Shown in pieces: positions 1-56,889 of a stretch of 56,889 bases of DNA. A model generated the notes under the pieces. The model ran no database searches, was not told the origin of the DNA, and saw only the letters and a list, made by a program, of their open reading frames with translations. The DNA is from Sphaerochaetaceae bacterium (lineage in GTDB: Bacteria; Spirochaetota; Spirochaetia; Sphaerochaetales; Sphaerochaetaceae). Every line of letters begins with the position of its first letter. Position 1 is the first letter of the stretch. The position numbers and the translations under genes were made by a program. The stretch spans positions 1 through 56,889 of the forward strand of contig JAQQAR010000002.1 in NCBI GenBank assembly GCA_028532765.1, in the 5' to 3' direction.

Positions 1-806
1 CCGCTTCTTCCTGCAATGAACATCGCCCCTCCATCTGTCTGTACTCCTACCGAAGCAGCACTTGAACCGTGGACATGTACCTTGGCGTGAATACCTGGTT
101 TTTGGGAGTTTGAAACCAGAATCGAGGCAATGGCACCGCTCTCAAACCGTACTGTACCAACTGCGGTATCCTCTACCTCGATGTAGGGGTGGTTCACGTT
201 CTCCCACTGTGCGTAGACTTCCTTGACCGGTCCAAGGAACCAGCAGAGCAAGTCCAACTGGTGAGGGGCTTGGTTAATCAAGACACCACCGCCTTCACTG
301 TCCCACTTTCCTCTCCAGGGGTCGCTGTTGTAGTACTCTTCATCTCTCCACCCCAGCATCGTGACCTGCCCGATCATCGGAGTACCAAGTTTCCCATCAT
401 CTATAGCTATCCTGATACGCTGGCTTGCGGGGAACCAACGACGTTGGCTGATAACCGCAAGCTGTTTCTTTTCTTGCTTTGCAACCTCGATCATGGCATC
501 ACACTCACTTACGGTGAGTGCCATAGGTTTCTCTACCAGGACATGGGCTCCTGCCTGTAAGGCAGTAATGGCATGCTCCTTATGCAAAGGATGAGGGGTG
601 GTTATGATAACCGCATCAACCTCTTCATCCTTGATCATCTGTTGCATATCGGTGAAAGCAGTAATATTCCATTCGGTAGCAAATGTTTGGGCTTTTTCCT
701 TGTTCCTGCCCCAAACAGCAACCAAGGTACTCTCTTCTGCTTCCTTGATGGCCTTTGCATGAACGTGTGCTACCTTGCCATATCCTACCAGTGCATAACG
801 AACCAT
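1..806 (-). CDS. Gfo/Idh/MocA-family NAD(P)-dependent oxidoreductase, 3' end beyond the window
   Basis: The reverse strand from 806 reads an open frame to the window edge (about 268 codons visible), so the C-terminus is missing. The N-terminus has a Rossmann nucleotide-binding motif, GYGKVAHVHA at residues 8-17, and the family's EKP signature at about residues 92-94 (HVLVEKPMAL). Both are hallmarks of the Gfo/Idh/MocA family, cytoplasmic dehydrogenases acting on sugars, inositols or sugar derivatives. It starts 7 bases after the stop of the alcohol dehydrogenase gene upstream and is the last visible gene of a minus-strand sugar operon (alcohol dehydrogenase, sugar kinase, gnd, RpiR regulator). 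A role in oxidising the sugar imported by the divergent ABC transporter is inference; the exact substrate cannot be read from the sequence. Confidence 0.88.
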   Translation of the reverse strand, partial: MVRYALVGYGKVAHVHAKAIKEAEESTLVAVWGRNKEKAQTFATEWNITAFTDMQQMIKDEEVDAVIITTPHPLHKEHAITALQAGAHVLVEKPMALTVSECDAMIEVAKQEKKQLAVISQRRWFPASQRIRIAIDDGKLGTPMIGQVTMLGWRDEEYYNSDPWRGKWDSEGGGVLINQAPHQLDLLCWFLGPVKEVYAQWENVNHPYIEVEDTAVGTVRFESGAIASILVSNSQKPGIHAKVHVHGSSAASVGVQTDGGAMFIAGRS

Positions 807-813
807 GTTTTCC

Positions 814-1857
814 TCACTTTTTACCGGGAACCAGTACAACCTTGAGAAGTTCTTCTTCTCGATTGTAGAGTTTGTCGAACCAAAGTGGACCTTCTTCAAG
901 CGGTACCACCTTGCTGATCAGGTCATCAACCACAAGTGCCTTGTTCGCCATCATTTTCAGGACGGCTGGATATTCTCCGTTGATCGCGCACGTTCCCTGG
1001 AGCCGGATCTGCCGGGTTACAACACTCTGTAGTGGAATCTTGATCTCAGGAGTGATGTTTCCGACCAGAACTACCTCTCCTCCCTTTTTTACCAGGGAGA
1101 GTGCTGTCTGGACGGGAGCTGTTGCCCCGACGGCCTCGAAGACCAGAGGGAGCATCTGCCGGTCAGTTATCTGCTGAACGTGTGAGAGCATATCACTGTC
1201 TGTGGGGTCGAATGCTTTGTCTGCACCTACTTCCAGTGCCTTTTTCCTTCTATTCTCATCAAGATCCAATGCAATGATAGTTCCGCTGGTCATGGTTCTC
1301 AGTAGCTTGATGATTAAGAGCCCGATCAATCCAGCTCCTACCACTGCAACATCATCAGCGAGGGAGATGTTGGCTTGTGAGATTGCATGGGCTGCTACTC
1401 CTGCTGGTTCAGCAAGGGATGCCTGAATAAAATCCAAGGCGGGAGGAAGGTGAAACAAGACACGCTCCTCCACCAAGGCATACTCAGCAAAAATACCATC
1501 CTGTTTGTACTCCTCACAACTCACCCCCAGCACCCTGCGATTGTCACAGAGATTGAATAGGCCTTGTCTGCAATAGGAACAGGTTCCACAGTAGATGGTT
1601 GAGTCGAAGGTAACACGATCCCCAACTGCAAAGCCGGTAACCATGGAACCAACTTCTTCGATGATCCCACTTCCTTCATGCCCCATGATGATGGGCGGGC
1701 GTCGTCGTCCGCTTGAGCCATCATAACCGTGGACATCACTACCACAAATGGCAGCAGCCTTGATGCGTATAAGCACCTGGGTAGGGGAGGTGATGGCAGG
1801 ACGCGGAACATCCTGAATTTCCAATTTCTTGTAGTCAGTGAGAACGAGCGCTTGCAT
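814..1857 (-). CDS. Zinc-dependent medium-chain alcohol/polyol dehydrogenase
   Basis: 347 residues, the normal length for medium-chain zinc alcohol dehydrogenases of the sorbitol/galactitol-phosphate dehydrogenase type. Catalytic-zinc features are visible: ICGSDVHG near residue 37, then GHEGSGIIEEVG. Four structural-zinc cysteines follow (CGTCSYC and a later C). The NAD-binding motif is VVGAGLIGLL. The start is the ATG at 1857 (MQALVLTDYK); the frame stays open upstream but that part overlaps the kinase gene. The gene lies 2 bases after the kinase stop and is clearly cotranscribed with it. Likely reaction: reversible oxidation of a polyol or sugar-acid hydroxyl; the substrate is unknown. Confidence 0.9.
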   Translation of the reverse strand: MQALVLTDYKKLEIQDVPRPAITSPTQVLIRIKAAAICGSDVHGYDGSSGRRRPPIIMGHEGSGIIEEVGSMVTGFAVGDRVTFDSTIYCGTCSYCRQGLFNLCDNRRVLGVSCEEYKQDGIFAEYALVEERVLFHLPPALDFIQASLAEPAGVAAHAISQANISLADDVAVVGAGLIGLLIIKLLRTMTSGTIIALDLDENRRKKALEVGADKAFDPTDSDMLSHVQQITDRQMLPLVFEAVGATAPVQTALSLVKKGGEVVLVGNITPEIKIPLQSVVTRQIRLQGTCAINGEYPAVLKMMANKALVVDDLISKVVPLEEGPLWFDKLYNREEELLKVVLVPGKK

Positions 1858-1859
1858 GA

Positions 1860-2960
1860 TTACCTCTGAATTCGTGCACTGCCGCCTTTGGCAAGTGCTT
1901 CCACCTGGGCCAGGCTGGCCATGGTGGTATCGCCGGGATAACTGGTCAGGAGTGCTCCATGAGCCCATCCCAAACGCAGTGCCTCTTCCGGTTCCTTTCC
2001 TTCCAACAATCCATAGATGAGGCCACTGGCAAAACCATCGCCACCACCTACCCGGTCAAGAATATCCAGTTCACAGGTAGGAGCCTGGTACCCTTTCCCA
2101 TTGAGATAGAGTACAGCACTCCAGCGGTGTCGGTTGGTTGATTGTACTTCCCTCATGGTTGTTGCTACTGCCTTGATCTGGGGAAAACGTTTTGAAACTG
2201 TCTCCATCATTGCATAAAACGAAGAAGGGTCGAGTTTGTCACTCTTATGTACTTCCGGTCCCTTGAGACCCAAGCCAAGCTGAAGGTCCTCTTCATTGCC
2301 AATGAGAACATCAACATGCTCAACGATCGAAGAGAGGGTTTCCTGCGCTACCTTTTGAGGATCTTGACCTGCATCGGCAATGGACTTCCAAAGCTTCTCT
2401 CGGTAGTTCAGGTCAAAGGAAATAATGGCTCCCTGTTCCTTTGCTTTTTTCATCGCACGGATGATCAGGGAAGGAATGGCAGGGGAGAGAGCACTGAAGA
2501 TGCCTCCGCTATGGAACCATCTGACCTTTTGAGAAAAGATTGCATCCCAGTCAAAACTCTCTTCATCAAGTAGAGCAGCCGCTTCGTTGCTCCGATTATA
2601 AAAGACCACAGGGGCTCGGAGACCTTGTCCACGGTCACTGTACACATGAGCCATATTGGGTCCCCTGACCCCATCATGGGCGAAGCGCTTGTAAAACGCT
2701 TGTACCCCCATTCTCCTGACCTCGCTCTCAATCTTTTGTCCCACTGGGTAGTCTACCATTGCACTGGCAATGGCAGTTCTTTGCCCAAAAGCCCTGCTCA
2801 GGTTTGCAGCGACATTATACTCACCACCTGAAACATGCAAGTCAAGATTCTGGGCATATTCGAAAGGGACTACGCCCGGGTCGAGACGAACAACCAAGGC
2901 TCCCAGCGAGAGAAAATCCAAGGATGCGTCTTCTTTGTTCATGAGTGGAATTGATGCCAT
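1860..2960 (-). CDS. kdgK: PfkB-family sugar kinase, 2-keto-3-deoxygluconate kinase type
   Basis: 366 residues. The fold markers are the N-terminal glycine-rich substrate loop (SGGEYNVAANLSRAFG) and the C-terminal GGGDGFASGL segment with the catalytic aspartate of the PfkB/ribokinase family. Spacing and local sequence resemble KDG kinases, which phosphorylate 2-keto-3-deoxygluconate on the way to KDPG. I chose the ATG at 2960 because a GGAGG ribosome-binding site lies 7 bases upstream; an in-frame TTG at 2966 sits too close to that site. The gene lies between gnd and the alcohol dehydrogenase. The KDG assignment is plausible because a KdgF-like cupin occurs at 10312, but other ketose or gluconate substrates are possible. 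Confidence 0.78.
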   Translation of the reverse strand: MASIPLMNKEDASLDFLSLGALVVRLDPGVVPFEYAQNLDLHVSGGEYNVAANLSRAFGQRTAIASAMVDYPVGQKIESEVRRMGVQAFYKRFAHDGVRGPNMAHVYSDRGQGLRAPVVFYNRSNEAAALLDEESFDWDAIFSQKVRWFHSGGIFSALSPAIPSLIIRAMKKAKEQGAIISFDLNYREKLWKSIADAGQDPQKVAQETLSSIVEHVDVLIGNEEDLQLGLGLKGPEVHKSDKLDPSSFYAMMETVSKRFPQIKAVATTMREVQSTNRHRWSAVLYLNGKGYQAPTCELDILDRVGGGDGFASGLIYGLLEGKEPEEALRLGWAHGALLTSYPGDTTMASLAQVEALAKGGSARIQR

Positions 2961-2979
2961 CTGCAAACCTCCAGTGTGC

Positions 2980-4425
2980 TTATACGGTATAGGTGGTGCT
3001 GGCGGTATCGCCGCCTCTGCCAGTCCAGTTGGTGTGGAAGAACTCTCCCCGCTTCTTGTCTACCCGCTCATATGTATGGGCTCCGAAATAATCTCTCTGT
3101 GCCTGCAACAGATTGGCCGGCAACCGTTCGGTCCTGTAGCTGTCAAACCAAGAGAGTGCGGCACTCAAGGATGGGGTAGGAATACCATTGAGCGCAGCAG
3201 CAGCAACCACTTCCCTCAGACTCTGGTGATTCTCTTTCAGGATCTGAACGAAGTAGGGGTCCATGATAAGGTTCTGCAGTAGGGGATTCTTGGTGAATGC
3301 CTGACTGATCTTGTCGAGGAAGGCAGATCGGATGATGCAGCCGCCTCTCCATAGCAGGGCAATCCCTCCCAGGTTCAGGTCCCAATTGTTTGTCTCACCT
3401 GCTGCCTTGATCAGGCTGAAACCCTGTGCATAGCTGATAATTTTTGCTGCATAGAGTGCTTTTCCAAGCATGGTGATGAAGGCCTGTGGATCAGAAACAG
3501 GATGGTTGGGTGCCAAGTCGTACACCTTGCTGGCAGCCAGGCGCTCGTCCTTCTGGCTTGAAACGCTTCTTGCGAAAACAGATTCAACGATCAAGGTCAA
3601 GGGAACACCCTCATGCAGTGCACTGATGCCGGTCCATTTACCGGTTCCTTTCTGTCCAGCGGTATCAAGAATTTTATCAAGGAGGAAAGAACCATCTTCT
3701 TCCTTATACCCAAGAATATCCTTGGTGATCTCGATCAGGTAGCTGTCCAGGTCTCCTTCATTCCAATCGGAGAATATGCTTTGCATGCTTTCATTGTCCA
3801 GTTTAAGGATTCGATGCATCAGGTCGTAGATCTCACCGATAAGTTGCATGTCACCGTACTCGATGCCGTTGTGTACCATCTTTACAAAGTGACCCGCGCC
3901 TCCCTTTCCGATCCAATCACAACATGGCTGGTCATGTACATGTGCACTGATGCCTTGCAGTATGGGCTTTACTGCTGCCCATGCTGGCTTTGAGCCACCG
4001 GGCATAATTGAGGGTCCCATGAGGGCCCCTTCTTCTCCACCTGATACTCCTGTTCCGATGTACAGCAAGCCTTTGCTTTCCACATAGGTCATTCTTCGCT
4101 CACTGTCCTCATAGTTGGAGTTTCCTCCGTCTATGATGATATCTCCTGCTTCCAGAAGTGGGATGAGCTTTTCGATGGTTTCATCGACAGCTTTCCCTGC
4201 CTTCACCATCATCATCACTTTCCTGGGGCGTTCCAGATGTTCAACCAGTTCCTCAAGGCTGTGTGTACCGATGATGTTCTTTCCTTTTGCCCTGGAATCA
4301 AGGAAGGCATCGACTTTGGAAATGCTACGGTTATAGACAGCAACACTAAACCCTTTGCTCTCCATATTGAGCACCAGGTTTTCTCCCATTACTGCAAGGC
4401 CGATAAGACCAATATTTGCTTTCAT
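2980..4425 (-). CDS. gnd: 6-phosphogluconate dehydrogenase, decarboxylating
   Basis: 481 residues, full family length. It starts MKANIGLIGLAVMGENL, the Rossmann motif of 6PGDH. The substrate and catalytic signatures are present: GVSGGEEGALMGPSIMPGG at about residues 127-145, and KMVHNGIEYGDMQLI with the catalytic Lys and the conserved HNGIEY motif. C-terminal helices KWTGISALHEGVPLTLI and the tail ending in TNWTGRGG are also typical. It converts 6-phosphogluconate to ribulose 5-phosphate with reduction of NAD(P). An AGGAGA ribosome-binding site precedes the ATG. It sits 19 bases upstream of the kinase and 19 bases downstream of the RpiR gene, so all five minus-strand genes probably form one operon. 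Confidence 0.97.
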   Translation of the reverse strand: MKANIGLIGLAVMGENLVLNMESKGFSVAVYNRSISKVDAFLDSRAKGKNIIGTHSLEELVEHLERPRKVMMMVKAGKAVDETIEKLIPLLEAGDIIIDGGNSNYEDSERRMTYVESKGLLYIGTGVSGGEEGALMGPSIMPGGSKPAWAAVKPILQGISAHVHDQPCCDWIGKGGAGHFVKMVHNGIEYGDMQLIGEIYDLMHRILKLDNESMQSIFSDWNEGDLDSYLIEITKDILGYKEEDGSFLLDKILDTAGQKGTGKWTGISALHEGVPLTLIVESVFARSVSSQKDERLAASKVYDLAPNHPVSDPQAFITMLGKALYAAKIISYAQGFSLIKAAGETNNWDLNLGGIALLWRGGCIIRSAFLDKISQAFTKNPLLQNLIMDPYFVQILKENHQSLREVVAAAALNGIPTPSLSAALSWFDSYRTERLPANLLQAQRDYFGAHTYERVDKKRGEFFHTNWTGRGGDTASTTYTV

Positions 4426-4444
4426 TTATATATGTCTCCTCATC

Positions 4445-5287
4445 TTAAATTCTTCGTTTTGCGATAACATCTCTCATTTTATTCAAATTTTCCACCCCAG
4501 TATTCTCCATGAGCTCAAGGATTTCCACGTACAGGACATCGATAAGCACCAAGGAGGTAATCCTGGCAGAAAAGGATTCTGCAACTATTTTCGAACAACA
4601 AGGGCTTACAGACAAGACATAGTCTCCCAGTTTTGCCAAAGGGGATCGTGCATTGCTGGTTAAAATAAGCAGCTTGGCTCCATTGTTTCTGAGCTCTTCT
4701 GCCAGGGCAAGGGTGTCATAGCCTTCACCGGTATGACTTACAATAAGGGCAACATCATCCTTTGCTGCTTGGCTGGCGAGCATAAGTTGCATATGGAAGT
4801 CAGCAGCATACTGGCAGTTGATTCCTGTTCTGATAAATTTATGATATGCATCCTGGGCAAGGGTATTGGAACCTCCGAGGCCCATGAGAAATACCGAGCG
4901 AGCCTTGGCAATCAATGTTGCACTTTCCTTGATTGCCTTACGGTCAATGGCCCCCAGTGTTTCAGAGAGGGTATGTTGTGCATTCTTGAAGACCATATCC
5001 ACTACCTCTTCACCCTCAAGGAGCTCAGTTTCAAAGACTTGTTCATTTTTGGGGATGGTTTCCCTTGCAAGGGCGATACGAAAGCGCTGGTATCCTGAGT
5101 ATCCAAGTTTACGGGCAAAGCGCACCATGGTTGATTCGCTGATCCCAATTCTCTCTGCTAGTTTCTCAATACTCGGGTTTACCGATTCCTTGGGATGTTC
5201 GAGGATGAAGTCAGCAATTTTCTTCTCTTTCGCACTGAGGGTGTTGTACTTGCTTCGAATCGTATAGATGGCACTTACTTCTTGCAT
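4445..5287 (-). CDS. RpiR/MurR-family transcriptional regulator (HTH + SIS domain)
   Basis: 280 residues. The N-terminal third is the RpiR helix-turn-helix (KLAERIGISESTMVRFARKLGYSGYQRF at roughly residues 42-70). The rest is a SIS sugar-phosphate-binding domain (FLMGLGGSNTLAQDAYHKFIRTG, then VALIVSHTGEGYDTL). Proteins of this type sense a phosphosugar and usually repress sugar catabolic genes. It is the first gene of the minus-strand operon and diverges from the sugar ABC importer at 5434. Its own promoter overlaps one copy of an exact 14-bp repeat (see 5316-5351), which suggests autoregulation and control of the divergent importer; this link is inference. Confidence 0.92.
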   Translation of the reverse strand: MQEVSAIYTIRSKYNTLSAKEKKIADFILEHPKESVNPSIEKLAERIGISESTMVRFARKLGYSGYQRFRIALARETIPKNEQVFETELLEGEEVVDMVFKNAQHTLSETLGAIDRKAIKESATLIAKARSVFLMGLGGSNTLAQDAYHKFIRTGINCQYAADFHMQLMLASQAAKDDVALIVSHTGEGYDTLALAEELRNNGAKLLILTSNARSPLAKLGDYVLSVSPCCSKIVAESFSARITSLVLIDVLYVEILELMENTGVENLNKMRDVIAKRRI

Positions 5288-5305
5288 GCTGGTCCTCTTG
5301 TAGTC

Positions 5306-5334
5306 AGTATAGTATGAAAAAAATATTCAGGCAA
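5306..5334 (-). promoter_or_regulatory. Predicted sigma-70 promoter of the rpiR operon
   Basis: On the minus strand, TTGCCT (complement of 5329-5334) is separated by 17 bases from TATACT (complement of 5306-5311), a good -35/-10 pair. The start codon lies about 18 bases downstream of the -10. The spacer contains one of two identical 14-bp repeats, an arrangement expected for repressor control. Confidence 0.6.
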
Positions 5335-5351
5335 TGAGAAAAAAATATTCA
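5316..5351. repeat. Two exact direct repeats GAAAAAAATATTCA, probable RpiR operators
   Basis: The 14-mer GAAAAAAATATTCA occurs at 5316-5329 and again, without mismatch, at 5338-5351, 22 bases apart (two helical turns). With the preceding T the first copy is a loose dyad, TGAA-N7-TTCA. The pair lies between the divergent rpiR and sugar-ABC genes. The first copy sits inside the rpiR promoter spacer. Operator function for the adjacent RpiR protein is inferred from position and spacing. Confidence 0.6.
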
Positions 5352-5433
5352 TTTATCGCTATACAATTCCAAAAAAGGGGTTATACTATAGCCAAAAGGT
5401 TGTATTTGTACAATTTACAAAGGAGAAGAAGAA

Positions 5434-6708
5434 ATGAAGATGAAAACAATGGTCATTATTGCGCTGTTGCTCGGTCTTGTGTTGGCACCAATGTTCGCAC
5501 AAGGGACTAAAGATGAAGCAGCCCCGCAAGAGATCCGTGTGTTGCTGGCTAACCACCCTTATGGGGAGTTGCTGAAGACCAAGATTCCTGAATTCGAAGC
5601 AGAGACTGGGATCAAGGTAAACTATGAGAGTCTGCAGGAGAGCCAGCTCACCAATAAGTTGACCACTGAATTTGCAACCAACAGTTCCACCGTGGATGTG
5701 TTTATGACTCGTCCTCTTCAGGAAGGCTTGATGTTCATCAAGAATGGTTGGTATGAGAGCTTGGACAACTATGACTTTGCTGATTATCCAGCGAACTCAG
5801 TAGATATCGGCAGAAAAGATGGTAAAGCCTACATTGTACCTCTCGTAACCGAGTGGCAGGTAATGTACTACCGAAAGGATCTGTTTAAAAAGGCTGGTCT
5901 TTCCGTACCTACAACCTTTGCAGAGCTTGAGAATGCCGCAAGAGTCCTTAATAAGGACGGTGTTGCTGGTTTTGCCTCAAGAGGTAAGGGTGCTGCTGCA
6001 GTAACTCAGATTTCCAGCTATATCTATAACTATGGTGGTAGATATCTTGAAGATGGAAAGGCTGTCTTTGATAGTCCAGAGGCAATTGAAGCAATCCGAT
6101 ATTATGGCAAATTGCTTGGCAATTATGGACCACAGGGCGTTACCAGCATGTCTTGGGAGAATGTCATGCCTGTGTTCCAGGCTGGAAAGGTCGCAATGTG
6201 GACTGATGCAAGTGTCTTCTATGGACAGATTGTTGATCCTGCAAAGACAGAGATTCCTGCTGAGGATATCGGGGTAGCACAGCTTCCAAGAGGCCCAAAG
6301 GATGATTCCCCGTTCATCGTAGTTTCATGGGGTATGGCAATGTCCTCCGCTTCCAAGAACAAGGATGCTGCACAGAAGTTCCTCGACTGGGCTACAAGCA
6401 AGGAACTTGCCAAGGAAGGTATGCTCACGAACATCACCATGGCACGAGATTCTGCTTGGGCAGATGCTGAGGTTAGGGCAGTTATGAATCCTGGTTTGGT
6501 TGAGACACAGGCACATGCTGCAAAGAACGGGTTCCCGTTTGACCGACCGTTCATGAGTTCTGTTGGACAGGCACGTGACCTGATCGGTGAAGTCATCATC
6601 GAATCCATCAATACCAAGGGTACTTCAAGTAAACTCAGTGCACTTGCCAGTGAGAAGGCAGATGCTGTAGATGAGCTCTTGAAGGCCGATGGTGAGTACG
6701 GACTCTAA
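5434..6708 (+). CDS. Sugar ABC transporter substrate-binding protein (family 1)
   Basis: 424 residues with an N-terminal signal peptide (hydrophobic MVIIALLLGLVLAPMFAQG) and no lipobox cysteine, a form common in spirochaetes. The mature protein has the family-1 extracellular solute-binding layout: lobe I with PEFEAETGIKVNYE, DVFMTRPLQEG and YIVPLVTEWQVMYYRKDLF, and lobe II with WENVMPVFQAGKVAMWTDAS. Such proteins bind mono- or oligosaccharides in the periplasm and deliver them to MalF/MalG-like permeases, here the next two genes. An AAGGAGAAG ribosome-binding site precedes the ATG. A TATACT hexamer at 5382-5387 could be its -10 element but has no good -35. No ATPase gene accompanies the operon, so a shared MsmK-like ATPase elsewhere is likely. 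Confidence 0.93.
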   Translation: MKMKTMVIIALLLGLVLAPMFAQGTKDEAAPQEIRVLLANHPYGELLKTKIPEFEAETGIKVNYESLQESQLTNKLTTEFATNSSTVDVFMTRPLQEGLMFIKNGWYESLDNYDFADYPANSVDIGRKDGKAYIVPLVTEWQVMYYRKDLFKKAGLSVPTTFAELENAARVLNKDGVAGFASRGKGAAAVTQISSYIYNYGGRYLEDGKAVFDSPEAIEAIRYYGKLLGNYGPQGVTSMSWENVMPVFQAGKVAMWTDASVFYGQIVDPAKTEIPAEDIGVAQLPRGPKDDSPFIVVSWGMAMSSASKNKDAAQKFLDWATSKELAKEGMLTNITMARDSAWADAEVRAVMNPGLVETQAHAAKNGFPFDRPFMSSVGQARDLIGEVIIESINTKGTSSKLSALASEKADAVDELLKADGEYGL

Positions 6709-6727
6709 GTAAGTAGTAAGAGGAATT

Positions 6728-6752
6728 GGCCGACCGATACTCTCGGTCGGCC
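6728..6752 (+). promoter_or_regulatory. Perfect intercistronic hairpin between binding-protein and permease genes
   Basis: GGCCGACCGA at 6728-6737 and TCGGTCGGCC at 6743-6752 form a perfect 10-bp, GC-rich stem with a 5-base loop, 19 bases after the binding-protein stop. No T-tract follows, so it is more likely a 3'-end mRNA stabiliser or partial attenuator than a full terminator. Such structures commonly let the binding protein be made in excess of the membrane subunits. Confidence 0.65.
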
Positions 6753-6776
6753 TATCGTATTGCAAGGAGTTGTCCC

Positions 6777-7655
6777 ATGGTCAAACAAGGTTTCTTAGAA
6801 AAAAATCTACGCTATATTTTCCCACTTCCTGCCGTGCTGTTTGTAGTGATACTTATGGTGTTTCCGGTGGTGTATACTTTCTTTCTCAGTTTTACTGATT
6901 GGTCATTGACCAGTGGGAGACCCCTCTCTGTAGTGGGACTGGAGAGTTATTTCAAGGTACTCAAGGAGCCTAGGTTCCTTCAGTCTCTGGGAAGGACTTT
7001 CTATTTTACGTTTGGTGCTGTAATTGTGGAAATGGTTCTTGGGACTGTCCTAGCCCTAATTCTCAACCGAAAGTTCAAGGGGAAGGGTATGGTGAAAACC
7101 TTGTTGCTGTTGCCCTTGGTTGCAACTCCGGTCGCTATTGGAATTGTTTGGAACCTGTTCTATGACCCGACAATTGGCATTCTGAACTATGTGCTCAGTG
7201 TGTTGAAGCTTCCACAGAGTGGTTGGGTCAGTGATGCAAGGACTGTTATGCCTTCCTTGATCATGGTAGATATCTGGCAGTGGGCGCCTATGATTACCAT
7301 CATCGTACTAGCGGGTCTTGCTGGTTTGTCCACTGAGCCGTATGAATCGGCCATGGTCGATGGGGCAAATGGAAGGCAGGTCCTGTTTCAGATCACGCTT
7401 CCCATGTTGATGCCGACCATCCTTACTGCGGTGATCCTTCGGGCGATCGATGCACTTAAAACCTACGATATCATCTACTCAATGACTGGAGGGGGGCCGG
7501 GGTATGCTTCAGAGAATCTGAATGTCTTGGCTTTTAAATACAGCTTTGAATACTTCAGGATGGGACAGAGTGCTGTTATGTTGGTCTTCCTGTTTGCTAT
7601 CGTCATGCTTTTCAGCTTGATGGTGATGCGCGTACGCAGAATTTTCGAGTTGTAG
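6777..7655 (+). CDS. Sugar ABC transporter permease, MalF/UgpA type
   Basis: 292 residues, six predicted membrane helices beginning with YIFPLPAVLFVVILMVFPVVYTFFLSF split over the first segment. The EAA loop that contacts the ATPase is recognisable late in the protein (YESAMVDGANGRQVLFQITLP). I start at the ATG at 6777 because AAGGAG lies 7 bases before it; the upstream open frame runs through the intercistronic hairpin and looks untranslated. It follows the binding protein and precedes the second permease by 10 bases, forming the membrane heterodimer of a carbohydrate importer. Confidence 0.92.
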   Translation: MVKQGFLEKNLRYIFPLPAVLFVVILMVFPVVYTFFLSFTDWSLTSGRPLSVVGLESYFKVLKEPRFLQSLGRTFYFTFGAVIVEMVLGTVLALILNRKFKGKGMVKTLLLLPLVATPVAIGIVWNLFYDPTIGILNYVLSVLKLPQSGWVSDARTVMPSLIMVDIWQWAPMITIIVLAGLAGLSTEPYESAMVDGANGRQVLFQITLPMLMPTILTAVILRAIDALKTYDIIYSMTGGGPGYASENLNVLAFKYSFEYFRMGQSAVMLVFLFAIVMLFSLMVMRVRRIFEL

Positions 7656-7665
7656 GAGGCGAGGC

Positions 7666-8481
7666 ATGCAGCGAAAAATAGTTCATTCAATCCTCTTTGG
7701 TATCATACTGTTCTTAATCATTGTACCAATTCTATTTCCCTTCATCTGGATGCTGATGAGTTCGTTCAAGACACAGGTGGATATCATCAGTTGGCCTCCA
7801 AAGTTCATATTTACCCCGGTGATGCAGAACTATGAGCGGGTGTTCATAGAGCAGGATTTCCTGCATTACATGAAAAACTCTGTCATTGTATCAGTGGTGA
7901 GTGTGTTCTTTTCACTCATTCTTGGGCTCCCCGCAGCCTACTCAATTGCTCGCTATAAGCAGAAGAAACTCTCTGTATTCATTCTGGTTGCTCGCTTGAT
8001 GCCGGGTATCTCATTCCTTATGCCTTGGTACATTGTTTTTTCAAGGCTTCACTTGATGGATAGCTATGTTGCCTTGATTCTCAGCCATATGCTTATTGCT
8101 CTTCCTTTGGTTGTGTGGGTAATGGCTCCCTATTTCGATTCGGTGCCTCGTGAGCTAGAAGAGGCTGCTATGGTGGATGGACTGACGCAGCAGAGTGCGT
8201 TCCTCAAGATCTTGTTGCCTCTCTCCGGTCCTGGGGTGGTTACCGCTACAACGCTGAGTTTCATCTTCAGTTGGAACAACTTCATGTTCAGCCAGGTATT
8301 GAGTCAGCAGAAAACAAGAACACTTCCCATTGCAGTATATAACTTCCTCAGTTATGTCGAAGTTGACTGGGGTGCAGTCATGGCAGCAGCTGTTACCATT
8401 ATGGCCCCGGCAATTATCCTTACGATGTTCTTCCAGAAGTATGTTGTCAAAGGACTTACGATGGGAGCTGTGAAAGGGTAG
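7666..8481 (+). CDS. Sugar ABC transporter permease, MalG/UgpE type
   Basis: 271 residues with six predicted membrane helices and the EAA coupling motif ELEEAAMVDGLTQQSAFLKILLPLSGPG. The C-terminus ends KYVVKGLTMGAVKG, a very typical CUT1 permease ending. It partners with the preceding permease. The gene has a GGAGG-type ribosome-binding site just before the ATG. The sugar is not identifiable, but the divergent catabolic operon points to a substrate that yields KDG or 6-phosphogluconate. Confidence 0.93.
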   Translation: MQRKIVHSILFGIILFLIIVPILFPFIWMLMSSFKTQVDIISWPPKFIFTPVMQNYERVFIEQDFLHYMKNSVIVSVVSVFFSLILGLPAAYSIARYKQKKLSVFILVARLMPGISFLMPWYIVFSRLHLMDSYVALILSHMLIALPLVVWVMAPYFDSVPRELEEAAMVDGLTQQSAFLKILLPLSGPGVVTATTLSFIFSWNNFMFSQVLSQQKTRTLPIAVYNFLSYVEVDWGAVMAAAVTIMAPAIILTMFFQKYVVKGLTMGAVKG

Positions 8482-8550
8482 GAATTGTGCCTAAGGCACG
8501 AGATGCAATTAATTTCAAGAAGTGATGGATAATCCTTGTCTCTCCTCACT

Positions 8551-8583
8551 GCACCCTCTATGCTGAATCAAATAGGGGGTGCT
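8551..8583. promoter_or_regulatory. Dyad GCACCCTCTAT/ATAGGGGGTGC before the decarboxylase gene
   Basis: GCACCCTCTAT (8551-8561) pairs with ATAGGGGGTGC (8572-8582) over 11 positions with one G-T wobble and a 10-base loop. The 3' arm contains the GGGGG that would serve as ribosome-binding site for the ATG at 8587. It may act as an operator at DNA level or mask the ribosome-binding site in RNA. Related dyads occur at 9434-9460 and 10703-10727. Confidence 0.45.
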
Positions 8584-8586
8584 CTC

Positions 8587-9399
8587 ATGAAAACGGGTAA
8601 TCGGGTCCTCAGTGCTATGGTGTTGGTTCTATGCTTGTTTCTTGCAAGTGGATGTACCTCAGTTCCCAAGGAAGACAATATCTACCAGGTCTCTTTGCTC
8701 AATGCATTGTTGCAGGGAGAGTATGATGGGTTCATATCTGTTGATACCTTGAAGGACCATGGAGATACGGGCATTGGTACCTTTGATACTCTGGATGGGG
8801 AGATGATTTTCCTCGATGGGGAAGTTTATAAAGCCAAGGCTGACGGCTCTGTAGAAATAATAGATGACCAGGTTATGGTGCCCTTTGCTGTTGCAACGAT
8901 GTTTGAACCGGATGTTGTTATGAAACCATATAGTGTGATTGCAGACATTGAGATCTTGAAGAATACGATGGATGCATGTATTGCTGAAACTACCAATGAT
9001 TTCAATCGCTTCTATGTTGCAAAAGTACAAGGATCTTTCAGCCACGTAAGAGTACGGAGTGTTCCATCCCAGAAGAAACCGTACCTACCGCTCTCTGTAA
9101 TCGCAGAATCCCAAAAAGAGTTTGAATATAAGCAAGTGGAGGGGACCATTGTTGCATTCCGCTCTCCCGACTATGTAGAAGGGATCAACCTGCCGGGTTG
9201 GCATCTGCACTTTCTTTCTGAAGATAAAAGCAAGGGTGGGCATCTTTTAGAGGCTGCTCTTATTCAAGGAGAGCTTGAGATGGGAGATATGAAGGTGTTT
9301 CAGCTCATTCTTCCTTCCAGTGGTTCCTTTGCCACAATGGATATTGCTGACGACAGAAGAGAGGAAACGCTCGCTATTGAGGGTGTTGCCAAGCCCTAG
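8587..9399 (+). CDS. budA: Alpha-acetolactate decarboxylase with lipoprotein signal peptide
   Basis: 270 residues. The C-terminal 235 residues match alpha-acetolactate decarboxylase (acetolactate to acetoin + CO2). Visible family features are QVSLLNALLQGEYDG near the start, the HGDTGIGTFDTLDGEMI segment, and the zinc-ligand region GWHLHFLSEDKSKGGHLL. The N-terminus is a lipoprotein signal (hydrophobic VLSAMVLVLCLFLASGC, with C at about residue 23), implying export and membrane anchoring. I chose the ATG at 8587, preceded by a G-rich Shine-Dalgarno; TTG or ATG codons further upstream are possible. No acetolactate synthase gene is adjacent, so the enzyme may act on externally arising acetolactate; that is speculation. 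Confidence 0.9.
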   Translation: MKTGNRVLSAMVLVLCLFLASGCTSVPKEDNIYQVSLLNALLQGEYDGFISVDTLKDHGDTGIGTFDTLDGEMIFLDGEVYKAKADGSVEIIDDQVMVPFAVATMFEPDVVMKPYSVIADIEILKNTMDACIAETTNDFNRFYVAKVQGSFSHVRVRSVPSQKKPYLPLSVIAESQKEFEYKQVEGTIVAFRSPDYVEGINLPGWHLHFLSEDKSKGGHLLEAALIQGELEMGDMKVFQLILPSSGSFATMDIADDRREETLAIEGVAKP

Positions 9400-9433
9400 G
9401 GCAGAAAGAGATGCTCATCTGGCTTCCTTCCAT

Positions 9434-9460
9434 ACCCTCTGCTATACTGTAGTAGAGGGT
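9434..9460. promoter_or_regulatory. Extended -10 promoter embedded in a 27-bp dyad before the epimerase gene
   Basis: TGCTATACT at 9440-9448 is an extended -10 element (TGnTATACT). It lies inside a near-perfect dyad: ACCCTCTGCTA (9434-9444), 5-base loop, TAGTAGAGGGT (9450-9460). A transcript starting about 7 bases past the -10 would have a very short leader with GAGGG as ribosome-binding site. A dyad centred on the -10 is typical of a repressor operator. Confidence 0.5.
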
Positions 9461-9467
9461 TTCCTAT

Positions 9468-10262
9468 ATGAGAAGAATTGGTGTTCACGAGACTCGGTTC
9501 AAGGAATATGGGAATGATGATGTTGTTGCCCTGTTTGCCAGAGCAAGGGAATACGAATACAATCTACTCGAAATCAACGGAGAGCGCTTGCTTTCCCTAT
9601 CTCCCCTTGGGCTCAAACGCATTTCATTGGAGGCAAGGAACTTTCAGCTGGATCTCTCGTATTCACTTTCCCTTGGCCCTCTTTATGATCTTTCATCACT
9701 GGATGAAGAGGTGAGAAAGAGGGGTCACTTAACAGTTGAGAAAATCATCAGGAATATCGGACAGATGGGAGGGGGGAGCCTGAATGGGCCCTTCTATACC
9801 GCTTTTCCTCCATTGCTCCACATGGAAAGCCAGAAAGATCGCTTGTTCGAGCAGAGTGTAGGAAGTCTGCGGTCTTTGGCAAATATTGCCGTGGACGAGG
9901 ATGTCTTGCTGAACATCCGCCCGGTAAATCGCTACGAACACTTTTTTCTCAACACTGCTTCTGACGCTCTCCAATTTGTTCGGGCTGTAAACCATCCAGG
10001 CTGTGGAATCGATCTTGATACCTTCCACATGAATATCGAGGAATCGGACATACTCGCAGCTTTCGAGCAAGCTGGGTATTACCTACACTGCATCCATATC
10101 AGGGAGAACAATGGACAAGCGGTTGGCAATGGAGCGTTGCCTTGGGCTCTTATCAAGGAGAGACTCGACCTCATGCACTATGAAGGTCCACTCGTACATG
10201 CTCCTGAGGCTTTGAAGATTGCACCATTTGAGGGAAAGCAGATCAGGAGATTGCTCAGTTAG
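9468..10262 (+). CDS. Xylose isomerase-like TIM-barrel sugar epimerase (D-psicose/D-tagatose 3-epimerase type)
   Basis: 264 residues, slightly shorter than the usual 280-290. Segments diagnostic of ketose 3-epimerases are seen: NIRPVNRYEHFFLNTASDAL (metal-site Glu is replaced by the NRYE form seen in this family), GIDLDTFHMNIEES with metal-ligand Asp/His, and HIRENNGQAVGNGALPW matching the family's H-x-x-E-N-x-R/G-x-x-G-x-G pattern. It is expected to interconvert ketoses at C3 using a divalent metal. It sits in a plus-strand run with a KdgF-like cupin and an iron alcohol dehydrogenase. The real substrate is unknown. Confidence 0.82.
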   Translation: MRRIGVHETRFKEYGNDDVVALFARAREYEYNLLEINGERLLSLSPLGLKRISLEARNFQLDLSYSLSLGPLYDLSSLDEEVRKRGHLTVEKIIRNIGQMGGGSLNGPFYTAFPPLLHMESQKDRLFEQSVGSLRSLANIAVDEDVLLNIRPVNRYEHFFLNTASDALQFVRAVNHPGCGIDLDTFHMNIEESDILAAFEQAGYYLHCIHIRENNGQAVGNGALPWALIKERLDLMHYEGPLVHAPEALKIAPFEGKQIRRLLS

Positions 10263-10311
10263 GAGCTTTCCTTCCTTCCTGAAATTAGGTAGGCTGTTTG
10301 CAGGAGTAGAT

Positions 10312-10635
10312 ATGAACAGATTGAAATATGATGATGCCACTACAATTACCATGGCCCCTGGCGTATCCAGAAGGGTTCTCTCCCATACTCCAGAGCTGAT
10401 GTTGGTTGAAGTAACCTTTGCCTCCGGTGCGGTAGTACCAGTGCATAAGCACCCTCATCAACAAATAAGCTATATCAAGTCAGGACGATTCTCCTTTACA
10501 GGCAATGGGTCATCTGAAGAAGCAGGACCTGGTGATTCTTTGGCCTTTGCCTCGAATGTGGAACATGGTGTCACCTGTTTGGAAGATGGTGTGATACTCG
10601 ATTGCTTTTCACCTGCACGAGAGGATTTTCTCTAG
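10312..10635 (+). CDS. kdgF: Small cupin protein, KdgF-like
   Basis: 107 residues forming a single cupin barrel. The metal-binding motifs are HKHPHQQISYIKSG (three His within the first cupin motif) and GPGDSLAFASNVEHGV (second motif with His). Length and motif spacing match KdgF, which converts 4,5-unsaturated uronates to the linear keto form in pectin/alginate degradation. The ATG at 10312 has CAGGAG 7-8 bases upstream; the frame is open further 5' but without a ribosome-binding site. With the KDG-type kinase at 1860 it suggests uronate metabolism in this neighbourhood, which remains inference. Confidence 0.72.
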   Translation: MNRLKYDDATTITMAPGVSRRVLSHTPELMLVEVTFASGAVVPVHKHPHQQISYIKSGRFSFTGNGSSEEAGPGDSLAFASNVEHGVTCLEDGVILDCFSPAREDFL

Positions 10636-10649
10636 GTTTCCTGGATAAA

Positions 10650-10667
10650 TACCCCAACAAAGGGGTA
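10650..10667 (+). terminator. Short hairpin after the cupin gene, weak terminator candidate
   Basis: TACCCC (10650-10655) and GGGGTA (10662-10667) form a 6-bp stem with a 6-base loop 15 bases after the cupin stop. No T-run follows, so termination would be weak. Confidence 0.3.
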
Positions 10668-10702
10668 CATTCCCTTATGCATGTTTATCTTTCTGCACTC
10701 AG

Positions 10703-10740
10703 CCTCTCGATTTGCCGGTAGTAGAGGATTTTTATATGTT
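10703..10740 (+). promoter_or_regulatory. Promoter of the iron alcohol dehydrogenase gene with embedded dyad
   Basis: TTGCCG (10712-10717), 17-base spacer, TATGTT (10735-10740) make a plausible sigma-70 promoter. CCTCT (10703-10707) and AGAGG (10723-10727) form a dyad across it, related to those before the epimerase and decarboxylase genes. The string GTAGTAGAGG is shared exactly with 9449-9458, and TATATG follows a few bases later in both. Confidence 0.5.
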
Positions 10741-10767
10741 ATAGGAATAAACCAAGGAGGTTTTTTC

Positions 10768-11937
10768 ATGAACATGACCTATTTTCTTCCAACGAAACTT
10801 GTTTTCGGACAGAATACTCTTTCAACGCTCCACGAGCAGTCACTTCCCGGCAAGAAAGCCTTAATTGTTATATCCAGTGGAACATCGACCCGTAAATACG
10901 GCTATCTCGGCCAAGTTGAAGATCAGTTGAAACAAGCTGATGTCTCATACGAAGTATTTGACAAGATCCTTCCCAACCCAGTGAAGCGGCATGTAGAAGA
11001 AGGGTCTACACTTGCCAAGGAGAATGGCTGTGACTTTGTCATCGGTCTTGGTGGTGGATCGGTCATTGACTCAGCGAAAGCAATTGCCATCATGGCAACC
11101 AATGATGGAGATTTGTGGGACTATATCAGTGGAGGCTCCGGAAAGGGCAAGCCCATGAGTAAAAAACCACTGCCCATTGTTGCTATTACCACCACAGCCG
11201 GAACCGGTACGGAGGTAGACCCTTGGTTGGTTATTACCAAGGAAGAGACCAATGAGAAGATTGGTATGGGAACTGAGGATACCTTTCCCACACTCAGTAT
11301 TGTCGACCCAACACTGATGGTTACTGTTCCTCCCCAGCTCACAGCATTCCAAGGTTTCGATGCACTCTTTCACAGCACAGAAGGGTATCTCAATAAGACA
11401 GCAAATACATTCAGTGACCTCTATAGCCTGGAAGCAATCCGGCTAATCGGAAAAAGCCTAAGAACAGCTGTAGCGGACGGCAAGAATCTTGCAGCACGTG
11501 AAGATGTAGCCCTAGCAAATACTCTTGCAGGTCTTGTTGAATGGACCAGTGGATGTATCAGCGAACACTCACTGGAGCATGCCATGAGTGCCTTCCACCC
11601 TGAGCTTGCTCATGGTGCAGGCTTGATTATGATAAGCAAGGCCTACTACACCCATATTGCAGAGAACCACATTGCAGATGAGCGAATGGTAGCCATGGCT
11701 AAGGCTCTTGGCAGGGAAGATGCAACTGAGGCGATGGATTTTGTGAGAGCCTTGGAAGATCTCCAGAAGGATTGTGGGGTAGCAGACCTCAAGATGAGTG
11801 ACTATGGCATGAAGGAGGAAGAGATTCCTTCGATGGTGAAGAATGCCAGAGAGAACATGGGTGGTCTGTTCGAGGTTGACCCGATGATACTCAGTGATGA
11901 GGATTGTCTCAAGATTTACCAGCAATCATTCAAGTAA
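10768..11937 (+). CDS. Iron-containing (group III) alcohol dehydrogenase
   Basis: 389 residues. NAD(P)-binding GLGGGSVIDSAKAIA at about residues 90-104, TTTAGTGTEVDPW (family signature) and the iron-binding histidine region (GFDALFHSTEGYL, EHSLEHAMSAFHPELAHGAGL) are all present. It catalyses NAD(P)-dependent aldehyde/alcohol interconversion, possibly butanol, propanediol or lactaldehyde reduction. A strong AAGGAGG ribosome-binding site lies 8 bases before the ATG at 10768. It probably has its own promoter (10712-10740). Physiological substrate unknown. Confidence 0.93.
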   Translation: MNMTYFLPTKLVFGQNTLSTLHEQSLPGKKALIVISSGTSTRKYGYLGQVEDQLKQADVSYEVFDKILPNPVKRHVEEGSTLAKENGCDFVIGLGGGSVIDSAKAIAIMATNDGDLWDYISGGSGKGKPMSKKPLPIVAITTTAGTGTEVDPWLVITKEETNEKIGMGTEDTFPTLSIVDPTLMVTVPPQLTAFQGFDALFHSTEGYLNKTANTFSDLYSLEAIRLIGKSLRTAVADGKNLAAREDVALANTLAGLVEWTSGCISEHSLEHAMSAFHPELAHGAGLIMISKAYYTHIAENHIADERMVAMAKALGREDATEAMDFVRALEDLQKDCGVADLKMSDYGMKEEEIPSMVKNARENMGGLFEVDPMILSDEDCLKIYQQSFK

Positions 11938-11946
11938 ACAATCTTG

Positions 11947-13119
11947 TTACAGTAGTATTCCCGCTCCCAGGGTTGCAAGTACGATCAAGGGGGTGGGTAT
12001 TTTTCGTGTGAGCAACAAGAGCACCGTGGTGAGGAGTACAAGGAAATTCTCAAGGCTCAATCCGCTTTTCTGCAATAGCAGAATTGCTGCCGTAGTGATG
12101 AGCCCCCCTGCCACTGCATTGACTCCTCTCAGGGATAGTCTTACTGCCTTGATACCCTTCAACTTCTCCCATACAGGATAGACATAGAATATAAGTAGTG
12201 TTCCCGGAAGGAAAATTCCAATTGCTGAGAGTAAGGCAGCTGCAATCTGGAACAGATAACCATGTCCACGGGCTGCCATGCCTCCTGCATAGGCGCTGAA
12301 GCTGAACATCGGGCCGGGTAACCCTTGGACCAGACCGTATCCGGTGAGAAACTCCTCATTGCTCATGTACCCCTTTGTTTCCACCAATTCTGCGATCATG
12401 ACGGGGACTACCACCTGTCCTCCTCCGAATACCAGGTAACCGTAGCGGTAGAATGCCTCAAACAGCGTGATAAGCAGGTGATGGGTTAGGGTAGCGAGAA
12501 GCAGTGATCCGGCAGCAAAGCAGGCAAACCATACAAGGTAGTGCCAAGGAGGATTGAGCTTTGTTTTCTGGAATAAGTCTGTTTCCCTGCTGCTGATCAC
12601 AGAAATGATTCCCCCAATGATGAGAACCAAGGGGAAAATCCAAGGAGAGCGTATAAAATACGTAGTAACAGCACCAAACATGAAGAGTGTATAACTTGTT
12701 ATGTCTATCAACACTTTTTTCCCGATACGGTAGGCAGCGAGAACAATGAAGCCTACCGCCATGGGGCCGATAAAGCGAAGGATTTTGCCGGATATCTGCA
12801 ACTCCTCAAGTATTTGATAGAGAAATGACAGTGCAGTCATGATCAGCACAACTGGTAATGCCCAGACCATCAGGGTGAAGAATGCAAGGAGTGGTCCACC
12901 AATTCGGTAGCCAACCGAGACAATGGTCTGCGTGCTGGTCGGGCCAGGGAGTATGCTGTTTAGGGCGAGTAGTTCTACAAGGTCCTCTTCTTCTAGATAG
13001 AGCTTCTTGGTCACAAGGTGGTCAAGGAATACCCCGAAGTGTGCCTCCGGTCCTCCATAGGCCCCCAAACTGCAGATCAAGACATCTTTGAGGAAGTGTC
13101 GATAGTTCACCGTTGCCAT
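11947..13119 (-). CDS. chrA: Chromate-transporter family (CHR) membrane protein
   Basis: 390 residues with two homologous CHR halves: FLDHLVTKKLYLEEEDLVELLALNSILPGP in the first (split here as FLDHLVTKKLYLEEED then LALNSILPGPTSTQ) and YMSNEEFLTGYGLVQGLPGP in the second. About ten hydrophobic segments are visible. Members export chromate or act as ion transporters of uncertain role. The start ATG at 13119 has a GGAGG-like site (complement of AGCCTCCT). It converges with the iron alcohol dehydrogenase (9-base gap) and diverges from the PNPOx-like gene. Confidence 0.9.
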   Translation of the reverse strand: MATVNYRHFLKDVLICSLGAYGGPEAHFGVFLDHLVTKKLYLEEEDLVELLALNSILPGPTSTQTIVSVGYRIGGPLLAFFTLMVWALPVVLIMTALSFLYQILEELQISGKILRFIGPMAVGFIVLAAYRIGKKVLIDITSYTLFMFGAVTTYFIRSPWIFPLVLIIGGIISVISSRETDLFQKTKLNPPWHYLVWFACFAAGSLLLATLTHHLLITLFEAFYRYGYLVFGGGQVVVPVMIAELVETKGYMSNEEFLTGYGLVQGLPGPMFSFSAYAGGMAARGHGYLFQIAAALLSAIGIFLPGTLLIFYVYPVWEKLKGIKAVRLSLRGVNAVAGGLITTAAILLLQKSGLSLENFLVLLTTVLLLLTRKIPTPLIVLATLGAGILL

Positions 13120-13153
13120 GCAAGCCTCCTCAAGCAGGGAATTGCTTGTGTTG

Positions 13154-13194
13154 ATACTAATATGCTTGTAACCGATAGGCAAGAAGCATAGTAT
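13154..13194. promoter_or_regulatory. Overlapping divergent promoters of chrA and the PNPOx-like gene
   Basis: Minus strand: TTGCCT (complement of 13177-13182), 17 bases, TAGTAT (complement of 13154-13159) for chrA. Plus strand: TTGTAA (13166-13171), 17 bases, TAGTAT (13189-13194) for the flavoprotein gene. The two overlap, so their transcription may be mutually exclusive or coregulated. Each hexamer set matches consensus moderately. Confidence 0.4.
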
Positions 13195-13214
13195 GGGTTA
13201 TTGGAGGATATATT

Positions 13215-13586
13215 ATGTTGCCAAACACAATCACTGAGGCTTGGAAGAATAAACAGCCAGCTATTGTACTTACTACCGTTGACGAGCAAGGGATGCCAAA
13301 CAGCATTTACGCAACCTGTACTGATCTCTATCAGGATAATGAAATTGTCATAGCCAACAACTACTTCGACAAGACGAAGCATAATATTGATACGGGAACA
13401 AAAGCCTCCGTGCTTTTTATTACAGAGGAAGGTAAGTCATATCAACTGAAAGGTGAGGTAAGCTACCACACAGAGGGTGCCTACTATGATTTCATGAAGG
13501 CCTTTAATCCTGTTAAACACCCCGGACACGGAGCACTGGTACTCCATGCCCAAGCGGGTTTTAGCGGTCAGGAACAGTTGTTCTAG
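13215..13586 (+). CDS. Pyridoxamine 5'-phosphate oxidase-like FMN-binding split-barrel protein
   Basis: 123 residues, the size of single-domain PNPOx-like flavoproteins. Strand pattern PAIVLTTVDEQGMPNSIYAT, EIVIANNYFDKTKHNI and KASVLFITEEGKSYQLKGEV is characteristic of the split barrel that binds FMN or related cofactors. Such small members act as general stress or redox flavoproteins; a pyridoxine biosynthetic role is unlikely at this length. TTGGAGGATAT precedes the ATG. Its last 4 bases overlap the convergent nitronate monooxygenase gene. Confidence 0.82.
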   Translation: MLPNTITEAWKNKQPAIVLTTVDEQGMPNSIYATCTDLYQDNEIVIANNYFDKTKHNIDTGTKASVLFITEEGKSYQLKGEVSYHTEGAYYDFMKAFNPVKHPGHGALVLHAQAGFSGQEQLF

Positions 13587-15016
13587 TGAGCCAGGTGTGA
13601 GGAGAGCACAAGCTTCTCCTTCACCGTCAAACGAAGCACTTCTTCCTGTGAGACAAGCTTGCTGTACTGTTTTTTCAATGCAGTAATGACATCCCTCTGG
13701 CTAGGAAGTGCTTCCAATGCTTGCTCATAACGTTCTGTGAGTTCTTTCAGCAAGGCTTCTCTTTTTCCGTACGCATCAAGCAAGGCTTTCACTGTATCCA
13801 GCAGTTCGGTCAGCTTGGCCTGTACATTCAGCTGGTATCCTCGCTGTAGCTCTTCAACCAAGGTAGCTACCGGTATAATTCTTTTTACCCGATAGGCATT
13901 GCTGCCTGCAAATACATATCCGCTATTCAGCAATCCTCTTCTTGCATTGTTCAATGCAATGGAGATGCAGTAGTTCGCTTGCTCTGCCTTGCAGGTGGCA
14001 AGACACTTCCAAGCACAGCGGAATGAGGGATTGTTTCCTGCTTCACTATCAAGGATGAACTGGTTGCGAATTGCACGACCAGGCATTCCAACGGGACTCT
14101 TGATGAGACCGATTTGTTCCTTCGTGCAGGAAACATATGCTTCCTTGAAGCGAATATCGGCATCACACTCGTCAGTTGCAACAAAACGGGTTGCCATCTG
14201 TACGGCACTAGCACCGAGGCTGAGCACCTTGTAGATATCCTTCCCAGTATAGACACCACCTCCTGCAATTACAGGAATGGCAACACCCTTGCTCTCTTCG
14301 AAAGGCTTCAGTGCCTCTACCACCAAGGGAACAATGGCCTCGAGTTGGTATTCTGGATCATCCAATTGCTCGGCGGTAAATCCAAGGTGCCCTCCTGCCT
14401 TTGGCCCTTCCACCACGACTGCATCCGGGGTGTCATTATACAGCTTCTCCCACATGCGGAAGATCATCTGGGCAGCTCGTGCAGAGCTTACGATTGGGGC
14501 AAGTTTAACGTTTGCCTCTCTGAGTGCTTCAACCGGTATGTTCTTGATCGGGAGGCCCGCTCCAAGAAAAACGATATCAACCTTCTCTTCAATGGCTACA
14601 TCGAGGAGTTGGTGGAAATCATTCACAGCGACCATGATGTTCACCCCAATAATTCCATCACTCAAGCTTCTGGCTTTACGGATTTCATTCCTGAATGCCC
14701 TGAGATTGGCAGCTCTACCGTCCTCATAGTAGTCTTTCTCAAGCAGGCCAATTCCATTGGCTGCAATTACCCCAATACCTCCAGTATTGGCAACAGCTGA
14801 TGCAAGAGAGGAGAGTGAGATTCCAACTCCCATACCCCCTTGTACGATAGGGGTTTTCGCCACAAGGTTCCCGATTCTCAGCTCCGGCCAGGAAATTTTT
14901 GAACTGAGGATTTTCTCAATAGCAGGCTTGACCTCCCCTAGATGGAGTTGTTGCACACAGTGGTGCAATACGCTCTTGAGATTTGTATGTAATGTTTCTA
15001 AATCCGGTATTGTCAT
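13583..15016 (-). CDS. Nitronate monooxygenase (2-nitropropane dioxygenase family)
   Basis: 477 residues, about 100 longer than the usual enzyme. The FMN-binding TIM barrel shows TPIVQGGMGVGIS near residue 54, GPKAGGHLGFT (phosphate-binding loop with the catalytic His), and IAGGGVYTGKDIYKVLSLGASAVQMATRF. The C-terminal 120 residues are mostly helical and charged and are not part of the core barrel. Its members oxidise nitronates such as propionate 3-nitronate or act as related flavin reductases. A 31-bp dyad lies 41 bases upstream of the start (15057-15087). Ribosome-binding site AAAGGA is present. Confidence 0.88.
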   Translation of the reverse strand: MTIPDLETLHTNLKSVLHHCVQQLHLGEVKPAIEKILSSKISWPELRIGNLVAKTPIVQGGMGVGISLSSLASAVANTGGIGVIAANGIGLLEKDYYEDGRAANLRAFRNEIRKARSLSDGIIGVNIMVAVNDFHQLLDVAIEEKVDIVFLGAGLPIKNIPVEALREANVKLAPIVSSARAAQMIFRMWEKLYNDTPDAVVVEGPKAGGHLGFTAEQLDDPEYQLEAIVPLVVEALKPFEESKGVAIPVIAGGGVYTGKDIYKVLSLGASAVQMATRFVATDECDADIRFKEAYVSCTKEQIGLIKSPVGMPGRAIRNQFILDSEAGNNPSFRCAWKCLATCKAEQANYCISIALNNARRGLLNSGYVFAGSNAYRVKRIIPVATLVEELQRGYQLNVQAKLTELLDTVKALLDAYGKREALLKELTERYEQALEALPSQRDVITALKKQYSKLVSQEEVLRLTVKEKLVLSSHLAH

Positions 15017-15056
15017 GCTACATTCCTTTATTGCAGGTACTAGTATTGCCTAACAT

Positions 15057-15087
15057 TAACATAATTACAGTTTTTGTAATAGTGTTA
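15057..15087. promoter_or_regulatory. 31-bp dyad upstream of the nitronate monooxygenase gene
   Basis: TAACATAATTACA (15057-15069) and TGTAATAGTGTTA (15075-15087) are inverted repeats around GTTTT, with the inner ATTACA/TGTAAT perfect and 11 of 13 arm positions paired. It lies in the promoter region of the minus-strand gene starting at 15016. This is a typical dimer-protein operator; the regulator is unknown. Confidence 0.5.
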
Positions 15088-15260
15088 GAAAAGATTCTTT
15101 TTATCGGTGTCCTATCAAAAAACTCAAGATCGAAAGAGGAAATATTTTTTTATGTATGGATTACTTTGACCACCGGTATATTATTGACATATTTATAAAA
15201 TTGTAAGAAATATCTTGATAATCCTTCAAGACGTATATTCCCGAGTGAAATAATATGACA
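15088..15260. other. AT-rich intergenic DNA, no gene seen
   Basis: Between the divergent nitronate monooxygenase and purine nucleoside permease genes this stretch is very AT-rich. It holds a TTGACA at 15184-15189 without a good -10 at 16-18 bases, and a 6-bp hairpin TCTTGA/TCAAGA (15213-15218/15226-15231). I see no coding frame. Confidence 0.5.
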
Positions 15261-15329
15261 TTGGACTCCACTTGTAGTTCTTCTTAACCTTCCCTACGCT
15301 GTAGGCAGTTCTTAAGGATGGAGGTCCAA
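15261..15329 (+). promoter_or_regulatory. Structured 5' leader that pairs the ribosome-binding site of the NUP gene
   Basis: Three nested stems can form: TTGGACTCCA (15261-15270) with TGGAGGTCCAA (15319-15329, one bulged G), TTCTTAA (15281-15287) with TTAAGGA (15312-15318, one wobble), and CCTAC/GTAGG (15293-15297/15301-15305) around a 3-base loop. The GGAGG ribosome-binding site (15320-15324) for the ATG at 15332 is in the outer stem. This would limit translation unless opened. It does not resemble a known purine riboswitch. Confidence 0.5.
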
Positions 15330-15331
15330 TA

Positions 15332-16324
15332 ATGAAACTAAGAGTACGAGGTGTTCTTGTTGCAGGAATGTTGCTTCTTGCCATGTCCACAGTGAGTGCA
15401 CAACCGATTGAAGAGAAGCAACCGATCAAGGTGCTGGTGTTTGGCATGTTCGAAGTAGGGGAAAATAAGGGAGACTTTGCGGGAGAGTTCCAACACTTCT
15501 ATGAGGCCTATTTTGATGGTGCAAAGTCTTATGAACTGAATACCATGCCGTTGACACTCTATGTTAATGATGAGGGTGTCGCTGGAGCCATCGCAGGAAT
15601 GGGAAAAGCCCAGGCAGCTGCAACATTGACTACCATCCTTCGAGATGATCGATTTGATTTCAGAGATACATATATCCTTATCAGCGGTTGCTCAGGAATG
15701 AGTCCAGAGCGTGGTACGCTCGGGGATGTGGTAATTGCAGACGCTCTGGTAGACTATGAACTTGGGCATGCATGGAAGGAATCAGATAATCCGAAAGACT
15801 CTGATTCCCTGTTCTTGCGTTCTTCCGGGTATGATCGTTCAGGGTATATCAGACTCAACTCTTCTCTGGTCGATTGGGCATTTGGACTTGTTCAGGATGT
15901 CCCACTGAACGATGCGAAAGCTGCCAAGGAGTATAGGAAGCTGTATTCAGCCGAAGAGGCTCTGGAAACTCCGGCTGTTCGTAGAGGAGTCTCTGTTACC
16001 GGTGACAGCTATTGGCACGGAAAAGCCTCCAGTGAACATGCTGACGACGTATGTGCTGCTTACGATGCTGGTACCTATATGGTCACCCAGATGGAAGATA
16101 ATGCTTTTGGGGTGGTTGCCATGAATGAGAACAAACTTGACCGACTTCTTGTCATCAGGGATGTGGTCAACTACGACCAGCCACATCCTGGGCAGAGTGT
16201 GACAGAGAGCCTGGATGCCTCATCAGGAGCATTCTCAATTGGTATGGAAAACGGGTTTGCTGTTACCAACTCAATCATTGAGGAGCTACTCTCTGACTGG
16301 GAATATTACAGAAGTGCATTCTAG
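15332..16324 (+). CDS. Purine nucleoside permease (NUP) family protein, exported
   Basis: 330 residues beginning with a signal peptide (GVLVAGMLLLAMSTVSAQP) and no lipobox. The mature part has the NUP-family segments KVLVFGMFEVGENKGDFAGE, AGMGKAQAAATLTTIL, LISGCSGMSPERGTLGDVVIAD (phosphorylase-like glycine loop) and VTGDSYWHGKASSEHAD. The family was named for a fungal nucleoside permease but has a nucleoside-phosphorylase-like fold with no membrane helices, so a periplasmic nucleoside-binding or -cleaving role is more likely. It lies close to a xanthine dehydrogenase and a nucleoside ABC importer, consistent with purine scavenging. A GGAGG site precedes the ATG. Confidence 0.85.
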   Translation: MKLRVRGVLVAGMLLLAMSTVSAQPIEEKQPIKVLVFGMFEVGENKGDFAGEFQHFYEAYFDGAKSYELNTMPLTLYVNDEGVAGAIAGMGKAQAAATLTTILRDDRFDFRDTYILISGCSGMSPERGTLGDVVIADALVDYELGHAWKESDNPKDSDSLFLRSSGYDRSGYIRLNSSLVDWAFGLVQDVPLNDAKAAKEYRKLYSAEEALETPAVRRGVSVTGDSYWHGKASSEHADDVCAAYDAGTYMVTQMEDNAFGVVAMNENKLDRLLVIRDVVNYDQPHPGQSVTESLDASSGAFSIGMENGFAVTNSIIEELLSDWEYYRSAF

Positions 16325-16345
16325 GTAGGAAACCCAATTCTACGT

Positions 16346-16384
16346 CTATGCCGACTCTCCTGGGAGGGCCGGCATAGTGCTTTT
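16346..16384 (+). terminator. Rho-independent terminator after the NUP gene
   Basis: CTATGCCG (16346-16353) pairs with CGGCATAG (16370-16377); after one mismatch the stem continues five more pairs to a 4-base loop. TGCTTTTC follows. It ends the NUP gene, 21 bases after its stop. Confidence 0.7.
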
Positions 16385-16411
16385 CAGGCAAGGTACTTGT
16401 AGGGTATACAA

Positions 16412-16771
16412 ATGAGTATGTTAAGCAGAGATGATGATATCGTGAATGCTTCCTTTCTCTCCACAATAAAAAAGTTGGAGAAAACCATATTAACCCTTCA
16501 GGGAAAAGGAGCCTCCACGGCATTGGCCGAGAGACGCCTGCGTGCATATCGGCTAGGGTTTGCTGTACTCTTTGCTGATGCTTCATTATATAGCATAGAT
16601 GAGCTCAAGGAAGGTCATGCGGTTCTCTCGGGTCTTATTCCTTCCTTGGAGCGGTCATACGTAAAACTAGCCCATGGGAGTCCTCAAAGGACCCTGCTGG
16701 AGAGAAGAATCAGTTCAATGCGAGTTGCCATTAGGGCGATTGACGAGCTTCTCGGCGAGCACACTTCGTAA
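16412..16771 (+). CDS. Hypothetical protein, helical, 119 residues
   Basis: I do not recognise a family. The protein is charged and predicted mostly helical, without signal peptide or membrane segment. The centre has a basic, heptad-like stretch (LAERRLRAYRLGFAVLFAD), and the end repeats the pattern RTLLERRISSMRVAIRAIDELLG. A weak GTAGGG ribosome-binding site precedes the ATG. The last 57 bases overlap, tail to tail, the minus-strand amidohydrolase gene, which is long for a convergent overlap; either one 3' end is recently extended or the overlap is real. Confidence 0.6.
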   Translation: MSMLSRDDDIVNASFLSTIKKLEKTILTLQGKGASTALAERRLRAYRLGFAVLFADASLYSIDELKEGHAVLSGLIPSLERSYVKLAHGSPQRTLLERRISSMRVAIRAIDELLGEHTS

Positions 16772-18007
16772 AATCGCCGAATATTCCCTCTCAAGTTTTT
16801 CCTCATCGATCGTAAGGCACCGTCCTTCCTGTATTATCCACCGTCCACCGAGCATAACGTGCTTGATCATGGAGGGTCGGGTGTGGATCAAGGTATTATA
16901 GGCGACATTGGAGAATCCCGGCGATTCTATAAGCGGGGAGAGAGCAAGCCCGTCCTCCACGAAGAGCATGTCGGCCGGAGCTCCTACGGCAATCTTCCCT
17001 TGATAGCCTGAGGGAGAAGCTATCGGGGCTGCTGCGTTGGTTGCCATATTCCAGACCTGGCTTGCCCCGAAGTGTTCGCTCCTGTTGCTCTGCTTCAGCT
17101 CAGCATAGGTGGCACGCATGACTTCCCAGATATCATGGGTGAGGAAATCGGTTCCCAGTGTGATATGAGCACCTCTCTCCAACAGGTCTATGAGGTTCAT
17201 GGAACGTGCTCCAGAGATAAGGTTGGAAACCGGGCAGTGCACGATTGTTGCCTTGCTTGAAGCAAGCATTGCGCGGTCTCTCTCGGAAGTCTCCACACAA
17301 TGGAACAGAATCGTTTGCTTGCCGAGCAGGGCTTTCTTTTCCAGCAATTCCACGGTGGACATGCCAAATTTCCTGAGTACTTCTTCCCTTCTGAAACGTG
17401 TCTCCAAGCAATGGGTCATAAGAGGCCAATCAGTTTTCTCAACTCTTTGGACTGCCTCCTGAAGGCCTTTTTCATCCAGGTCCTCTTCTTCTGGTAGATG
17501 GGTGCCACGCTGTATGTGATTGCAGGTAAGTTCATGGCTTGGATTCTCATCATACCAGTCAACCAAGGCCTTGATACCAATCTTCTCAGCACATGCTTCC
17601 AGAATCCCACTGCTCTCATCCGCCTGTCCAGTCTCTACGATAAAGCCAACACCAGATTTCAAATATTGCAGATAGGCATACAGAACCAGCGTTTCAAATG
17701 CGGCTGTTCCTACACTGTTGTCGAGATATTCAAACAGATCTGTTTGCAGTCGTCCTTGTTCTGTCTCGTTACACCAATTATGGAGGCTCATATCGCTGAA
17801 AAGCCCCCTGAGCAGCGTGTCTGGTGTATGCACATGACAATCAGCGAGGGCGGGGTAGATCAGGAAGGCTGAACAGTCGATGACTTCTTCTCCCGATTTC
17901 TCATGTAAGGAATCCTCAATATCAGTGATGGTTCCTTCTTCTATTCTTATGTCTTTCTTGTGCAGAGAGTAATCTGGACCCAGGAAACGAGTTTGTTTGA
18001 GTATCAT
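16715..18007 (-). CDS. Amidohydrolase-family deaminase (TrzA/SsnA/guanine deaminase type)
   Basis: 430 residues. Metal-ligand motifs of the TIM-barrel amidohydrolases are present: DCHVHTPDTLLRG (HxH), MTHCLETR (His), FHCVETS (His) and TLGTDFLTHD (Asp). The flanking small domain (GAPADMLFVEDG and VMLGGRWIIQEGRCL) is typical of the cytosine/guanine/triazine deaminase branch. Located between a NUP-family protein and a xanthine dehydrogenase, deamination of guanine or another purine is the best guess. I start at the ATG at 18007; no strong ribosome-binding site is visible, and the frame is open to 18088. Confidence 0.83.
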   Translation of the reverse strand: MILKQTRFLGPDYSLHKKDIRIEEGTITDIEDSLHEKSGEEVIDCSAFLIYPALADCHVHTPDTLLRGLFSDMSLHNWCNETEQGRLQTDLFEYLDNSVGTAAFETLVLYAYLQYLKSGVGFIVETGQADESSGILEACAEKIGIKALVDWYDENPSHELTCNHIQRGTHLPEEEDLDEKGLQEAVQRVEKTDWPLMTHCLETRFRREEVLRKFGMSTVELLEKKALLGKQTILFHCVETSERDRAMLASSKATIVHCPVSNLISGARSMNLIDLLERGAHITLGTDFLTHDIWEVMRATYAELKQSNRSEHFGASQVWNMATNAAAPIASPSGYQGKIAVGAPADMLFVEDGLALSPLIESPGFSNVAYNTLIHTRPSMIKHVMLGGRWIIQEGRCLTIDEEKLEREYSAILRSVLAEKLVNRPNGNSH

Positions 18008-18095
18008 GCATAAACCATACCATCTGCTTTTATTGCTTCCAAGTGAAAGATGGTGCTTTTGGTATGGATTTCTATACAAAGTGTCCAATTATGAT

Positions 18096-18119
18096 AGAGA
18101 GCCCCCTAAGGAGCTCTCT
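18096..18119. terminator. Hairpin between the AraC and amidohydrolase genes
   Basis: AGAGAGC (18096-18102) and GCTCTCT (18113-18119) form a 7-bp stem directly after the AraC-gene stop (minus strand). A weak T-content follows, so the terminator call is tentative. Confidence 0.45.
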
Positions 18120-18132
18120 CAATTAGTAATAA

Positions 18133-18987
18133 TCAGCCTTGTTTCCTGATCGGCATCCAGACCTCGAACGCTTGGTCAGAAGGGTCTTCTGAGAGGTACA
18201 ACTCAACATCAACCCCTTTTGCCAGTTCGTATCCACTGGTTGGCAGCCAATCGGTCATGATACGTCGTTCTACATCCTGGATAACATTAGGCATTTTCCC
18301 CCTACCAGGGAATATCGCCCAAAGGGCAGCATCCACTTCCTGGGTTTCCATCCCTTCAAGGGTAGCACCTTCATCCAGTTCAATTCCTATGGTATAGAGC
18401 CAATAGTCCTTCTCATCGGTGTTGGTGCAGAGACCGAAGAGTCCGTGCCCTGGCTTCAAGAGTGAACATAGTTTGGGGATGGTTCCATCCATGGTCTTCT
18501 CGCCCCAGAACTGCGGTATTGTTTTCATGTTCTCTTCCATGTCTTTGACAAGCTTGAGAGAAACCCCCGTTACGCGAAATGCGTCCTTCCGTTCAATTCG
18601 ATACTCCATTTCCTGGTCTCCTTTGATGGTCAGGCTGAAGCTGATTCTTGGAAAAGCTTTTAAGGAAGCACCTTCCTTCTTCGCTTCAGATGGATTCACT
18701 CCATGGAGTGCCTGAAACGCCCGGGTGAAGGATGTAGGGGAGTCATATCCATAGTTGAGTGAGACATCCAAGACTTTTTCCCCTCTCTGCAGTGCTAGGG
18801 CTGCCTTGGTCAGTTTCCTTCTACGGATGTACTCTCCAAGGGGAACTCCTGCTATATAGGTGAACATCCTCTGGAAGTGATAGGTTGAACAGTCTGCCAA
18901 CCGTGCCGCTTTCTCATAGGAAATTTCACCATCCAGGTTTTCCTCTACATAGTTAAGTGCTTCATTCAATCGCTCAATCCATTGCAT
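18133..18987 (-). CDS. AraC-family regulator with GyrI-like effector-binding domain
   Basis: 284 residues. Residues 1-110 hold the two AraC helix-turn-helix motifs (KAARLADCSTYHFQRMF, and VLDVSLNYGYDSPTSFTRAF followed by HGVNPSEAKK). Residues 125-284 form a GyrI/SOUL-like effector-binding domain (MEYRIERKDAFRVTGVSL, then the C-terminal VDVELYLSEDPSDQAFEVWMPI). This N-HTH/C-GyrI order is that of the Rob/BmrR-like group, which senses small hydrophobic or cationic compounds. The ATG at 18987 (MQWIERLNEALNYV) matches the usual start of such proteins. Confidence 0.9.
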   Translation of the reverse strand: MQWIERLNEALNYVEENLDGEISYEKAARLADCSTYHFQRMFTYIAGVPLGEYIRRRKLTKAALALQRGEKVLDVSLNYGYDSPTSFTRAFQALHGVNPSEAKKEGASLKAFPRISFSLTIKGDQEMEYRIERKDAFRVTGVSLKLVKDMEENMKTIPQFWGEKTMDGTIPKLCSLLKPGHGLFGLCTNTDEKDYWLYTIGIELDEGATLEGMETQEVDAALWAIFPGRGKMPNVIQDVERRIMTDWLPTSGYELAKGVDVELYLSEDPSDQAFEVWMPIRKQG

Positions 18988-19105
18988 TGCTCTGACCTCG
19001 AGTCTTAGTATGGAATAGGGAAACAGATGTATCCTCTCCATTGATGCACAATCCTGCGAGGTTTGCAAGATTTTCTCAGGGTAGAGAAATCTGCTTGGTT
19101 GGGAT

Positions 19106-19143
19106 CATAAAGAAACACCCAAGGTTCGATTCCTAGGGTGTTT
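19106..19143 (-). terminator. Rho-independent terminator of the xanthine dehydrogenase gene
   Basis: AAACACCC (19113-19120) and GGGTGTTT (19136-19143) form an 8-bp stem, and an inner AGG/CCT adds three pairs after an A-A mismatch. On the minus strand TCTTTATG follows. It lies 18 bases past the stop of the dehydrogenase gene. Confidence 0.6.
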
Positions 19144-19161
19144 TGAGAATACTCTTGGAGC

Positions 19162-21726
19162 TTAGTGTTTCTTCTTGCGGTAGGGCGTATCTTCCAGTGG
19201 CAAGGAGGTTCGGAACTTCTTGTCATACCGATAATATGCATTCTGGCATGCAGGAGCAGTGGGAATGGTGGTAAGCTCACCAACCCCCTTTACGCCATAG
19301 GCCACAGGATGCTTTCCAGGTCCTTCCACCAGCTTTACTTCCAAGGGAGGTACATCGGTGCTGCGAAGCAGTCCCAAGGTACCATAGCGTACCTTCAGGT
19401 ATCCTTCCTCAATCGGGAAATCCTCGGTCAATCCATAACCGAGACCCATGGTCACCCCACCTTCTATCTGGCCGGTGAGCGCTTGATGATTGACAATTTG
19501 CCCTACATCACAAGCAGCAACAACCTTCTCCAGTTTTCCTGCCTCATCAAGGATAACAACCTGAGCTGAATAGCTGTATGCCACATGGCTTACAGGATTC
19601 TTCTTTTTGCTGGTAATTGGGTCGGTGATGGACGTGTACTCTCCGAAGTACTCCTTACCTTCCAGCTCCTTTAGGGATGATACCTGTAGATCGTCCTTCA
19701 GCTTTAAGGCTGCTCTTCTCACTGCTTCACCCGTAAACACTGATTGCCGACTTGCTGTGCTGGTGCCCGAGTCAGGGGTCCTGACGGTATCGGGATCCTC
19801 AACCACAATCTGGTTCGCCTTCAGTGAACAGGTCTCTCCAAGCATCTGGGTACAGACCGTGGCAACTCCCTGTCCCATACATGCTGCACTGGTCCTGATA
19901 TGTACCTTTCCTTGCTCAACCGAGAGAATGCAGCGGCCAGTATCAGGGAAGCCGACACCAAGTCCACTGTTCTTGAATGCAAGGGCAATGCCTGCCCTGG
20001 GGGAGGAGTAATAGGCATCCTTTACAGCCTCCAAGCATTCAAGGACACCGGTGTCCTCTCCAGCAATCTGCCCATTCGGCATAATGTTCCCTGGCTTAAG
20101 TGCATTGATTCTCCGAATCTCGAAATAATCCATGCCCAATTCATCAGCAAGGAGGTTGATGTTTGACTCCACAGCAAAACAGCTCTGGGTAACACCAAAG
20201 CCCCTGAAGGCACCGGAGGGGACCATATTCGTATAGATTGCCTTGCCGATGACCTCGAAGTTCTGGAAGTTGTATGGACCTGAGGCATGGGTACATGCTC
20301 TTTGGAGCACTGGACCTCCAAGGGAGGCGTAGGCTCCTGTATTGGCCAAAATAATCGCCTTAACACCGGTAAGGTGGCCTTCATCATCACAACTTGTGGT
20401 AATCTCAATATCCATAGGATGACGCTTTGGATGGACCTGTAGGCTCTCCTGACGGGTCAGTTTCACCTTTACTGGTGCTTTGAGTATCCAAGCAGCAAGC
20501 GCTGCATGGTGCTGGACACTCATATCCTCCTTGCCGCCGAATCCTCCACCGACGAGCATGCTGTGACAATGTACTTTCTCCGCTGGCAGCTGAAGCATCG
20601 TACAGATCTCATGCTGTTCATCATAGATGGATTGGCCGGAAGTATGAACAAGAACCCCATCCTCGCCTTCAGGTAATCCTACTGCACACTCTGGTTCCAT
20701 GAATGCATGTTCAGTGTAAGGGGTCTTGTAGGTTCTGGTGATGACGTGTGTACTCTCTTTGAAGGCCTTCTCCACATCCCCTCGTTGTATATGTTCCAGT
20801 GAGAGTAGGTTTCCATCCTCATGCACCTTTGGTGATTCTTCCTCGAGTGCCTTATAAATATCGAGTACAGGGGGGAGCACTTCATAGGAAACCTCCACCA
20901 GGTTAGCAATTTCTTCCAACGTTTCAGGGCTCTTTCCCACGACAAGGCAGATGGCATCCCCTGTGTACCGGGTAATCTCGCCAATAGGAATGAGTACCGG
21001 CCAGTCCTGTTTGATATGGCCGATGATGTTGTGAGGCACTTCATCACTGGTGATGATGCGGATAAAATCAGGATGTGACTTTGCTTTTGTATCGTCAATG
21101 GAAAGAACCTTTGCACGAGGAAATGCAGAGCGGACAGCCTTTGCATGCAGCATGCCGGGTATCCTGATGTCATCGGCATACAGCCCTTTTCCCAGTGCCT
21201 TGGGCTCAGCATCAACACGGCGGTACCGTTTGTCGAGCTTTGGCTCTTCCTCCGTTGTAGGGACTGAACGGTTTTCGCGGAAGAACTCCGCGCACATCAG
21301 GATTGCTTCCTCTATCTTCTTATAGCCAGTGCAGCGGCAAATATTCCCCCTGATAGCTTTAGTCACTTCTTCACGGGTAGGGGAAAGATTTGTATCGAGC
21401 AGGCTTTTTGCGCTGATGATCATACCGGGCGTGCAGTACCCGCACTGCACAGCTCCAGCTTCGGCAAAGCAGTAGCCATAGACTTCTGATTCCCGCGTAG
21501 AGAGACCCTCAATGGTGGTAACCGCTCTCCCTTCAAGCCTTGAGAGAGGAATCGTACAGGCCTTCATTTTCTTTCCGTCCACCAAGACAGTACAGGTACC
21601 ACAAATACCCTCACTGCAGCCGTCCTTGGTGCCGGTCAAATTCAAGTCTTCACGTAGGAATCGTAGGAGTTTCTTGTCTTCTCCGTTATAGGTGATCTGA
21701 TTTCCATTTACGCTGAATGCATACAT
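19162..21726 (-). CDS. Xanthine dehydrogenase-like molybdenum hydroxylase, fused Fe-S and Mo subunits (selenium-dependent type)
   Basis: 854 residues. Residues 1-150 are the two [2Fe-2S] domains: GCSEGICGTCTVLV (first cluster), then QCGYCTPGMI and GNICRCTGYKKI (second cluster). Residues 170-854 are the molybdopterin subunit: GGGFGGKEDMSVQHHAALAA, GAFRGFGVTQSCF, GMGQG-like CMGQGVATV, and KGVGELTTIPTAPAC with the catalytic Glu. The one-chain Fe-S+Mo layout without a FAD domain, at about 850 residues, matches the family called selenium-dependent xanthine dehydrogenase. The ATG at 21726 has GGAG 9 bases before it; an ATG at 21741 lacks one. It probably oxidises purines supplied by the adjacent nucleoside importer. 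Confidence 0.88.
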   Translation of the reverse strand: MYAFSVNGNQITYNGEDKKLLRFLREDLNLTGTKDGCSEGICGTCTVLVDGKKMKACTIPLSRLEGRAVTTIEGLSTRESEVYGYCFAEAGAVQCGYCTPGMIISAKSLLDTNLSPTREEVTKAIRGNICRCTGYKKIEEAILMCAEFFRENRSVPTTEEEPKLDKRYRRVDAEPKALGKGLYADDIRIPGMLHAKAVRSAFPRAKVLSIDDTKAKSHPDFIRIITSDEVPHNIIGHIKQDWPVLIPIGEITRYTGDAICLVVGKSPETLEEIANLVEVSYEVLPPVLDIYKALEEESPKVHEDGNLLSLEHIQRGDVEKAFKESTHVITRTYKTPYTEHAFMEPECAVGLPEGEDGVLVHTSGQSIYDEQHEICTMLQLPAEKVHCHSMLVGGGFGGKEDMSVQHHAALAAWILKAPVKVKLTRQESLQVHPKRHPMDIEITTSCDDEGHLTGVKAIILANTGAYASLGGPVLQRACTHASGPYNFQNFEVIGKAIYTNMVPSGAFRGFGVTQSCFAVESNINLLADELGMDYFEIRRINALKPGNIMPNGQIAGEDTGVLECLEAVKDAYYSSPRAGIALAFKNSGLGVGFPDTGRCILSVEQGKVHIRTSAACMGQGVATVCTQMLGETCSLKANQIVVEDPDTVRTPDSGTSTASRQSVFTGEAVRRAALKLKDDLQVSSLKELEGKEYFGEYTSITDPITSKKKNPVSHVAYSYSAQVVILDEAGKLEKVVAACDVGQIVNHQALTGQIEGGVTMGLGYGLTEDFPIEEGYLKVRYGTLGLLRSTDVPPLEVKLVEGPGKHPVAYGVKGVGELTTIPTAPACQNAYYRYDKKFRTSLPLEDTPYRKKKH

Positions 21727-21870
21727 AGCTGTGCTCTCCATCGTACGTTGGTACGTATGTTTCTTTGGGAACAGGTGCTAGCCGCTTAGCGTCAGTACCC
21801 AGAATTGGATACGTCGGTCTGTGATGCTATACATCTTCATGATTGCAATGAACCCGCAAAAAGTCAACAA

Positions 21871-21911
21871 TTTGTTGCGGTAAGTTTCTATTTGTTGCGC
21901 ATTATGTTGCA
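21871..21911. repeat. Three GTTGC-containing repeats upstream of the xanthine dehydrogenase gene
   Basis: TTTGTTGCG occurs at 21871-21879 and 21891-21899 (20 bases apart), with a related TATGTTGCA at 21904-21911. The stretch GCGGTA (21877-21882) also has its inverted copy TACCGC at 21915-21920. The block lies 130-170 bases upstream of the dehydrogenase start; an operator role is possible but unproven. Confidence 0.3.
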
Positions 21912-21945
21912 GTATACCGCAAATTTGTAAAAATAATCTGAACAA

Positions 21946-21974
21946 GGTAGAAATGAGCAACGCTCATTCCTACC
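21946..21974 (-). terminator. Terminator of the nucleoside ABC importer operon
   Basis: GGTAG-A-AATGAGC (21946-21958) pairs with GCTCATT-C-CTACC (21962-21974): 12 pairs, one mismatch, AAC loop. It lies 16 bases past the last permease stop. On the minus strand the T-rich TTGTTCAGATTATTTTT follows. Confidence 0.65.
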
Positions 21975-21989
21975 ATTGGTGCAGATATC

Positions 21990-22934
21990 CTAAATCCGCT
22001 TTTCTCGGTTGAATGGTTTTCCAAGGGATGTTGGCCCAAGCAACTGGCTCTCCCTGCTGAATGCGAGGACGATGATGACCATCACATAGGGCAACATGAC
22101 CGCAAATTCGTAGGGGAAGTTGATACCCTGTCCCTGGATGGCCAGCTGCAAGGCTTGTGCCAGGCTGAAAAGCAATGCTCCACCCATGATCTTCACTGGA
22201 TTCCAGAGTCCGAAGTAAACCAAGGCAACTGCGATGAAGCCTCGTCCTGCGATGATCTCATCACTGAACATTTTCACTTGGGCTAGAGAGAGGTATGCAC
22301 CCGCTAGGCCTGCCAGTGCGCCTCCCACAGCAAGCGCCTGATAGCGAACCCTATTGACCTGGATACCGATTGAGTCAGCGGCACGCGGGTTTGTGCCAAC
22401 TGCACGTACCCTGAGTCCCCATGGGGTCTTGAACAGGATGTACCATGCAAGAGGAACAAAGAGGAAAGCGAGGTAGACCAATACATTGTGGCTGAAGAAA
22501 ATTGGGCCGATAAATGGGATCTTGGAGAGCCCTGGAATGGGAAGATTCCCAATGCCAGGAACTGATTGGGTCCCACCGATGAAGTGGCGGAACAGTGTGC
22601 CAGCAGTTCCTACCCCAAACATCTGCAGTCCAATACCGGCAATACCTTGTGGTGCACGGAATGTAACCACAACGAAGGCAAAGAAGATTCCAAACAACGC
22701 TCCCACAACCATTGCAAGAGCCAACCCCAGGACATTGTACATGCCAGAGGTAGGACCACCCTGTCCAATGCTGTAGGGTACAAGCATTCCTAGGAATGCT
22801 CCCATTGCCATAATTCCTTCACAGCCAAGGTTGAAGACACCTGCTCTCTGGTTGAACATCTCTCCAAGGCTGGCGATGAGAAGGGCGACGGAGAAGGGGA
22901 TGCCCAGACTCAGGATGTTTACGATAAAGTTCAT
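21990..22934 (-). CDS. Nucleoside ABC transporter permease, NupQ/YufQ type
   Basis: 314 residues, about eight hydrophobic segments, starting MNFIVNILSLGIPFSVALLIASLGEMFNQRAGVFNLG (shown by its parts). The motif EMFNQRAGVFNLGCEGIM is the conserved segment of the BMP-type permease family, and YLSLAQVKMFSDEIIAGRGF is the typical coupling loop. Such transporters import purine nucleosides in Bacillus (NupNOPQ) and Streptococcus, and riboflavin in Treponema (RfuABCD). Its ATG overlaps the previous gene's stop by 4 bases (ATGA), indicating translational coupling. Confidence 0.92.
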   Translation of the reverse strand: MNFIVNILSLGIPFSVALLIASLGEMFNQRAGVFNLGCEGIMAMGAFLGMLVPYSIGQGGPTSGMYNVLGLALAMVVGALFGIFFAFVVVTFRAPQGIAGIGLQMFGVGTAGTLFRHFIGGTQSVPGIGNLPIPGLSKIPFIGPIFFSHNVLVYLAFLFVPLAWYILFKTPWGLRVRAVGTNPRAADSIGIQVNRVRYQALAVGGALAGLAGAYLSLAQVKMFSDEIIAGRGFIAVALVYFGLWNPVKIMGGALLFSLAQALQLAIQGQGINFPYEFAVMLPYVMVIIVLAFSRESQLLGPTSLGKPFNREKRI

Positions 22935-24034
22935 GCTTCCACCTCCACATGTTTCTTGCCTATTCCTTGGTATTTACGCCAGATCCGTTCCATCAGGTAG
23001 GGGTCGGCGAGGATCATCTTGGTAGCAACGATAACCAGGATGATGACACCCTGCAATACATTGACCATATTGGCCGGTACCCCAACCATACGTTGGGTCA
23101 TGTCAGCCCCGACAATCAGAAGTCCAAAGAAGAATGATGCCGGTATGATGCCTGCCGGATGCAATCCTCCAAAGAGGGCAACAACGATTCCACTGAATCC
23201 GTATCCTCCGGTAATGCCTTCAATTGCTCGGCGGTGTACACCTGCGATCTCAATGGCTCCTGCCATACCGGCAAACGCACCACTGATGACCATGGCAATT
23301 ACCAGATACCAGGTAACACTGATACCGCCGTACTTGGCTGCACGGGCACTTGCACCAGCTGCTCGCATCTTATACCCATAGTTGGTTTTCCACAGGAGGA
23401 AGAAGATGAGCAATGCAAGCAACAAGGCAAAGAAGATGCCGGTATGCAATCGAGTTCCCTTGAGGAATCGATCGAGCCAGATTCCCCTGGAAAGCCTCAT
23501 GGACTGTGGAGTTCCGCTCCCCATTGTGAGCTCTGCTGGATCAAGGAAAGGTCCGCGGAGCATGAAGGTATAGAACTGGGCGGCAATATAGTTGAGCATT
23601 ACCGTTGAAAGCAACTCACTGACCTGTAGCTTTGCCTTCAGGATACCGGGGATGAAGCCCCAGACTCCTCCTGCCATTGCCCCCGCCAAAACTGCCATCG
23701 GGAGAAGGATGGGTTTTGGGAGTTCAGGGAATGCAAGAGCCACTGCAGTGGTACCGAGAATTCCCATTGCCATCTGCCCCTCTCCACCGATGTTGATGAT
23801 GCCGCTTCTGTAGGCAACTGAAATGCCGAGGGCTATGATCGTGAGAGGTATTGCCCTGATCAGAACCTCGGTGAACTGGAGGGTTGTCTTCAAAGGCTCG
23901 AAGAGAATGACCATATAGGTCTTGAAGACATCAGCCCCGATGGTCAATAGAATTACCGAACCGATCAACATTGCAGCCAGAATGGCCAGAATGATGATGG
24001 TAACCTTGTAGAGTATCCTAAACTGTTTGGTCAT
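22931..24034 (-). CDS. Nucleoside ABC transporter permease, NupP/YufP type
   Basis: 367 residues with about ten hydrophobic segments. The family segments AYRSGIINIGGEGQMAMG, ATVMLNYIA-like LLSTVMLNYIAAQFY, and GYGFSGIVVALFGGLHPAGII are clear. It forms the membrane channel with the next permease. Its start lies 17 bases inside the upstream ATPase gene and its end overlaps the next permease by 4, so the three genes are tightly coupled. Confidence 0.92.
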   Translation of the reverse strand: MTKQFRILYKVTIIILAILAAMLIGSVILLTIGADVFKTYMVILFEPLKTTLQFTEVLIRAIPLTIIALGISVAYRSGIINIGGEGQMAMGILGTTAVALAFPELPKPILLPMAVLAGAMAGGVWGFIPGILKAKLQVSELLSTVMLNYIAAQFYTFMLRGPFLDPAELTMGSGTPQSMRLSRGIWLDRFLKGTRLHTGIFFALLLALLIFFLLWKTNYGYKMRAAGASARAAKYGGISVTWYLVIAMVISGAFAGMAGAIEIAGVHRRAIEGITGGYGFSGIVVALFGGLHPAGIIPASFFFGLLIVGADMTQRMVGVPANMVNVLQGVIILVIVATKMILADPYLMERIWRKYQGIGKKHVEVEA

Positions 24035-25556
24035 CTTTCACTCCTGCCATCAAAATACCGAGACTCCTTCGATTGGCGTCTTTCCTATCAAGCACCTTCT
24101 GGATCTGGCCCTTGAAGATTACCGCCACACGGTCTGAAAGGTCGAGAATCTCATCCAGTTCCTCACTGATGAGGAGGATGCCGACTCCTTCACGCCTGAT
24201 CTCCAAGAGTTGCTTATGGATGAACTCTGCTGCCCCGAGGTCCAAGCCTCTGATGGGGTAGACGGCGATCAGGAATTTTGGTCTCCTCGAGATCTCTCGG
24301 GCAAGGATTACTTTCTGGATGTTTCCTCCAGAGAGTGATCCAGCTGCAACGGAGATATTGGGGCTGCGGATATCAAACTTGACACGTAGGTCCTCGGCAT
24401 TCTTGTCTATGGCCTTATTCTTAAGGAATGCATGTTTGCTGAATTCATCATGCTCTGAATCCTTGAGGATAAGATTCTCCTTCATCGAGAAGGAAGGAAC
24501 AATGCCTTCTGTATTACGTTCCTCAGGGATATAGCCCATGCCAGCTTCTATGATGTGGTGAGGGCTCTTGTTTGCAATATTCTCGCCGTAGAATTGGATC
24601 TCTCCGCTCTCTACCTTCCTTAGGCCATTGATGGCCTCGGCTAGTTCCCTCTGCCCATTTCCTGATACACCGGCAAGACCGACGATCTCACCGGAACAGA
24701 TGGTCAGGTTCAGGTCCTGAAGTGCCAGGAACCCACGGTCGCTCTTCACATTGAGGTTCTTGATATCCAGAACAGGTACACCCTCACATGCGGGCTCGTC
24801 GTTCAGGGGGAGGTCAACCTCATGTCCTGTCATGAGGGCCGCAATGTCGGAAGGGGAGTGTTCATGGGTATTTCCCTCGAAGACAACCGCACCATGACGA
24901 AGGATGGTGATCTTGTCCGAGAGGTCTTTTACTTCCTGCAGCTTGTGGCTGATGAAGATGATGGAGAGTTCGCTGCTCATATTCTTGAGCAGTGCGATCA
25001 ATTCATCAGTCTCCTGTGGGGTGAGGGCACTGGTTGGTTCATCCAGTATCAGGAACCGTGCACCCAGACAGAGTGTCTTTACCAACTCCACCCGCTGTTG
25101 CTCTCCAACGGAGAGTTGCCAAATATACGCATCGGGGTCTACTACGAGCCCGTATTTTTTCGCTACTTCATTGATCCGCTCACGCACCATCTCAAGGTCC
25201 AACTTGTGTGGTGACCATGCTGCCTTGTATCCAAGGGCAATATTCTCCAGGACGGTCATGTTTGCAACCAGCATATACTGCTGGTGTACCATGCCAAGTC
25301 CTGCTGCAAAGGCATCATTCGGGGAGCGGAAATGCACTTCCTCACCGTTGATGAGTATGCGCCCTTCATCCGGCTGGTAGAGACCCATGAGGATATTCAT
25401 CAAGGTCGTCTTGCCCGCTCCGTTCTCTCCAACCAGCGCAAGGATCTGGCCCTCGGATATCTCCAAGGTGATGTCATCACTTGCCAAGACTCCAGGGAAG
25501 CGCTTGGTGATGTGTTCCACGCGTAGGTTGGTTATTTTCTTCTGTGTGAGTTCCAT
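24018..25556 (-). CDS. Nucleoside/sugar-type ABC transporter ATP-binding protein, two ATPase domains
   Basis: 512 residues in two ABC domains. The first has Walker A GENGAGKTT (residues 43-51), signature LSVGEQQRVEL and Walker B LILDEPTSAL. The second has a degenerate Walker A (GVSGNGQRELAEA) and signature LSGGNIQKVILARE, as is normal for RbsA/NupO-type double ATPases. It energises the two permeases that follow. It starts 79 bases after the binding-protein stop, past a strong terminator-like hairpin, which should lower its expression relative to the binding protein. Confidence 0.94.
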   Translation of the reverse strand: MELTQKKITNLRVEHITKRFPGVLASDDITLEISEGQILALVGENGAGKTTLMNILMGLYQPDEGRILINGEEVHFRSPNDAFAAGLGMVHQQYMLVANMTVLENIALGYKAAWSPHKLDLEMVRERINEVAKKYGLVVDPDAYIWQLSVGEQQRVELVKTLCLGARFLILDEPTSALTPQETDELIALLKNMSSELSIIFISHKLQEVKDLSDKITILRHGAVVFEGNTHEHSPSDIAALMTGHEVDLPLNDEPACEGVPVLDIKNLNVKSDRGFLALQDLNLTICSGEIVGLAGVSGNGQRELAEAINGLRKVESGEIQFYGENIANKSPHHIIEAGMGYIPEERNTEGIVPSFSMKENLILKDSEHDEFSKHAFLKNKAIDKNAEDLRVKFDIRSPNISVAAGSLSGGNIQKVILAREISRRPKFLIAVYPIRGLDLGAAEFIHKQLLEIRREGVGILLISEELDEILDLSDRVAVIFKGQIQKVLDRKDANRRSLGILMAGVKDDQTV

Positions 25557-25582
25557 GGGGGAAGCCTCCGTGGGAAATAATC

Positions 25583-25620
25583 AAAAAAAAGCAGTCATGC
25601 AGAGTAATCCCTGCATGACT
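25583..25620 (-). terminator. Strong hairpin plus T8 between binding-protein and ATPase genes
   Basis: AGTCATGCAG (25593-25602) and CTGCATGACT (25611-25620) form a perfect 10-bp stem with an 8-base loop. On the minus strand GC then eight T's (25590-25583) follow. It has every mark of a Rho-independent terminator, yet lies inside the operon, so it probably gives partial read-through. Confidence 0.85.
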
Positions 25621-25634
25621 GGGAAACAATGTGC

Positions 25635-26666
25635 TTACAGTTTGGAGTAATCAACACTGGTGTAGTTGATGGTCCCACTTGCAGCCTTGAAGGAGTCGAT
25701 GGCCGCATTGACCTTCTCTTCAATCTCTCCTGCATACATGTTTTCGAGTTCAGGGTTGAACTCAAATACAAATCCACCGTTCTTGAAGTTCAAAGGAATA
25801 ACCTCTCCGCCCAATACGCCGGCATCAAGCTTGGCAACGAGGCCTTCGATGACGGATGCATAGTTGTAGGAAGAAGCTGCAATAACCTTGTAGCCTTCTG
25901 TGATGTGAATCTGAGCGATATCCTGACCAACCCACCAAATCTCTTCATTGGGGTAGTCAGCTACGGCACGAAGTGCACCGAGAGCCTGCTGGCTGCTTCC
26001 GGTCAATACATCGGCACCGCTTCTGATCTGGGACTGTGCAACCTCTCCAGCTTTTACGAAATCACTGAAGGATCCACTGTGGGCAACCATGATCTTGGCT
26101 TCTGGATTGACAGCCTGGACACCGAGGACGAAACCACGGTTGTAGCGAGCTGCGTCTCCTGCATCAACAGGACCGACAAGGCCGATGATATTGGCTTTAG
26201 TGGTCATTCCAGCGATGATACCGGAAAGGTAACCGGTCTCTTCACTTTCTGGCATGTAGGTGAATACATTGTCCGGACCAACCTCGGCGCTGGTTCCAAA
26301 GGCGAAGGAAACATCTGGATACTCTTCAGCCATTTCCATGATGAGGTTCTTGTACTGTGCTCCGTGGGCGATGATGATATCAAAACCCTGGGCAACATAC
26401 TGGCGTGCAGCAGAACCGGCATCAACTGGCTTCATCTTCTCTGTGTAGCTGTACTCAATACGACCAGGCAGGCTTTTCTGGGCAGCGATGATGCCATCGT
26501 GCATTGCCTGACACCAGCCCTTGTCGTCAATGGTGTTCTCGATGATCAAGGCAATCTTGACCACATTGGAATCAGCCTCTTCAGCTGGGGCTTCACTGCT
26601 GCCTGCAGCAAAAAGCGAGCCACTGACGAGCGCAAGACAAAACAGAATTGTCAGAAATTTTTTCAT
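25635..26666 (-). CDS. BMP-family (PnrA/NupN-like) nucleoside-binding protein
   Basis: 343 residues with signal peptide MKKFLTILFCLALVSGSLFA and no lipobox. The mature protein has BMP-family signatures: IENTIDDKGWCQAMHDG, GFDIIIAHGAQYKNLI, FAFGTSAEVGPDN, SEETGYLSGIIAGMTTK and GADVLTGSSQQALGAL. In Treponema and Bacillus these periplasmic proteins bind purine nucleosides or riboflavin. The ATG at 26666 has AGGAGAAGG upstream. A strong promoter is present at 26720-26749. The downstream xanthine dehydrogenase argues for purines. Confidence 0.93.
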   Translation of the reverse strand: MKKFLTILFCLALVSGSLFAAGSSEAPAEEADSNVVKIALIIENTIDDKGWCQAMHDGIIAAQKSLPGRIEYSYTEKMKPVDAGSAARQYVAQGFDIIIAHGAQYKNLIMEMAEEYPDVSFAFGTSAEVGPDNVFTYMPESEETGYLSGIIAGMTTKANIIGLVGPVDAGDAARYNRGFVLGVQAVNPEAKIMVAHSGSFSDFVKAGEVAQSQIRSGADVLTGSSQQALGALRAVADYPNEEIWWVGQDIAQIHITEGYKVIAASSYNYASVIEGLVAKLDAGVLGGEVIPLNFKNGGFVFEFNPELENMYAGEIEEKVNAAIDSFKAASGTINYTSVDYSKL

Positions 26667-26719
26667 GTTCCTTCTCCTCTTGGAATATCGACCCATTTTA
26701 CTGGGACTAAGCTTTTTTC

Positions 26720-26749
26720 AGTATAGAGGTGGATTGTATGCTCTGTCAA
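26720..26749 (-). promoter_or_regulatory. Promoter of the nucleoside importer operon
   Basis: On the minus strand, a consensus TTGACA (complement of 26744-26749), 18-base spacer and TATACT (complement of 26720-26725). Transcription would start near 26713, giving a leader of about 47 bases. Confidence 0.72.
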
Positions 26750-26908
26750 AAGAAATCTGTGAATAGTTGCGAAATTATCGATTCATAAATTGAGCTATCA
26801 GTGATATTTACAGCAAATATCGAGGGAAAATGAAGATTTACATGTTGCAATTTTAGTGAAACATAAAAGTATTACTATCTTTATGCACCATTCATATGAG
26901 GTAAAAAA

Positions 26909-27808
26909 TTAGACAATACTTGCAGGATGTATAGATTTTGCACTCATTGTTGCAACTTTTGTTGCATTGATTACTGCTTGTTGCAGTTTTTCACCCTTTA
27001 GCAACTGTACTGTCAGGGCTGCACTCAAGGAATCTCCGCACCCGATGGTATTCACTATCTCTGTCTTCTCAACTGGAACTGTAAAGAAACGAGAATTCTG
27101 TACCCAGAGTTCAGATGATCCCCGAGAGAGTACGAATATACTCCCATACTGTTCATACAACGGCCCAAGCATATTCCTCACAGTCTCCTTAAGATCATCG
27201 GTATCCTGGTGTTCTGCAAGCTTGATCCCAAGGAAGGTATGGCCTGCTTCACTGAGGTTGATCTTCACCACATCGGGGTGGTAGGGGAGACAGCGCTTCA
27301 GGTCTTCACCCTTCAGGTCGAGCAAGACAAACTTCCCCAGTGTTTTCGCTTCCTTGACAAAGTCTGCATAGAGACTGTCTGAATACCCAGGGGCACGGGT
27401 TCCAAGAATGATTACACCGTCACAATCCTTGATGTTTTGGGAGAAGAGGTTTCTGATGGGCTTCTCGCAGGCGGGATCAACAGGAAAGGGTTCCTGGACC
27501 AGCTCAGTTGCCCCCTCGCTTGTAAGGACGGTTACACAGGTCCTGATGGCACTTTTACTATCCGCCCAGAGTGGGGTGACCCCATCTTTTCTGCAAAGGC
27601 TAATCATCTCCTCTGTACGGTTCCCGCCCAAGTGGGTAAGCAAGAGACTTTCATGCCCAAGTTGGCTGACAATCCTTGCTGCGTTCATTCCCTTCCCTGA
27701 TGCATCCAGGTAGTGTTCCTGGGCACGATTCACCTCCCCGATAGAGAAGGAGGGGAAGCGCATCGTAATCTGGAAAGTTGGGTTCAGGCAGACAGAAAGA
27801 ATCTTCAT
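26909..27808 (-). CDS. PfkB-family kinase, 1-phosphofructokinase/tagatose-6-phosphate kinase type
   Basis: 299 residues. [18 protein letters not shown] at the N-terminus, [15 protein letters not shown] (substrate loop) and [13 protein letters not shown] (anion hole with catalytic Asp) are diagnostic of the LacC/FruK branch of PfkB kinases. The exact phosphosugar cannot be told. Its ATG overlaps the stop of the dCMP deaminase gene by 4 bases, so it belongs to a three-gene operon with that gene and an esterase. The unusual company leaves open a nucleoside or phosphosugar role. Confidence 0.88.
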
Positions 27809-28290
27809 GATAATTTGAGCAGAATCGAACCATGTTGCGGAACCAGTTGCCGGTAGGCAACACCGGTCTTGTCAAACATCAGCTTGGATGCCTTTGTGTT
27901 GTCTGCTTCACTGTATTTGTCGGAAAGGAATACCACTTCCTTGATTCCTGACTGGATGATTGCCTTCGCACACTCATTGCAAGGAAACAGGCCAACGTAA
28001 AGCGTACACCCCTTGAGGTTGCTGCTGATTGCGTTGAGGATGGCGTTCAGCTCAGCATGACAGACATAGGGATACTTTGTCTCGAGCCACTCTCCTTCTC
28101 TTTCCCAGGGGATGTCATCATCATCCACCCCGATCGGGAAACCATTGTATCCAACACCGACGATCTTATGGTCGGTGTTCACGATACATGCTCCCACCTG
28201 GGTGCTCGGGTCTTTGCTTCTGAGTGACGAAAGGACTGCCACTCCCATGAAATATTCGTCCCAACTGAGATAGTCTTTACGCTTGGGCAT
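27805..28290 (-). CDS. dCMP deaminase-like zinc deaminase
   Basis: 161 residues. Zinc-binding motifs CHAELNAI (HAE, catalytic Glu) and [14 protein letters not shown] (PCxxC) are at about residues 76 and 100. [17 protein letters not shown] and VGVGYNGFP are conserved in deoxycytidylate deaminases (and ComEB). It deaminates dCMP to dUMP for thymidylate synthesis. It overlaps the upstream esterase gene by 14 bases and the downstream kinase by 4. Confidence 0.93.
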
Positions 28291-29215
28291 GATTTGTACG
28301 CTCCTTTTCTAGCAAGAATTCAAGAATGGTATCGGTTAATGATTGCTGGATGGACCTGTAGAGGAGAAGGGCATGTCTGCTGTGGTTGTAGTTGTCCATC
28401 TCTGTTTCAAGGATGTGGAAATCAACACTGTTCTGCTCTTTCTCTATGATCTTGAGATTCTTGAACGGAACAGTCTGGTCGTTGACATCATGGATGGAAA
28501 AGAGGGGACAGGTTATCTTTCCAAGATTCTTTCTGACATCCTTCATGGCATGGACCAAGCTCAGCCCCGGACGGATAAAGATCCCTCCATAGCCATACCA
28601 GTACTCACTACCATCCTCTCCCTTAGGATTGCCAGCAACCACATGTGCCCCGATGGAGGGTGTGAAGAGCCCGAGGGTTCTGGATATGTATTGTTTCCAA
28701 TCTGTGATGATGTCGTCCTTCAGGCTATTGTAGACCACAGGGGCCGCTATGGTTACCAGCTTATCGGGAGCAAGTGTACTCTGGCAGTAGGTTTCTCCCA
28801 GTTTGAGTGTCATCATACCCCCCATACTGATGCCCAGGACGTAAAGCGTCTCATACTGCCCTCTCAGGGTTTCATAGTATTTACAGAGGTAGGAGAACCA
28901 CTGGGTGAAGGTGGTGTGGGCAAACTGGTCAGGGTCGGTTCCAAAGCCAGGCATCAAAGGCGCATGTACATCCAGCCCCGCTTCGAAAAACCGCTCAGCA
29001 CTGTAGTGGTAGACCGAGGGGGTGGAAGGAAAGCCGTGTACAAGCAAGATGGCCTGTTTCCTTCCTTCTTTCGTCATGATGATACTCTTTGCTTCCTCAC
29101 AGCATACCTTGGTTTCATCGACAGTGAGGGGCTCTACATTCCTGTCGCGATACCCGATAAGGGTCGCATTCCAGAGTATGAATGCAATGATGAGAACGAG
29201 GATGATATACCACAT
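28277..29215 (-). CDS. Alpha/beta hydrolase with N-terminal membrane anchor
   Basis: 312 residues. A hydrophobic N-terminus ([20 protein letters not shown]) is likely a signal anchor. The hydrolase core shows the oxyanion segment [11 protein letters not shown], nucleophile elbow GISMGGMM (Ser), acid DVNDQTVPF (Asp) and the catalytic His in YNHSRHALL. Resembles carboxylesterases/monoacylglycerol lipases. I begin at the ATG at 29215; the longer frame to 29257 would run into the terminator of the upstream oad operon. First gene of the esterase-deaminase-kinase operon. Confidence 0.85.
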
Positions 29216-29254
29216 GGCCTTAACTATATCCCAGAGAACAGATGAAGGAAAGAG

Positions 29255-29288
29255 CAAAAAACAAGAGCCTATCGGTGAGGATAGGCTC
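29255..29288 (-). terminator. Rho-independent terminator of the oad operon
   Basis: GAGCCTATC (29265-29273) and GATAGGCTC (29280-29288) make a perfect 9-bp stem with a 6-base loop; on the minus strand TTGTTTTTTG follows. It lies 25 bases after the oadB stop. Confidence 0.88.
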
Positions 29289-29312
29289 TTGTGATAGGTA
29301 ACGAATTTTCTG

Positions 29313-30503
29313 CTAGGCCATCATGAACGGGATGACTGCAAGCAAGACACCAGCTGCTACAGCAGAGCCGATAACACCAGCAACGTTCGGGCCCATGGCG
29401 TGCATGAGCAGGAAGTTCTGGGGATCTGACTCCTGACCGACCTTGCTGGAAACACGGGCAGCCATTGGAACTGCCGAGACACCAGCGCTTCCGATAAGTG
29501 GATTGACTGGATGTTTCGGATCAAGTTTGTTCATCAACTTCGCAATCAGCAAGCCCGATGCAGTACCGATGGAGAATGCAATCATACCGAGGACGAGGAT
29601 GCCCAAGGTATTCAGGTTGAGGAAGTGGGACGCTTCCATCTTCGAACCAACAGAGAGGCCGAGGAAGATCGTTACGATATTCATCAGTGCATTCTGCATG
29701 GTGTCCGAAAGACGGTTGGTCACTCCGCATTCCTTGGCCAGGTTGCCGAACATCAGGGAGCCGATGAGCGGGGTAGCTGAGGGAAGCAAGACTGCACAAG
29801 CGGTAAGAACGGTCAAGGGGAAAAGTATTCTTTCCAGTTTTGAGACCGGTCGAAGCTGTTTCATCTTGATCATCCGCTCTTCCTTGGTGGTAAGAGCCCG
29901 CATGATCGGGGGCTGGATGATGGGAACCAATGCCATATAGCTGTAGGCAGCTACGGCGATGGGACCCAGCAATTCCGGTTTGAGGCGGCTGGTCACGTAG
30001 ATAGCCGTCGGACCATCAGCACCACCGATGATTCCGATGGAACCAGCAGCGAAGAGGTCAAAGTTGATCCCAGGGATGAAACTCAGGGCAAGGGCACCGA
30101 GCAGGGCAACGAAGATGCCTGCCTGGGCTGCTGCACCGAGCAACAGGGTCTTGGGGTTCGCAATAAGCGGGCCGAAGTCCGTCATTGCACCAACACCCAT
30201 GAAGATCAAGATCGGGAATAGACCGGTATCGATACCCATGTCGTACAACAGCTTGATAAACCCAGGAGCTCCTGAGGTAGGATCAATGCTTGCTGCATAT
30301 CCCATAGGGATATTCGAGAGGATACAACCGAACCCAATGGTCACCAATAGTAAAGGTTCAAAGTTCTTTACTATGGCAAGATAGAGGAGGACAAAGCCAA
30401 CGATGATCATGACAAGATTGCCAACACCGAAGCCTTCTGCCAACCCCAAGAATCCGTACAGTCCAGTGGACTGCCAGAGTTGATTAAACGCGGAACCAAT
30501 CAT
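29313..30503 (-). CDS. oadB: Oxaloacetate decarboxylase beta subunit, sodium pump
   Basis: 396 residues, about ten membrane segments. Family landmarks are the [12 protein letters not shown] region, [18 protein letters not shown] (the sodium/proton site with the conserved Asp), and the C-terminal [19 protein letters not shown] and [19 protein letters not shown]. It decarboxylates carboxybiotin and exports Na+. It follows oadA by 13 bases. The substrate could be oxaloacetate, methylmalonyl-CoA or glutaconyl-CoA, but the OadA partner supports oxaloacetate. Confidence 0.95.
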
Positions 30504-30516
30504 CTCAGAGTCTCCT

Positions 30517-32334
30517 TTAGCTGATCACCAGCAATTCGTCATCGCTCTGCATCTGCTGGCCTTGGCTTACGGCGATCTTGGTTACTACGCCATCACAAGG
30601 AGCATAGATCTCATTTTCCATCTTCATGGCTTCCATGATCATAAGCACCTGGTTCTTCTTGACCTGCTGGCCTTCCTTAACGTCTATGCGGAGGATAAGA
30701 CCTGGCATTGGTGCATTGACCGAGACAGCTTCATGGGAAGGAGCAGCAGGAGCACTACCGGCAGCATCCTTGGTTGCCTCGATGGCACTCTCGTCGATGC
30801 CGAAAACAACATTGAGAGGATAGTCATTGCCATTAACCTTGGCGGAGTTCTTGGTGAGCTTAACGCCATAGGCCTTTCCATTGACAGTAACGGTGTACTC
30901 GCCCTTCTGCTTGGCAGCTTCTTCCTCGCGGTTGATCTTGTAAATGCCGTTTACCTGAGCCTTACCGGTAAGGTATAGGATACCCTTCTCCTTGCAGGAA
31001 GCAGCAATGAAGATGTTCTCGTCGGTAAGAGGGAGTCCTTCCTTCTCAAGCATCTCTTTTGCTACCTTTACACCCTTCTTGGGATCGGCATCGTTGATGT
31101 CGACAACCTTCTTGGTGGTGGGCTCCATCTTCATCTGCTCTGCACAGATCTTGACAACTTCGGCATCCGGCTCAACAGGAGTCTTGCCAAAGTAACCGAG
31201 AACCATCTTGCCGTAGCCTTCTGCAATCTTTTTCCAAGGTCCAAACATGACATTGTTGAAAGCCTGCTGGAAATAGAACTGGGAAACAGGGGTAACGGAA
31301 GTACCGAAACCACCCTTTGCTACAGTCTCAGCCATAGCCTCGACGATGGCAGGATACTTGTCCATCAGGTTGTTGTCACGCAGCATCTGGGTGTTTGCCG
31401 TAAGGGCACCACCTGGAAGCGGTGAGAACGGGATTTCAGGGCTAACGGTCATTGCTTCAGGGGGAATGATATAATCTTTCATGCAATCCCTGAATACTGA
31501 CTCAGCTTCACGAATCTTCTTAATATCGATACCCAAATCATAATCAGTATGGCGCAGTGCGTGCCACATGGTGATAATGTCTGGCTGACAGGTACCACCG
31601 GAAACCGGGCTCATGGAGAGGTCAACCTGGTCTGCACCTGCTTCAATTGCACTGACATACTGCTGGATTGATACACCTGCGGTGTCGTGGCTGTGGAATA
31701 CGAGGTTCACATCCTTGCCGAGCAACTTTCTTGCGCGCTTAATGGTCTCGTACACATATGCTGGGGTAGAGGTACCACTTGCGTCCTTGAAACAGACGGA
31801 CTGGAACTCAATCCCTGCATCCATGATCTGCTTCAGGGTTGCTTCATAGAAGTCTGGGTCGTGAGCGCCCTCGGTGTTTGGGGGAAGGCTCATCATGGTT
31901 ACAACCACTTCGTGGCGAAGTCCTGCGTCAACAATGGACTTTCCGCTGTCAATGAGGTTGTTGACGTCATTGAGTGCATCAAAGTTACGGATGGTGGAAA
32001 TACCGTGCTTCTTGAAGAGCTTTGCGTGCAGGTCGATGATATCCCTTGGCTGGGAGTCAAGACCGACAACGTTAACACCTCGGCTGAGGGTCTGCAGGTC
32101 TGCATCATCCCCGGCAACACGACGGAACTCATCCATCATGGCGAATGCATCTTCATTGGTATAGAAGTACAGGGACTGGAAGCGGGCACCACCGCCGGCT
32201 TCGAAGTGATTGATGCCAGCCTCTTTGGCTGCTGCAACTGCAGGCATGAAATCCTTGGTGAATACACGTGCACCGTATACTGACTGGAATCCGTCACGAA
32301 ACGCTGTGCACATAAAATTGACTTTCTTCTTCAT
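30517..32334 (-). CDS. oadA: Oxaloacetate decarboxylase alpha subunit (carboxyltransferase + biotin domain)
   Basis: 605 residues. Residues 1-460 are the carboxyltransferase TIM barrel: [15 protein letters not shown] with the active-site Lys, and [11 protein letters not shown] with the metal-binding HxH. The C-terminal 75 residues form a biotinyl domain with EAMKMEN (biotinylated Lys) preceded by an Ala/Pro linker. The opening [16 protein letters not shown] departs from the usual D-T-T-L-R-D-A-H-Q-S yet keeps the key R and D. The enzyme transfers CO2 from oxaloacetate to biotin, giving pyruvate. Central gene of oadG-oadA-oadB. Confidence 0.95.
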
Positions 32335-32357
32335 TTGAGATGATCCTCCGGGGTTTC

Positions 32358-32633
32358 TTATTCTTTTGACTTTGCGAAGGCTGCGACAATTGCTGCTGCT
32401 ATGTCTGCCTCACTGGCAGAGGAAGCAGAAGCTGTGACAGCTGCGGGACTGCTTACAACGGCTTTGGGCTTCTGTGGTGCGATTTTACTTGCAATGGCGC
32501 TCATGGCCTTGGTAAGGAAAAACAGCAACGTAAGAAACACAAACACCGTAGCAATACCCAGAATCATGAGGATGACCCCATTCTCCAACTGGGCGACAAG
32601 TTGCTCTTTCGGTAGTTGCGCTAAGAATACCAT
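32358..32633 (-). CDS. oadG: Oxaloacetate decarboxylase gamma subunit
   Basis: 91 residues: one N-terminal membrane helix (GVILMILGIATVFVFLTLLF), an Ala/Pro-rich linker, and a short C-terminal helix (ADIAAAIVAAFAKSK). This is the OadG layout; the protein anchors the alpha subunit to the membrane beta subunit. First gene of the operon, 23 bases upstream of oadA. Confidence 0.88.
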   Translation of the reverse strand: MVFLAQLPKEQLVAQLENGVILMILGIATVFVFLTLLFFLTKAMSAIASKIAPQKPKAVVSSPAAVTASASSASEADIAAAIVAAFAKSKE

Positions 32634-32696
32634 ACGAACTCCTAATAAGGTTTATAGTGATCGTAGCCAAGGACTACAAATGACACACTGGGGGTT

Positions 32697-32726
32697 AGTA
32701 TATCGGAATCATGGGGAGCGTTTCAA
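32697..32726 (-). promoter_or_regulatory. Promoter of the oadGAB operon
   Basis: Minus strand TTGAAA (complement of 32721-32726), 18-base spacer, TATACT (complement of 32697-32702). The leader would be about 57 bases. Confidence 0.68.
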
Positions 32727-32776
32727 GTAAAGGTACGATAAATGCTTTTAGGAATTTAGCATAGCTCATTTTTAGA

Positions 32777-32804
32777 AAGGGTTTTTTTGCGAAAAAACAC
32801 CCTT
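32777..32804. terminator. A/T-rich hairpin between the oad and mrp units
   Basis: AAGGGT-TTTTTT (32777-32788) pairs with AAAAAA-C-ACCCTT (32792-32804) with one bulge. It lies upstream of both divergent genes, so the transcript it would end, if any, is unclear; it may insulate the two units. Confidence 0.35.
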
Positions 32805-32908
32805 CTTTGGAAGTTTTAGTTTGCCTGTATACAATTATCTGGATACCTTTTTATAGAATCTTCCATGGTGGCCTCTCTGTAGTCTGCTTCACTTGTCTGT
32901 TTTTGTGC

Positions 32909-32936
32909 TTTGCAGTAAGGTACTCTGTGGTAAAAT
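32909..32936 (+). promoter_or_regulatory. Possible promoter of the mrp operon
   Basis: TTTGCA (32909-32914), 16-base spacer, TAAAAT (32931-32936). The -10 is good, the -35 weak. Distance to the ATG at 32959 leaves a leader of about 16 bases containing the AGAAGGA ribosome-binding site. Confidence 0.35.
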
Positions 32937-32958
32937 TACTGAAAGAAGAAGGATATAT

Positions 32959-33885
32959 ATGGCTGAAGGAATGGATTTTGCGCAGAAAATTGCTGAAGAC
33001 AAGGCAATTAGGGGAAATATGGATAAGATCGGGAGAAAAATCCTGGTCATGAGTGGAAAAGGTGGGGTGGGAAAGACCACCGTTACCGTGAATCTGGCAA
33101 ATGCACTGGTTGACAGTGGATGTACTGTCGGCATTCTTGATACGGACCTGCATGGACCGAACGTTGCAAAAATGCTCGGTTGTGAAAATGAGATTCTTAC
33201 TACCGAGAATGGTGGAGAGACGTTCTATCCAGTTGAAGCCCGACCAGGGTTGAAGGTAATGAGCCTTGCCTTTGCAATAGACCCCGATAGCCCCATTGTA
33301 TGGCGTGGACCCATGAAAATTGCAGCCATCAGACAGTTCCTTGCCCAAGCCGATTGGGGAGAGCTGGACTATTTACTCATTGATTCTCCTCCGGGTACCG
33401 GTGATGAGCAGCTCACTGTTTGCCAGACGATTCCAGAACTTACCGGAACGGTCATTGTAACCACCCCTCAGGAGGTTGCGATCCTTGACGCGCGAAGAAG
33501 TGTGAGCTTCTCGAGGAAGATGGGTGTGGCAATCCTGGGCGTCGTGGAAAATATGAGTGGTCTTATTTGTCCAGGCTGCAATACAGAGATCCCCATCTTC
33601 GGAATCGGTGGGGGAAAGAAGATGTGTGAGCAGATGGGTGTTCCCTTCCTGGGGCGTGTCCCCCTTGAGGTGCCTCTCATGGAGGCAGAGGATGCAGGCA
33701 AGAGCTATCTGAGCATGCAACCTACAAGTCCTTCCTCTGCTGCATTGAAGGCAATTGCAGAGATAATCAACAGCGGAACTGCTGTCTCGTCCCATCGTTC
33801 AACCGATTTTGCCGGAACTGCTTCCTGTGCACCTTCTGCTTGTTCCTCATGCAGCAGTAACTGTCCATCCAGGAAAGGAGAGTAA
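32959..33885 (+). CDS. mrp: Mrp/NBP35-family iron-sulfur carrier ATPase with Cys-rich tail
   Basis: 308 residues. The deviant Walker A SGKGGVGKTT is at residues 32-41, Walker B-like LLIDSPPGTGDEQL near 135, and the bridging cluster motif CPGCNTE (CxxC) near 217. These mark ApbC/Mrp ATPases that load Fe-S clusters. The last 25 residues carry four Cys and many Ser (CAPSACSSCSSNC), an unusual addition that may bind a second cluster or metal. The start is the ATG at 32959, with AGAAGGA before it. The next gene follows 4 bases after the stop. Confidence 0.93.
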   Translation: MAEGMDFAQKIAEDKAIRGNMDKIGRKILVMSGKGGVGKTTVTVNLANALVDSGCTVGILDTDLHGPNVAKMLGCENEILTTENGGETFYPVEARPGLKVMSLAFAIDPDSPIVWRGPMKIAAIRQFLAQADWGELDYLLIDSPPGTGDEQLTVCQTIPELTGTVIVTTPQEVAILDARRSVSFSRKMGVAILGVVENMSGLICPGCNTEIPIFGIGGGKKMCEQMGVPFLGRVPLEVPLMEAEDAGKSYLSMQPTSPSSAALKAIAEIINSGTAVSSHRSTDFAGTASCAPSACSSCSSNCPSRKGE

Positions 33886-33889
33886 GCAT

Positions 33890-34516
33890 ATGTTTGATCC
33901 GTTTTCGCAAGAAGGGGGGAGCAAGGAGACGAAGCATCTCATTTGGAAGTCCGGGCAGCGTCAGCGGGTCTTCAAGGGGCCCATCTTTGACATTTGTACC
34001 GTTCATCGTACCAGTACTGATGGACGGAGCTCTTCCTTTATAGAGGTGGACGCACCCAACTGGGTAACGATAATCCCTTGGTACCGTGACGAGCATGGTG
34101 TTCCCATGATGATCATGGAAGAGCAGTTCCGTCATGGTTCGAATACCGTTACCCGGGAATTTCCTGCCGGGGTGGTGGAAGAGGGTGAAGATCCCCTCGA
34201 TGCAGCCCTCAGGGAGCTGAGGGAAGAGACGGGTCTTGCCGGGGGCAGGGTTACTGCCCTGGGGAATGTCAGTCCCAACTCCGCATTCATGAACAACCGA
34301 TCCTATTTTTATCTCGTCGAGGGTGCTGAGCATGTAACCGGACAGGAACTTGATCCGAACGAACAACTGGACGTGTTCTCTGTACCGGTAGCCCAGGTGG
34401 TTGCGGATATGGGCACCGGCATTTATGATAATGGTATTATGATGATTGCCTTGGGTTTCTTCCTTCGGGAGGCACAAAAGCGTCCTGAGTTGGTTGCCAC
34501 ACTAAAGAAGGAGTAA
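33890..34516 (+). CDS. Nudix hydrolase, ADP-ribose pyrophosphatase-like
   Basis: 208 residues. The full Nudix box (G-x5-E-x7-REUxEExGU) is seen in GVVEEGEDPLDAALRELREE followed by TGL. The preceding WVTIIPWYRDEHGVPMMIM and the EFPAG start of the box are typical of ADP-ribose/sugar-nucleotide pyrophosphatases. The ATG at 33890 has AAAGGAG 9 bases before it and begins 4 bases after mrp, so they are cotranscribed. Likely housecleaning of nucleotide sugars. Confidence 0.92.
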   Translation: MFDPFSQEGGSKETKHLIWKSGQRQRVFKGPIFDICTVHRTSTDGRSSSFIEVDAPNWVTIIPWYRDEHGVPMMIMEEQFRHGSNTVTREFPAGVVEEGEDPLDAALRELREETGLAGGRVTALGNVSPNSAFMNNRSYFYLVEGAEHVTGQELDPNEQLDVFSVPVAQVVADMGTGIYDNGIMMIALGFFLREAQKRPELVATLKKE

Positions 34517-34521
34517 TTGAA

Positions 34522-35232
34522 ATGAAACGAATACGTCTTGTGCTGCCTGTAATGGCACTTGCCATGGTCGTTTTATTCTCTTCCTGTATGACAGGAAAGG
34601 ATTTGGTAAGGACAATCGAGGTGAATGGAACCGCAAAGGTTACCGTCACTCCTGATATTGCTACGTTTTCCATCCAGGTCAGTGAACTGGGGAAGACCAC
34701 TGAGGAAGCCCAGAGGTTTGCGAATGCAAAACTGGCACAGCTGCGCTCGGTTCTTGATGAGTATGGGATAGCTGAGGCTGATATCAAGACCACTTCACTG
34801 AACTTGAGGCCCAGTTACCGATGGGATGAAGGAGAACAGATCCTGGAAGGGCAGGTTGCAAGCCAGAGTCTTTCAGTGAAGGTACGTGACCTGAAGGCCC
34901 TTGGTTCCATTATTGACCAGATGGGGAAGGTCAGTGGTATCTACCTAAACTCTGTACAGCTTGACAAGGAGGACAAGAGTGAAGCACTAAAGCAGGCACG
35001 ATTGGAAGCAATCGGGAATGCAAAAGCAAAAGCCGAGCTCTATGCAGAAAGTTCATCCATGCAGGTTGGATCCCCCATCACCATCAGTGAATACTCCGTT
35101 GCTAGCAACCCCTATAATACAAGGGTGAAGATGGAAGCAGCCTCTGCTGTTGCTTATGACATGGCTACCGAGATTCCTGCAGGGTCCATGGAAGTCTCTT
35201 CTACGGTTTCCATCGTATATGAGATGTATTGA
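34522..35232 (+). CDS. SIMPL-domain (DUF541) lipoprotein
   Basis: 236 residues. Signal peptide with spirochaetal lipobox (VVLFSSC, Cys at about residue 24). The mature part is a SIMPL/DUF541 domain: RTIEVNGTAKVTVTPDIATF, the helix TEEAQRFANAKLAQL, and LEAIGNAKAKAELYAESS with the final beta-strand SSTVSIVYEMY. Function of the family is poorly known; members are periplasmic and linked to oxidative stress or immune signalling in other taxa. It is third in the mrp operon, 5 bases after the Nudix gene. Confidence 0.88.
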   Translation: MKRIRLVLPVMALAMVVLFSSCMTGKDLVRTIEVNGTAKVTVTPDIATFSIQVSELGKTTEEAQRFANAKLAQLRSVLDEYGIAEADIKTTSLNLRPSYRWDEGEQILEGQVASQSLSVKVRDLKALGSIIDQMGKVSGIYLNSVQLDKEDKSEALKQARLEAIGNAKAKAELYAESSSMQVGSPITISEYSVASNPYNTRVKMEAASAVAYDMATEIPAGSMEVSSTVSIVYEMY

Positions 35233-35298
35233 TACGTAGTAATAAGACAATAGCAATTTGTTCATGAACAAAGAAATGAAAAAAAGTCTTAAAAGGAC

Positions 35299-35327
35299 TT
35301 AACAGACAAGGTTTTTGTTGATATAGT
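35299..35327 (+). promoter_or_regulatory. Strong promoter of a candidate small RNA
   Basis: TTAACA (35299-35304), 17-base spacer, TATAGT (35322-35327): each hexamer is one base from consensus and spacing is ideal. No protein gene starts downstream on this strand before the terminator at 35446-35483. Confidence 0.65.
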
Positions 35328-35333
35328 GTAAAT

Positions 35334-35483
35334 GTCCAAACGAGTGGGCGAGTAGCTTATGTCATATACTCTCTCCCACCGTGTATCTTGTCGTTGTTTC
35401 CCCCTCATTATGAGGTAACGGCAGATGCAGGCCGCGCATATGCGGAACTCCTTCAAGGGTGCAAGCTTGAGGGAGTTTTTTTT
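35334..35483 (+). ncRNA. Candidate small RNA, about 150 nt, family unknown
   Basis: A strong promoter is followed about 120 bases later by a strong terminator with no ORF or ribosome-binding site between. Predicted local hairpins are GTGGG-x-GAGTA/TACTC-xxx-CCCAC (about 35343-35391, the outer ACGA/TCGT can extend it), CCTCA-TTA-TGAGG (35403-35415) and CCGC-N6-GCGG (35432-35445). The final stem is the terminator. The downstream protein gene lies on the opposite strand, so this is not a leader of it. I find none of the marker motifs of SRP RNA, tmRNA, RNase P or common riboswitches; a 6S-like closing stem is not evident. Confidence 0.55.
35446..35483 (+). terminator. Rho-independent terminator of the candidate small RNA
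   Basis: AACTCCTTCAAG (35446-35457) pairs with CTTGAGGGAGTT (35466-35477) over 12 positions (one G-T wobble), 8-base loop, then a run of eight T's (35476-35483). Confidence 0.88.
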
Positions 35484-35527
35484 GGCTCATTCTATAGGCT
35501 GTTTGTAGTGTTTGCTGAAAGGGTTAC

Positions 35528-36169
35528 CTACTCCCTGCTTCGCTTATAGGCATTTCTCTTGCGCCAGAGATGAGCGAACATGAACTTCTCTCCCTTGTTC
35601 CTGTCCTGTTTTTCCAGATATGCAAGGATTTTCCTGTGTTCTTCCTGGGTCTGTTTCTTTCCTAGGTTGCTGAGGCATTGGTAGAAAAGCAAGCTGTTCG
35701 TGTTCAGGTTCAACCTGCTGAAGGTAGTGAGAAGGATCTCGTTTCCTGAAGAGCGAACCATCTCCAGGTGGAATTTGAAGTGAAGGTCGCTGAATCGCAT
35801 TACATCACTCGGATCATCCATGTCGCACGTATCCATCTCATCGAGGATGGCACTGAATGGTGCAATATCTACAGCATGTTCACAGTTCAACCGGAAAGCT
35901 AGGCTTTCCAGGTATGTTCTGACCTCTGCAATGTGTTGGTAATCCTTGACCGTCAGTTCCTTCACATAGGACCCGCTCTGGGGGAGTACCGATACAAAGC
36001 CATCTTGTTCAAGGCGCTTGATTGCCTCCCTTACAGGGGTTCGGCTACAGTTGTATTCAACCGAGAGGGAGTTTTCACTAAGCTTGCTGCCAGGAATGTA
36101 CTCATTCCTCAGGATCTTATCCCTGATATCATGGTATATCTGGTCGATTATAACTGTCTTTGTTGCCAT
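35528..36169 (-). CDS. GntR-family regulator (FCD/FadR subgroup)
   Basis: 213 residues. The winged helix is at residues 8-70 (GSKLSENSLSVEYNCSRTPV then REAIKRLEQDGFV), followed by an FCD all-helical ligand domain (EVRTYLESLAFRL, DLHFKFHLEMVRSSGN with metal-binding Asp/His). Such proteins respond to organic or sugar acids. Divergent from the ABC operon at 36798, which carries an FCD-type operator; either this protein or the GntR at 43467 may bind it. The C-terminus (WRKRNAYKRSRE) is basic. Confidence 0.9.
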   Translation of the reverse strand: MATKTVIIDQIYHDIRDKILRNEYIPGSKLSENSLSVEYNCSRTPVREAIKRLEQDGFVSVLPQSGSYVKELTVKDYQHIAEVRTYLESLAFRLNCEHAVDIAPFSAILDEMDTCDMDDPSDVMRFSDLHFKFHLEMVRSSGNEILLTTFSRLNLNTNSLLFYQCLSNLGKKQTQEEHRKILAYLEKQDRNKGEKFMFAHLWRKRNAYKRSRE

Positions 36170-36178
36170 AATGTTCCT

Positions 36179-36206
36179 ATTCTACCACTGTTGTGGCCCT
36201 TCTCAA
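36179..36206 (-). promoter_or_regulatory. Possible promoter of the GntR gene
   Basis: Minus strand TTGAGA (complement of 36201-36206), 16-base spacer, TAGAAT (complement of 36179-36184). Transcription would start only 3-4 bases before the ATG at 36169, implying a nearly leaderless mRNA; the apparent AGGA ribosome-binding site would then not be transcribed, so an upstream promoter is also possible. Confidence 0.35.
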
Positions 36207-36726
36207 AGATGCTTAAATCAGAACAGTCTTTGTCTATAGATCATAGTAAACTGGAATACTAGAAAAATAATAGAAAGATGAGGGACAGAATCAGATTCGC
36301 CTCTGGTCGATTGTCTGTAACCTCTCACATAGATGTATATCCATCTACCAGATGCATGTTCTGGAAGGCTTGGTTCCTCAGCCTGCCTTCGTAGTTATAA
36401 GGATCCTCCTATGGACTTGTTCACTTCGACGGTGTATGTGTTCATTGGCCCGGTGGAGTAGGGGTTGCTTGAGACATCCCATCAGCTGGGTATCTATACA
36501 TTTGTCCTACAATTACTCGCTTTCTTAGTATGGTAAGGATATCCTTGGGTACAGAAAATGAAAAGAATCTAATACAAATCTTTCCTCGTCAGACCTGCTG
36601 TACAGCGTTGAGTACACAAACTAAAACTTTATAGATAAATAAATAATGTACTTGGTAAGAATAGAGAGTAAGTAGGCAATTTCTCATGTTTGGACTCTTT
36701 CCTGATGCATTTTCTGTAAAAAATGT
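36207..36726. other. Long non-coding interval, no gene recognised
   Basis: About 520 bases between the GntR promoter and the promoter of the peptide-type ABC operon. Reverse frames contain short protein-like pieces interrupted by stops (around 36280-36420), which may be decayed coding DNA, but I cannot name a family. The 3' part is AT-rich. No hairpin with T-tract was found. Confidence 0.4.
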
Positions 36727-36754
36727 TTGACAGATGAAATTTTCCGTTTAATAC
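36727..36754 (+). promoter_or_regulatory. Promoter of the permuted-binding-protein ABC operon
   Basis: Consensus TTGACA (36727-36732), 16-base spacer, TAATAC (36749-36754). The expected start is near 36761, inside the operator that follows. The leader would be about 37 bases and contains AAAAGGAG before the ATG. Confidence 0.7.
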
Positions 36755-36759
36755 TGACT

Positions 36760-36777
36760 TTGTAGTACAAACTACAA
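36760..36777. promoter_or_regulatory. GntR/FadR-type operator overlapping the transcription start
   Basis: TTGTAGT-ACAA-ACTACAA is a perfect 18-bp dyad (7-bp arms). It contains TTGTAGTACAA, which matches the FadR-subfamily operator pattern T-N-G-T-N3-A-C-N-A exactly. Placed just downstream of the -10, it would block RNA polymerase when bound. Candidate binders are the two GntR/FCD proteins at 35528 and 43467. Confidence 0.72.
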
Positions 36778-36797
36778 TATCGTAAAAGGAGATCAAT

Positions 36798-38453
36798 ATG
36801 AAAAAACTTACTGCAATTGTATTGCTGCTGAGCTTATGCTTGGGAGTATTCGCAGCAGGTACACAAGAGGTGGCACCTACTGCAGCCGCTTGGGAAGCCC
36901 AAGGCACTCCTTTGGCCGATGTGCGCATCCGCCAAGCACTCCGTCTGGCCATTGATATGGAAACCATTGTCGATGAACTGTTTGAAGGAAAAGCCCAGAG
37001 AGCAGTGGCAATGACCAGTCCTGGTTCATGGTTGGCCGATGGATTGGATCCTTATACCTACGATCCAGAGAAGGCAAAGGCTCTTCTGGATGAAGCAGGC
37101 TGGCCGAAAGACTACACCTTGGATGTCGTCTATTACTATGGCGACCAGCAGACTGTAGATTTGATGGCCATCATCCAGCAGTACTGGGCAGCTGTTGGCG
37201 TCAAGTCCTCATTCCGCAAACTGGAAGGTGACCTTGCCAGTCAGTTGTGGGTACCCCCTGCCGATCGCAAGAATGGTCCTTCAGCTGTGAAGTGGGACCT
37301 TGCCTATGCAGCAGTCGCAGCCTTGAGCGAGAACGAGTTCTACGACCGCTTTGAGAGTACTGCCAGCAACAACTCTTCCATTCCCTGGCAGGAAGGCCTG
37401 GATGAACTGGTACAGGCAACCCGCGCAACAGCTGATGTTGAGAAGCAGAAAGCAGCATTCAAGGCATTGCAGCGTGAGATCAATGAGAACATGTACAACA
37501 TTCCTTTGTACCACCAGCTCTCGTTCATCTACACCAGCAATAAGCTTGACATTGCAGGAAGTGATTTGGGCAACGACCAATTCAGCTTCAACAAGAACAT
37601 CCTTGACTGGAAGATCGACAGCAAGGACGGCATGATGTACACCAATGGTGGACCGATGGAGTTCTATGAAGCTCCCATGGTAAACCCTGGTCTCTACCTC
37701 TATCAGGAGCTGTTGTTTGACAAGTTGATCAACGCCGATGCAAACCTGACACCCACCGATGGCATGCTTGCAAAGAGCTACAGCGTAAGCCCCGACGGGA
37801 TGCAAATTACCTTTGACTTGCGCAGTGATGTGAAGTGGCATGACGGCGCAGCTTTCTCTGCGAAAGACGTCGTGTTCTCCATTGAGTACTTCCTCAAGAC
37901 CCCTGGTTTGAACGCCGTTGCACTCAATACCTTCAAGTCAATCAAGGGTGCTTCCGCCTACGTAGATGGCTCAGCTTCTTCGGTCAGCGGCATCAAGGTT
38001 GACGGTAACAAGGTTACCATTACCTTTGAGACCCTCGACCCCAATGCACTGCTTACCTTCAGTCAGTGGCCGATGCTCCCTTCCCATATTCTGAAAGGAA
38101 GCAACCCGGTGACATTCCAGCAGAATGCATTCTGGCAGAAGCCCGTGGGAACCGGTCCGTTCAAGGTAAAGGAAACTGTACTGGGTAACTATGCAATACT
38201 CGAGCGCAATGCTTCCTACTACCGAAGTGGAACAGGAAACATCAAGACCATCTTCATGCATGCCAGCAGTGAAAACGACAGCAACCTCGTGAAGAATGCC
38301 GAAAGTGGTCGAATTGACTACGCTTGGAGCAAGAGCGTCGCTGACTCTCTCTCCATCGAGAAGATTAGCCACATGACAGTGACTCCGGTAAACATCCGTT
38401 ATACGCGTGTGTTCTGGGTGAACCAATTCGCCCACCCTGCGAACATCAAGTAG
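36798..38453 (+). CDS. Circularly permuted family-5 (OppA/DppA-like) ABC substrate-binding protein
   Basis: 551 residues. Signal peptide at 1-20 (MKKLTAIVLLLSLCLGVFAA). Residues 38-272 match the half that is normally C-terminal in DppA/OppA: PLADVRIRQALRLAID, YTYDPEKAKALLDEAGW, the D-L-A-Y core, LVQATRATADVEKQKAAF and NIPLYHQLSFIY. Residues about 279-551 match the normal N-terminal half: LYQELLFDKLINADANL, SYSVSPDGMQITFDLR, VKWHDGAAFSAKDVVFSIEYF, KPVGTGPFKVKETVLGNYAI, LERNASYY, and ESGRIDYAW. The chain ends RVFWVNQFAHPANIK, exactly where normal proteins continue into DVRVRQAL. So the new termini lie at the start of domain III, and the old termini are joined near residue 273-279 without an internal signal peptide. 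Total length is normal, nothing seems lost. The four partner subunits downstream are intact, so it is probably functional. Confidence 0.9.
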   Translation: MKKLTAIVLLLSLCLGVFAAGTQEVAPTAAAWEAQGTPLADVRIRQALRLAIDMETIVDELFEGKAQRAVAMTSPGSWLADGLDPYTYDPEKAKALLDEAGWPKDYTLDVVYYYGDQQTVDLMAIIQQYWAAVGVKSSFRKLEGDLASQLWVPPADRKNGPSAVKWDLAYAAVAALSENEFYDRFESTASNNSSIPWQEGLDELVQATRATADVEKQKAAFKALQREINENMYNIPLYHQLSFIYTSNKLDIAGSDLGNDQFSFNKNILDWKIDSKDGMMYTNGGPMEFYEAPMVNPGLYLYQELLFDKLINADANLTPTDGMLAKSYSVSPDGMQITFDLRSDVKWHDGAAFSAKDVVFSIEYFLKTPGLNAVALNTFKSIKGASAYVDGSASSVSGIKVDGNKVTITFETLDPNALLTFSQWPMLPSHILKGSNPVTFQQNAFWQKPVGTGPFKVKETVLGNYAILERNASYYRSGTGNIKTIFMHASSENDSNLVKNAESGRIDYAWSKSVADSLSIEKISHMTVTPVNIRYTRVFWVNQFAHPANIK

Positions 38454-38468
38454 CAGTGTGGAATGGCA

Positions 38469-38497
38469 GGTGGCTGTGAGGTACACTCACAGCCATC
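38469..38497 (+). promoter_or_regulatory. Intercistronic hairpin after the binding-protein gene
   Basis: GGTGGCTGTGAG (38469-38480) pairs with CTCACAGCCATC (38486-38497), 12 pairs with one G-T wobble and a 5-base loop. It lies 15 bases after the binding-protein stop; TTCCTTCATTTTC follows. Likely mRNA stabiliser or leaky terminator that favours binding-protein synthesis. Confidence 0.65.
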
Positions 38498-38527
38498 TTC
38501 CTTCATTTTCTTCAAGAGGTTACAACT

Positions 38528-39487
38528 GTGATAGCATTCATCATCAGAAAATTCCTGCTGCTGATTCCCATGCTCTTGGTTATCAGCTTCCTCATCTTCC
38601 TTGGTATTGAACTCATGCCGGGTGATGCGGTCGATTTCATGATCCCCCCCGATGCACTGGCAACCATCAGCCCCGCTGAGCTGGATATCCTGCGTGCAGA
38701 ACTCGGACTTGACGACCCGTTCATGACCCGCTACGTCTCCTGGATAACCAATCTGGTGCAAGGCGATTTCGGCTATAGCCTGCAAAGTGGTGTTGCCGTC
38801 AGTGAGTTGCTGGCAAATACCCTTCCAGCTACCTTGGAACTGTCGATTGCAGCCCTCTTGATCTCCACCTTATTGGGGAGTTTGCTGGGTGTTGTCTCTG
38901 CCCTGAACAAGGGGCGTATTGGAGACAATGTACTTACCGTCGCCGGTATGGTGGGGGTGGCCATTCCCCAGTTCCTCTTCGGCCTCATTATGATTGTGCT
39001 CTTCGTATTCAAGCTGGGCTGGCTTCCGGTGGGTGGACGCATGACACCGGGCAATGAAGCGTTCTTCCAGCGTCTCGACCACCTCATCCTCCCTGCAATT
39101 GTCCTGGGTCTTTCGATGACAGCAGGTGTCATGCGCTATTCAAGGGCAAGCATGCTCGACTCCCTGAACAAGGAGTTCATCAAGACTGCACGCAGCAAGG
39201 GGCTGCCTGAGTGGCGGGTGAACCTGGTGCATGGACTGCGCGTGGCAATGACCCCGGTGGCCGTCCTCATCGGCTTCCGACTTCCCATGCTCATCGGCGG
39301 CTCGGTGGTAATCGAGCAGGTCTTCCAGTGGCCTGGGGTAGGGCAGATGTTCGTAGCTGCCGTACGCAGCCAGAACACGCCCATCATCATGATGGTTGCA
39401 TTCTTTAGTGTCCTTATTGTCTTGATCGCCAGTATCCTGGTCGATATCGCTACTGCCTTGCTCGATCCCCGAGTCAAGCTCTCCTAG
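38528..39487 (+). CDS. Peptide-type ABC transporter permease, DppB/OppB family
   Basis: 319 residues, GTG start with AAGAGG upstream. About six membrane helices; the first (FLLLIPMLLVISFLIFLGIE) and the following GDAVDFM...LGLDDPFMTRYVSWITNLVQGDFGYSL block are standard for DppB. The EAA loop is EFIKTARSKGLPEWRVNLVH, and the C-terminus VDIATALLDPRVKLS is canonical. It pairs with the next permease 9 bases downstream. Confidence 0.94.
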   Translation: MIAFIIRKFLLLIPMLLVISFLIFLGIELMPGDAVDFMIPPDALATISPAELDILRAELGLDDPFMTRYVSWITNLVQGDFGYSLQSGVAVSELLANTLPATLELSIAALLISTLLGSLLGVVSALNKGRIGDNVLTVAGMVGVAIPQFLFGLIMIVLFVFKLGWLPVGGRMTPGNEAFFQRLDHLILPAIVLGLSMTAGVMRYSRASMLDSLNKEFIKTARSKGLPEWRVNLVHGLRVAMTPVAVLIGFRLPMLIGGSVVIEQVFQWPGVGQMFVAAVRSQNTPIIMMVAFFSVLIVLIASILVDIATALLDPRVKLS

Positions 39488-39496
39488 GAGGCCCCT

Positions 39497-40411
39497 ATGG
39501 CAAACAAAGCGCTGCAACGCAAAATGGATCGCCTTCTCATTCTCGAGGAACAAGGCAAGCTCTTCTCTTCCAATACCAGCCGTACCCTGCGTAAACTCGC
39601 CGCCAATCCCTTGGCAATTATTGGACTGGTTCTCTTCGTTCTCATGTTCCTTGCCTGTATCGCGGCTCCCCTGATCAGCTCCTACGGGCCGAATACCATC
39701 GACCTGCGCAACCGTCTCGTCCCTCCCGGGGAGGGGCATCTGCTCGGAACCGATCAGATCGGGCGTGACATCTATACTCGTATTCTCTATGGCGGACGTA
39801 TCTCCATCTTTGTGGGACTCGGCTCAGCTCTGGGAGCAGCGCTCATCGGAGTCTCTCTGGGCACCTACGCCGGGTACCGACGAGGGATGCTCGATGCCAC
39901 GGTCATGAAGGTGAGTGAGATCATGATGAGCTTCCCCCAGATCATTCTGGTCTCCATTTTGGTAACCATCGTGGGGCAGAGCCTCTGGAACCTCATTCTG
40001 ATCTTCATCCTTACCGGATGGCCAAGCATGTACCGTATGGCCCGTTCTCAGATGCTCAGTATTCGGGAGCAGGAGTACATCCAAGCCTTGCAGGCATTCG
40101 GGATCAGCAAGTTCGTGATCAGCTTCAAGCATATGCTTCCCAATGCCATCGGTCCCATCTTCGTCAACATTACGCTCTCCACTGCGATGTTCATCCTACA
40201 GGAAGCAGCCTTGAGTTTCCTTGGTCTTGGTGTTCCCCTGGAGCAGGCTACCTGGGGAAACATCCTCAACGTTGCCCAGGACCTCAACATCCTGCGTGAT
40301 GCGTGGTGGGTATGGCTCCCAGTTGGTTTGGTCATTACCATCTTTGTCATGGCCATTAACTTCATCGGTGACGGTTTGCGCGATGCTGCCGACCCCACTC
40401 AGGTAGGTTGA
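39497..40411 (+). CDS. Peptide-type ABC transporter permease, DppC/OppC family
   Basis: 304 residues. Cytoplasmic N-terminal segment, then six predicted helices; LLGTDQIGRDIYTRILYGGRIS is the highly conserved periplasmic/cytoplasmic entry motif of DppC, the EAA loop is EYIQALQAFGISKFVISFKH, and it ends FIGDGLRDAADPTQVG. An AGGAGGCCCC ribosome-binding site precedes the ATG. One base separates it from the ATPase gene that follows. Confidence 0.95.
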   Translation: MANKALQRKMDRLLILEEQGKLFSSNTSRTLRKLAANPLAIIGLVLFVLMFLACIAAPLISSYGPNTIDLRNRLVPPGEGHLLGTDQIGRDIYTRILYGGRISIFVGLGSALGAALIGVSLGTYAGYRRGMLDATVMKVSEIMMSFPQIILVSILVTIVGQSLWNLILIFILTGWPSMYRMARSQMLSIREQEYIQALQAFGISKFVISFKHMLPNAIGPIFVNITLSTAMFILQEAALSFLGLGVPLEQATWGNILNVAQDLNILRDAWWVWLPVGLVITIFVMAINFIGDGLRDAADPTQVG

Positions 40412-40412
40412 T

Positions 40413-41420
40413 ATGGAACAGAATGTCGTACTGGAAGTAAAAGACCTATGTGTCAATTTTTATACCAACCAGCGGTGCAACAAGGCACTGCGTAATGTCT
40501 CCTTCTCCATGAGGAAAGCCAGGACACTCTGTATTGTGGGTGAGTCGGGCTGTGGAAAGAGTGTAACAGCCAACTCCATCATGCAGCTGCTCCCTGAGCT
40601 CAGCCGTATAGAGAATGGTACCATCACCTACTATGGAGCGGAGGGCCCTGTCTCCATTGAAAGCCTCAAACGCAACGGGCGGGTCATGCGAGGCCTCCGA
40701 GGACAGGAGATCGCAATGATCTTTCAGGATCCCATGACTGCGTTGAACCCGGTGTTTACCGTAGGGTTCCAGATTGATGAGATGCTGCGCAACCACAAGC
40801 CCCTGAGCAGGAAAGAGGCAAAAGAGAACTCCATCCGCTTGCTCAAGGATATGGGAGTCCCTCTTCCTGAGCAGCGGGTACATGAGTATCCGCACCAGTA
40901 CTCCGGAGGCATGCGACAGCGTGCCATGATCGCCATGGCCATGGCGTGTGAGCCGAAGGTGCTCATCGCCGATGAACCTACCACTGCCCTGGATGTGACC
41001 ATCCAGGCCCAGATCTTCGAACTCATGCTTGCCCTCAAGCGTGAGAAGGAGATGGCAATTCTCCTGATCACCCACGATATGGGAGTGGTTGCTGAGATGG
41101 CTGACGATGTGGCGGTGATGTATATGGGCAACATTGTGGAGAGTGGGACGGCCGAACAGGTGATGGCCTCTCCCTCCCATCCCTATACCAAAGCTCTGCT
41201 TGAGTCCATTCCCGTGCTGGGCAAGGGGAAGAACCAGAAGCTGGAGCCCATCAGGGGTACCACCCCTGACCCGTACAACCGTCCAGTGGGGTGCCAGTTT
41301 GCTCCTCGCTGCGACTATGCCACGGAGCAGTGTCGTCAGGCCATGCCTGATGAGACCAACATCGACCAGGACGGACACATGGTCCGCTGCTTCAACTACA
41401 AGGAGCTGCTCAATGGCTGA
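40413..41420 (+). CDS. Peptide-type ABC transporter ATPase, DppD/OppD family
   Basis: 335 residues. Walker A GESGCGKS at 43-50, signature YSGGMRQRAMIAMA, Walker B VLIADEPTTALD, and a C-terminal oligopeptide-transporter extension with three to four Cys (GCQFAPRCDYATEQC) that binds an Fe-S cluster in some homologues. It pairs with the next ATPase. The last 8 bases overlap the start of that gene. Confidence 0.95.
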   Translation: MEQNVVLEVKDLCVNFYTNQRCNKALRNVSFSMRKARTLCIVGESGCGKSVTANSIMQLLPELSRIENGTITYYGAEGPVSIESLKRNGRVMRGLRGQEIAMIFQDPMTALNPVFTVGFQIDEMLRNHKPLSRKEAKENSIRLLKDMGVPLPEQRVHEYPHQYSGGMRQRAMIAMAMACEPKVLIADEPTTALDVTIQAQIFELMLALKREKEMAILLITHDMGVVAEMADDVAVMYMGNIVESGTAEQVMASPSHPYTKALLESIPVLGKGKNQKLEPIRGTTPDPYNRPVGCQFAPRCDYATEQCRQAMPDETNIDQDGHMVRCFNYKELLNG

Positions 41421-42438
41421 GAATCGTGAAGTTCTGATGAAAATAGAGAACCTGAAGACCCACTTCCCGGTGAAGAAGGGAGTCTTCAAGCGGACCGTCG
41501 GGCACGTGAAGGCCGTCGACGGGGTGAATCTTGAGATCTATCGGGGCGAGACGCTGGGAATAGTTGGTGAGTCAGGGTGTGGAAAGACCACCTTGGGTAA
41601 ATCGCTCTTGCGTCTTACCCAACCAACCGAGGGCAAGGTCACCTATGCATTTCCTGACGGGAAGAAGGATGTACTGCAGCTCAAGGGATCTGAGTTGGAT
41701 GAAGCCCGTAAGCGCCTCCAGATTGTCTTCCAGGACCCGTACTCCTCCTTGAATCCCTCCTTTACCATTTTCGGTTCCTTCAACGACCCGTTGAAGAAGT
41801 TCGGGGTGAAGAGAAAGAAGGAGCGTGAGGATTTGGTTGCCCGCCTGCTTTCTGATGTCAATCTTCCCCGCGACTACATGACCCGGTATCCCAATGAGTT
41901 CAGTGGAGGGCAGCGACAGCGTATCGGTATTGCACGTGCTCTTTCGGTGAATCCTGAGTTGATCGTCTGTGACGAGGCGGTCTCCGCCCTTGATGTTTCC
42001 ATCCAGGCACAGGTGCTGAAGTTGCTCAAGAAATTGCAGGCTGAACGCAACCTTACCTATCTCTTCATCACCCATGACCTGTCGGTTGTGGAGTACATTG
42101 CCGACCGCATCGCGGTTATGTACCTGGGCAAGGTGGTGGAGCTTGCTTCCACCGAGGAGTTGTTCAAGCACACTACACACCCCTACACGAAGGCGCTGCT
42201 TTCAGCAATCCCCATTGCTGATATCACCAAGAAGAAGAAGCGCATTCCCCTGCAGGGGGATGTGCCATCTCCGGTGAATCCACCCTCGGGCTGTCCGTTC
42301 CATCCACGGTGTTCGTTCTGCCAGGAGCGGTGTAAGCAGGAAGTACCCCAGTTGCGACCGCTTTCCATCGATGGGTCCACCCACTATGTAAGTTGTCACT
42401 TTGGCGAGCAGTTTGCCGCAGGCAATATCCCTTCATGA
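41413..42438 (+). CDS. Peptide-type ABC transporter ATPase, DppF/OppF family
   Basis: 341 residues from the ATG at 41413, which has AAGGAG upstream and overlaps the previous gene by 8 bases; the frame is open much further 5' but that part lies in dppD. Walker A GESGCGKTT at 52-60, signature FSGGQRQRIGIARAL, Walker B LIVCDEAVSALD (Ala in place of the usual Pro-Thr pair, as in many DppF), and the C-terminal CPFHPRCSFCQERC motif. It completes the transporter. Confidence 0.95.
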   Translation: MAENREVLMKIENLKTHFPVKKGVFKRTVGHVKAVDGVNLEIYRGETLGIVGESGCGKTTLGKSLLRLTQPTEGKVTYAFPDGKKDVLQLKGSELDEARKRLQIVFQDPYSSLNPSFTIFGSFNDPLKKFGVKRKKEREDLVARLLSDVNLPRDYMTRYPNEFSGGQRQRIGIARALSVNPELIVCDEAVSALDVSIQAQVLKLLKKLQAERNLTYLFITHDLSVVEYIADRIAVMYLGKVVELASTEELFKHTTHPYTKALLSAIPIADITKKKKRIPLQGDVPSPVNPPSGCPFHPRCSFCQERCKQEVPQLRPLSIDGSTHYVSCHFGEQFAAGNIPS

Positions 42439-42464
42439 GTCATATTTTCAAGGAGTCTACTACT

Positions 42465-43400
42465 ATGCATACAAAATCCAGTGTTTCACACATCAAGGGT
42501 GTCATCCCTGCAATGTTCAGTACGTTCGATGAGAACGAGCAACTCGACCTGAAGCGTGCCCGCGTCCTGGTCGATTATTTGATCGGGGAAGGGGTGCACG
42601 GTCTCTATATTACCGGCAGTACCGGGGAAGGGTTCCTCATGAGTGATGAGGAACGCAAAGCGTTTGCCCAGGCTGTGGTCAGCCATGTGAATAAGCGTGT
42701 GCCGGTCATCGTACATGTGGGGGCTATCGGGACATTGAGGAGCATTGACTTGGCAAGCCATGCACAACAGATTGGGGCCGATGCCATCAGCAGCGTTCCC
42801 CCGTTCTACTACCACTTCAGCGGCGATGAGATCTACCGCTACTACAGTGATATCTCCTCTGCCGTCGATCTTCCCATGATTGTCTACAACATCGCCCTCG
42901 CCGGATTGATGGACAATTCATTGGTCCTTCGCCTTGCTTCCATCGATGGGGTGTGCGGGTTGAAGTTCACTGGAACCCAGCACCATGACATGGCTACGCT
43001 CAAGGGAGAACTTGGTCCCGATTTCATGATCTATTCCGGTTGCGATGAGATGGCAACTCAGGGATTGCTTGCCGGCGCTGATGGGATTATTGGTTCCTTC
43101 TACAATATCATTCCCGATACGTTCGGAGAAATCTATCATCTTTGTCAGCAAGGGAAGTATCAGGAGGCATTCGAGATCCAGAAGATTGCCACCAGTTTCA
43201 TTCTCAAGGCTGTCAAGCACGGCCATTTTGGTGTCATGAAGCAACTTATGATGGATACTGGCATTGATGTCGGGTATGTGCGTCGTCCCTTTGTCCATCC
43301 CGATAGCCAGGTTATGGATGAGGTATGGTCCTTCCTTGATACGCTCCAGCAGACCCATGGAGATATCCATATGGGGTTTGTGTCCAAAAGGAGAAAATAG
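42465..43400 (+). CDS. nanA: DapA/NanA-family aldolase, N-acetylneuraminate lyase-like
   Basis: 311 residues. The 2-keto-acid-binding GSTGEGFLMSDEERK, the FYYHFSGDEIYRYYSDI segment (typical of sialic acid lyases rather than dihydrodipicolinate synthases), VYNIALAGLMD with the catalytic Tyr and GLKFTGTQHHDM with the Schiff-base Lys are all in order. Likely cleaves N-acetylneuraminate or a related 2-keto sugar acid to pyruvate. The ATG at 42465 has AAGGAG 9 bases upstream; an ATG at 42435 overlaps the ATPase stop but lacks one. Family-5 binding proteins import sialic acid in the Sat system of Haemophilus ducreyi, so the operon may do the same. Confidence 0.83.
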   Translation: MHTKSSVSHIKGVIPAMFSTFDENEQLDLKRARVLVDYLIGEGVHGLYITGSTGEGFLMSDEERKAFAQAVVSHVNKRVPVIVHVGAIGTLRSIDLASHAQQIGADAISSVPPFYYHFSGDEIYRYYSDISSAVDLPMIVYNIALAGLMDNSLVLRLASIDGVCGLKFTGTQHHDMATLKGELGPDFMIYSGCDEMATQGLLAGADGIIGSFYNIIPDTFGEIYHLCQQGKYQEAFEIQKIATSFILKAVKHGHFGVMKQLMMDTGIDVGYVRRPFVHPDSQVMDEVWSFLDTLQQTHGDIHMGFVSKRRK

Positions 43401-43405
43401 CTCGA

Positions 43406-43434
43406 TTGAAAAGAACGGTATAGTTGGTTATTAT
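43406..43434 (+). promoter_or_regulatory. Promoter of the second GntR gene
   Basis: TTGAAA (43406-43411), 17-base spacer, TATTAT (43429-43434), both close to consensus. It starts 6 bases after the lyase stop and allows independent expression of the regulator. Confidence 0.6.
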
Positions 43435-43466
43435 AAGGGAATTTAGGTTGGAAAGTAGGAAGTGGC

Positions 43467-44150
43467 ATGAAGAATCTGAAGAACAAGAAACTGTATTTGC
43501 AGGTCTATGAGGAACTCCGTGGGTATATTGTGCAGAACAATCTACGCCCTGGGGACAAGCTTCCGACTGAGATGGAGATGGCTTCCGCCCTTGGTGTCTC
43601 GCGCAATGTGCTGCGTGAGGCGATCAAGACGTTGGAGATCATCGGGGTTGTCTCAAGCAAGCCCGGGGTAGGAATAGTCGTCAACAGTTTCAATTCCAAC
43701 TTTCTCTCCAGTGTCATTTTCCTGAATCTTATCGGGGATGATGTAGATTTGGTCAGCCAGTCCCAGCAGGTACGCAAGGTCCTGGAGTTGGGCTTCGCTC
43801 GCGAGAGCTTCGACTCCATGACCAATGGGCAGATTGCTGAGCTTGAGAAGATTCTCAGTACGATGAAAACGGCTGACAGTCATATTGATTTCTATACCTT
43901 GGATGCCAACTTCCATAAGGTGATATTGAGGAATATCAAGAACGATGTGCTTATTGCCTTTGTCGATTCTGCCTGGAGCTGTGACCGCTACTACCGCTCC
44001 AAGTTCATCGACGATGGCAATCTCCGCTATGACAAGCACAAGCGTATCCTCGATGCCCTCAAGGCCCGTGACTTTGAGGCGTTTGAGGCAGCACTTATCT
44101 ACCACTTCTCTTACAACTTCAAGGAGTCGATCGGGGTCAGGGAGGCGTAG
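43467..44150 (+). CDS. GntR-family regulator (FCD/FadR subgroup)
   Basis: 227 residues. Winged helix at 8-72 (LRPGDKLPTEMEMASALGVS, RNVLREAIKTLEIIGVVSS), then an FCD domain with metal-ligand residues in TLDANFHKVILR and the C-terminal HKRILDALKARDFEAFEAAL. It follows the lyase gene and is the best candidate for the local regulator that binds the operator at 36760-36777, with a sugar acid as effector. That pairing is inference; the GntR at 35528 is the alternative. Confidence 0.92.
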   Translation: MKNLKNKKLYLQVYEELRGYIVQNNLRPGDKLPTEMEMASALGVSRNVLREAIKTLEIIGVVSSKPGVGIVVNSFNSNFLSSVIFLNLIGDDVDLVSQSQQVRKVLELGFARESFDSMTNGQIAELEKILSTMKTADSHIDFYTLDANFHKVILRNIKNDVLIAFVDSAWSCDRYYRSKFIDDGNLRYDKHKRILDALKARDFEAFEAALIYHFSYNFKESIGVREA

Positions 44151-44564
44151 GATAGGAGGGGCATGCGTTCGCATCGTTACAGCTTCGATACTATCACTAC
44201 ATGAAATAACCGAGAGTCAAATTCCGTAAGAAGAATTCTATAAGTCTCATATTGAAAACCTAGCGTCACGTTATTTGGATGGTTCTTGTTTCGTCTTCCT
44301 TCTCGAAATCCGATCTAGCTCTTGCTGAATGGAGTAATTTCTTCAATTACCCTTGGATTATTCCACACTCTTGAGACAGCATCTTGTAATTGTATTGCTT
44401 TATGACTATTCAACCCTTGATGGAAAAGGTTCTCGGTTCTGAGTCCGAGGTATGTCGGTTGAAATGATGGTACAAATTGCACAATTTTCTTGAAAATATT
44501 GAACAGAAGTGAGGGTATTTCATTGTAAAACCTTAAAAGCAATAAGTTGTGAGAAGAAGATCTG
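44151..44564. other. AT-rich interval, probable remnant DNA
   Basis: About 410 bases with no convincing gene. A 75-codon minus-strand frame (44315-44542, TTG start, no ribosome-binding site) has a protein-like composition but matches no family I know, so it may be a decayed fragment. The sequence ends abruptly at the truncated lyase copy near 44570, suggesting a past insertion/deletion event. Confidence 0.4.
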
Positions 44565-44930
44565 TTGCAGATGCCTCTTGATGAGATGGCACTCTCTAGT
44601 CTGGCCTATGGTAGTGATGGCCTTATCGGCAGCTTCTACAATGTCATTCCAGAACTGTTCATTGGTCTCTATAATGCATATAAGAGAGATGACTGGGAAC
44701 AGGCTAAGCTCTTGCAGCGCCAGGCTGATGCCATCATCTTCTGTGTCCTAAAGTATCCCATGCATGCAAGCATGAAGTGTATGCTCAACTGGATTGGTTG
44801 TGATGCAGGAACCGTGAGAAAACCTTTCTCTTCACTTGATGGTGAAGCGGAAAAGAATCTCAAGAAAGAACTCCGGATAATTCGTGATGCGTATGGCATC
44901 AAGGACGTAGCGGTATTGGAAGCGCTCTAA
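44565..44930 (+). pseudogene. 5'-truncated second copy of the NanA/DapA-type lyase
   Basis: The frame encodes about 118 residues that align to the C-terminal third of the lyase at 42465: DEMALSSLAYGSDGLIGSF against DEMATQGLLAGADGIIGSF, then FYNVIPE against FYNIIPD, and AGTVRKPFSSL against VGYVRRPFVHP. The first two-thirds, with the GSTGE motif and both catalytic Tyr and Lys, are absent, and I see no start signal of its own. The homology begins near 44580. The remnant differs enough in sequence to be an old paralogue rather than a recent duplication. Confidence 0.78.
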
Positions 44931-44958
44931 CAATCCCTTCCTAGATTTGTTTGGGTAT

Positions 44959-44988
44959 CCCCCAGTTGTGTGAGTACACAATTGGGGG
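44959..44988. terminator. Strong hairpin between convergent genes
   Basis: CCCCCAGTTGTGT (44959-44971) and ACACAATTGGGGG (44976-44988) form a 13-position stem with one G-T wobble and a 4-base loop. It lies between the lyase remnant (plus) and the 855-residue protein gene (minus) and may end transcription from both sides; neither side has a long T-run. Confidence 0.55.
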
Positions 44989-45039
44989 AATTTAGTAAGG
45001 AATGTAAGAACGTCTCTTCGTTTGTATTACTATTATACT

Positions 45040-47607
45040 CTATTTCCTGAATACACCCTTGATCGTCAGAGAAGTTGTCAGGGAATCTTCAGTGTTGTCT
45101 TGCAAAGAATCATAATACTCTGTCTTTAGTGATGCTGATGCCACGAACATCCCGAATTGTTTATCTAGTTCAAATCCTCCAGATACTCGATAAGCCTCGA
45201 GTGATGACTTGAAAGCTTGGTCAAGAGAAGCACTGATACGTACAGTATTAAAGAACGTATCCTTGATCGAAAGAGACGAGTCATAGCCATAAGTAATCAA
45301 GCTATCATCTTCAGTGCTCCAGGCTTGGTCAAAACCAAGGGAGAGCACATAGCGATCGAATCCTAAACTGTTGGTCAAGGCATACGAGTACTCAAAGAAT
45401 GATGTATCAGAATCTACACCATCAATACGTGATTGTATTACATAGGAATCCTTTGTTTGAGCCCCAACATTTGTTGAAATGGGACCAATTTTGTATTGCC
45501 CACTTCTCCATCGGGCTTCACCCGTATGGGTAATTGTTACATCATTTTTTGTAGAGGTAAGAATCGAGGATTCAACCGTATTGTTGGGGGCCTTTTCTGC
45601 AAGTTTTTCTGCAGTGTTGGTTGCAAACGTAAACGAATAATTCACACTTACAGTACCAAGAAGCTTGCTCTGAGGTGTATCAAACCCAACTTGTGCAGTA
45701 TGTAGAATGGTAGAGATATCGTTAGCAGAAACGGTGCTCGTAGATAGAAGATCAGGTTTTACCAAAGCAATAATGTCATTGAAGAGGATATCTGCAATGG
45801 TATCTTTATCGTATGAGTACCCTCCTCGTACCATAAAGTCCCCAACGCTCTTTTCAGAGAATACCCCAAATGTGAAGATGTCTGTTTCCACGGATGAGCC
45901 AAGGCTTCTAAATGCAGCATCTGTCTTTCGAACCCAAGCTTCTATTCCAAGGGAAGGAATGGTCATATCAACTCCGTAGCTGATACCCCACAAATCCTTG
46001 TCGACAATTCCCGCAATCAATCCATTGGAGGGTAGGAAGTAATCCAACACTGGGAATATTGCGTGCACTGTATCGATATAATCGATATAGGAGTCAAGGT
46101 TAGGGCCTCCTTGGGATTCCAAGTCACTTGCTAGCTGGTTTACATCGAGAATGGTGCTTGCATCCTGGTTGTACAGAGAAAAGGAGAAGGACGCATCAAT
46201 CGTAAACGTTTTGGTGTGAACACCTGTTCCTAGTCCCATGACCATATTCTGGTCAGGAGGGGTAGTGAGCACATCATACAGTTCCCCAATCTGAGAGGTT
46301 GCACCATTTTTCTTGAGCTCAGTATACCGACCCTGAAGTGCGCTAATAAAGGAAAGATTTGTTTGGAAATACCACAATTCCTTAGCTTTTACTCCTACTT
46401 GGAAACCAAGGAAGTTTTTCGGCCATGCTACTTGATATAGTCCAAGATCTGTAAGGCCTTTTCCTACTTTCATCTCAAAGAAGGGGAGATCTATTGCCAA
46501 AGCAGTTCCTCTGAACCCCAATTTATTGATGGTCTCCGGCTGGAAATTGAGTTCTTGGTCTCCAAAAGTATAGGTAATGATGGGGTCAAAGAACGAGACC
46601 TTCAGCAATAATCTGTTATCATTCTCATACTTTCTTGCTATCTCTCCTGTGTAATCAAATTCATTTGCGAAGTTGAGAGGATTGTACAAATTCAGGATAT
46701 TTTGAAGATCAGCCACTAGTGTGTTTGGGTAGGCCTCAAAGATTTCTTCTACCGAAATTGAGTCACTCAAGCTAGCTGCCACTTGGAGGGAGATCGGCCC
46801 TGCCTTAAGGTAAGTGTCACCTCCAAGTTCATAACTTACATTCAATTGATGGTTCTGATCAGCAAACACTGTTGGAACATCCAGAGTCTTTTCACTCTCC
46901 CCCAGACCAAGTATGTATTCGAGTTCAATACTGCTTTGATACGAGGCATCAGCGACAAAGACTGGAGCTTTCTTTGCTCCTATCTTGAAGCGATACTCCT
47001 CCGTGCTTGTGTTCTCGTATCGGTCCTTCATGGAAACTGTAACCACACTTTCTTCTTGCCCAGTAGGTTTTACCAAGAAAGAAAGGTACTGTCCAAAGGC
47101 TCCTGAGTGAATTGCTTCTTGCCCATCAATTGTAATAGAAAAACTTGATAGGGCACTCTCGTCCTCTATCTCAAAGACAACCAACTGTTGTTCTTCCGCC
47201 ACCAAATCAAAGGTAGTTGGGGACACGAGCTTCAGCGTTGGTGGGGTGATGTCCTGAATCAGACGGACTTTTTCTGTTCCTATTTGTGGTGTGCGGTAAA
47301 CCGTTCCCTCTGTATTTTTCATTACTGAGAAATACGTCAGTTCCTCTCCCGTCAGGTATGTATAGGGAACCTTTGCTATCCACTCATCCCGCTCAGGCAT
47401 GAACTCAGAGTAGAGAGGTTCCCTTGCTCCTGTTTGGTAGAAGAAGAACCGAGCTTCAGAAATGGTGCCTTCACTCTGTGCTGGTATGAGTTTGACCATA
47501 AGGTTGCGATAGGCAGGAATTTCCGTTGGGATGTCGACATTCAGAGCAAACAAGGAGGAACTTATTAAGATGCTTACCAATAGTATTATTAAATATTTCT
47601 TCATCAT
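45040..47607 (-). CDS. Large exported envelope protein, probable outer-membrane beta-barrel with N-terminal Ig-like part
   Basis: 855 residues. Signal peptide (KKYLIILLVSILISSSLFA). Residues 25-220 look like Ig-type beta-sandwiches (DITPPTLKLVSPTTFDLVAE; SITIDGQEAIHSG). Residues 225-855 are dominated by alternating hydrophobic/polar strands with many Tyr, Phe and Gly (for example FFEMKVGKGLTDLGLYQVAW and VGVKAKELWYFQTNLSFISA), as in spirochaetal porin-like barrels, ending TTSLTIKGVFRK. I recognise no named family. It begins 8 bases after the stop of the giant Ig-repeat gene, so the two are cotranscribed and probably work together at the outer membrane. Confidence 0.75.
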   Translation of the reverse strand: MMKKYLIILLVSILISSSLFALNVDIPTEIPAYRNLMVKLIPAQSEGTISEARFFFYQTGAREPLYSEFMPERDEWIAKVPYTYLTGEELTYFSVMKNTEGTVYRTPQIGTEKVRLIQDITPPTLKLVSPTTFDLVAEEQQLVVFEIEDESALSSFSITIDGQEAIHSGAFGQYLSFLVKPTGQEESVVTVSMKDRYENTSTEEYRFKIGAKKAPVFVADASYQSSIELEYILGLGESEKTLDVPTVFADQNHQLNVSYELGGDTYLKAGPISLQVAASLSDSISVEEIFEAYPNTLVADLQNILNLYNPLNFANEFDYTGEIARKYENDNRLLLKVSFFDPIITYTFGDQELNFQPETINKLGFRGTALAIDLPFFEMKVGKGLTDLGLYQVAWPKNFLGFQVGVKAKELWYFQTNLSFISALQGRYTELKKNGATSQIGELYDVLTTPPDQNMVMGLGTGVHTKTFTIDASFSFSLYNQDASTILDVNQLASDLESQGGPNLDSYIDYIDTVHAIFPVLDYFLPSNGLIAGIVDKDLWGISYGVDMTIPSLGIEAWVRKTDAAFRSLGSSVETDIFTFGVFSEKSVGDFMVRGGYSYDKDTIADILFNDIIALVKPDLLSTSTVSANDISTILHTAQVGFDTPQSKLLGTVSVNYSFTFATNTAEKLAEKAPNNTVESSILTSTKNDVTITHTGEARWRSGQYKIGPISTNVGAQTKDSYVIQSRIDGVDSDTSFFEYSYALTNSLGFDRYVLSLGFDQAWSTEDDSLITYGYDSSLSIKDTFFNTVRISASLDQAFKSSLEAYRVSGGFELDKQFGMFVASASLKTEYYDSLQDNTEDSLTTSLTIKGVFRK

Positions 47608-47615
47608 GGTCCTCC

Positions 47616-50600
47616 TTATCGGCCACTCTCAGCGTTTGCTCCAAGAAAGGAGTTCATCTCATCTTCAATCATGCTACTTGGGGGAGCACCTCCTGCTCCT
47701 GGGCCAAATGGGTCAGGAATTTCAGAAGGTAAGAATGTATCTATTGGCCTACCTAGATCGAAGTACTCTGTCTCTGCTTGCTCTTCCTCTTGTTGACCAG
47801 AGGGAGCTGCACTATCTCCTCCTTCCTCTTGAGAACCACTGGGTTCCTGATCATTAGATATTGCGGCTACTTGGGTCTGTTGCTCTTGTGGCTCATCTGC
47901 TTCGGGAAGTCCAATAATCTGCACCATTTTCAGTGCATTCGCAATCGATCCATCTTTGCCGACAACCTGTACAGCAATGATATGCTCACCACCACTGAGA
48001 TTTGGATGGTTGGCAAATGAGAGTATGTTCCCAACGTCTATAGAACCATTTAGGTGAGAACTCCAGGTGAAGGACTCAGGCGCAAGAACCGTACCATCCC
48101 TGTCTGTTCCCTTAGCAGTTAGTGTAACATCGGCTCCTCCTCGCACTACTAAGAGCTCATCACCTCCTTCTATAGAGACTTCTATTTGCTGGAGTACCTG
48201 CAGCGTGATGGTATTGCTGGCAAGCAGCTGTTCTCCATTATATGCCTCTACGGTGATTGATCGACTTCCTGCCTGCAAGTCAGCCTCACCGAGGTCGAGC
48301 ATTGCCCCAGTTCCAATGGGTTCTGTTGATAGGTCGCTCTTCCAGAATATCTTGTCTACTCCCTCGAGGTCAGAGGTGTCAGCAGTAATCTGTACGGTAT
48401 CAACGGTCTTATCAAAAATCTCAGGAGCACCTACAATATAGATCCCTTTTGGCTTTTCATAGAGATTTATACTGGTCTCTGACTCCTTGAACACACCTTC
48501 TTCCAAAGTGCTAACCGTGATAAGATAGACGCCTTCTCTTCCAAACTGATTGGCTGGAATGGTGGTTTTTGCAGTTCTGGCATCATCACTCAGTTCCCAA
48601 GTTACAGAGCGCACAATCTCGTTGATTGTGATACTTATTGCGGGCTCGGTAAAACCAGTCATGGAAAGCATCACATCCACATCTTGACCAACCCGGTAAA
48701 TAGTACTTGCAACTGGATCAAGTATTTCCAGCGTCGCATCAGAGGTTAGCTGTAGAGGAATATCTTTTCGCAAGATTTCAGTTCGCTCTTCACCGAGCAT
48801 TGTCCTGTCACTCAGGATCATGGACACAATGGCAGGTTCTCTCTGGAAATCCTTCAATTCCTCATAGGCAAAGGAAGAAACTAAACCTTGTTTTTCAAGG
48901 ATTTTGTTTCCTTGTCTGATTTGCCAGGATACCTGCGGGCTTCTCCCTCCTGTGAAGGAAACTGACATTGGCAGAGCAGGAGCATCTTCACTTATCAGAT
49001 AGGTGGGGAGTCCATCATTCACTGCTACTGTCACTGCCTGGACTGCATCATAGAATTCAATAGAAACAGCATCTCTTCCTGAGAGTTGGAAATCGTCTGT
49101 GGCTTTTGCATTGATGTGCATGATTCCCGGATTTGTGGAAGTATAGATCAAAGGATTCCCTTCCCCAATCAAGGTCCCATCATCCATTGACCATGTAACC
49201 GTTCCTGTATAAGTTTGATCATCTATTACATTTGCTGAGAGGATCAGCGGGGTACCTGTCTTGTATGCGTCTCCATCGGCAATGCTTGTGATGGAAACAG
49301 AAGGCTCAGTATTTACCTTGAACTCAACAGATGCTTGTTCGCTTCTTTCTTCAATATGATAGACAGCTGAGAGAGTATACGTCCCACTATTGCTGGGCGC
49401 AACCATCTGTGTGGCATCTTCAACAGGGAACCCTGCAAGATACCAGTTCAGTTCCCCTTCCTCCCAATTATCCGGCAATCCCTGTAATGTAGGAATCAGT
49501 GGAGTCCCTGCATTGACGATACTTCCGTGCGGCCAATTGATATTCAGATAGATAGGTTCGTTTTCTATACTCAGGAGTATTTGCTTTCGACCTCTCTCCC
49601 TGCCATTTGTGTCGGTGAACACGAGGCCTACCAAAACAGACCCTGTAGCTTCACTCGTGAACATTGCTTGCTTCGTTTGGAAGGTTTTCTTCGGAATACT
49701 CGGATCATCCAGATACTGGACTGTCCATGTATACGTTCCTTCCTCTCCTTGAGATAGAGATGCGAGGAGTGGGATTTCGAATCCTTTGTAATAGGTTGCA
49801 CCTTCTTGAGGAGATAACAACTCCAAGGGTAGTGTAGTCTCAACAACCTTGAAGCTTGCAAGCTGGGTAGTGGTAGCTCCAAGCGAGTCTGATGTGCTTG
49901 CGACCAGCGTATGAGCACCTACATCCTTGCTGGAAAGCTCACGCGGATTTCCGCCAGAGAGTGTAAGGCCATCAAGGGCAAAGGTTATGGCTTGGTTAGT
50001 TGTCTGATCTTCACTATCACTTGCTGCTGCGGTCCAATTGAGCATGTCACCGGTGTACTGTATTTCAGGTACTGACAACATCAAGGAAGGCGGGGTGTTT
50101 CTATCAAGGAAGAAACTCAGCAACTGCTGTTTACTCCTTCCAAATGCAGATGTGACCAATTTCAGCTGAATCTCGCCTTCGTATCCATTTGGATTAAAGT
50201 TAGCTTCAGGCCCTATCGCCACAATCTCATTGTTATGCATCCAATGGTATGTTGCCCCAGGTTCTCCCTTTGCGGAAAGTAAGATAGTGCTTCCATCTGC
50301 ATAGAGAATGGTTTGTCCGTTCTTGGGATAAGTAATCTGGGGTGAGGCAATATCCCGAACAGTGATGGTTCTTGAAGAAGTGGTGCGGACCATCTCATTA
50401 TGGTCATACTCACTATAAATCGTGTAAGTCCCTGGATTCTCTGCATCGAAGAGATAGGAAATTCCATTTTTATTGGTGCTGGTATTATTCACATACCACG
50501 TTATATGTCTTGCAGCATCAGTCACATTTACAGCAGAGCCTATTACCTTGTCTACACCAGCGAGGAAAGAAACGGAGGTGCCTACTACTGTTTCCATGGA

Positions 50601-53600
50601 TTTGACAGGTTGTAGGAGATCGAGTTGGAAATCACTCTGTATTTCAACCGATATTTGTTCGGTTTTAATATTTCCCAGCACATCCTCGGCACTGACACTG
50701 ATGGTATGTTTTCCTGGTTCCAATTTTCCAAGATTCACCGTTGTGTAATTGCTGTTTGGTACGACTCGGTTGTCTATACGCCATGTCAGACGGTTGATCT
50801 TACCCGTCAGTACTTCTGTACGAGCTATCACATTGACATCAGGCGATATTCTCTGTGCATCAGTAGGAGAGATGATAGCCAGTTCGAGGGGTTTGTACAC
50901 GTTGATCGGTTTATATGCTACGCCTCCACGATCGAAAACATCAGAGGAATATATCTTAAGCATATGGTTCCCTTCGATGAGAGACGATAGGGTAAACATT
51001 CGATTAACAGGATTCCCATAATTCCGTCTGTTATATGTATCATCAATATAAAGTGTTAATTGGTTCAGTAAATCCCTTGGATCCTCTCTGCTCGTATTTG
51101 CACGAACAACAAAGCTTTGGCCTTCGAGAACCTCATCAGGTGCATCAATCGAAAGGACGCGTTGTGTTTCCACAATTTGGATATCACGGCGTGTCTCATT
51201 GCTATTCATAGATGGACGATAGTCTTTCAACGTGCCTTCAGGTAGACGTACTTGACTTGCATATCCTTGCAATTCAATGGTATGCATTCCTATCGGTAAG
51301 GAGATTGAGTTGCTCGAAGAAGGACTCCCGTCGATAATCCACTCGACTCTATCAATGTCGCGAAAACTATAGGAGAGGTAGAGTTTTGATCCAAGAGGGT
51401 AGAAATTCTCATAGCCTCCCTTAGGGGTATTCATCGCATAGAACGGGTTGATGATTCTGAGATTAAATGTCTTGTCCAAGGTAATACCATTACGTTTACC
51501 CCGTGCAATGAGTGTCAAGTTTTTCTGGGTTGTTGAAGGCCGTAAGGTATATTCAGGACCGCTTCCTACCTCTTTGCCATTCAAAATCCAAGTAAATGTT
51601 TCATCGGCCTTCCCATGTGCCGTGAGACGGTAATCAAGGCCTGCAATGATTCGATCGTTATTCTTAATGATATCCACCTCAAATTCTGGAGGTGTTTTAT
51701 CTTTTGCGATGGAGAATGAGATGGTATGGGGTGGTGTCCTTTGCAGTTCGGTCTTATCGCTTACGTTATAAAGTCCTTCGATCGATAAAGAATATTCGCC
51801 GCTTTCCAAGGCAACCCAATTGAACGTATTGGGGATTGCCTCCCCGTTTAAAGTCAAGGCATATGATTTGATATCTTGTTGTTGGATTATAGGTTGCTCT
51901 ATTTGTTTAAGCGAAACCTCCTCGCCATCCTTGGGGAAAGCTATGGATACCTGTGGGTCAAAAAGACTTACAGTCCATTCATGGCTGTCGGTTCTACCAT
52001 ACTTATCAGAAATAATTGCCTGGACTGTATACACACCTTTTCCATAATTCTGTAGTTGTAATGTCTCTCCCGCAATCTGGCGAATGGGTATTCCCTTCTG
52101 GTCATATATATTCCATTTAGTAATATCCATCTCATAACCGTCAGAGGTGGTAAGAGAAAATTGTACCGGGGTATGTATCGTTTGACGTACCACATCTTCT
52201 GTTGGGGCATATGAAGTAATCTTGGGTGGCTCGTCACTGTAGATGGTTACCTTCACTTCTTCAGATACACCTTCATATACCTTGTAGTTGCCGTTCTCAT
52301 CTGCTGCACCTATACTCCATCCTGCCTGTATGGTGTGTTCTCCAACTTGGGGGATGTTCTTGTTCCAATAATTGAGTTTTTCTCCATCGATAATCCAGAA
52401 TAAGCTTGCATTTTCTGTAGTGCTTGCAACGATAGGGATATATCCAGAGGAAGGAATGTCTGAAGTTTCTGGAGGGTTGATAAAGACGGTAGGATCAATT
52501 TTACGTACCGATGTTGATACTGTCTTTTCCATGTTATCTTGGTTCTTTGCTGTGTATCTAATGGTTAAAATTGAAGGCATGTCCTTTGTAACCGTAAAAG
52601 TGTTGGAGGCAAGCCTGGTTCCATTCAATTCCCAATAACTTTCAGTAATAGGGGATGTGCTTGATACATCAGCTTCGAGCGTGTAGGTAACTCCTCTCAT
52701 GAGGCGGGTGTTATATGCTGGGAAGCGTAATTGGATTTCTGGGGGTCTTATATCGCGGACGAGGAACTGGATAGGTTCGGTATCTTTTGTATGAAGAACC
52801 TGATTTCCTGTTTTATCAACAACCGAGTAAATTGCTCTTGCAAAGACTGTATGATTACCAAGACCAAGGTTTCCAAAAATTAACCGATCTGAGAGCAGTT
52901 CCTTTCCGTCAACGAAAAATTGAATCTCTTTTGCATTTGTAGCTGAATAGGAGATTGCATGGGTTGAATCCAATGGGAAATTCTTTCCTGCATCAATATT
53001 GGTAATACGTACTTCTGGATCGATGACCAATATGCGAGCTGATGCGGTCCCTGCTTCATTATAGATGTCGGTGACTGTCTGTGTGATGATATATTCCCCC
53101 GTCTTTGAAGGGGAGAAGGTGGCTTGTGTAAGCGTTGAACCTAAGTTTCCTGATTCTGGGCCAGTATAGCTCCATTGTATAGACTTGATCTGGTTGTCAT
53201 TCTGGACTGCTGAATAGATGTCTAGCGTTGAGCCCAGGAGCATCTGGATGGAGTCTTCAACATTGAGCAGTGATACAATTGGTTCAGTTCCAATTACTGT
53301 AATCTGTTGAGGTGCGGACTCCAATTGTTTTGTGTTTCCTAGATAATCGGGGGTGCTTTCTCCCTTTGCGACTACGGAGAATACCCCGCTGGTATCACAG
53401 TTGTAAGCTACTGTTGATCCTGTGCCAATTTGTTTATCGTCAAGGTACCATGATATCGACTGATAATGTCTGCTTTTCTTAGGGTCTAGGGTGAATATCA
53501 CGGTTGCTTTTTTCTTTGCATCCCTTACAGGTTCTCCTTGGATTGCAAGTTGAGGTTGGTGTACCGTGAGATAGATATTTTCTGAATTCTTGCTCATGTT

Positions 53601-55025
53601 CAGGGTATCGGTAACTGATAAATAGGCAAGTAAGCTGTTGTTTGTATATTGTTTGGTTGGGGTATAAGAGGTAGTGGTTCCTTGAAGGATATCAGCTCCA
53701 ACTTTCCAGGAAGCATGTTTGAGCTCTGCTCCATCACTGAATACCGCATTGGCACTGAAAGAATATGTCAAATCAGTTAGCAGCGTAGCGTTGGTTGGAG
53801 GGTTATCAATTGAAATTGTTAGCTCTGTGTGGTCTTTTGTCTTGAATGATTGACTTGTAACAGCATCAGATGAGAAGAACGGGGTTCCGTCTCTATTGAT
53901 CGGCATGACATACCAGTTGTAGGTAGTGCTTGGCCAAAGAAGATTTTTCGGCGTATAGCTGTTGGTTGAGGATATTCCCGATCTGACTTCATTGAGATAC
54001 ACATGGTACTCACTTGCCCATAGGGCATAATCATCATTGAAACTCCAGCGGAATAGGGGAAGAAGAGGTTGAGAGACATCCACTGTTGTATTGAATTTGG
54101 GTGTAGGGAATTTTACACCTGCTGTCTTGGTATCAATCTCATAGTTTGAGTCATCTTTGAATATGATATCGAAAGAATACTCTCCACCTGCTCTAAACAG
54201 TACCGTAGACAGATCATAGGTAACAATCCCGTCTTGAAGATCAGAAGGGTAGCCTTTCAAGGCATTCATACTCGGAGCTGTTACCTTTCTATGATCTTTC
54301 CTTATTGTGGTATTCATTCCAGGCCCGGTTATCGTCACATGTGTCGTAGAATTATTTGAGATGCTCATCTCACTATAGTATGGAATCTGAGGAACACGGA
54401 ACTTCAGTATTGGTTCGCTTACTGTAGGAGTCTGAAGTATTTCAATTGGTTCAATGTTTACTACCTTGAATGTGAGTGATTGTTTCTCAATCAGCGACCT
54501 ACCGGAAGTTGCATTCTCATTATCAATTTCATAGGCAAGGAGTGAGAGCTTATATATTCCTTCAGGAACTTCCTGCTTTCCTCCTGTAAAAAATGATTCA
54601 GTCAAGGAATCCATGCCCGAGACACCGAACACATCCTTCAGGGATTGGGAAACCGAACCTCGTTTCACATTGCTGGTATATTTAAGAATATCGGTGTTTG
54701 TGAAGGTAAGTGTTTCATTTCCTGCAAAGTGCTTGACGATTTCTGCTCTTGCCGTACTCTCCCCGGTAATGGAGTCACTGTCTATTTCCAGTTCCAGGAC
54801 AAGCAGCAAATATGCTGGCTTTGGGTCATTTTCGATGGTCATTGAAACCATCTCATTCGTCAGAATATCGCCCAACTTGAATTTGGCTTTTCTCGTTGTG
54901 ATAATGTTGTCAGGAATAGAAAGAATCCTGCTACTTGATCGTGATACTTTAGCACCGAGTGGTGCAACCAAACCAGCCAACAGAACAAGAATCAATATTC
55001 CAACAAACAGCGCCTTACGATTCAT
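47616..55025 (-). CDS. Giant exported protein with about 20 tandem Ig-like repeats (2469 residues)
   Basis: Signal peptide ALFVGILILVLLAGLVAPLGA. After a unique domain of about 200 residues, degenerate beta-sandwich units of 80-110 residues repeat to about residue 2370. Each centres on an aromatic strand of the form W-x-hydrophobic-D/N-G (SWYLDDKQIG, YWELNGTRLA, FWIIDGEKLN, TWILNGKEVG, EWIIDGSPSS, TWRIDNRVVP, TWYVNNTSTN, NWYLAGFPVE, TWSMDDGTLI, TWSSHLNGSI) and then a G-x-Y/H-x-hydrophobic strand. This resembles PKD/Big-type Ig repeats. The last 90 residues are Gln/Glu/Pro-rich and acidic (QEEEQAETEYFDLGRP). No LPXTG or barrel is seen. Likely a long surface or periplasmic filament that interacts with the downstream envelope protein. 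AGGGGGAGAGA precedes the ATG. Confidence 0.82.
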   Translation of the reverse strand: MNRKALFVGILILVLLAGLVAPLGAKVSRSSSRILSIPDNIITTRKAKFKLGDILTNEMVSMTIENDPKPAYLLLVLELEIDSDSITGESTARAEIVKHFAGNETLTFTNTDILKYTSNVKRGSVSQSLKDVFGVSGMDSLTESFFTGGKQEVPEGIYKLSLLAYEIDNENATSGRSLIEKQSLTFKVVNIEPIEILQTPTVSEPILKFRVPQIPYYSEMSISNNSTTHVTITGPGMNTTIRKDHRKVTAPSMNALKGYPSDLQDGIVTYDLSTVLFRAGGEYSFDIIFKDDSNYEIDTKTAGVKFPTPKFNTTVDVSQPLLPLFRWSFNDDYALWASEYHVYLNEVRSGISSTNSYTPKNLLWPSTTYNWYVMPINRDGTPFFSSDAVTSQSFKTKDHTELTISIDNPPTNATLLTDLTYSFSANAVFSDGAELKHASWKVGADILQGTTTSYTPTKQYTNNSLLAYLSVTDTLNMSKNSENIYLTVHQPQLAIQGEPVRDAKKKATVIFTLDPKKSRHYQSISWYLDDKQIGTGSTVAYNCDTSGVFSVVAKGESTPDYLGNTKQLESAPQQITVIGTEPIVSLLNVEDSIQMLLGSTLDIYSAVQNDNQIKSIQWSYTGPESGNLGSTLTQATFSPSKTGEYIITQTVTDIYNEAGTASARILVIDPEVRITNIDAGKNFPLDSTHAISYSATNAKEIQFFVDGKELLSDRLIFGNLGLGNHTVFARAIYSVVDKTGNQVLHTKDTEPIQFLVRDIRPPEIQLRFPAYNTRLMRGVTYTLEADVSSTSPITESYWELNGTRLASNTFTVTKDMPSILTIRYTAKNQDNMEKTVSTSVRKIDPTVFINPPETSDIPSSGYIPIVASTTENASLFWIIDGEKLNYWNKNIPQVGEHTIQAGWSIGAADENGNYKVYEGVSEEVKVTIYSDEPPKITSYAPTEDVVRQTIHTPVQFSLTTSDGYEMDITKWNIYDQKGIPIRQIAGETLQLQNYGKGVYTVQAIISDKYGRTDSHEWTVSLFDPQVSIAFPKDGEEVSLKQIEQPIIQQQDIKSYALTLNGEAIPNTFNWVALESGEYSLSIEGLYNVSDKTELQRTPPHTISFSIAKDKTPPEFEVDIIKNNDRIIAGLDYRLTAHGKADETFTWILNGKEVGSGPEYTLRPSTTQKNLTLIARGKRNGITLDKTFNLRIINPFYAMNTPKGGYENFYPLGSKLYLSYSFRDIDRVEWIIDGSPSSSNSISLPIGMHTIELQGYASQVRLPEGTLKDYRPSMNSNETRRDIQIVETQRVLSIDAPDEVLEGQSFVVRANTSREDPRDLLNQLTLYIDDTYNRRNYGNPVNRMFTLSSLIEGNHMLKIYSSDVFDRGGVAYKPINVYKPLELAIISPTDAQRISPDVNVIARTEVLTGKINRLTWRIDNRVVPNSNYTTVNLGKLEPGKHTISVSAEDVLGNIKTEQISVEIQSDFQLDLLQPVKSMETVVGTSVSFLAGVDKVIGSAVNVTDAARHITWYVNNTSTNKNGISYLFDAENPGTYTIYSEYDHNEMVRTTSSRTITVRDIASPQITYPKNGQTILYADGSTILLSAKGEPGATYHWMHNNEIVAIGPEANFNPNGYEGEIQLKLVTSAFGRSKQQLLSFFLDRNTPPSLMLSVPEIQYTGDMLNWTAAASDSEDQTTNQAITFALDGLTLSGGNPRELSSKDVGAHTLVASTSDSLGATTTQLASFKVVETTLPLELLSPQEGATYYKGFEIPLLASLSQGEEGTYTWTVQYLDDPSIPKKTFQTKQAMFTSEATGSVLVGLVFTDTNGRERGRKQILLSIENEPIYLNINWPHGSIVNAGTPLIPTLQGLPDNWEEGELNWYLAGFPVEDATQMVAPSNSGTYTLSAVYHIEERSEQASVEFKVNTEPSVSITSIADGDAYKTGTPLILSANVIDDQTYTGTVTWSMDDGTLIGEGNPLIYTSTNPGIMHINAKATDDFQLSGRDAVSIEFYDAVQAVTVAVNDGLPTYLISEDAPALPMSVSFTGGRSPQVSWQIRQGNKILEKQGLVSSFAYEELKDFQREPAIVSMILSDRTMLGEERTEILRKDIPLQLTSDATLEILDPVASTIYRVGQDVDVMLSMTGFTEPAISITINEIVRSVTWELSDDARTAKTTIPANQFGREGVYLITVSTLEEGVFKESETSINLYEKPKGIYIVGAPEIFDKTVDTVQITADTSDLEGVDKIFWKSDLSTEPIGTGAMLDLGEADLQAGSRSITVEAYNGEQLLASNTITLQVLQQIEVSIEGGDELLVVRGGADVTLTAKGTDRDGTVLAPESFTWSSHLNGSIDVGNILSFANHPNLSGGEHIIAVQVVGKDGSIANALKMVQIIGLPEADEPQEQQTQVAAISNDQEPSGSQEEGGDSAAPSGQQEEEQAETEYFDLGRPIDTFLPSEIPDPFGPGAGGAPPSSMIEDEMNSFLGANAESGR

Positions 55026-55298
55026 ATCTCTCTCCCCCTACTAAGAAAAGATGGTTTTACCTACAGCAACCGTACCTACCGGTACAAGGATGCTTAGCAG
55101 CAGTACTGGTAGTACTCATAAGGGGATAGAGACAAAAGCAAGTAGCATTACATGATCCATGAATCGTTTTCACACCCAAAATAACTGGAGTATGTCATCA
55201 CTTAACATGCCCTTATGCTATTTTTTGAATGAAACTCTCGCGTTGTCAATATTTTAATAGGCTAATATGACATAAGTTTTTAAAAATGTATGTTTATT
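55026..55298. other. Upstream region of the giant-protein operon, no gene
   Basis: Non-coding. On the minus strand a consensus TTGACA (complement of 55235-55240) is present, but no convincing -10 lies 16-18 bases from it. Short GTAC-rich dyads occur at 55068-55083 and 55108-55121. I could not define a promoter. Confidence 0.35.
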
Positions 55299-55342
55299 GA
55301 GTCAATCTAAGAAACGAGTATCTTATATATCCAGATTGACTC
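55299..55342 (-). terminator. Inverted repeat after gpsA, possible terminator
   Basis: GAGTCAATCT (55299-55308) and AGATTGACTC (55333-55342) are perfect 10-bp inverted repeats around 24 bases. It lies 18 bases past the gpsA stop. The long loop and absence of a clean T-run make termination uncertain. Confidence 0.4.
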
Positions 55343-55360
55343 TGGTTGTTTTCTGGGGGA

Positions 55361-56329
55361 TTAGTTAAACACCGCTCTCATGTAGTCGTTGAGATTCTCC
55401 TGTTCATACATCATCCTATAGAGAGCCTGTACAAGGGGGAATTCCTCTTCGACATGTCTCTCACGGGTGAGCTCTCCCATGAGCTTGACGGTTCTGCTTC
55501 CTTCTATGACCGTTGCAGAGCTCCCACTATTGTCGATGGAGAATCCTTTTCCCATCAAGAGACCGAGTGTCCTGTTCCTGGAGAGGTCATTGAGACTGGT
55601 CAGTCCCAGGTCTCCAAGACCGCAGTAGCAGAAGATGGTCTCTGTGCTGCAGCCGAATAGGCTGAGAAAACGACGCATTTCTCCCACTGCCTTCGTATAG
55701 ATGAGAAAGTCGACATTCGGTGAGTTGAAACGCCCACTAACCAGGCCGATTGCAATGGCATACATGTTCTTTAGGATACTCATGAGCTCGACTGAACGGA
55801 TATCTTCAGTGTAGTCCAGATAGAGACCGGTGTCCTTGAGTACTTCTCTCTTGAAACGGTCATAGTCCTCTCTCTTGCCCCCAAAGGTAAAGGAAGAGGG
55901 TAGTCCATGCAGAACTTCAATTGCGAAGGTTGGTCCCTTCATGCTGGCTGTTCTGGGAAAGGGAATCTGTTCAGTGATAAATGCCCCATCATCACTCATA
56001 CCCTTTGCCAGGTTTATTACAAGACAATCTTCCTTCGTATATGCCTTGATCTCCTCGGTAAAAGAGACAATGACCTTTGAGGGGATGACAAGAAGTATGC
56101 AGTCAGCGCTGCGGAAAATCTGCTTGTCGCTTGTTGCCCTGATACTGGTGTTCAGGAAGTGGGTAGGGAAGTACTTGGTATTCCGATGGTTTTTATTGAT
56201 ATCCTCGACAACGTCCTTCTCGATGGACCAGAGGATGACGGTATTGTTGGTATTCCAAGAGAGCCGTTCAGCCATGGCGGTGCCAAAGACACCGGCTCCT
56301 GCGATTACGATGGTATTGTGATAGGGCAA
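55361..56329 (-). CDS. gpsA: Glycerol-3-phosphate dehydrogenase [NAD(P)+]
   Basis: 322 residues from a TTG start at 56329, preceded by GGAG 7 bases upstream; this places the Rossmann motif (TIVIAGAGVFGTAMAERL) at the N-terminus as expected. No ATG is available near it. Further motifs: NLAKGM, GPTFAIEVLHGLPSSF, the catalytic-Lys region SILKNMYAIAIGLVSG, and GLGDLGLTSLNDLSRNR. It makes sn-glycerol 3-phosphate for phospholipid synthesis. Several residues around the substrate loop (GKRED, YCGLGDL) vary from the enteric enzyme. The start overlaps the upstream GNAT gene by 25 bases. Confidence 0.92.
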   Translation of the reverse strand: MPYHNTIVIAGAGVFGTAMAERLSWNTNNTVILWSIEKDVVEDINKNHRNTKYFPTHFLNTSIRATSDKQIFRSADCILLVIPSKVIVSFTEEIKAYTKEDCLVINLAKGMSDDGAFITEQIPFPRTASMKGPTFAIEVLHGLPSSFTFGGKREDYDRFKREVLKDTGLYLDYTEDIRSVELMSILKNMYAIAIGLVSGRFNSPNVDFLIYTKAVGEMRRFLSLFGCSTETIFCYCGLGDLGLTSLNDLSRNRTLGLLMGKGFSIDNSGSSATVIEGSRTVKLMGELTRERHVEEEFPLVQALYRMMYEQENLNDYMRAVFN

Positions 56330-56799
56330 GGTGCAACTCCTTCTTCGTGGGGCCAGATCATGGTTCGGTGTGGGATGTTTGCTTCGTAGAAGATACTCTG
56401 ATCTTCTGCAACGAAGCCAAGCTTCTGATAAAATCCCTCGCTCTGAATCTGGGCATGGATATAGACTGGTCCATGGGCAACGCTCAAGGCACAACGTACC
56501 AAGAGCTCTCCATAATGCAATCCACGATAGGTGGAGAGTACCGCAATGCGTTCCAGTTTGGTTCCTTTTTCTGTCACTCGGATACGTACAGTCCCTACTG
56601 CTTCATCACCGATGAGCAGCAGGAGATGACCACAGTCGGGATCTTTCCCGTCAAAATCAATGGCCTCGCTTACGCCTTGTCCTTTGACGAAAACCTCTCG
56701 TCGTATGTGCTTGCACATTGCAAGAGAGCCTTGATTGGTAGCCAGGGTAGCACTCCCTGGTTCAAGGTATATGACAGTCTGTTCCATTCTGTCCATCAT
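56305..56799 (-). CDS. GNAT-family N-acetyltransferase
   Basis: 164 residues (the start could also be the ATG at 56787; no clear ribosome-binding site decides). Acetyl-CoA-binding core: GTVRIRVTEKGTKLERIAVLSTYRGLHYGELLV, seen here as VRIRVTEKGTKLERIAVL then YRGLHYGELLVRCAL, and the C-terminal HAQIQSEGFYQKLGFVAED. This is the ElaA/YjcF-like branch of GNAT enzymes. Substrate unknown. It is cotranscribed with gpsA by overlap. The 90 bases from 56800 to the window edge hold no gene I can support. Confidence 0.87.
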   Translation of the reverse strand: MMDRMEQTVIYLEPGSATLATNQGSLAMCKHIRREVFVKGQGVSEAIDFDGKDPDCGHLLLLIGDEAVGTVRIRVTEKGTKLERIAVLSTYRGLHYGELLVRCALSVAHGPVYIHAQIQSEGFYQKLGFVAEDQSIFYEANIPHRTMIWPHEEGVAPCPITIPS

Positions 56800-56889
56800 A
56801 ACGGCAAGTCAGGTAATCGGGCAAGAGGTTGCAAATGTAAAGCATCGTGTTGTTGTAAGCGTCCTACTTAATCTTCTTGAAGATATAGA

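Follow-up and report, generated by a model that had tools for sequence, protein, structure and literature searches.

A conserved spirochaetal gene predicted to encode a circularly permuted family-5 substrate-binding protein of an ABC importer

The window, that is, the whole stretch of 56,889 nucleotides analysed here, comes from a Sphaerochaetaceae bacterium whose genome assembly is a draft of 93 contigs. At positions 36798-38453 (+ strand) it carries a gene for a 551-residue substrate-binding protein of family 5 (SBP_bac_5), predicted from profile and PDB matches to be circularly permuted. A GntR/FCD-type regulator (35528-36169, - strand; NCBIfam) is encoded divergently upstream. Downstream, between the binding-protein and permease genes, the sequence contains a perfect 9-bp inverted repeat, GGCTGTGAG-GTACA-CTCACAGCC (38472-38494, +), a putative element that possibly sets the ratio of binding-protein to permease expression. 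Four transporter genes follow on the same strand: a DppB/OppB-type permease (38528-39487; NCBIfam Opp2B and Opp4B, under the equivalog cut-offs), a DppC/OppC-type permease (39497-40411; Opp4C at 321.6 bits, with a cut-off of 350), a DppD/OppD-type ATPase (40413-41420; NCBIfam) and a DppF/OppF-type ATPase (41413-42438, with its start at 41413 or 41437; ORF list and NCBIfam). With two permeases and two ATPases, the segment 38528-42438 has the composition of an ABC-importer operon, as do the orthologous loci, and DppBCDF-type genes, 57-75% identical, adjoin the permuted gene wherever the locus is long enough. The transporter genes are followed by those of an N-acetylneuraminate-lyase-like aldolase of the DHDPS family (42465-43400, +; NCBIfam and PDB matches) and of a second GntR/FCD regulator (43467-44150, +), for which the nearest NCBIfam model is NanR, with a score under the cut-off.

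Several other features surround this gene set. Downstream of the second GntR gene, a remnant of another lyase/DHDPS-family gene (44580-44897, +) shares 33% identity with the 42465-43400 product over residues 194-299 of the latter, and it is present too in G110, a genome of this species assembled in one contig (L053 17127-17489). Farther along, an exported protein of 855 residues (45040-47607, -) is encoded next to a very large exported protein of 2469 residues (47616-55025, -) with many repeats that look Ig/PKD-like. On the other side, where the window has 35 bases (35493-35527), G110 holds a block of about 5.2 kb (L053 2851-8089) with a GntR gene, FAD oxidoreductases resembling parts of glycerol-3-phosphate dehydrogenase and further genes, as well as a second copy of window positions 35528-35695 (168 bases, at L053 6749-6916).

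The binding-protein gene forms one open frame; it has an RBS-like sequence, AAAGGAG, and, as read from the sequence, its product starts with a signal peptide. The original prediction, made from the letters of the window alone, described in this frame a signal peptide, then the half that is C-terminal in ordinary family members and finally the half that is N-terminal, and both its motifs and its coordinates proved right. PF00496 (SBP_bac_5) is the only Pfam family that matches the protein, and it does so in two stretches of inverted order (223 bits, cut-off 32.4). Residues ~38-150 match profile positions 212-328 and residues 323-542 match positions 5-207; at the DNA level, 36903-37244 corresponds to positions 210-328 and 37764-38426 to positions 5-208. 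The first half of the protein is therefore the second part of the profile and the second half its first part, as had been anticipated, and the claim of a normal length with nothing missing or doubled also holds, since at the cut the profile passes from 208 to 210 with almost no position lost or repeated. The exchange of the halves in silico, proposed earlier as a check, turned the two stretches into a single one over positions 5-328 and raised the score from 223 to 238 bits. A phmmer search against the PDB returned the same inverted pair of matches for 8upi, 4oet, DppA (1dpe) and others, and the chain end of 8efz (residue 497) coincides in the alignment with position 276 of the permuted protein, meaning that the normal C-terminal tail is present. 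The source genome encodes three more family-5 proteins; these have the normal order, each being matched in one stretch that spans nearly the whole profile. Judged by these comparisons, the 551-residue protein is almost certainly a family-5 binding protein that has undergone circular permutation.

The same arrangement recurs in other spirochaetes. Among the genomes of the order, a full-length permuted gene was found in 10 of 139 (the source included), at 44-100% identity. An alignment of ten permuted members, every one of which matches PF00496, was used to build a profile (A2), and across the class this profile located the gene in 16 of 395 genomes belonging to groups f1, f3, f12, f18, f68 and f74. 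Five genomes of a sample drawn evenly from the phylum carried it, among them G378 (family group f12) and G229 (f3). Beyond the close relatives, the further genomes show 41-72% identity and cover six family-level groups of Spirochaetia. The half order is also the same at four public loci (73-98% identity), namely a contig of Sphaerochaeta sp. S2, at 98%, and, at 73-86%, three contigs from MAGs of related spirochaetes. Taken together, the permuted members of 19 genomes have pairwise identities down to 40% and nonetheless share the start of the rotated part, the join and the end: the motif P-L-[AS]-D-x-R-[VI]-R-[QK]-A stands near the start in 19/19, and all finish at the same hinge strand. The expectation that orthologues in related spirochaetes would keep the same half order was thus borne out. 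An exact-peptide scan of all species gave matches in spirochaetes only; among plasmids, 1,581 weakly similar records cover both halves (E 1e-5), and the two that were checked have the normal order.

The neighbouring genes offer some indication of the ligand. For the 42465-43400 product, the best NCBIfam model is N-acetylneuraminate lyase (NF003164) at 245.9 bits, a score that does not reach the cut-off of 281, with DapA at 147 bits, and the top PDB matches are N-acetylneuraminate lyases. In the alignment with the E. coli lyase, it keeps the Lys that forms the Schiff base, the catalytic Tyr and the glycerol-pocket pair of Asp and Glu. An N-acylglucosamine 2-epimerase is encoded near the permuted gene in five relatives (L054, L059, L060, L080 and L081), and NagA in one of them (L060). 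These lyase-like, NanR-like, 2-epimerase and NagA neighbours suggest a sialic-acid-like ligand, and the chances that sialic acid or a similar keto-sugar acid is the ligand at this locus can be put at about even. In other relatives, the neighbours are, by names given from sequence, a sulfatase-like protein, a URO-D-like protein, a glycyl-radical enzyme or a distant aldolase; the aldolase neighbour is 27-36% identical in some, with none seen in others. Given such variable aldolase, sulfatase and glycyl-radical neighbours, the ligand may differ between lineages. Proteins resembling BNR-repeat sialidases are encoded near the permuted gene or a normal-order relative (L083 16255-17325; a - strand ORF near the end of L021).

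The strongest of the competing views is that the permuted protein binds peptides, as the DppA and OppA names imply. It agrees with the transporter parts, which are closest to Dpp/Opp models in NCBIfam, but not with the linkage of the lyase-like aldolase and amino-sugar genes to the operon in several lineages. Moreover, in DppA the peptide amino group is bound by the peptide-site residue Asp408 (PMC8566422), which is not conserved: in a weak local pairwise alignment it falls on Val173 of the permuted protein, a position variable among orthologs. This substitution makes a peptide ligand appear less likely, and the peptide reading as a whole is rather unlikely.

Regarding the origin of the permutation, the two halves were placed in separate trees. 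The permuted proteins form one clade in the N-half tree (support 100/99) and also lie on one side of a branch in the C-half tree, with weak support (50/66). In both trees the nearest normal-order proteins are those of G387, G443 and G021, and the fact that the two halves have the same nearest relatives favours the permutation of one protein, with a single origin, over the fusion of two. In a fusion, the domain III half and the domain I/II half would derive from two different family-5 proteins. Halves of paralogs could recombine, the C-half tree on its own backs the permuted clade weakly and in some members the N-half has diverged further than the C-half (G229: 39 vs 57%); however, the shared relatives, the permuted grouping of both halves and a profile that continues from 208 to 210 without loss or doubling render such a fusion improbable. 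The permutation of a single protein probably took place once in Spirochaetia. The presence of the gene is patchy and its tree mixes family-group codes, indicating that transfer or loss has occurred.

The permuted gene may have arisen perhaps by gene duplication followed by trimming, and would then have spread by descent and transfer. A tandem duplication with loss of the outer halves, as originally proposed, remains plausible, although the flanks hold no remnant and no intermediate was found. Searches for remnants of the lost halves upstream (36169-36797) and downstream gave none, and the two new ends, compared at the DNA level for a possible trace of duplication, were no more alike than shuffled sequence; neither signal is expected at the present divergence.

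The permuted chain runs in the order signal, linker, domain III, old domain I tail, short linker, domain I start, domain II and domain I middle. The signal peptide (residues 1-20; 36798-36857, +) reads as type I (...GVFA-AGTQE), not as a lipobox, and precedes a new N-terminal linker (residues 21-37; 36858-36908, +), which is variable among the orthologs in alignment A2. Residues 38-242 (36909-37523, +) hold the old C-terminal part, which by alignment with OppA and DppA corresponds to domain III and would be a contiguous N-terminal domain, given that the chain is opened at the border of domains I and III. Next comes what used to be the C-terminal tail of domain I (residues 243-276; 37524-37625, +), ending in ...NILDWKIDSK; its limit was set by 8efz, whose chain ends there, and by normal-order relatives, in which the chain ends a few residues past the same W. 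Comparison of the rotated proteins with these relatives places the join of the old C-terminus to the old N-terminus in a linker of ~4-8 residues around DSKDGMMY (37617-37640, +). The old N-terminal part (residues 282-551; 37641-38450, +; Pfam profile 5-208; stop at 38451-38453) comprises the first segment of domain I, domain II and the middle segment of domain I, and ends at the old I-III hinge strand. Signal peptides are of type I in most permuted members, the exception being the G229 protein (L056 8824-10497), whose lipobox, VVLGC, makes it a probable lipoprotein. Lipoprotein anchoring as a general cause of the permutation is unsupported, because most members have type I signals and only that of G229 has a lipobox.

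The position of the cut has consequences for the hinge. In OppA, domain III consists of residues 270-486 and domain I of residues 1-44, 189-269 and 487-517 (PMC6305025). Positions 33-242 of profile A2 align to OppA 276-485, and positions 34-245 to DppA 269-481. On the OppA alignment, the cut maps to the domain I-III border, opening the loop that precedes D-V-R-x-R-Q-A, and the earlier view of an opening at the edge of domain III is thereby upheld. In normal DppA, the hinge between domains I and III is made of two strands (PMC8566422). With the I-to-III strand open, only the III-to-I connection should stay covalent, and the main structural prediction is thus that the lobes should be tied by one covalent hinge strand, where there are normally two. 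The AlphaFold model of the 551-residue protein, built from its sequence and those of four orthologs, was uninformative (mean pLDDT 37.9), leaving homology as the basis for the fold. Because a single strand would tie the lobes, one chain could conceivably lend its domain III to domain I/II of another, giving a domain-swapped dimer or other intermolecular assembly. Yet the remaining III-to-I connection is normal and has normal spacing, so that a swap is not forced, and the permuted Treponema pallidum protein TpMglB-2 is a monomer that binds glucose (PMC4990184). An intermolecular arrangement therefore appears improbable as well, by a shade more than the fusion.

The last possibility, that the inverted order is an artefact of the draft assembly or that the gene is decaying, can be practically dismissed, as misassembly is ruled out by independent assemblies with the same order in 19 genomes, including the one-contig G110, which is collinear with window positions 35528-45100 (99.56% identity over 9573 bp), and decay is contradicted by a dN/dS of about 0.04 between the window gene and its 98% relative. 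This ratio is low in both halves, and the permuted gene is under strong purifying selection. The claim of a natural circular permutation is accordingly backed by the order of the profile matches, by the swap test, by purifying selection and by conservation across six family-level groups, and the permuted form is old, conserved and selected in Spirochaetia.

In summary, the locus very probably encodes a functional permuted periplasmic binding protein that works with a DppBCDF-type ABC importer of its own. Once exported, its N-terminal half would fold as an uninterrupted domain III, and the chain would cross a single time to domain I by way of the old C-terminal tail. The short linker would then lead to the old N-terminus, domain II would be built and the chain would return to domain I, coming to its end where the old strand into domain III used to start. 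In this manner, the second hinge strand would be present yet open-ended. Ligand binding should still close the protein, as in the rest of family 5, and it should dock on its own permeases. A sialic acid or similar keto-sugar acid, the most likely ligand, would be split inside the cell by the lyase-like enzyme of the operon. It is somewhat probable that such proteins represent a first subclass of family 5/Cluster C, for which the name "Cluster Cc" is suggested, old and stably inherited, with one open hinge strand, closure and docking through a single hinge and an independent domain III.

Family-5 proteins are among the commonest nutrient receptors of bacteria, and a conserved permutation that cuts the hinge provides a natural test of whether the closing motion needs two covalent hinge strands. 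It also exemplifies how evolution can re-open the chain of a large protein in which one domain is discontinuous. Profile-based annotation calls the permuted proteins ordinary, which makes the class easy to miss.

DppA, OppA, AppA and NikA (family 5/Cluster C, PF00496) have in common with the permuted protein a profile covering both halves, the length, the signal peptide and a DppBCDF-type operon. They differ from it in that its halves are swapped, its chain opens at the I-III border and its old ends are joined by ~4-8 residues; proteins of the DppA/OppA type have two hinge strands, whereas one is predicted here. All solved family-5 proteins that match the permuted protein have a single chain order, and no PDB chain matches profile A2 across the join, the PDB holding no permuted family-5 chain. 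The nearest normal-order relatives in Spirochaetia (L020/L061, L022 and L021) are about 25-33% identical per half and have ordinary termini; DppBCDF-type genes with 46-59% identity come after the gene at L061, as at the permuted locus. SatA of Haemophilus ducreyi (PDB 5z99), the sialic-acid receptor of the SatABCD ABC importer (PMC11364026), has the same domain by sequence and possibly the same kind of ligand, but the normal order. Orthology with SatA was rejected, the 5z99 match having an E of 0.002 over a 72-residue stretch.

No natural permutation within family 5 is described in the searchable papers, a coverage outside which most subscription journals lie. The earlier statement that no natural case was known in this family consequently stands, in those papers and in the PDB. 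Among substrate-binding proteins at large, permutation has been seen before: the closest precedent is TpMglB-2 (Tp0684) of T. pallidum, a crystallographically proven natural permutation of Type I/Cluster B, termed "Type Ic/Cluster Bc", which is a monomer and binds D-glucose (PMC4990184). Both are natural permutations of spirochaetal ABC substrate-binding proteins. In TpMglB-2, however, the C-terminus has taken up the first three strands of the N-lobe and there is an additional, fourth crossover, whereas in the family-5 protein one of two crossovers was opened; the latter also has no MglB-type homology, its only matches being to PF00496. The family-5 protein would hence be a second permuted binding protein in spirochaetes, with another fold class and another cut, and this second case makes the question of why spirochaetes tolerate permutation a testable one.
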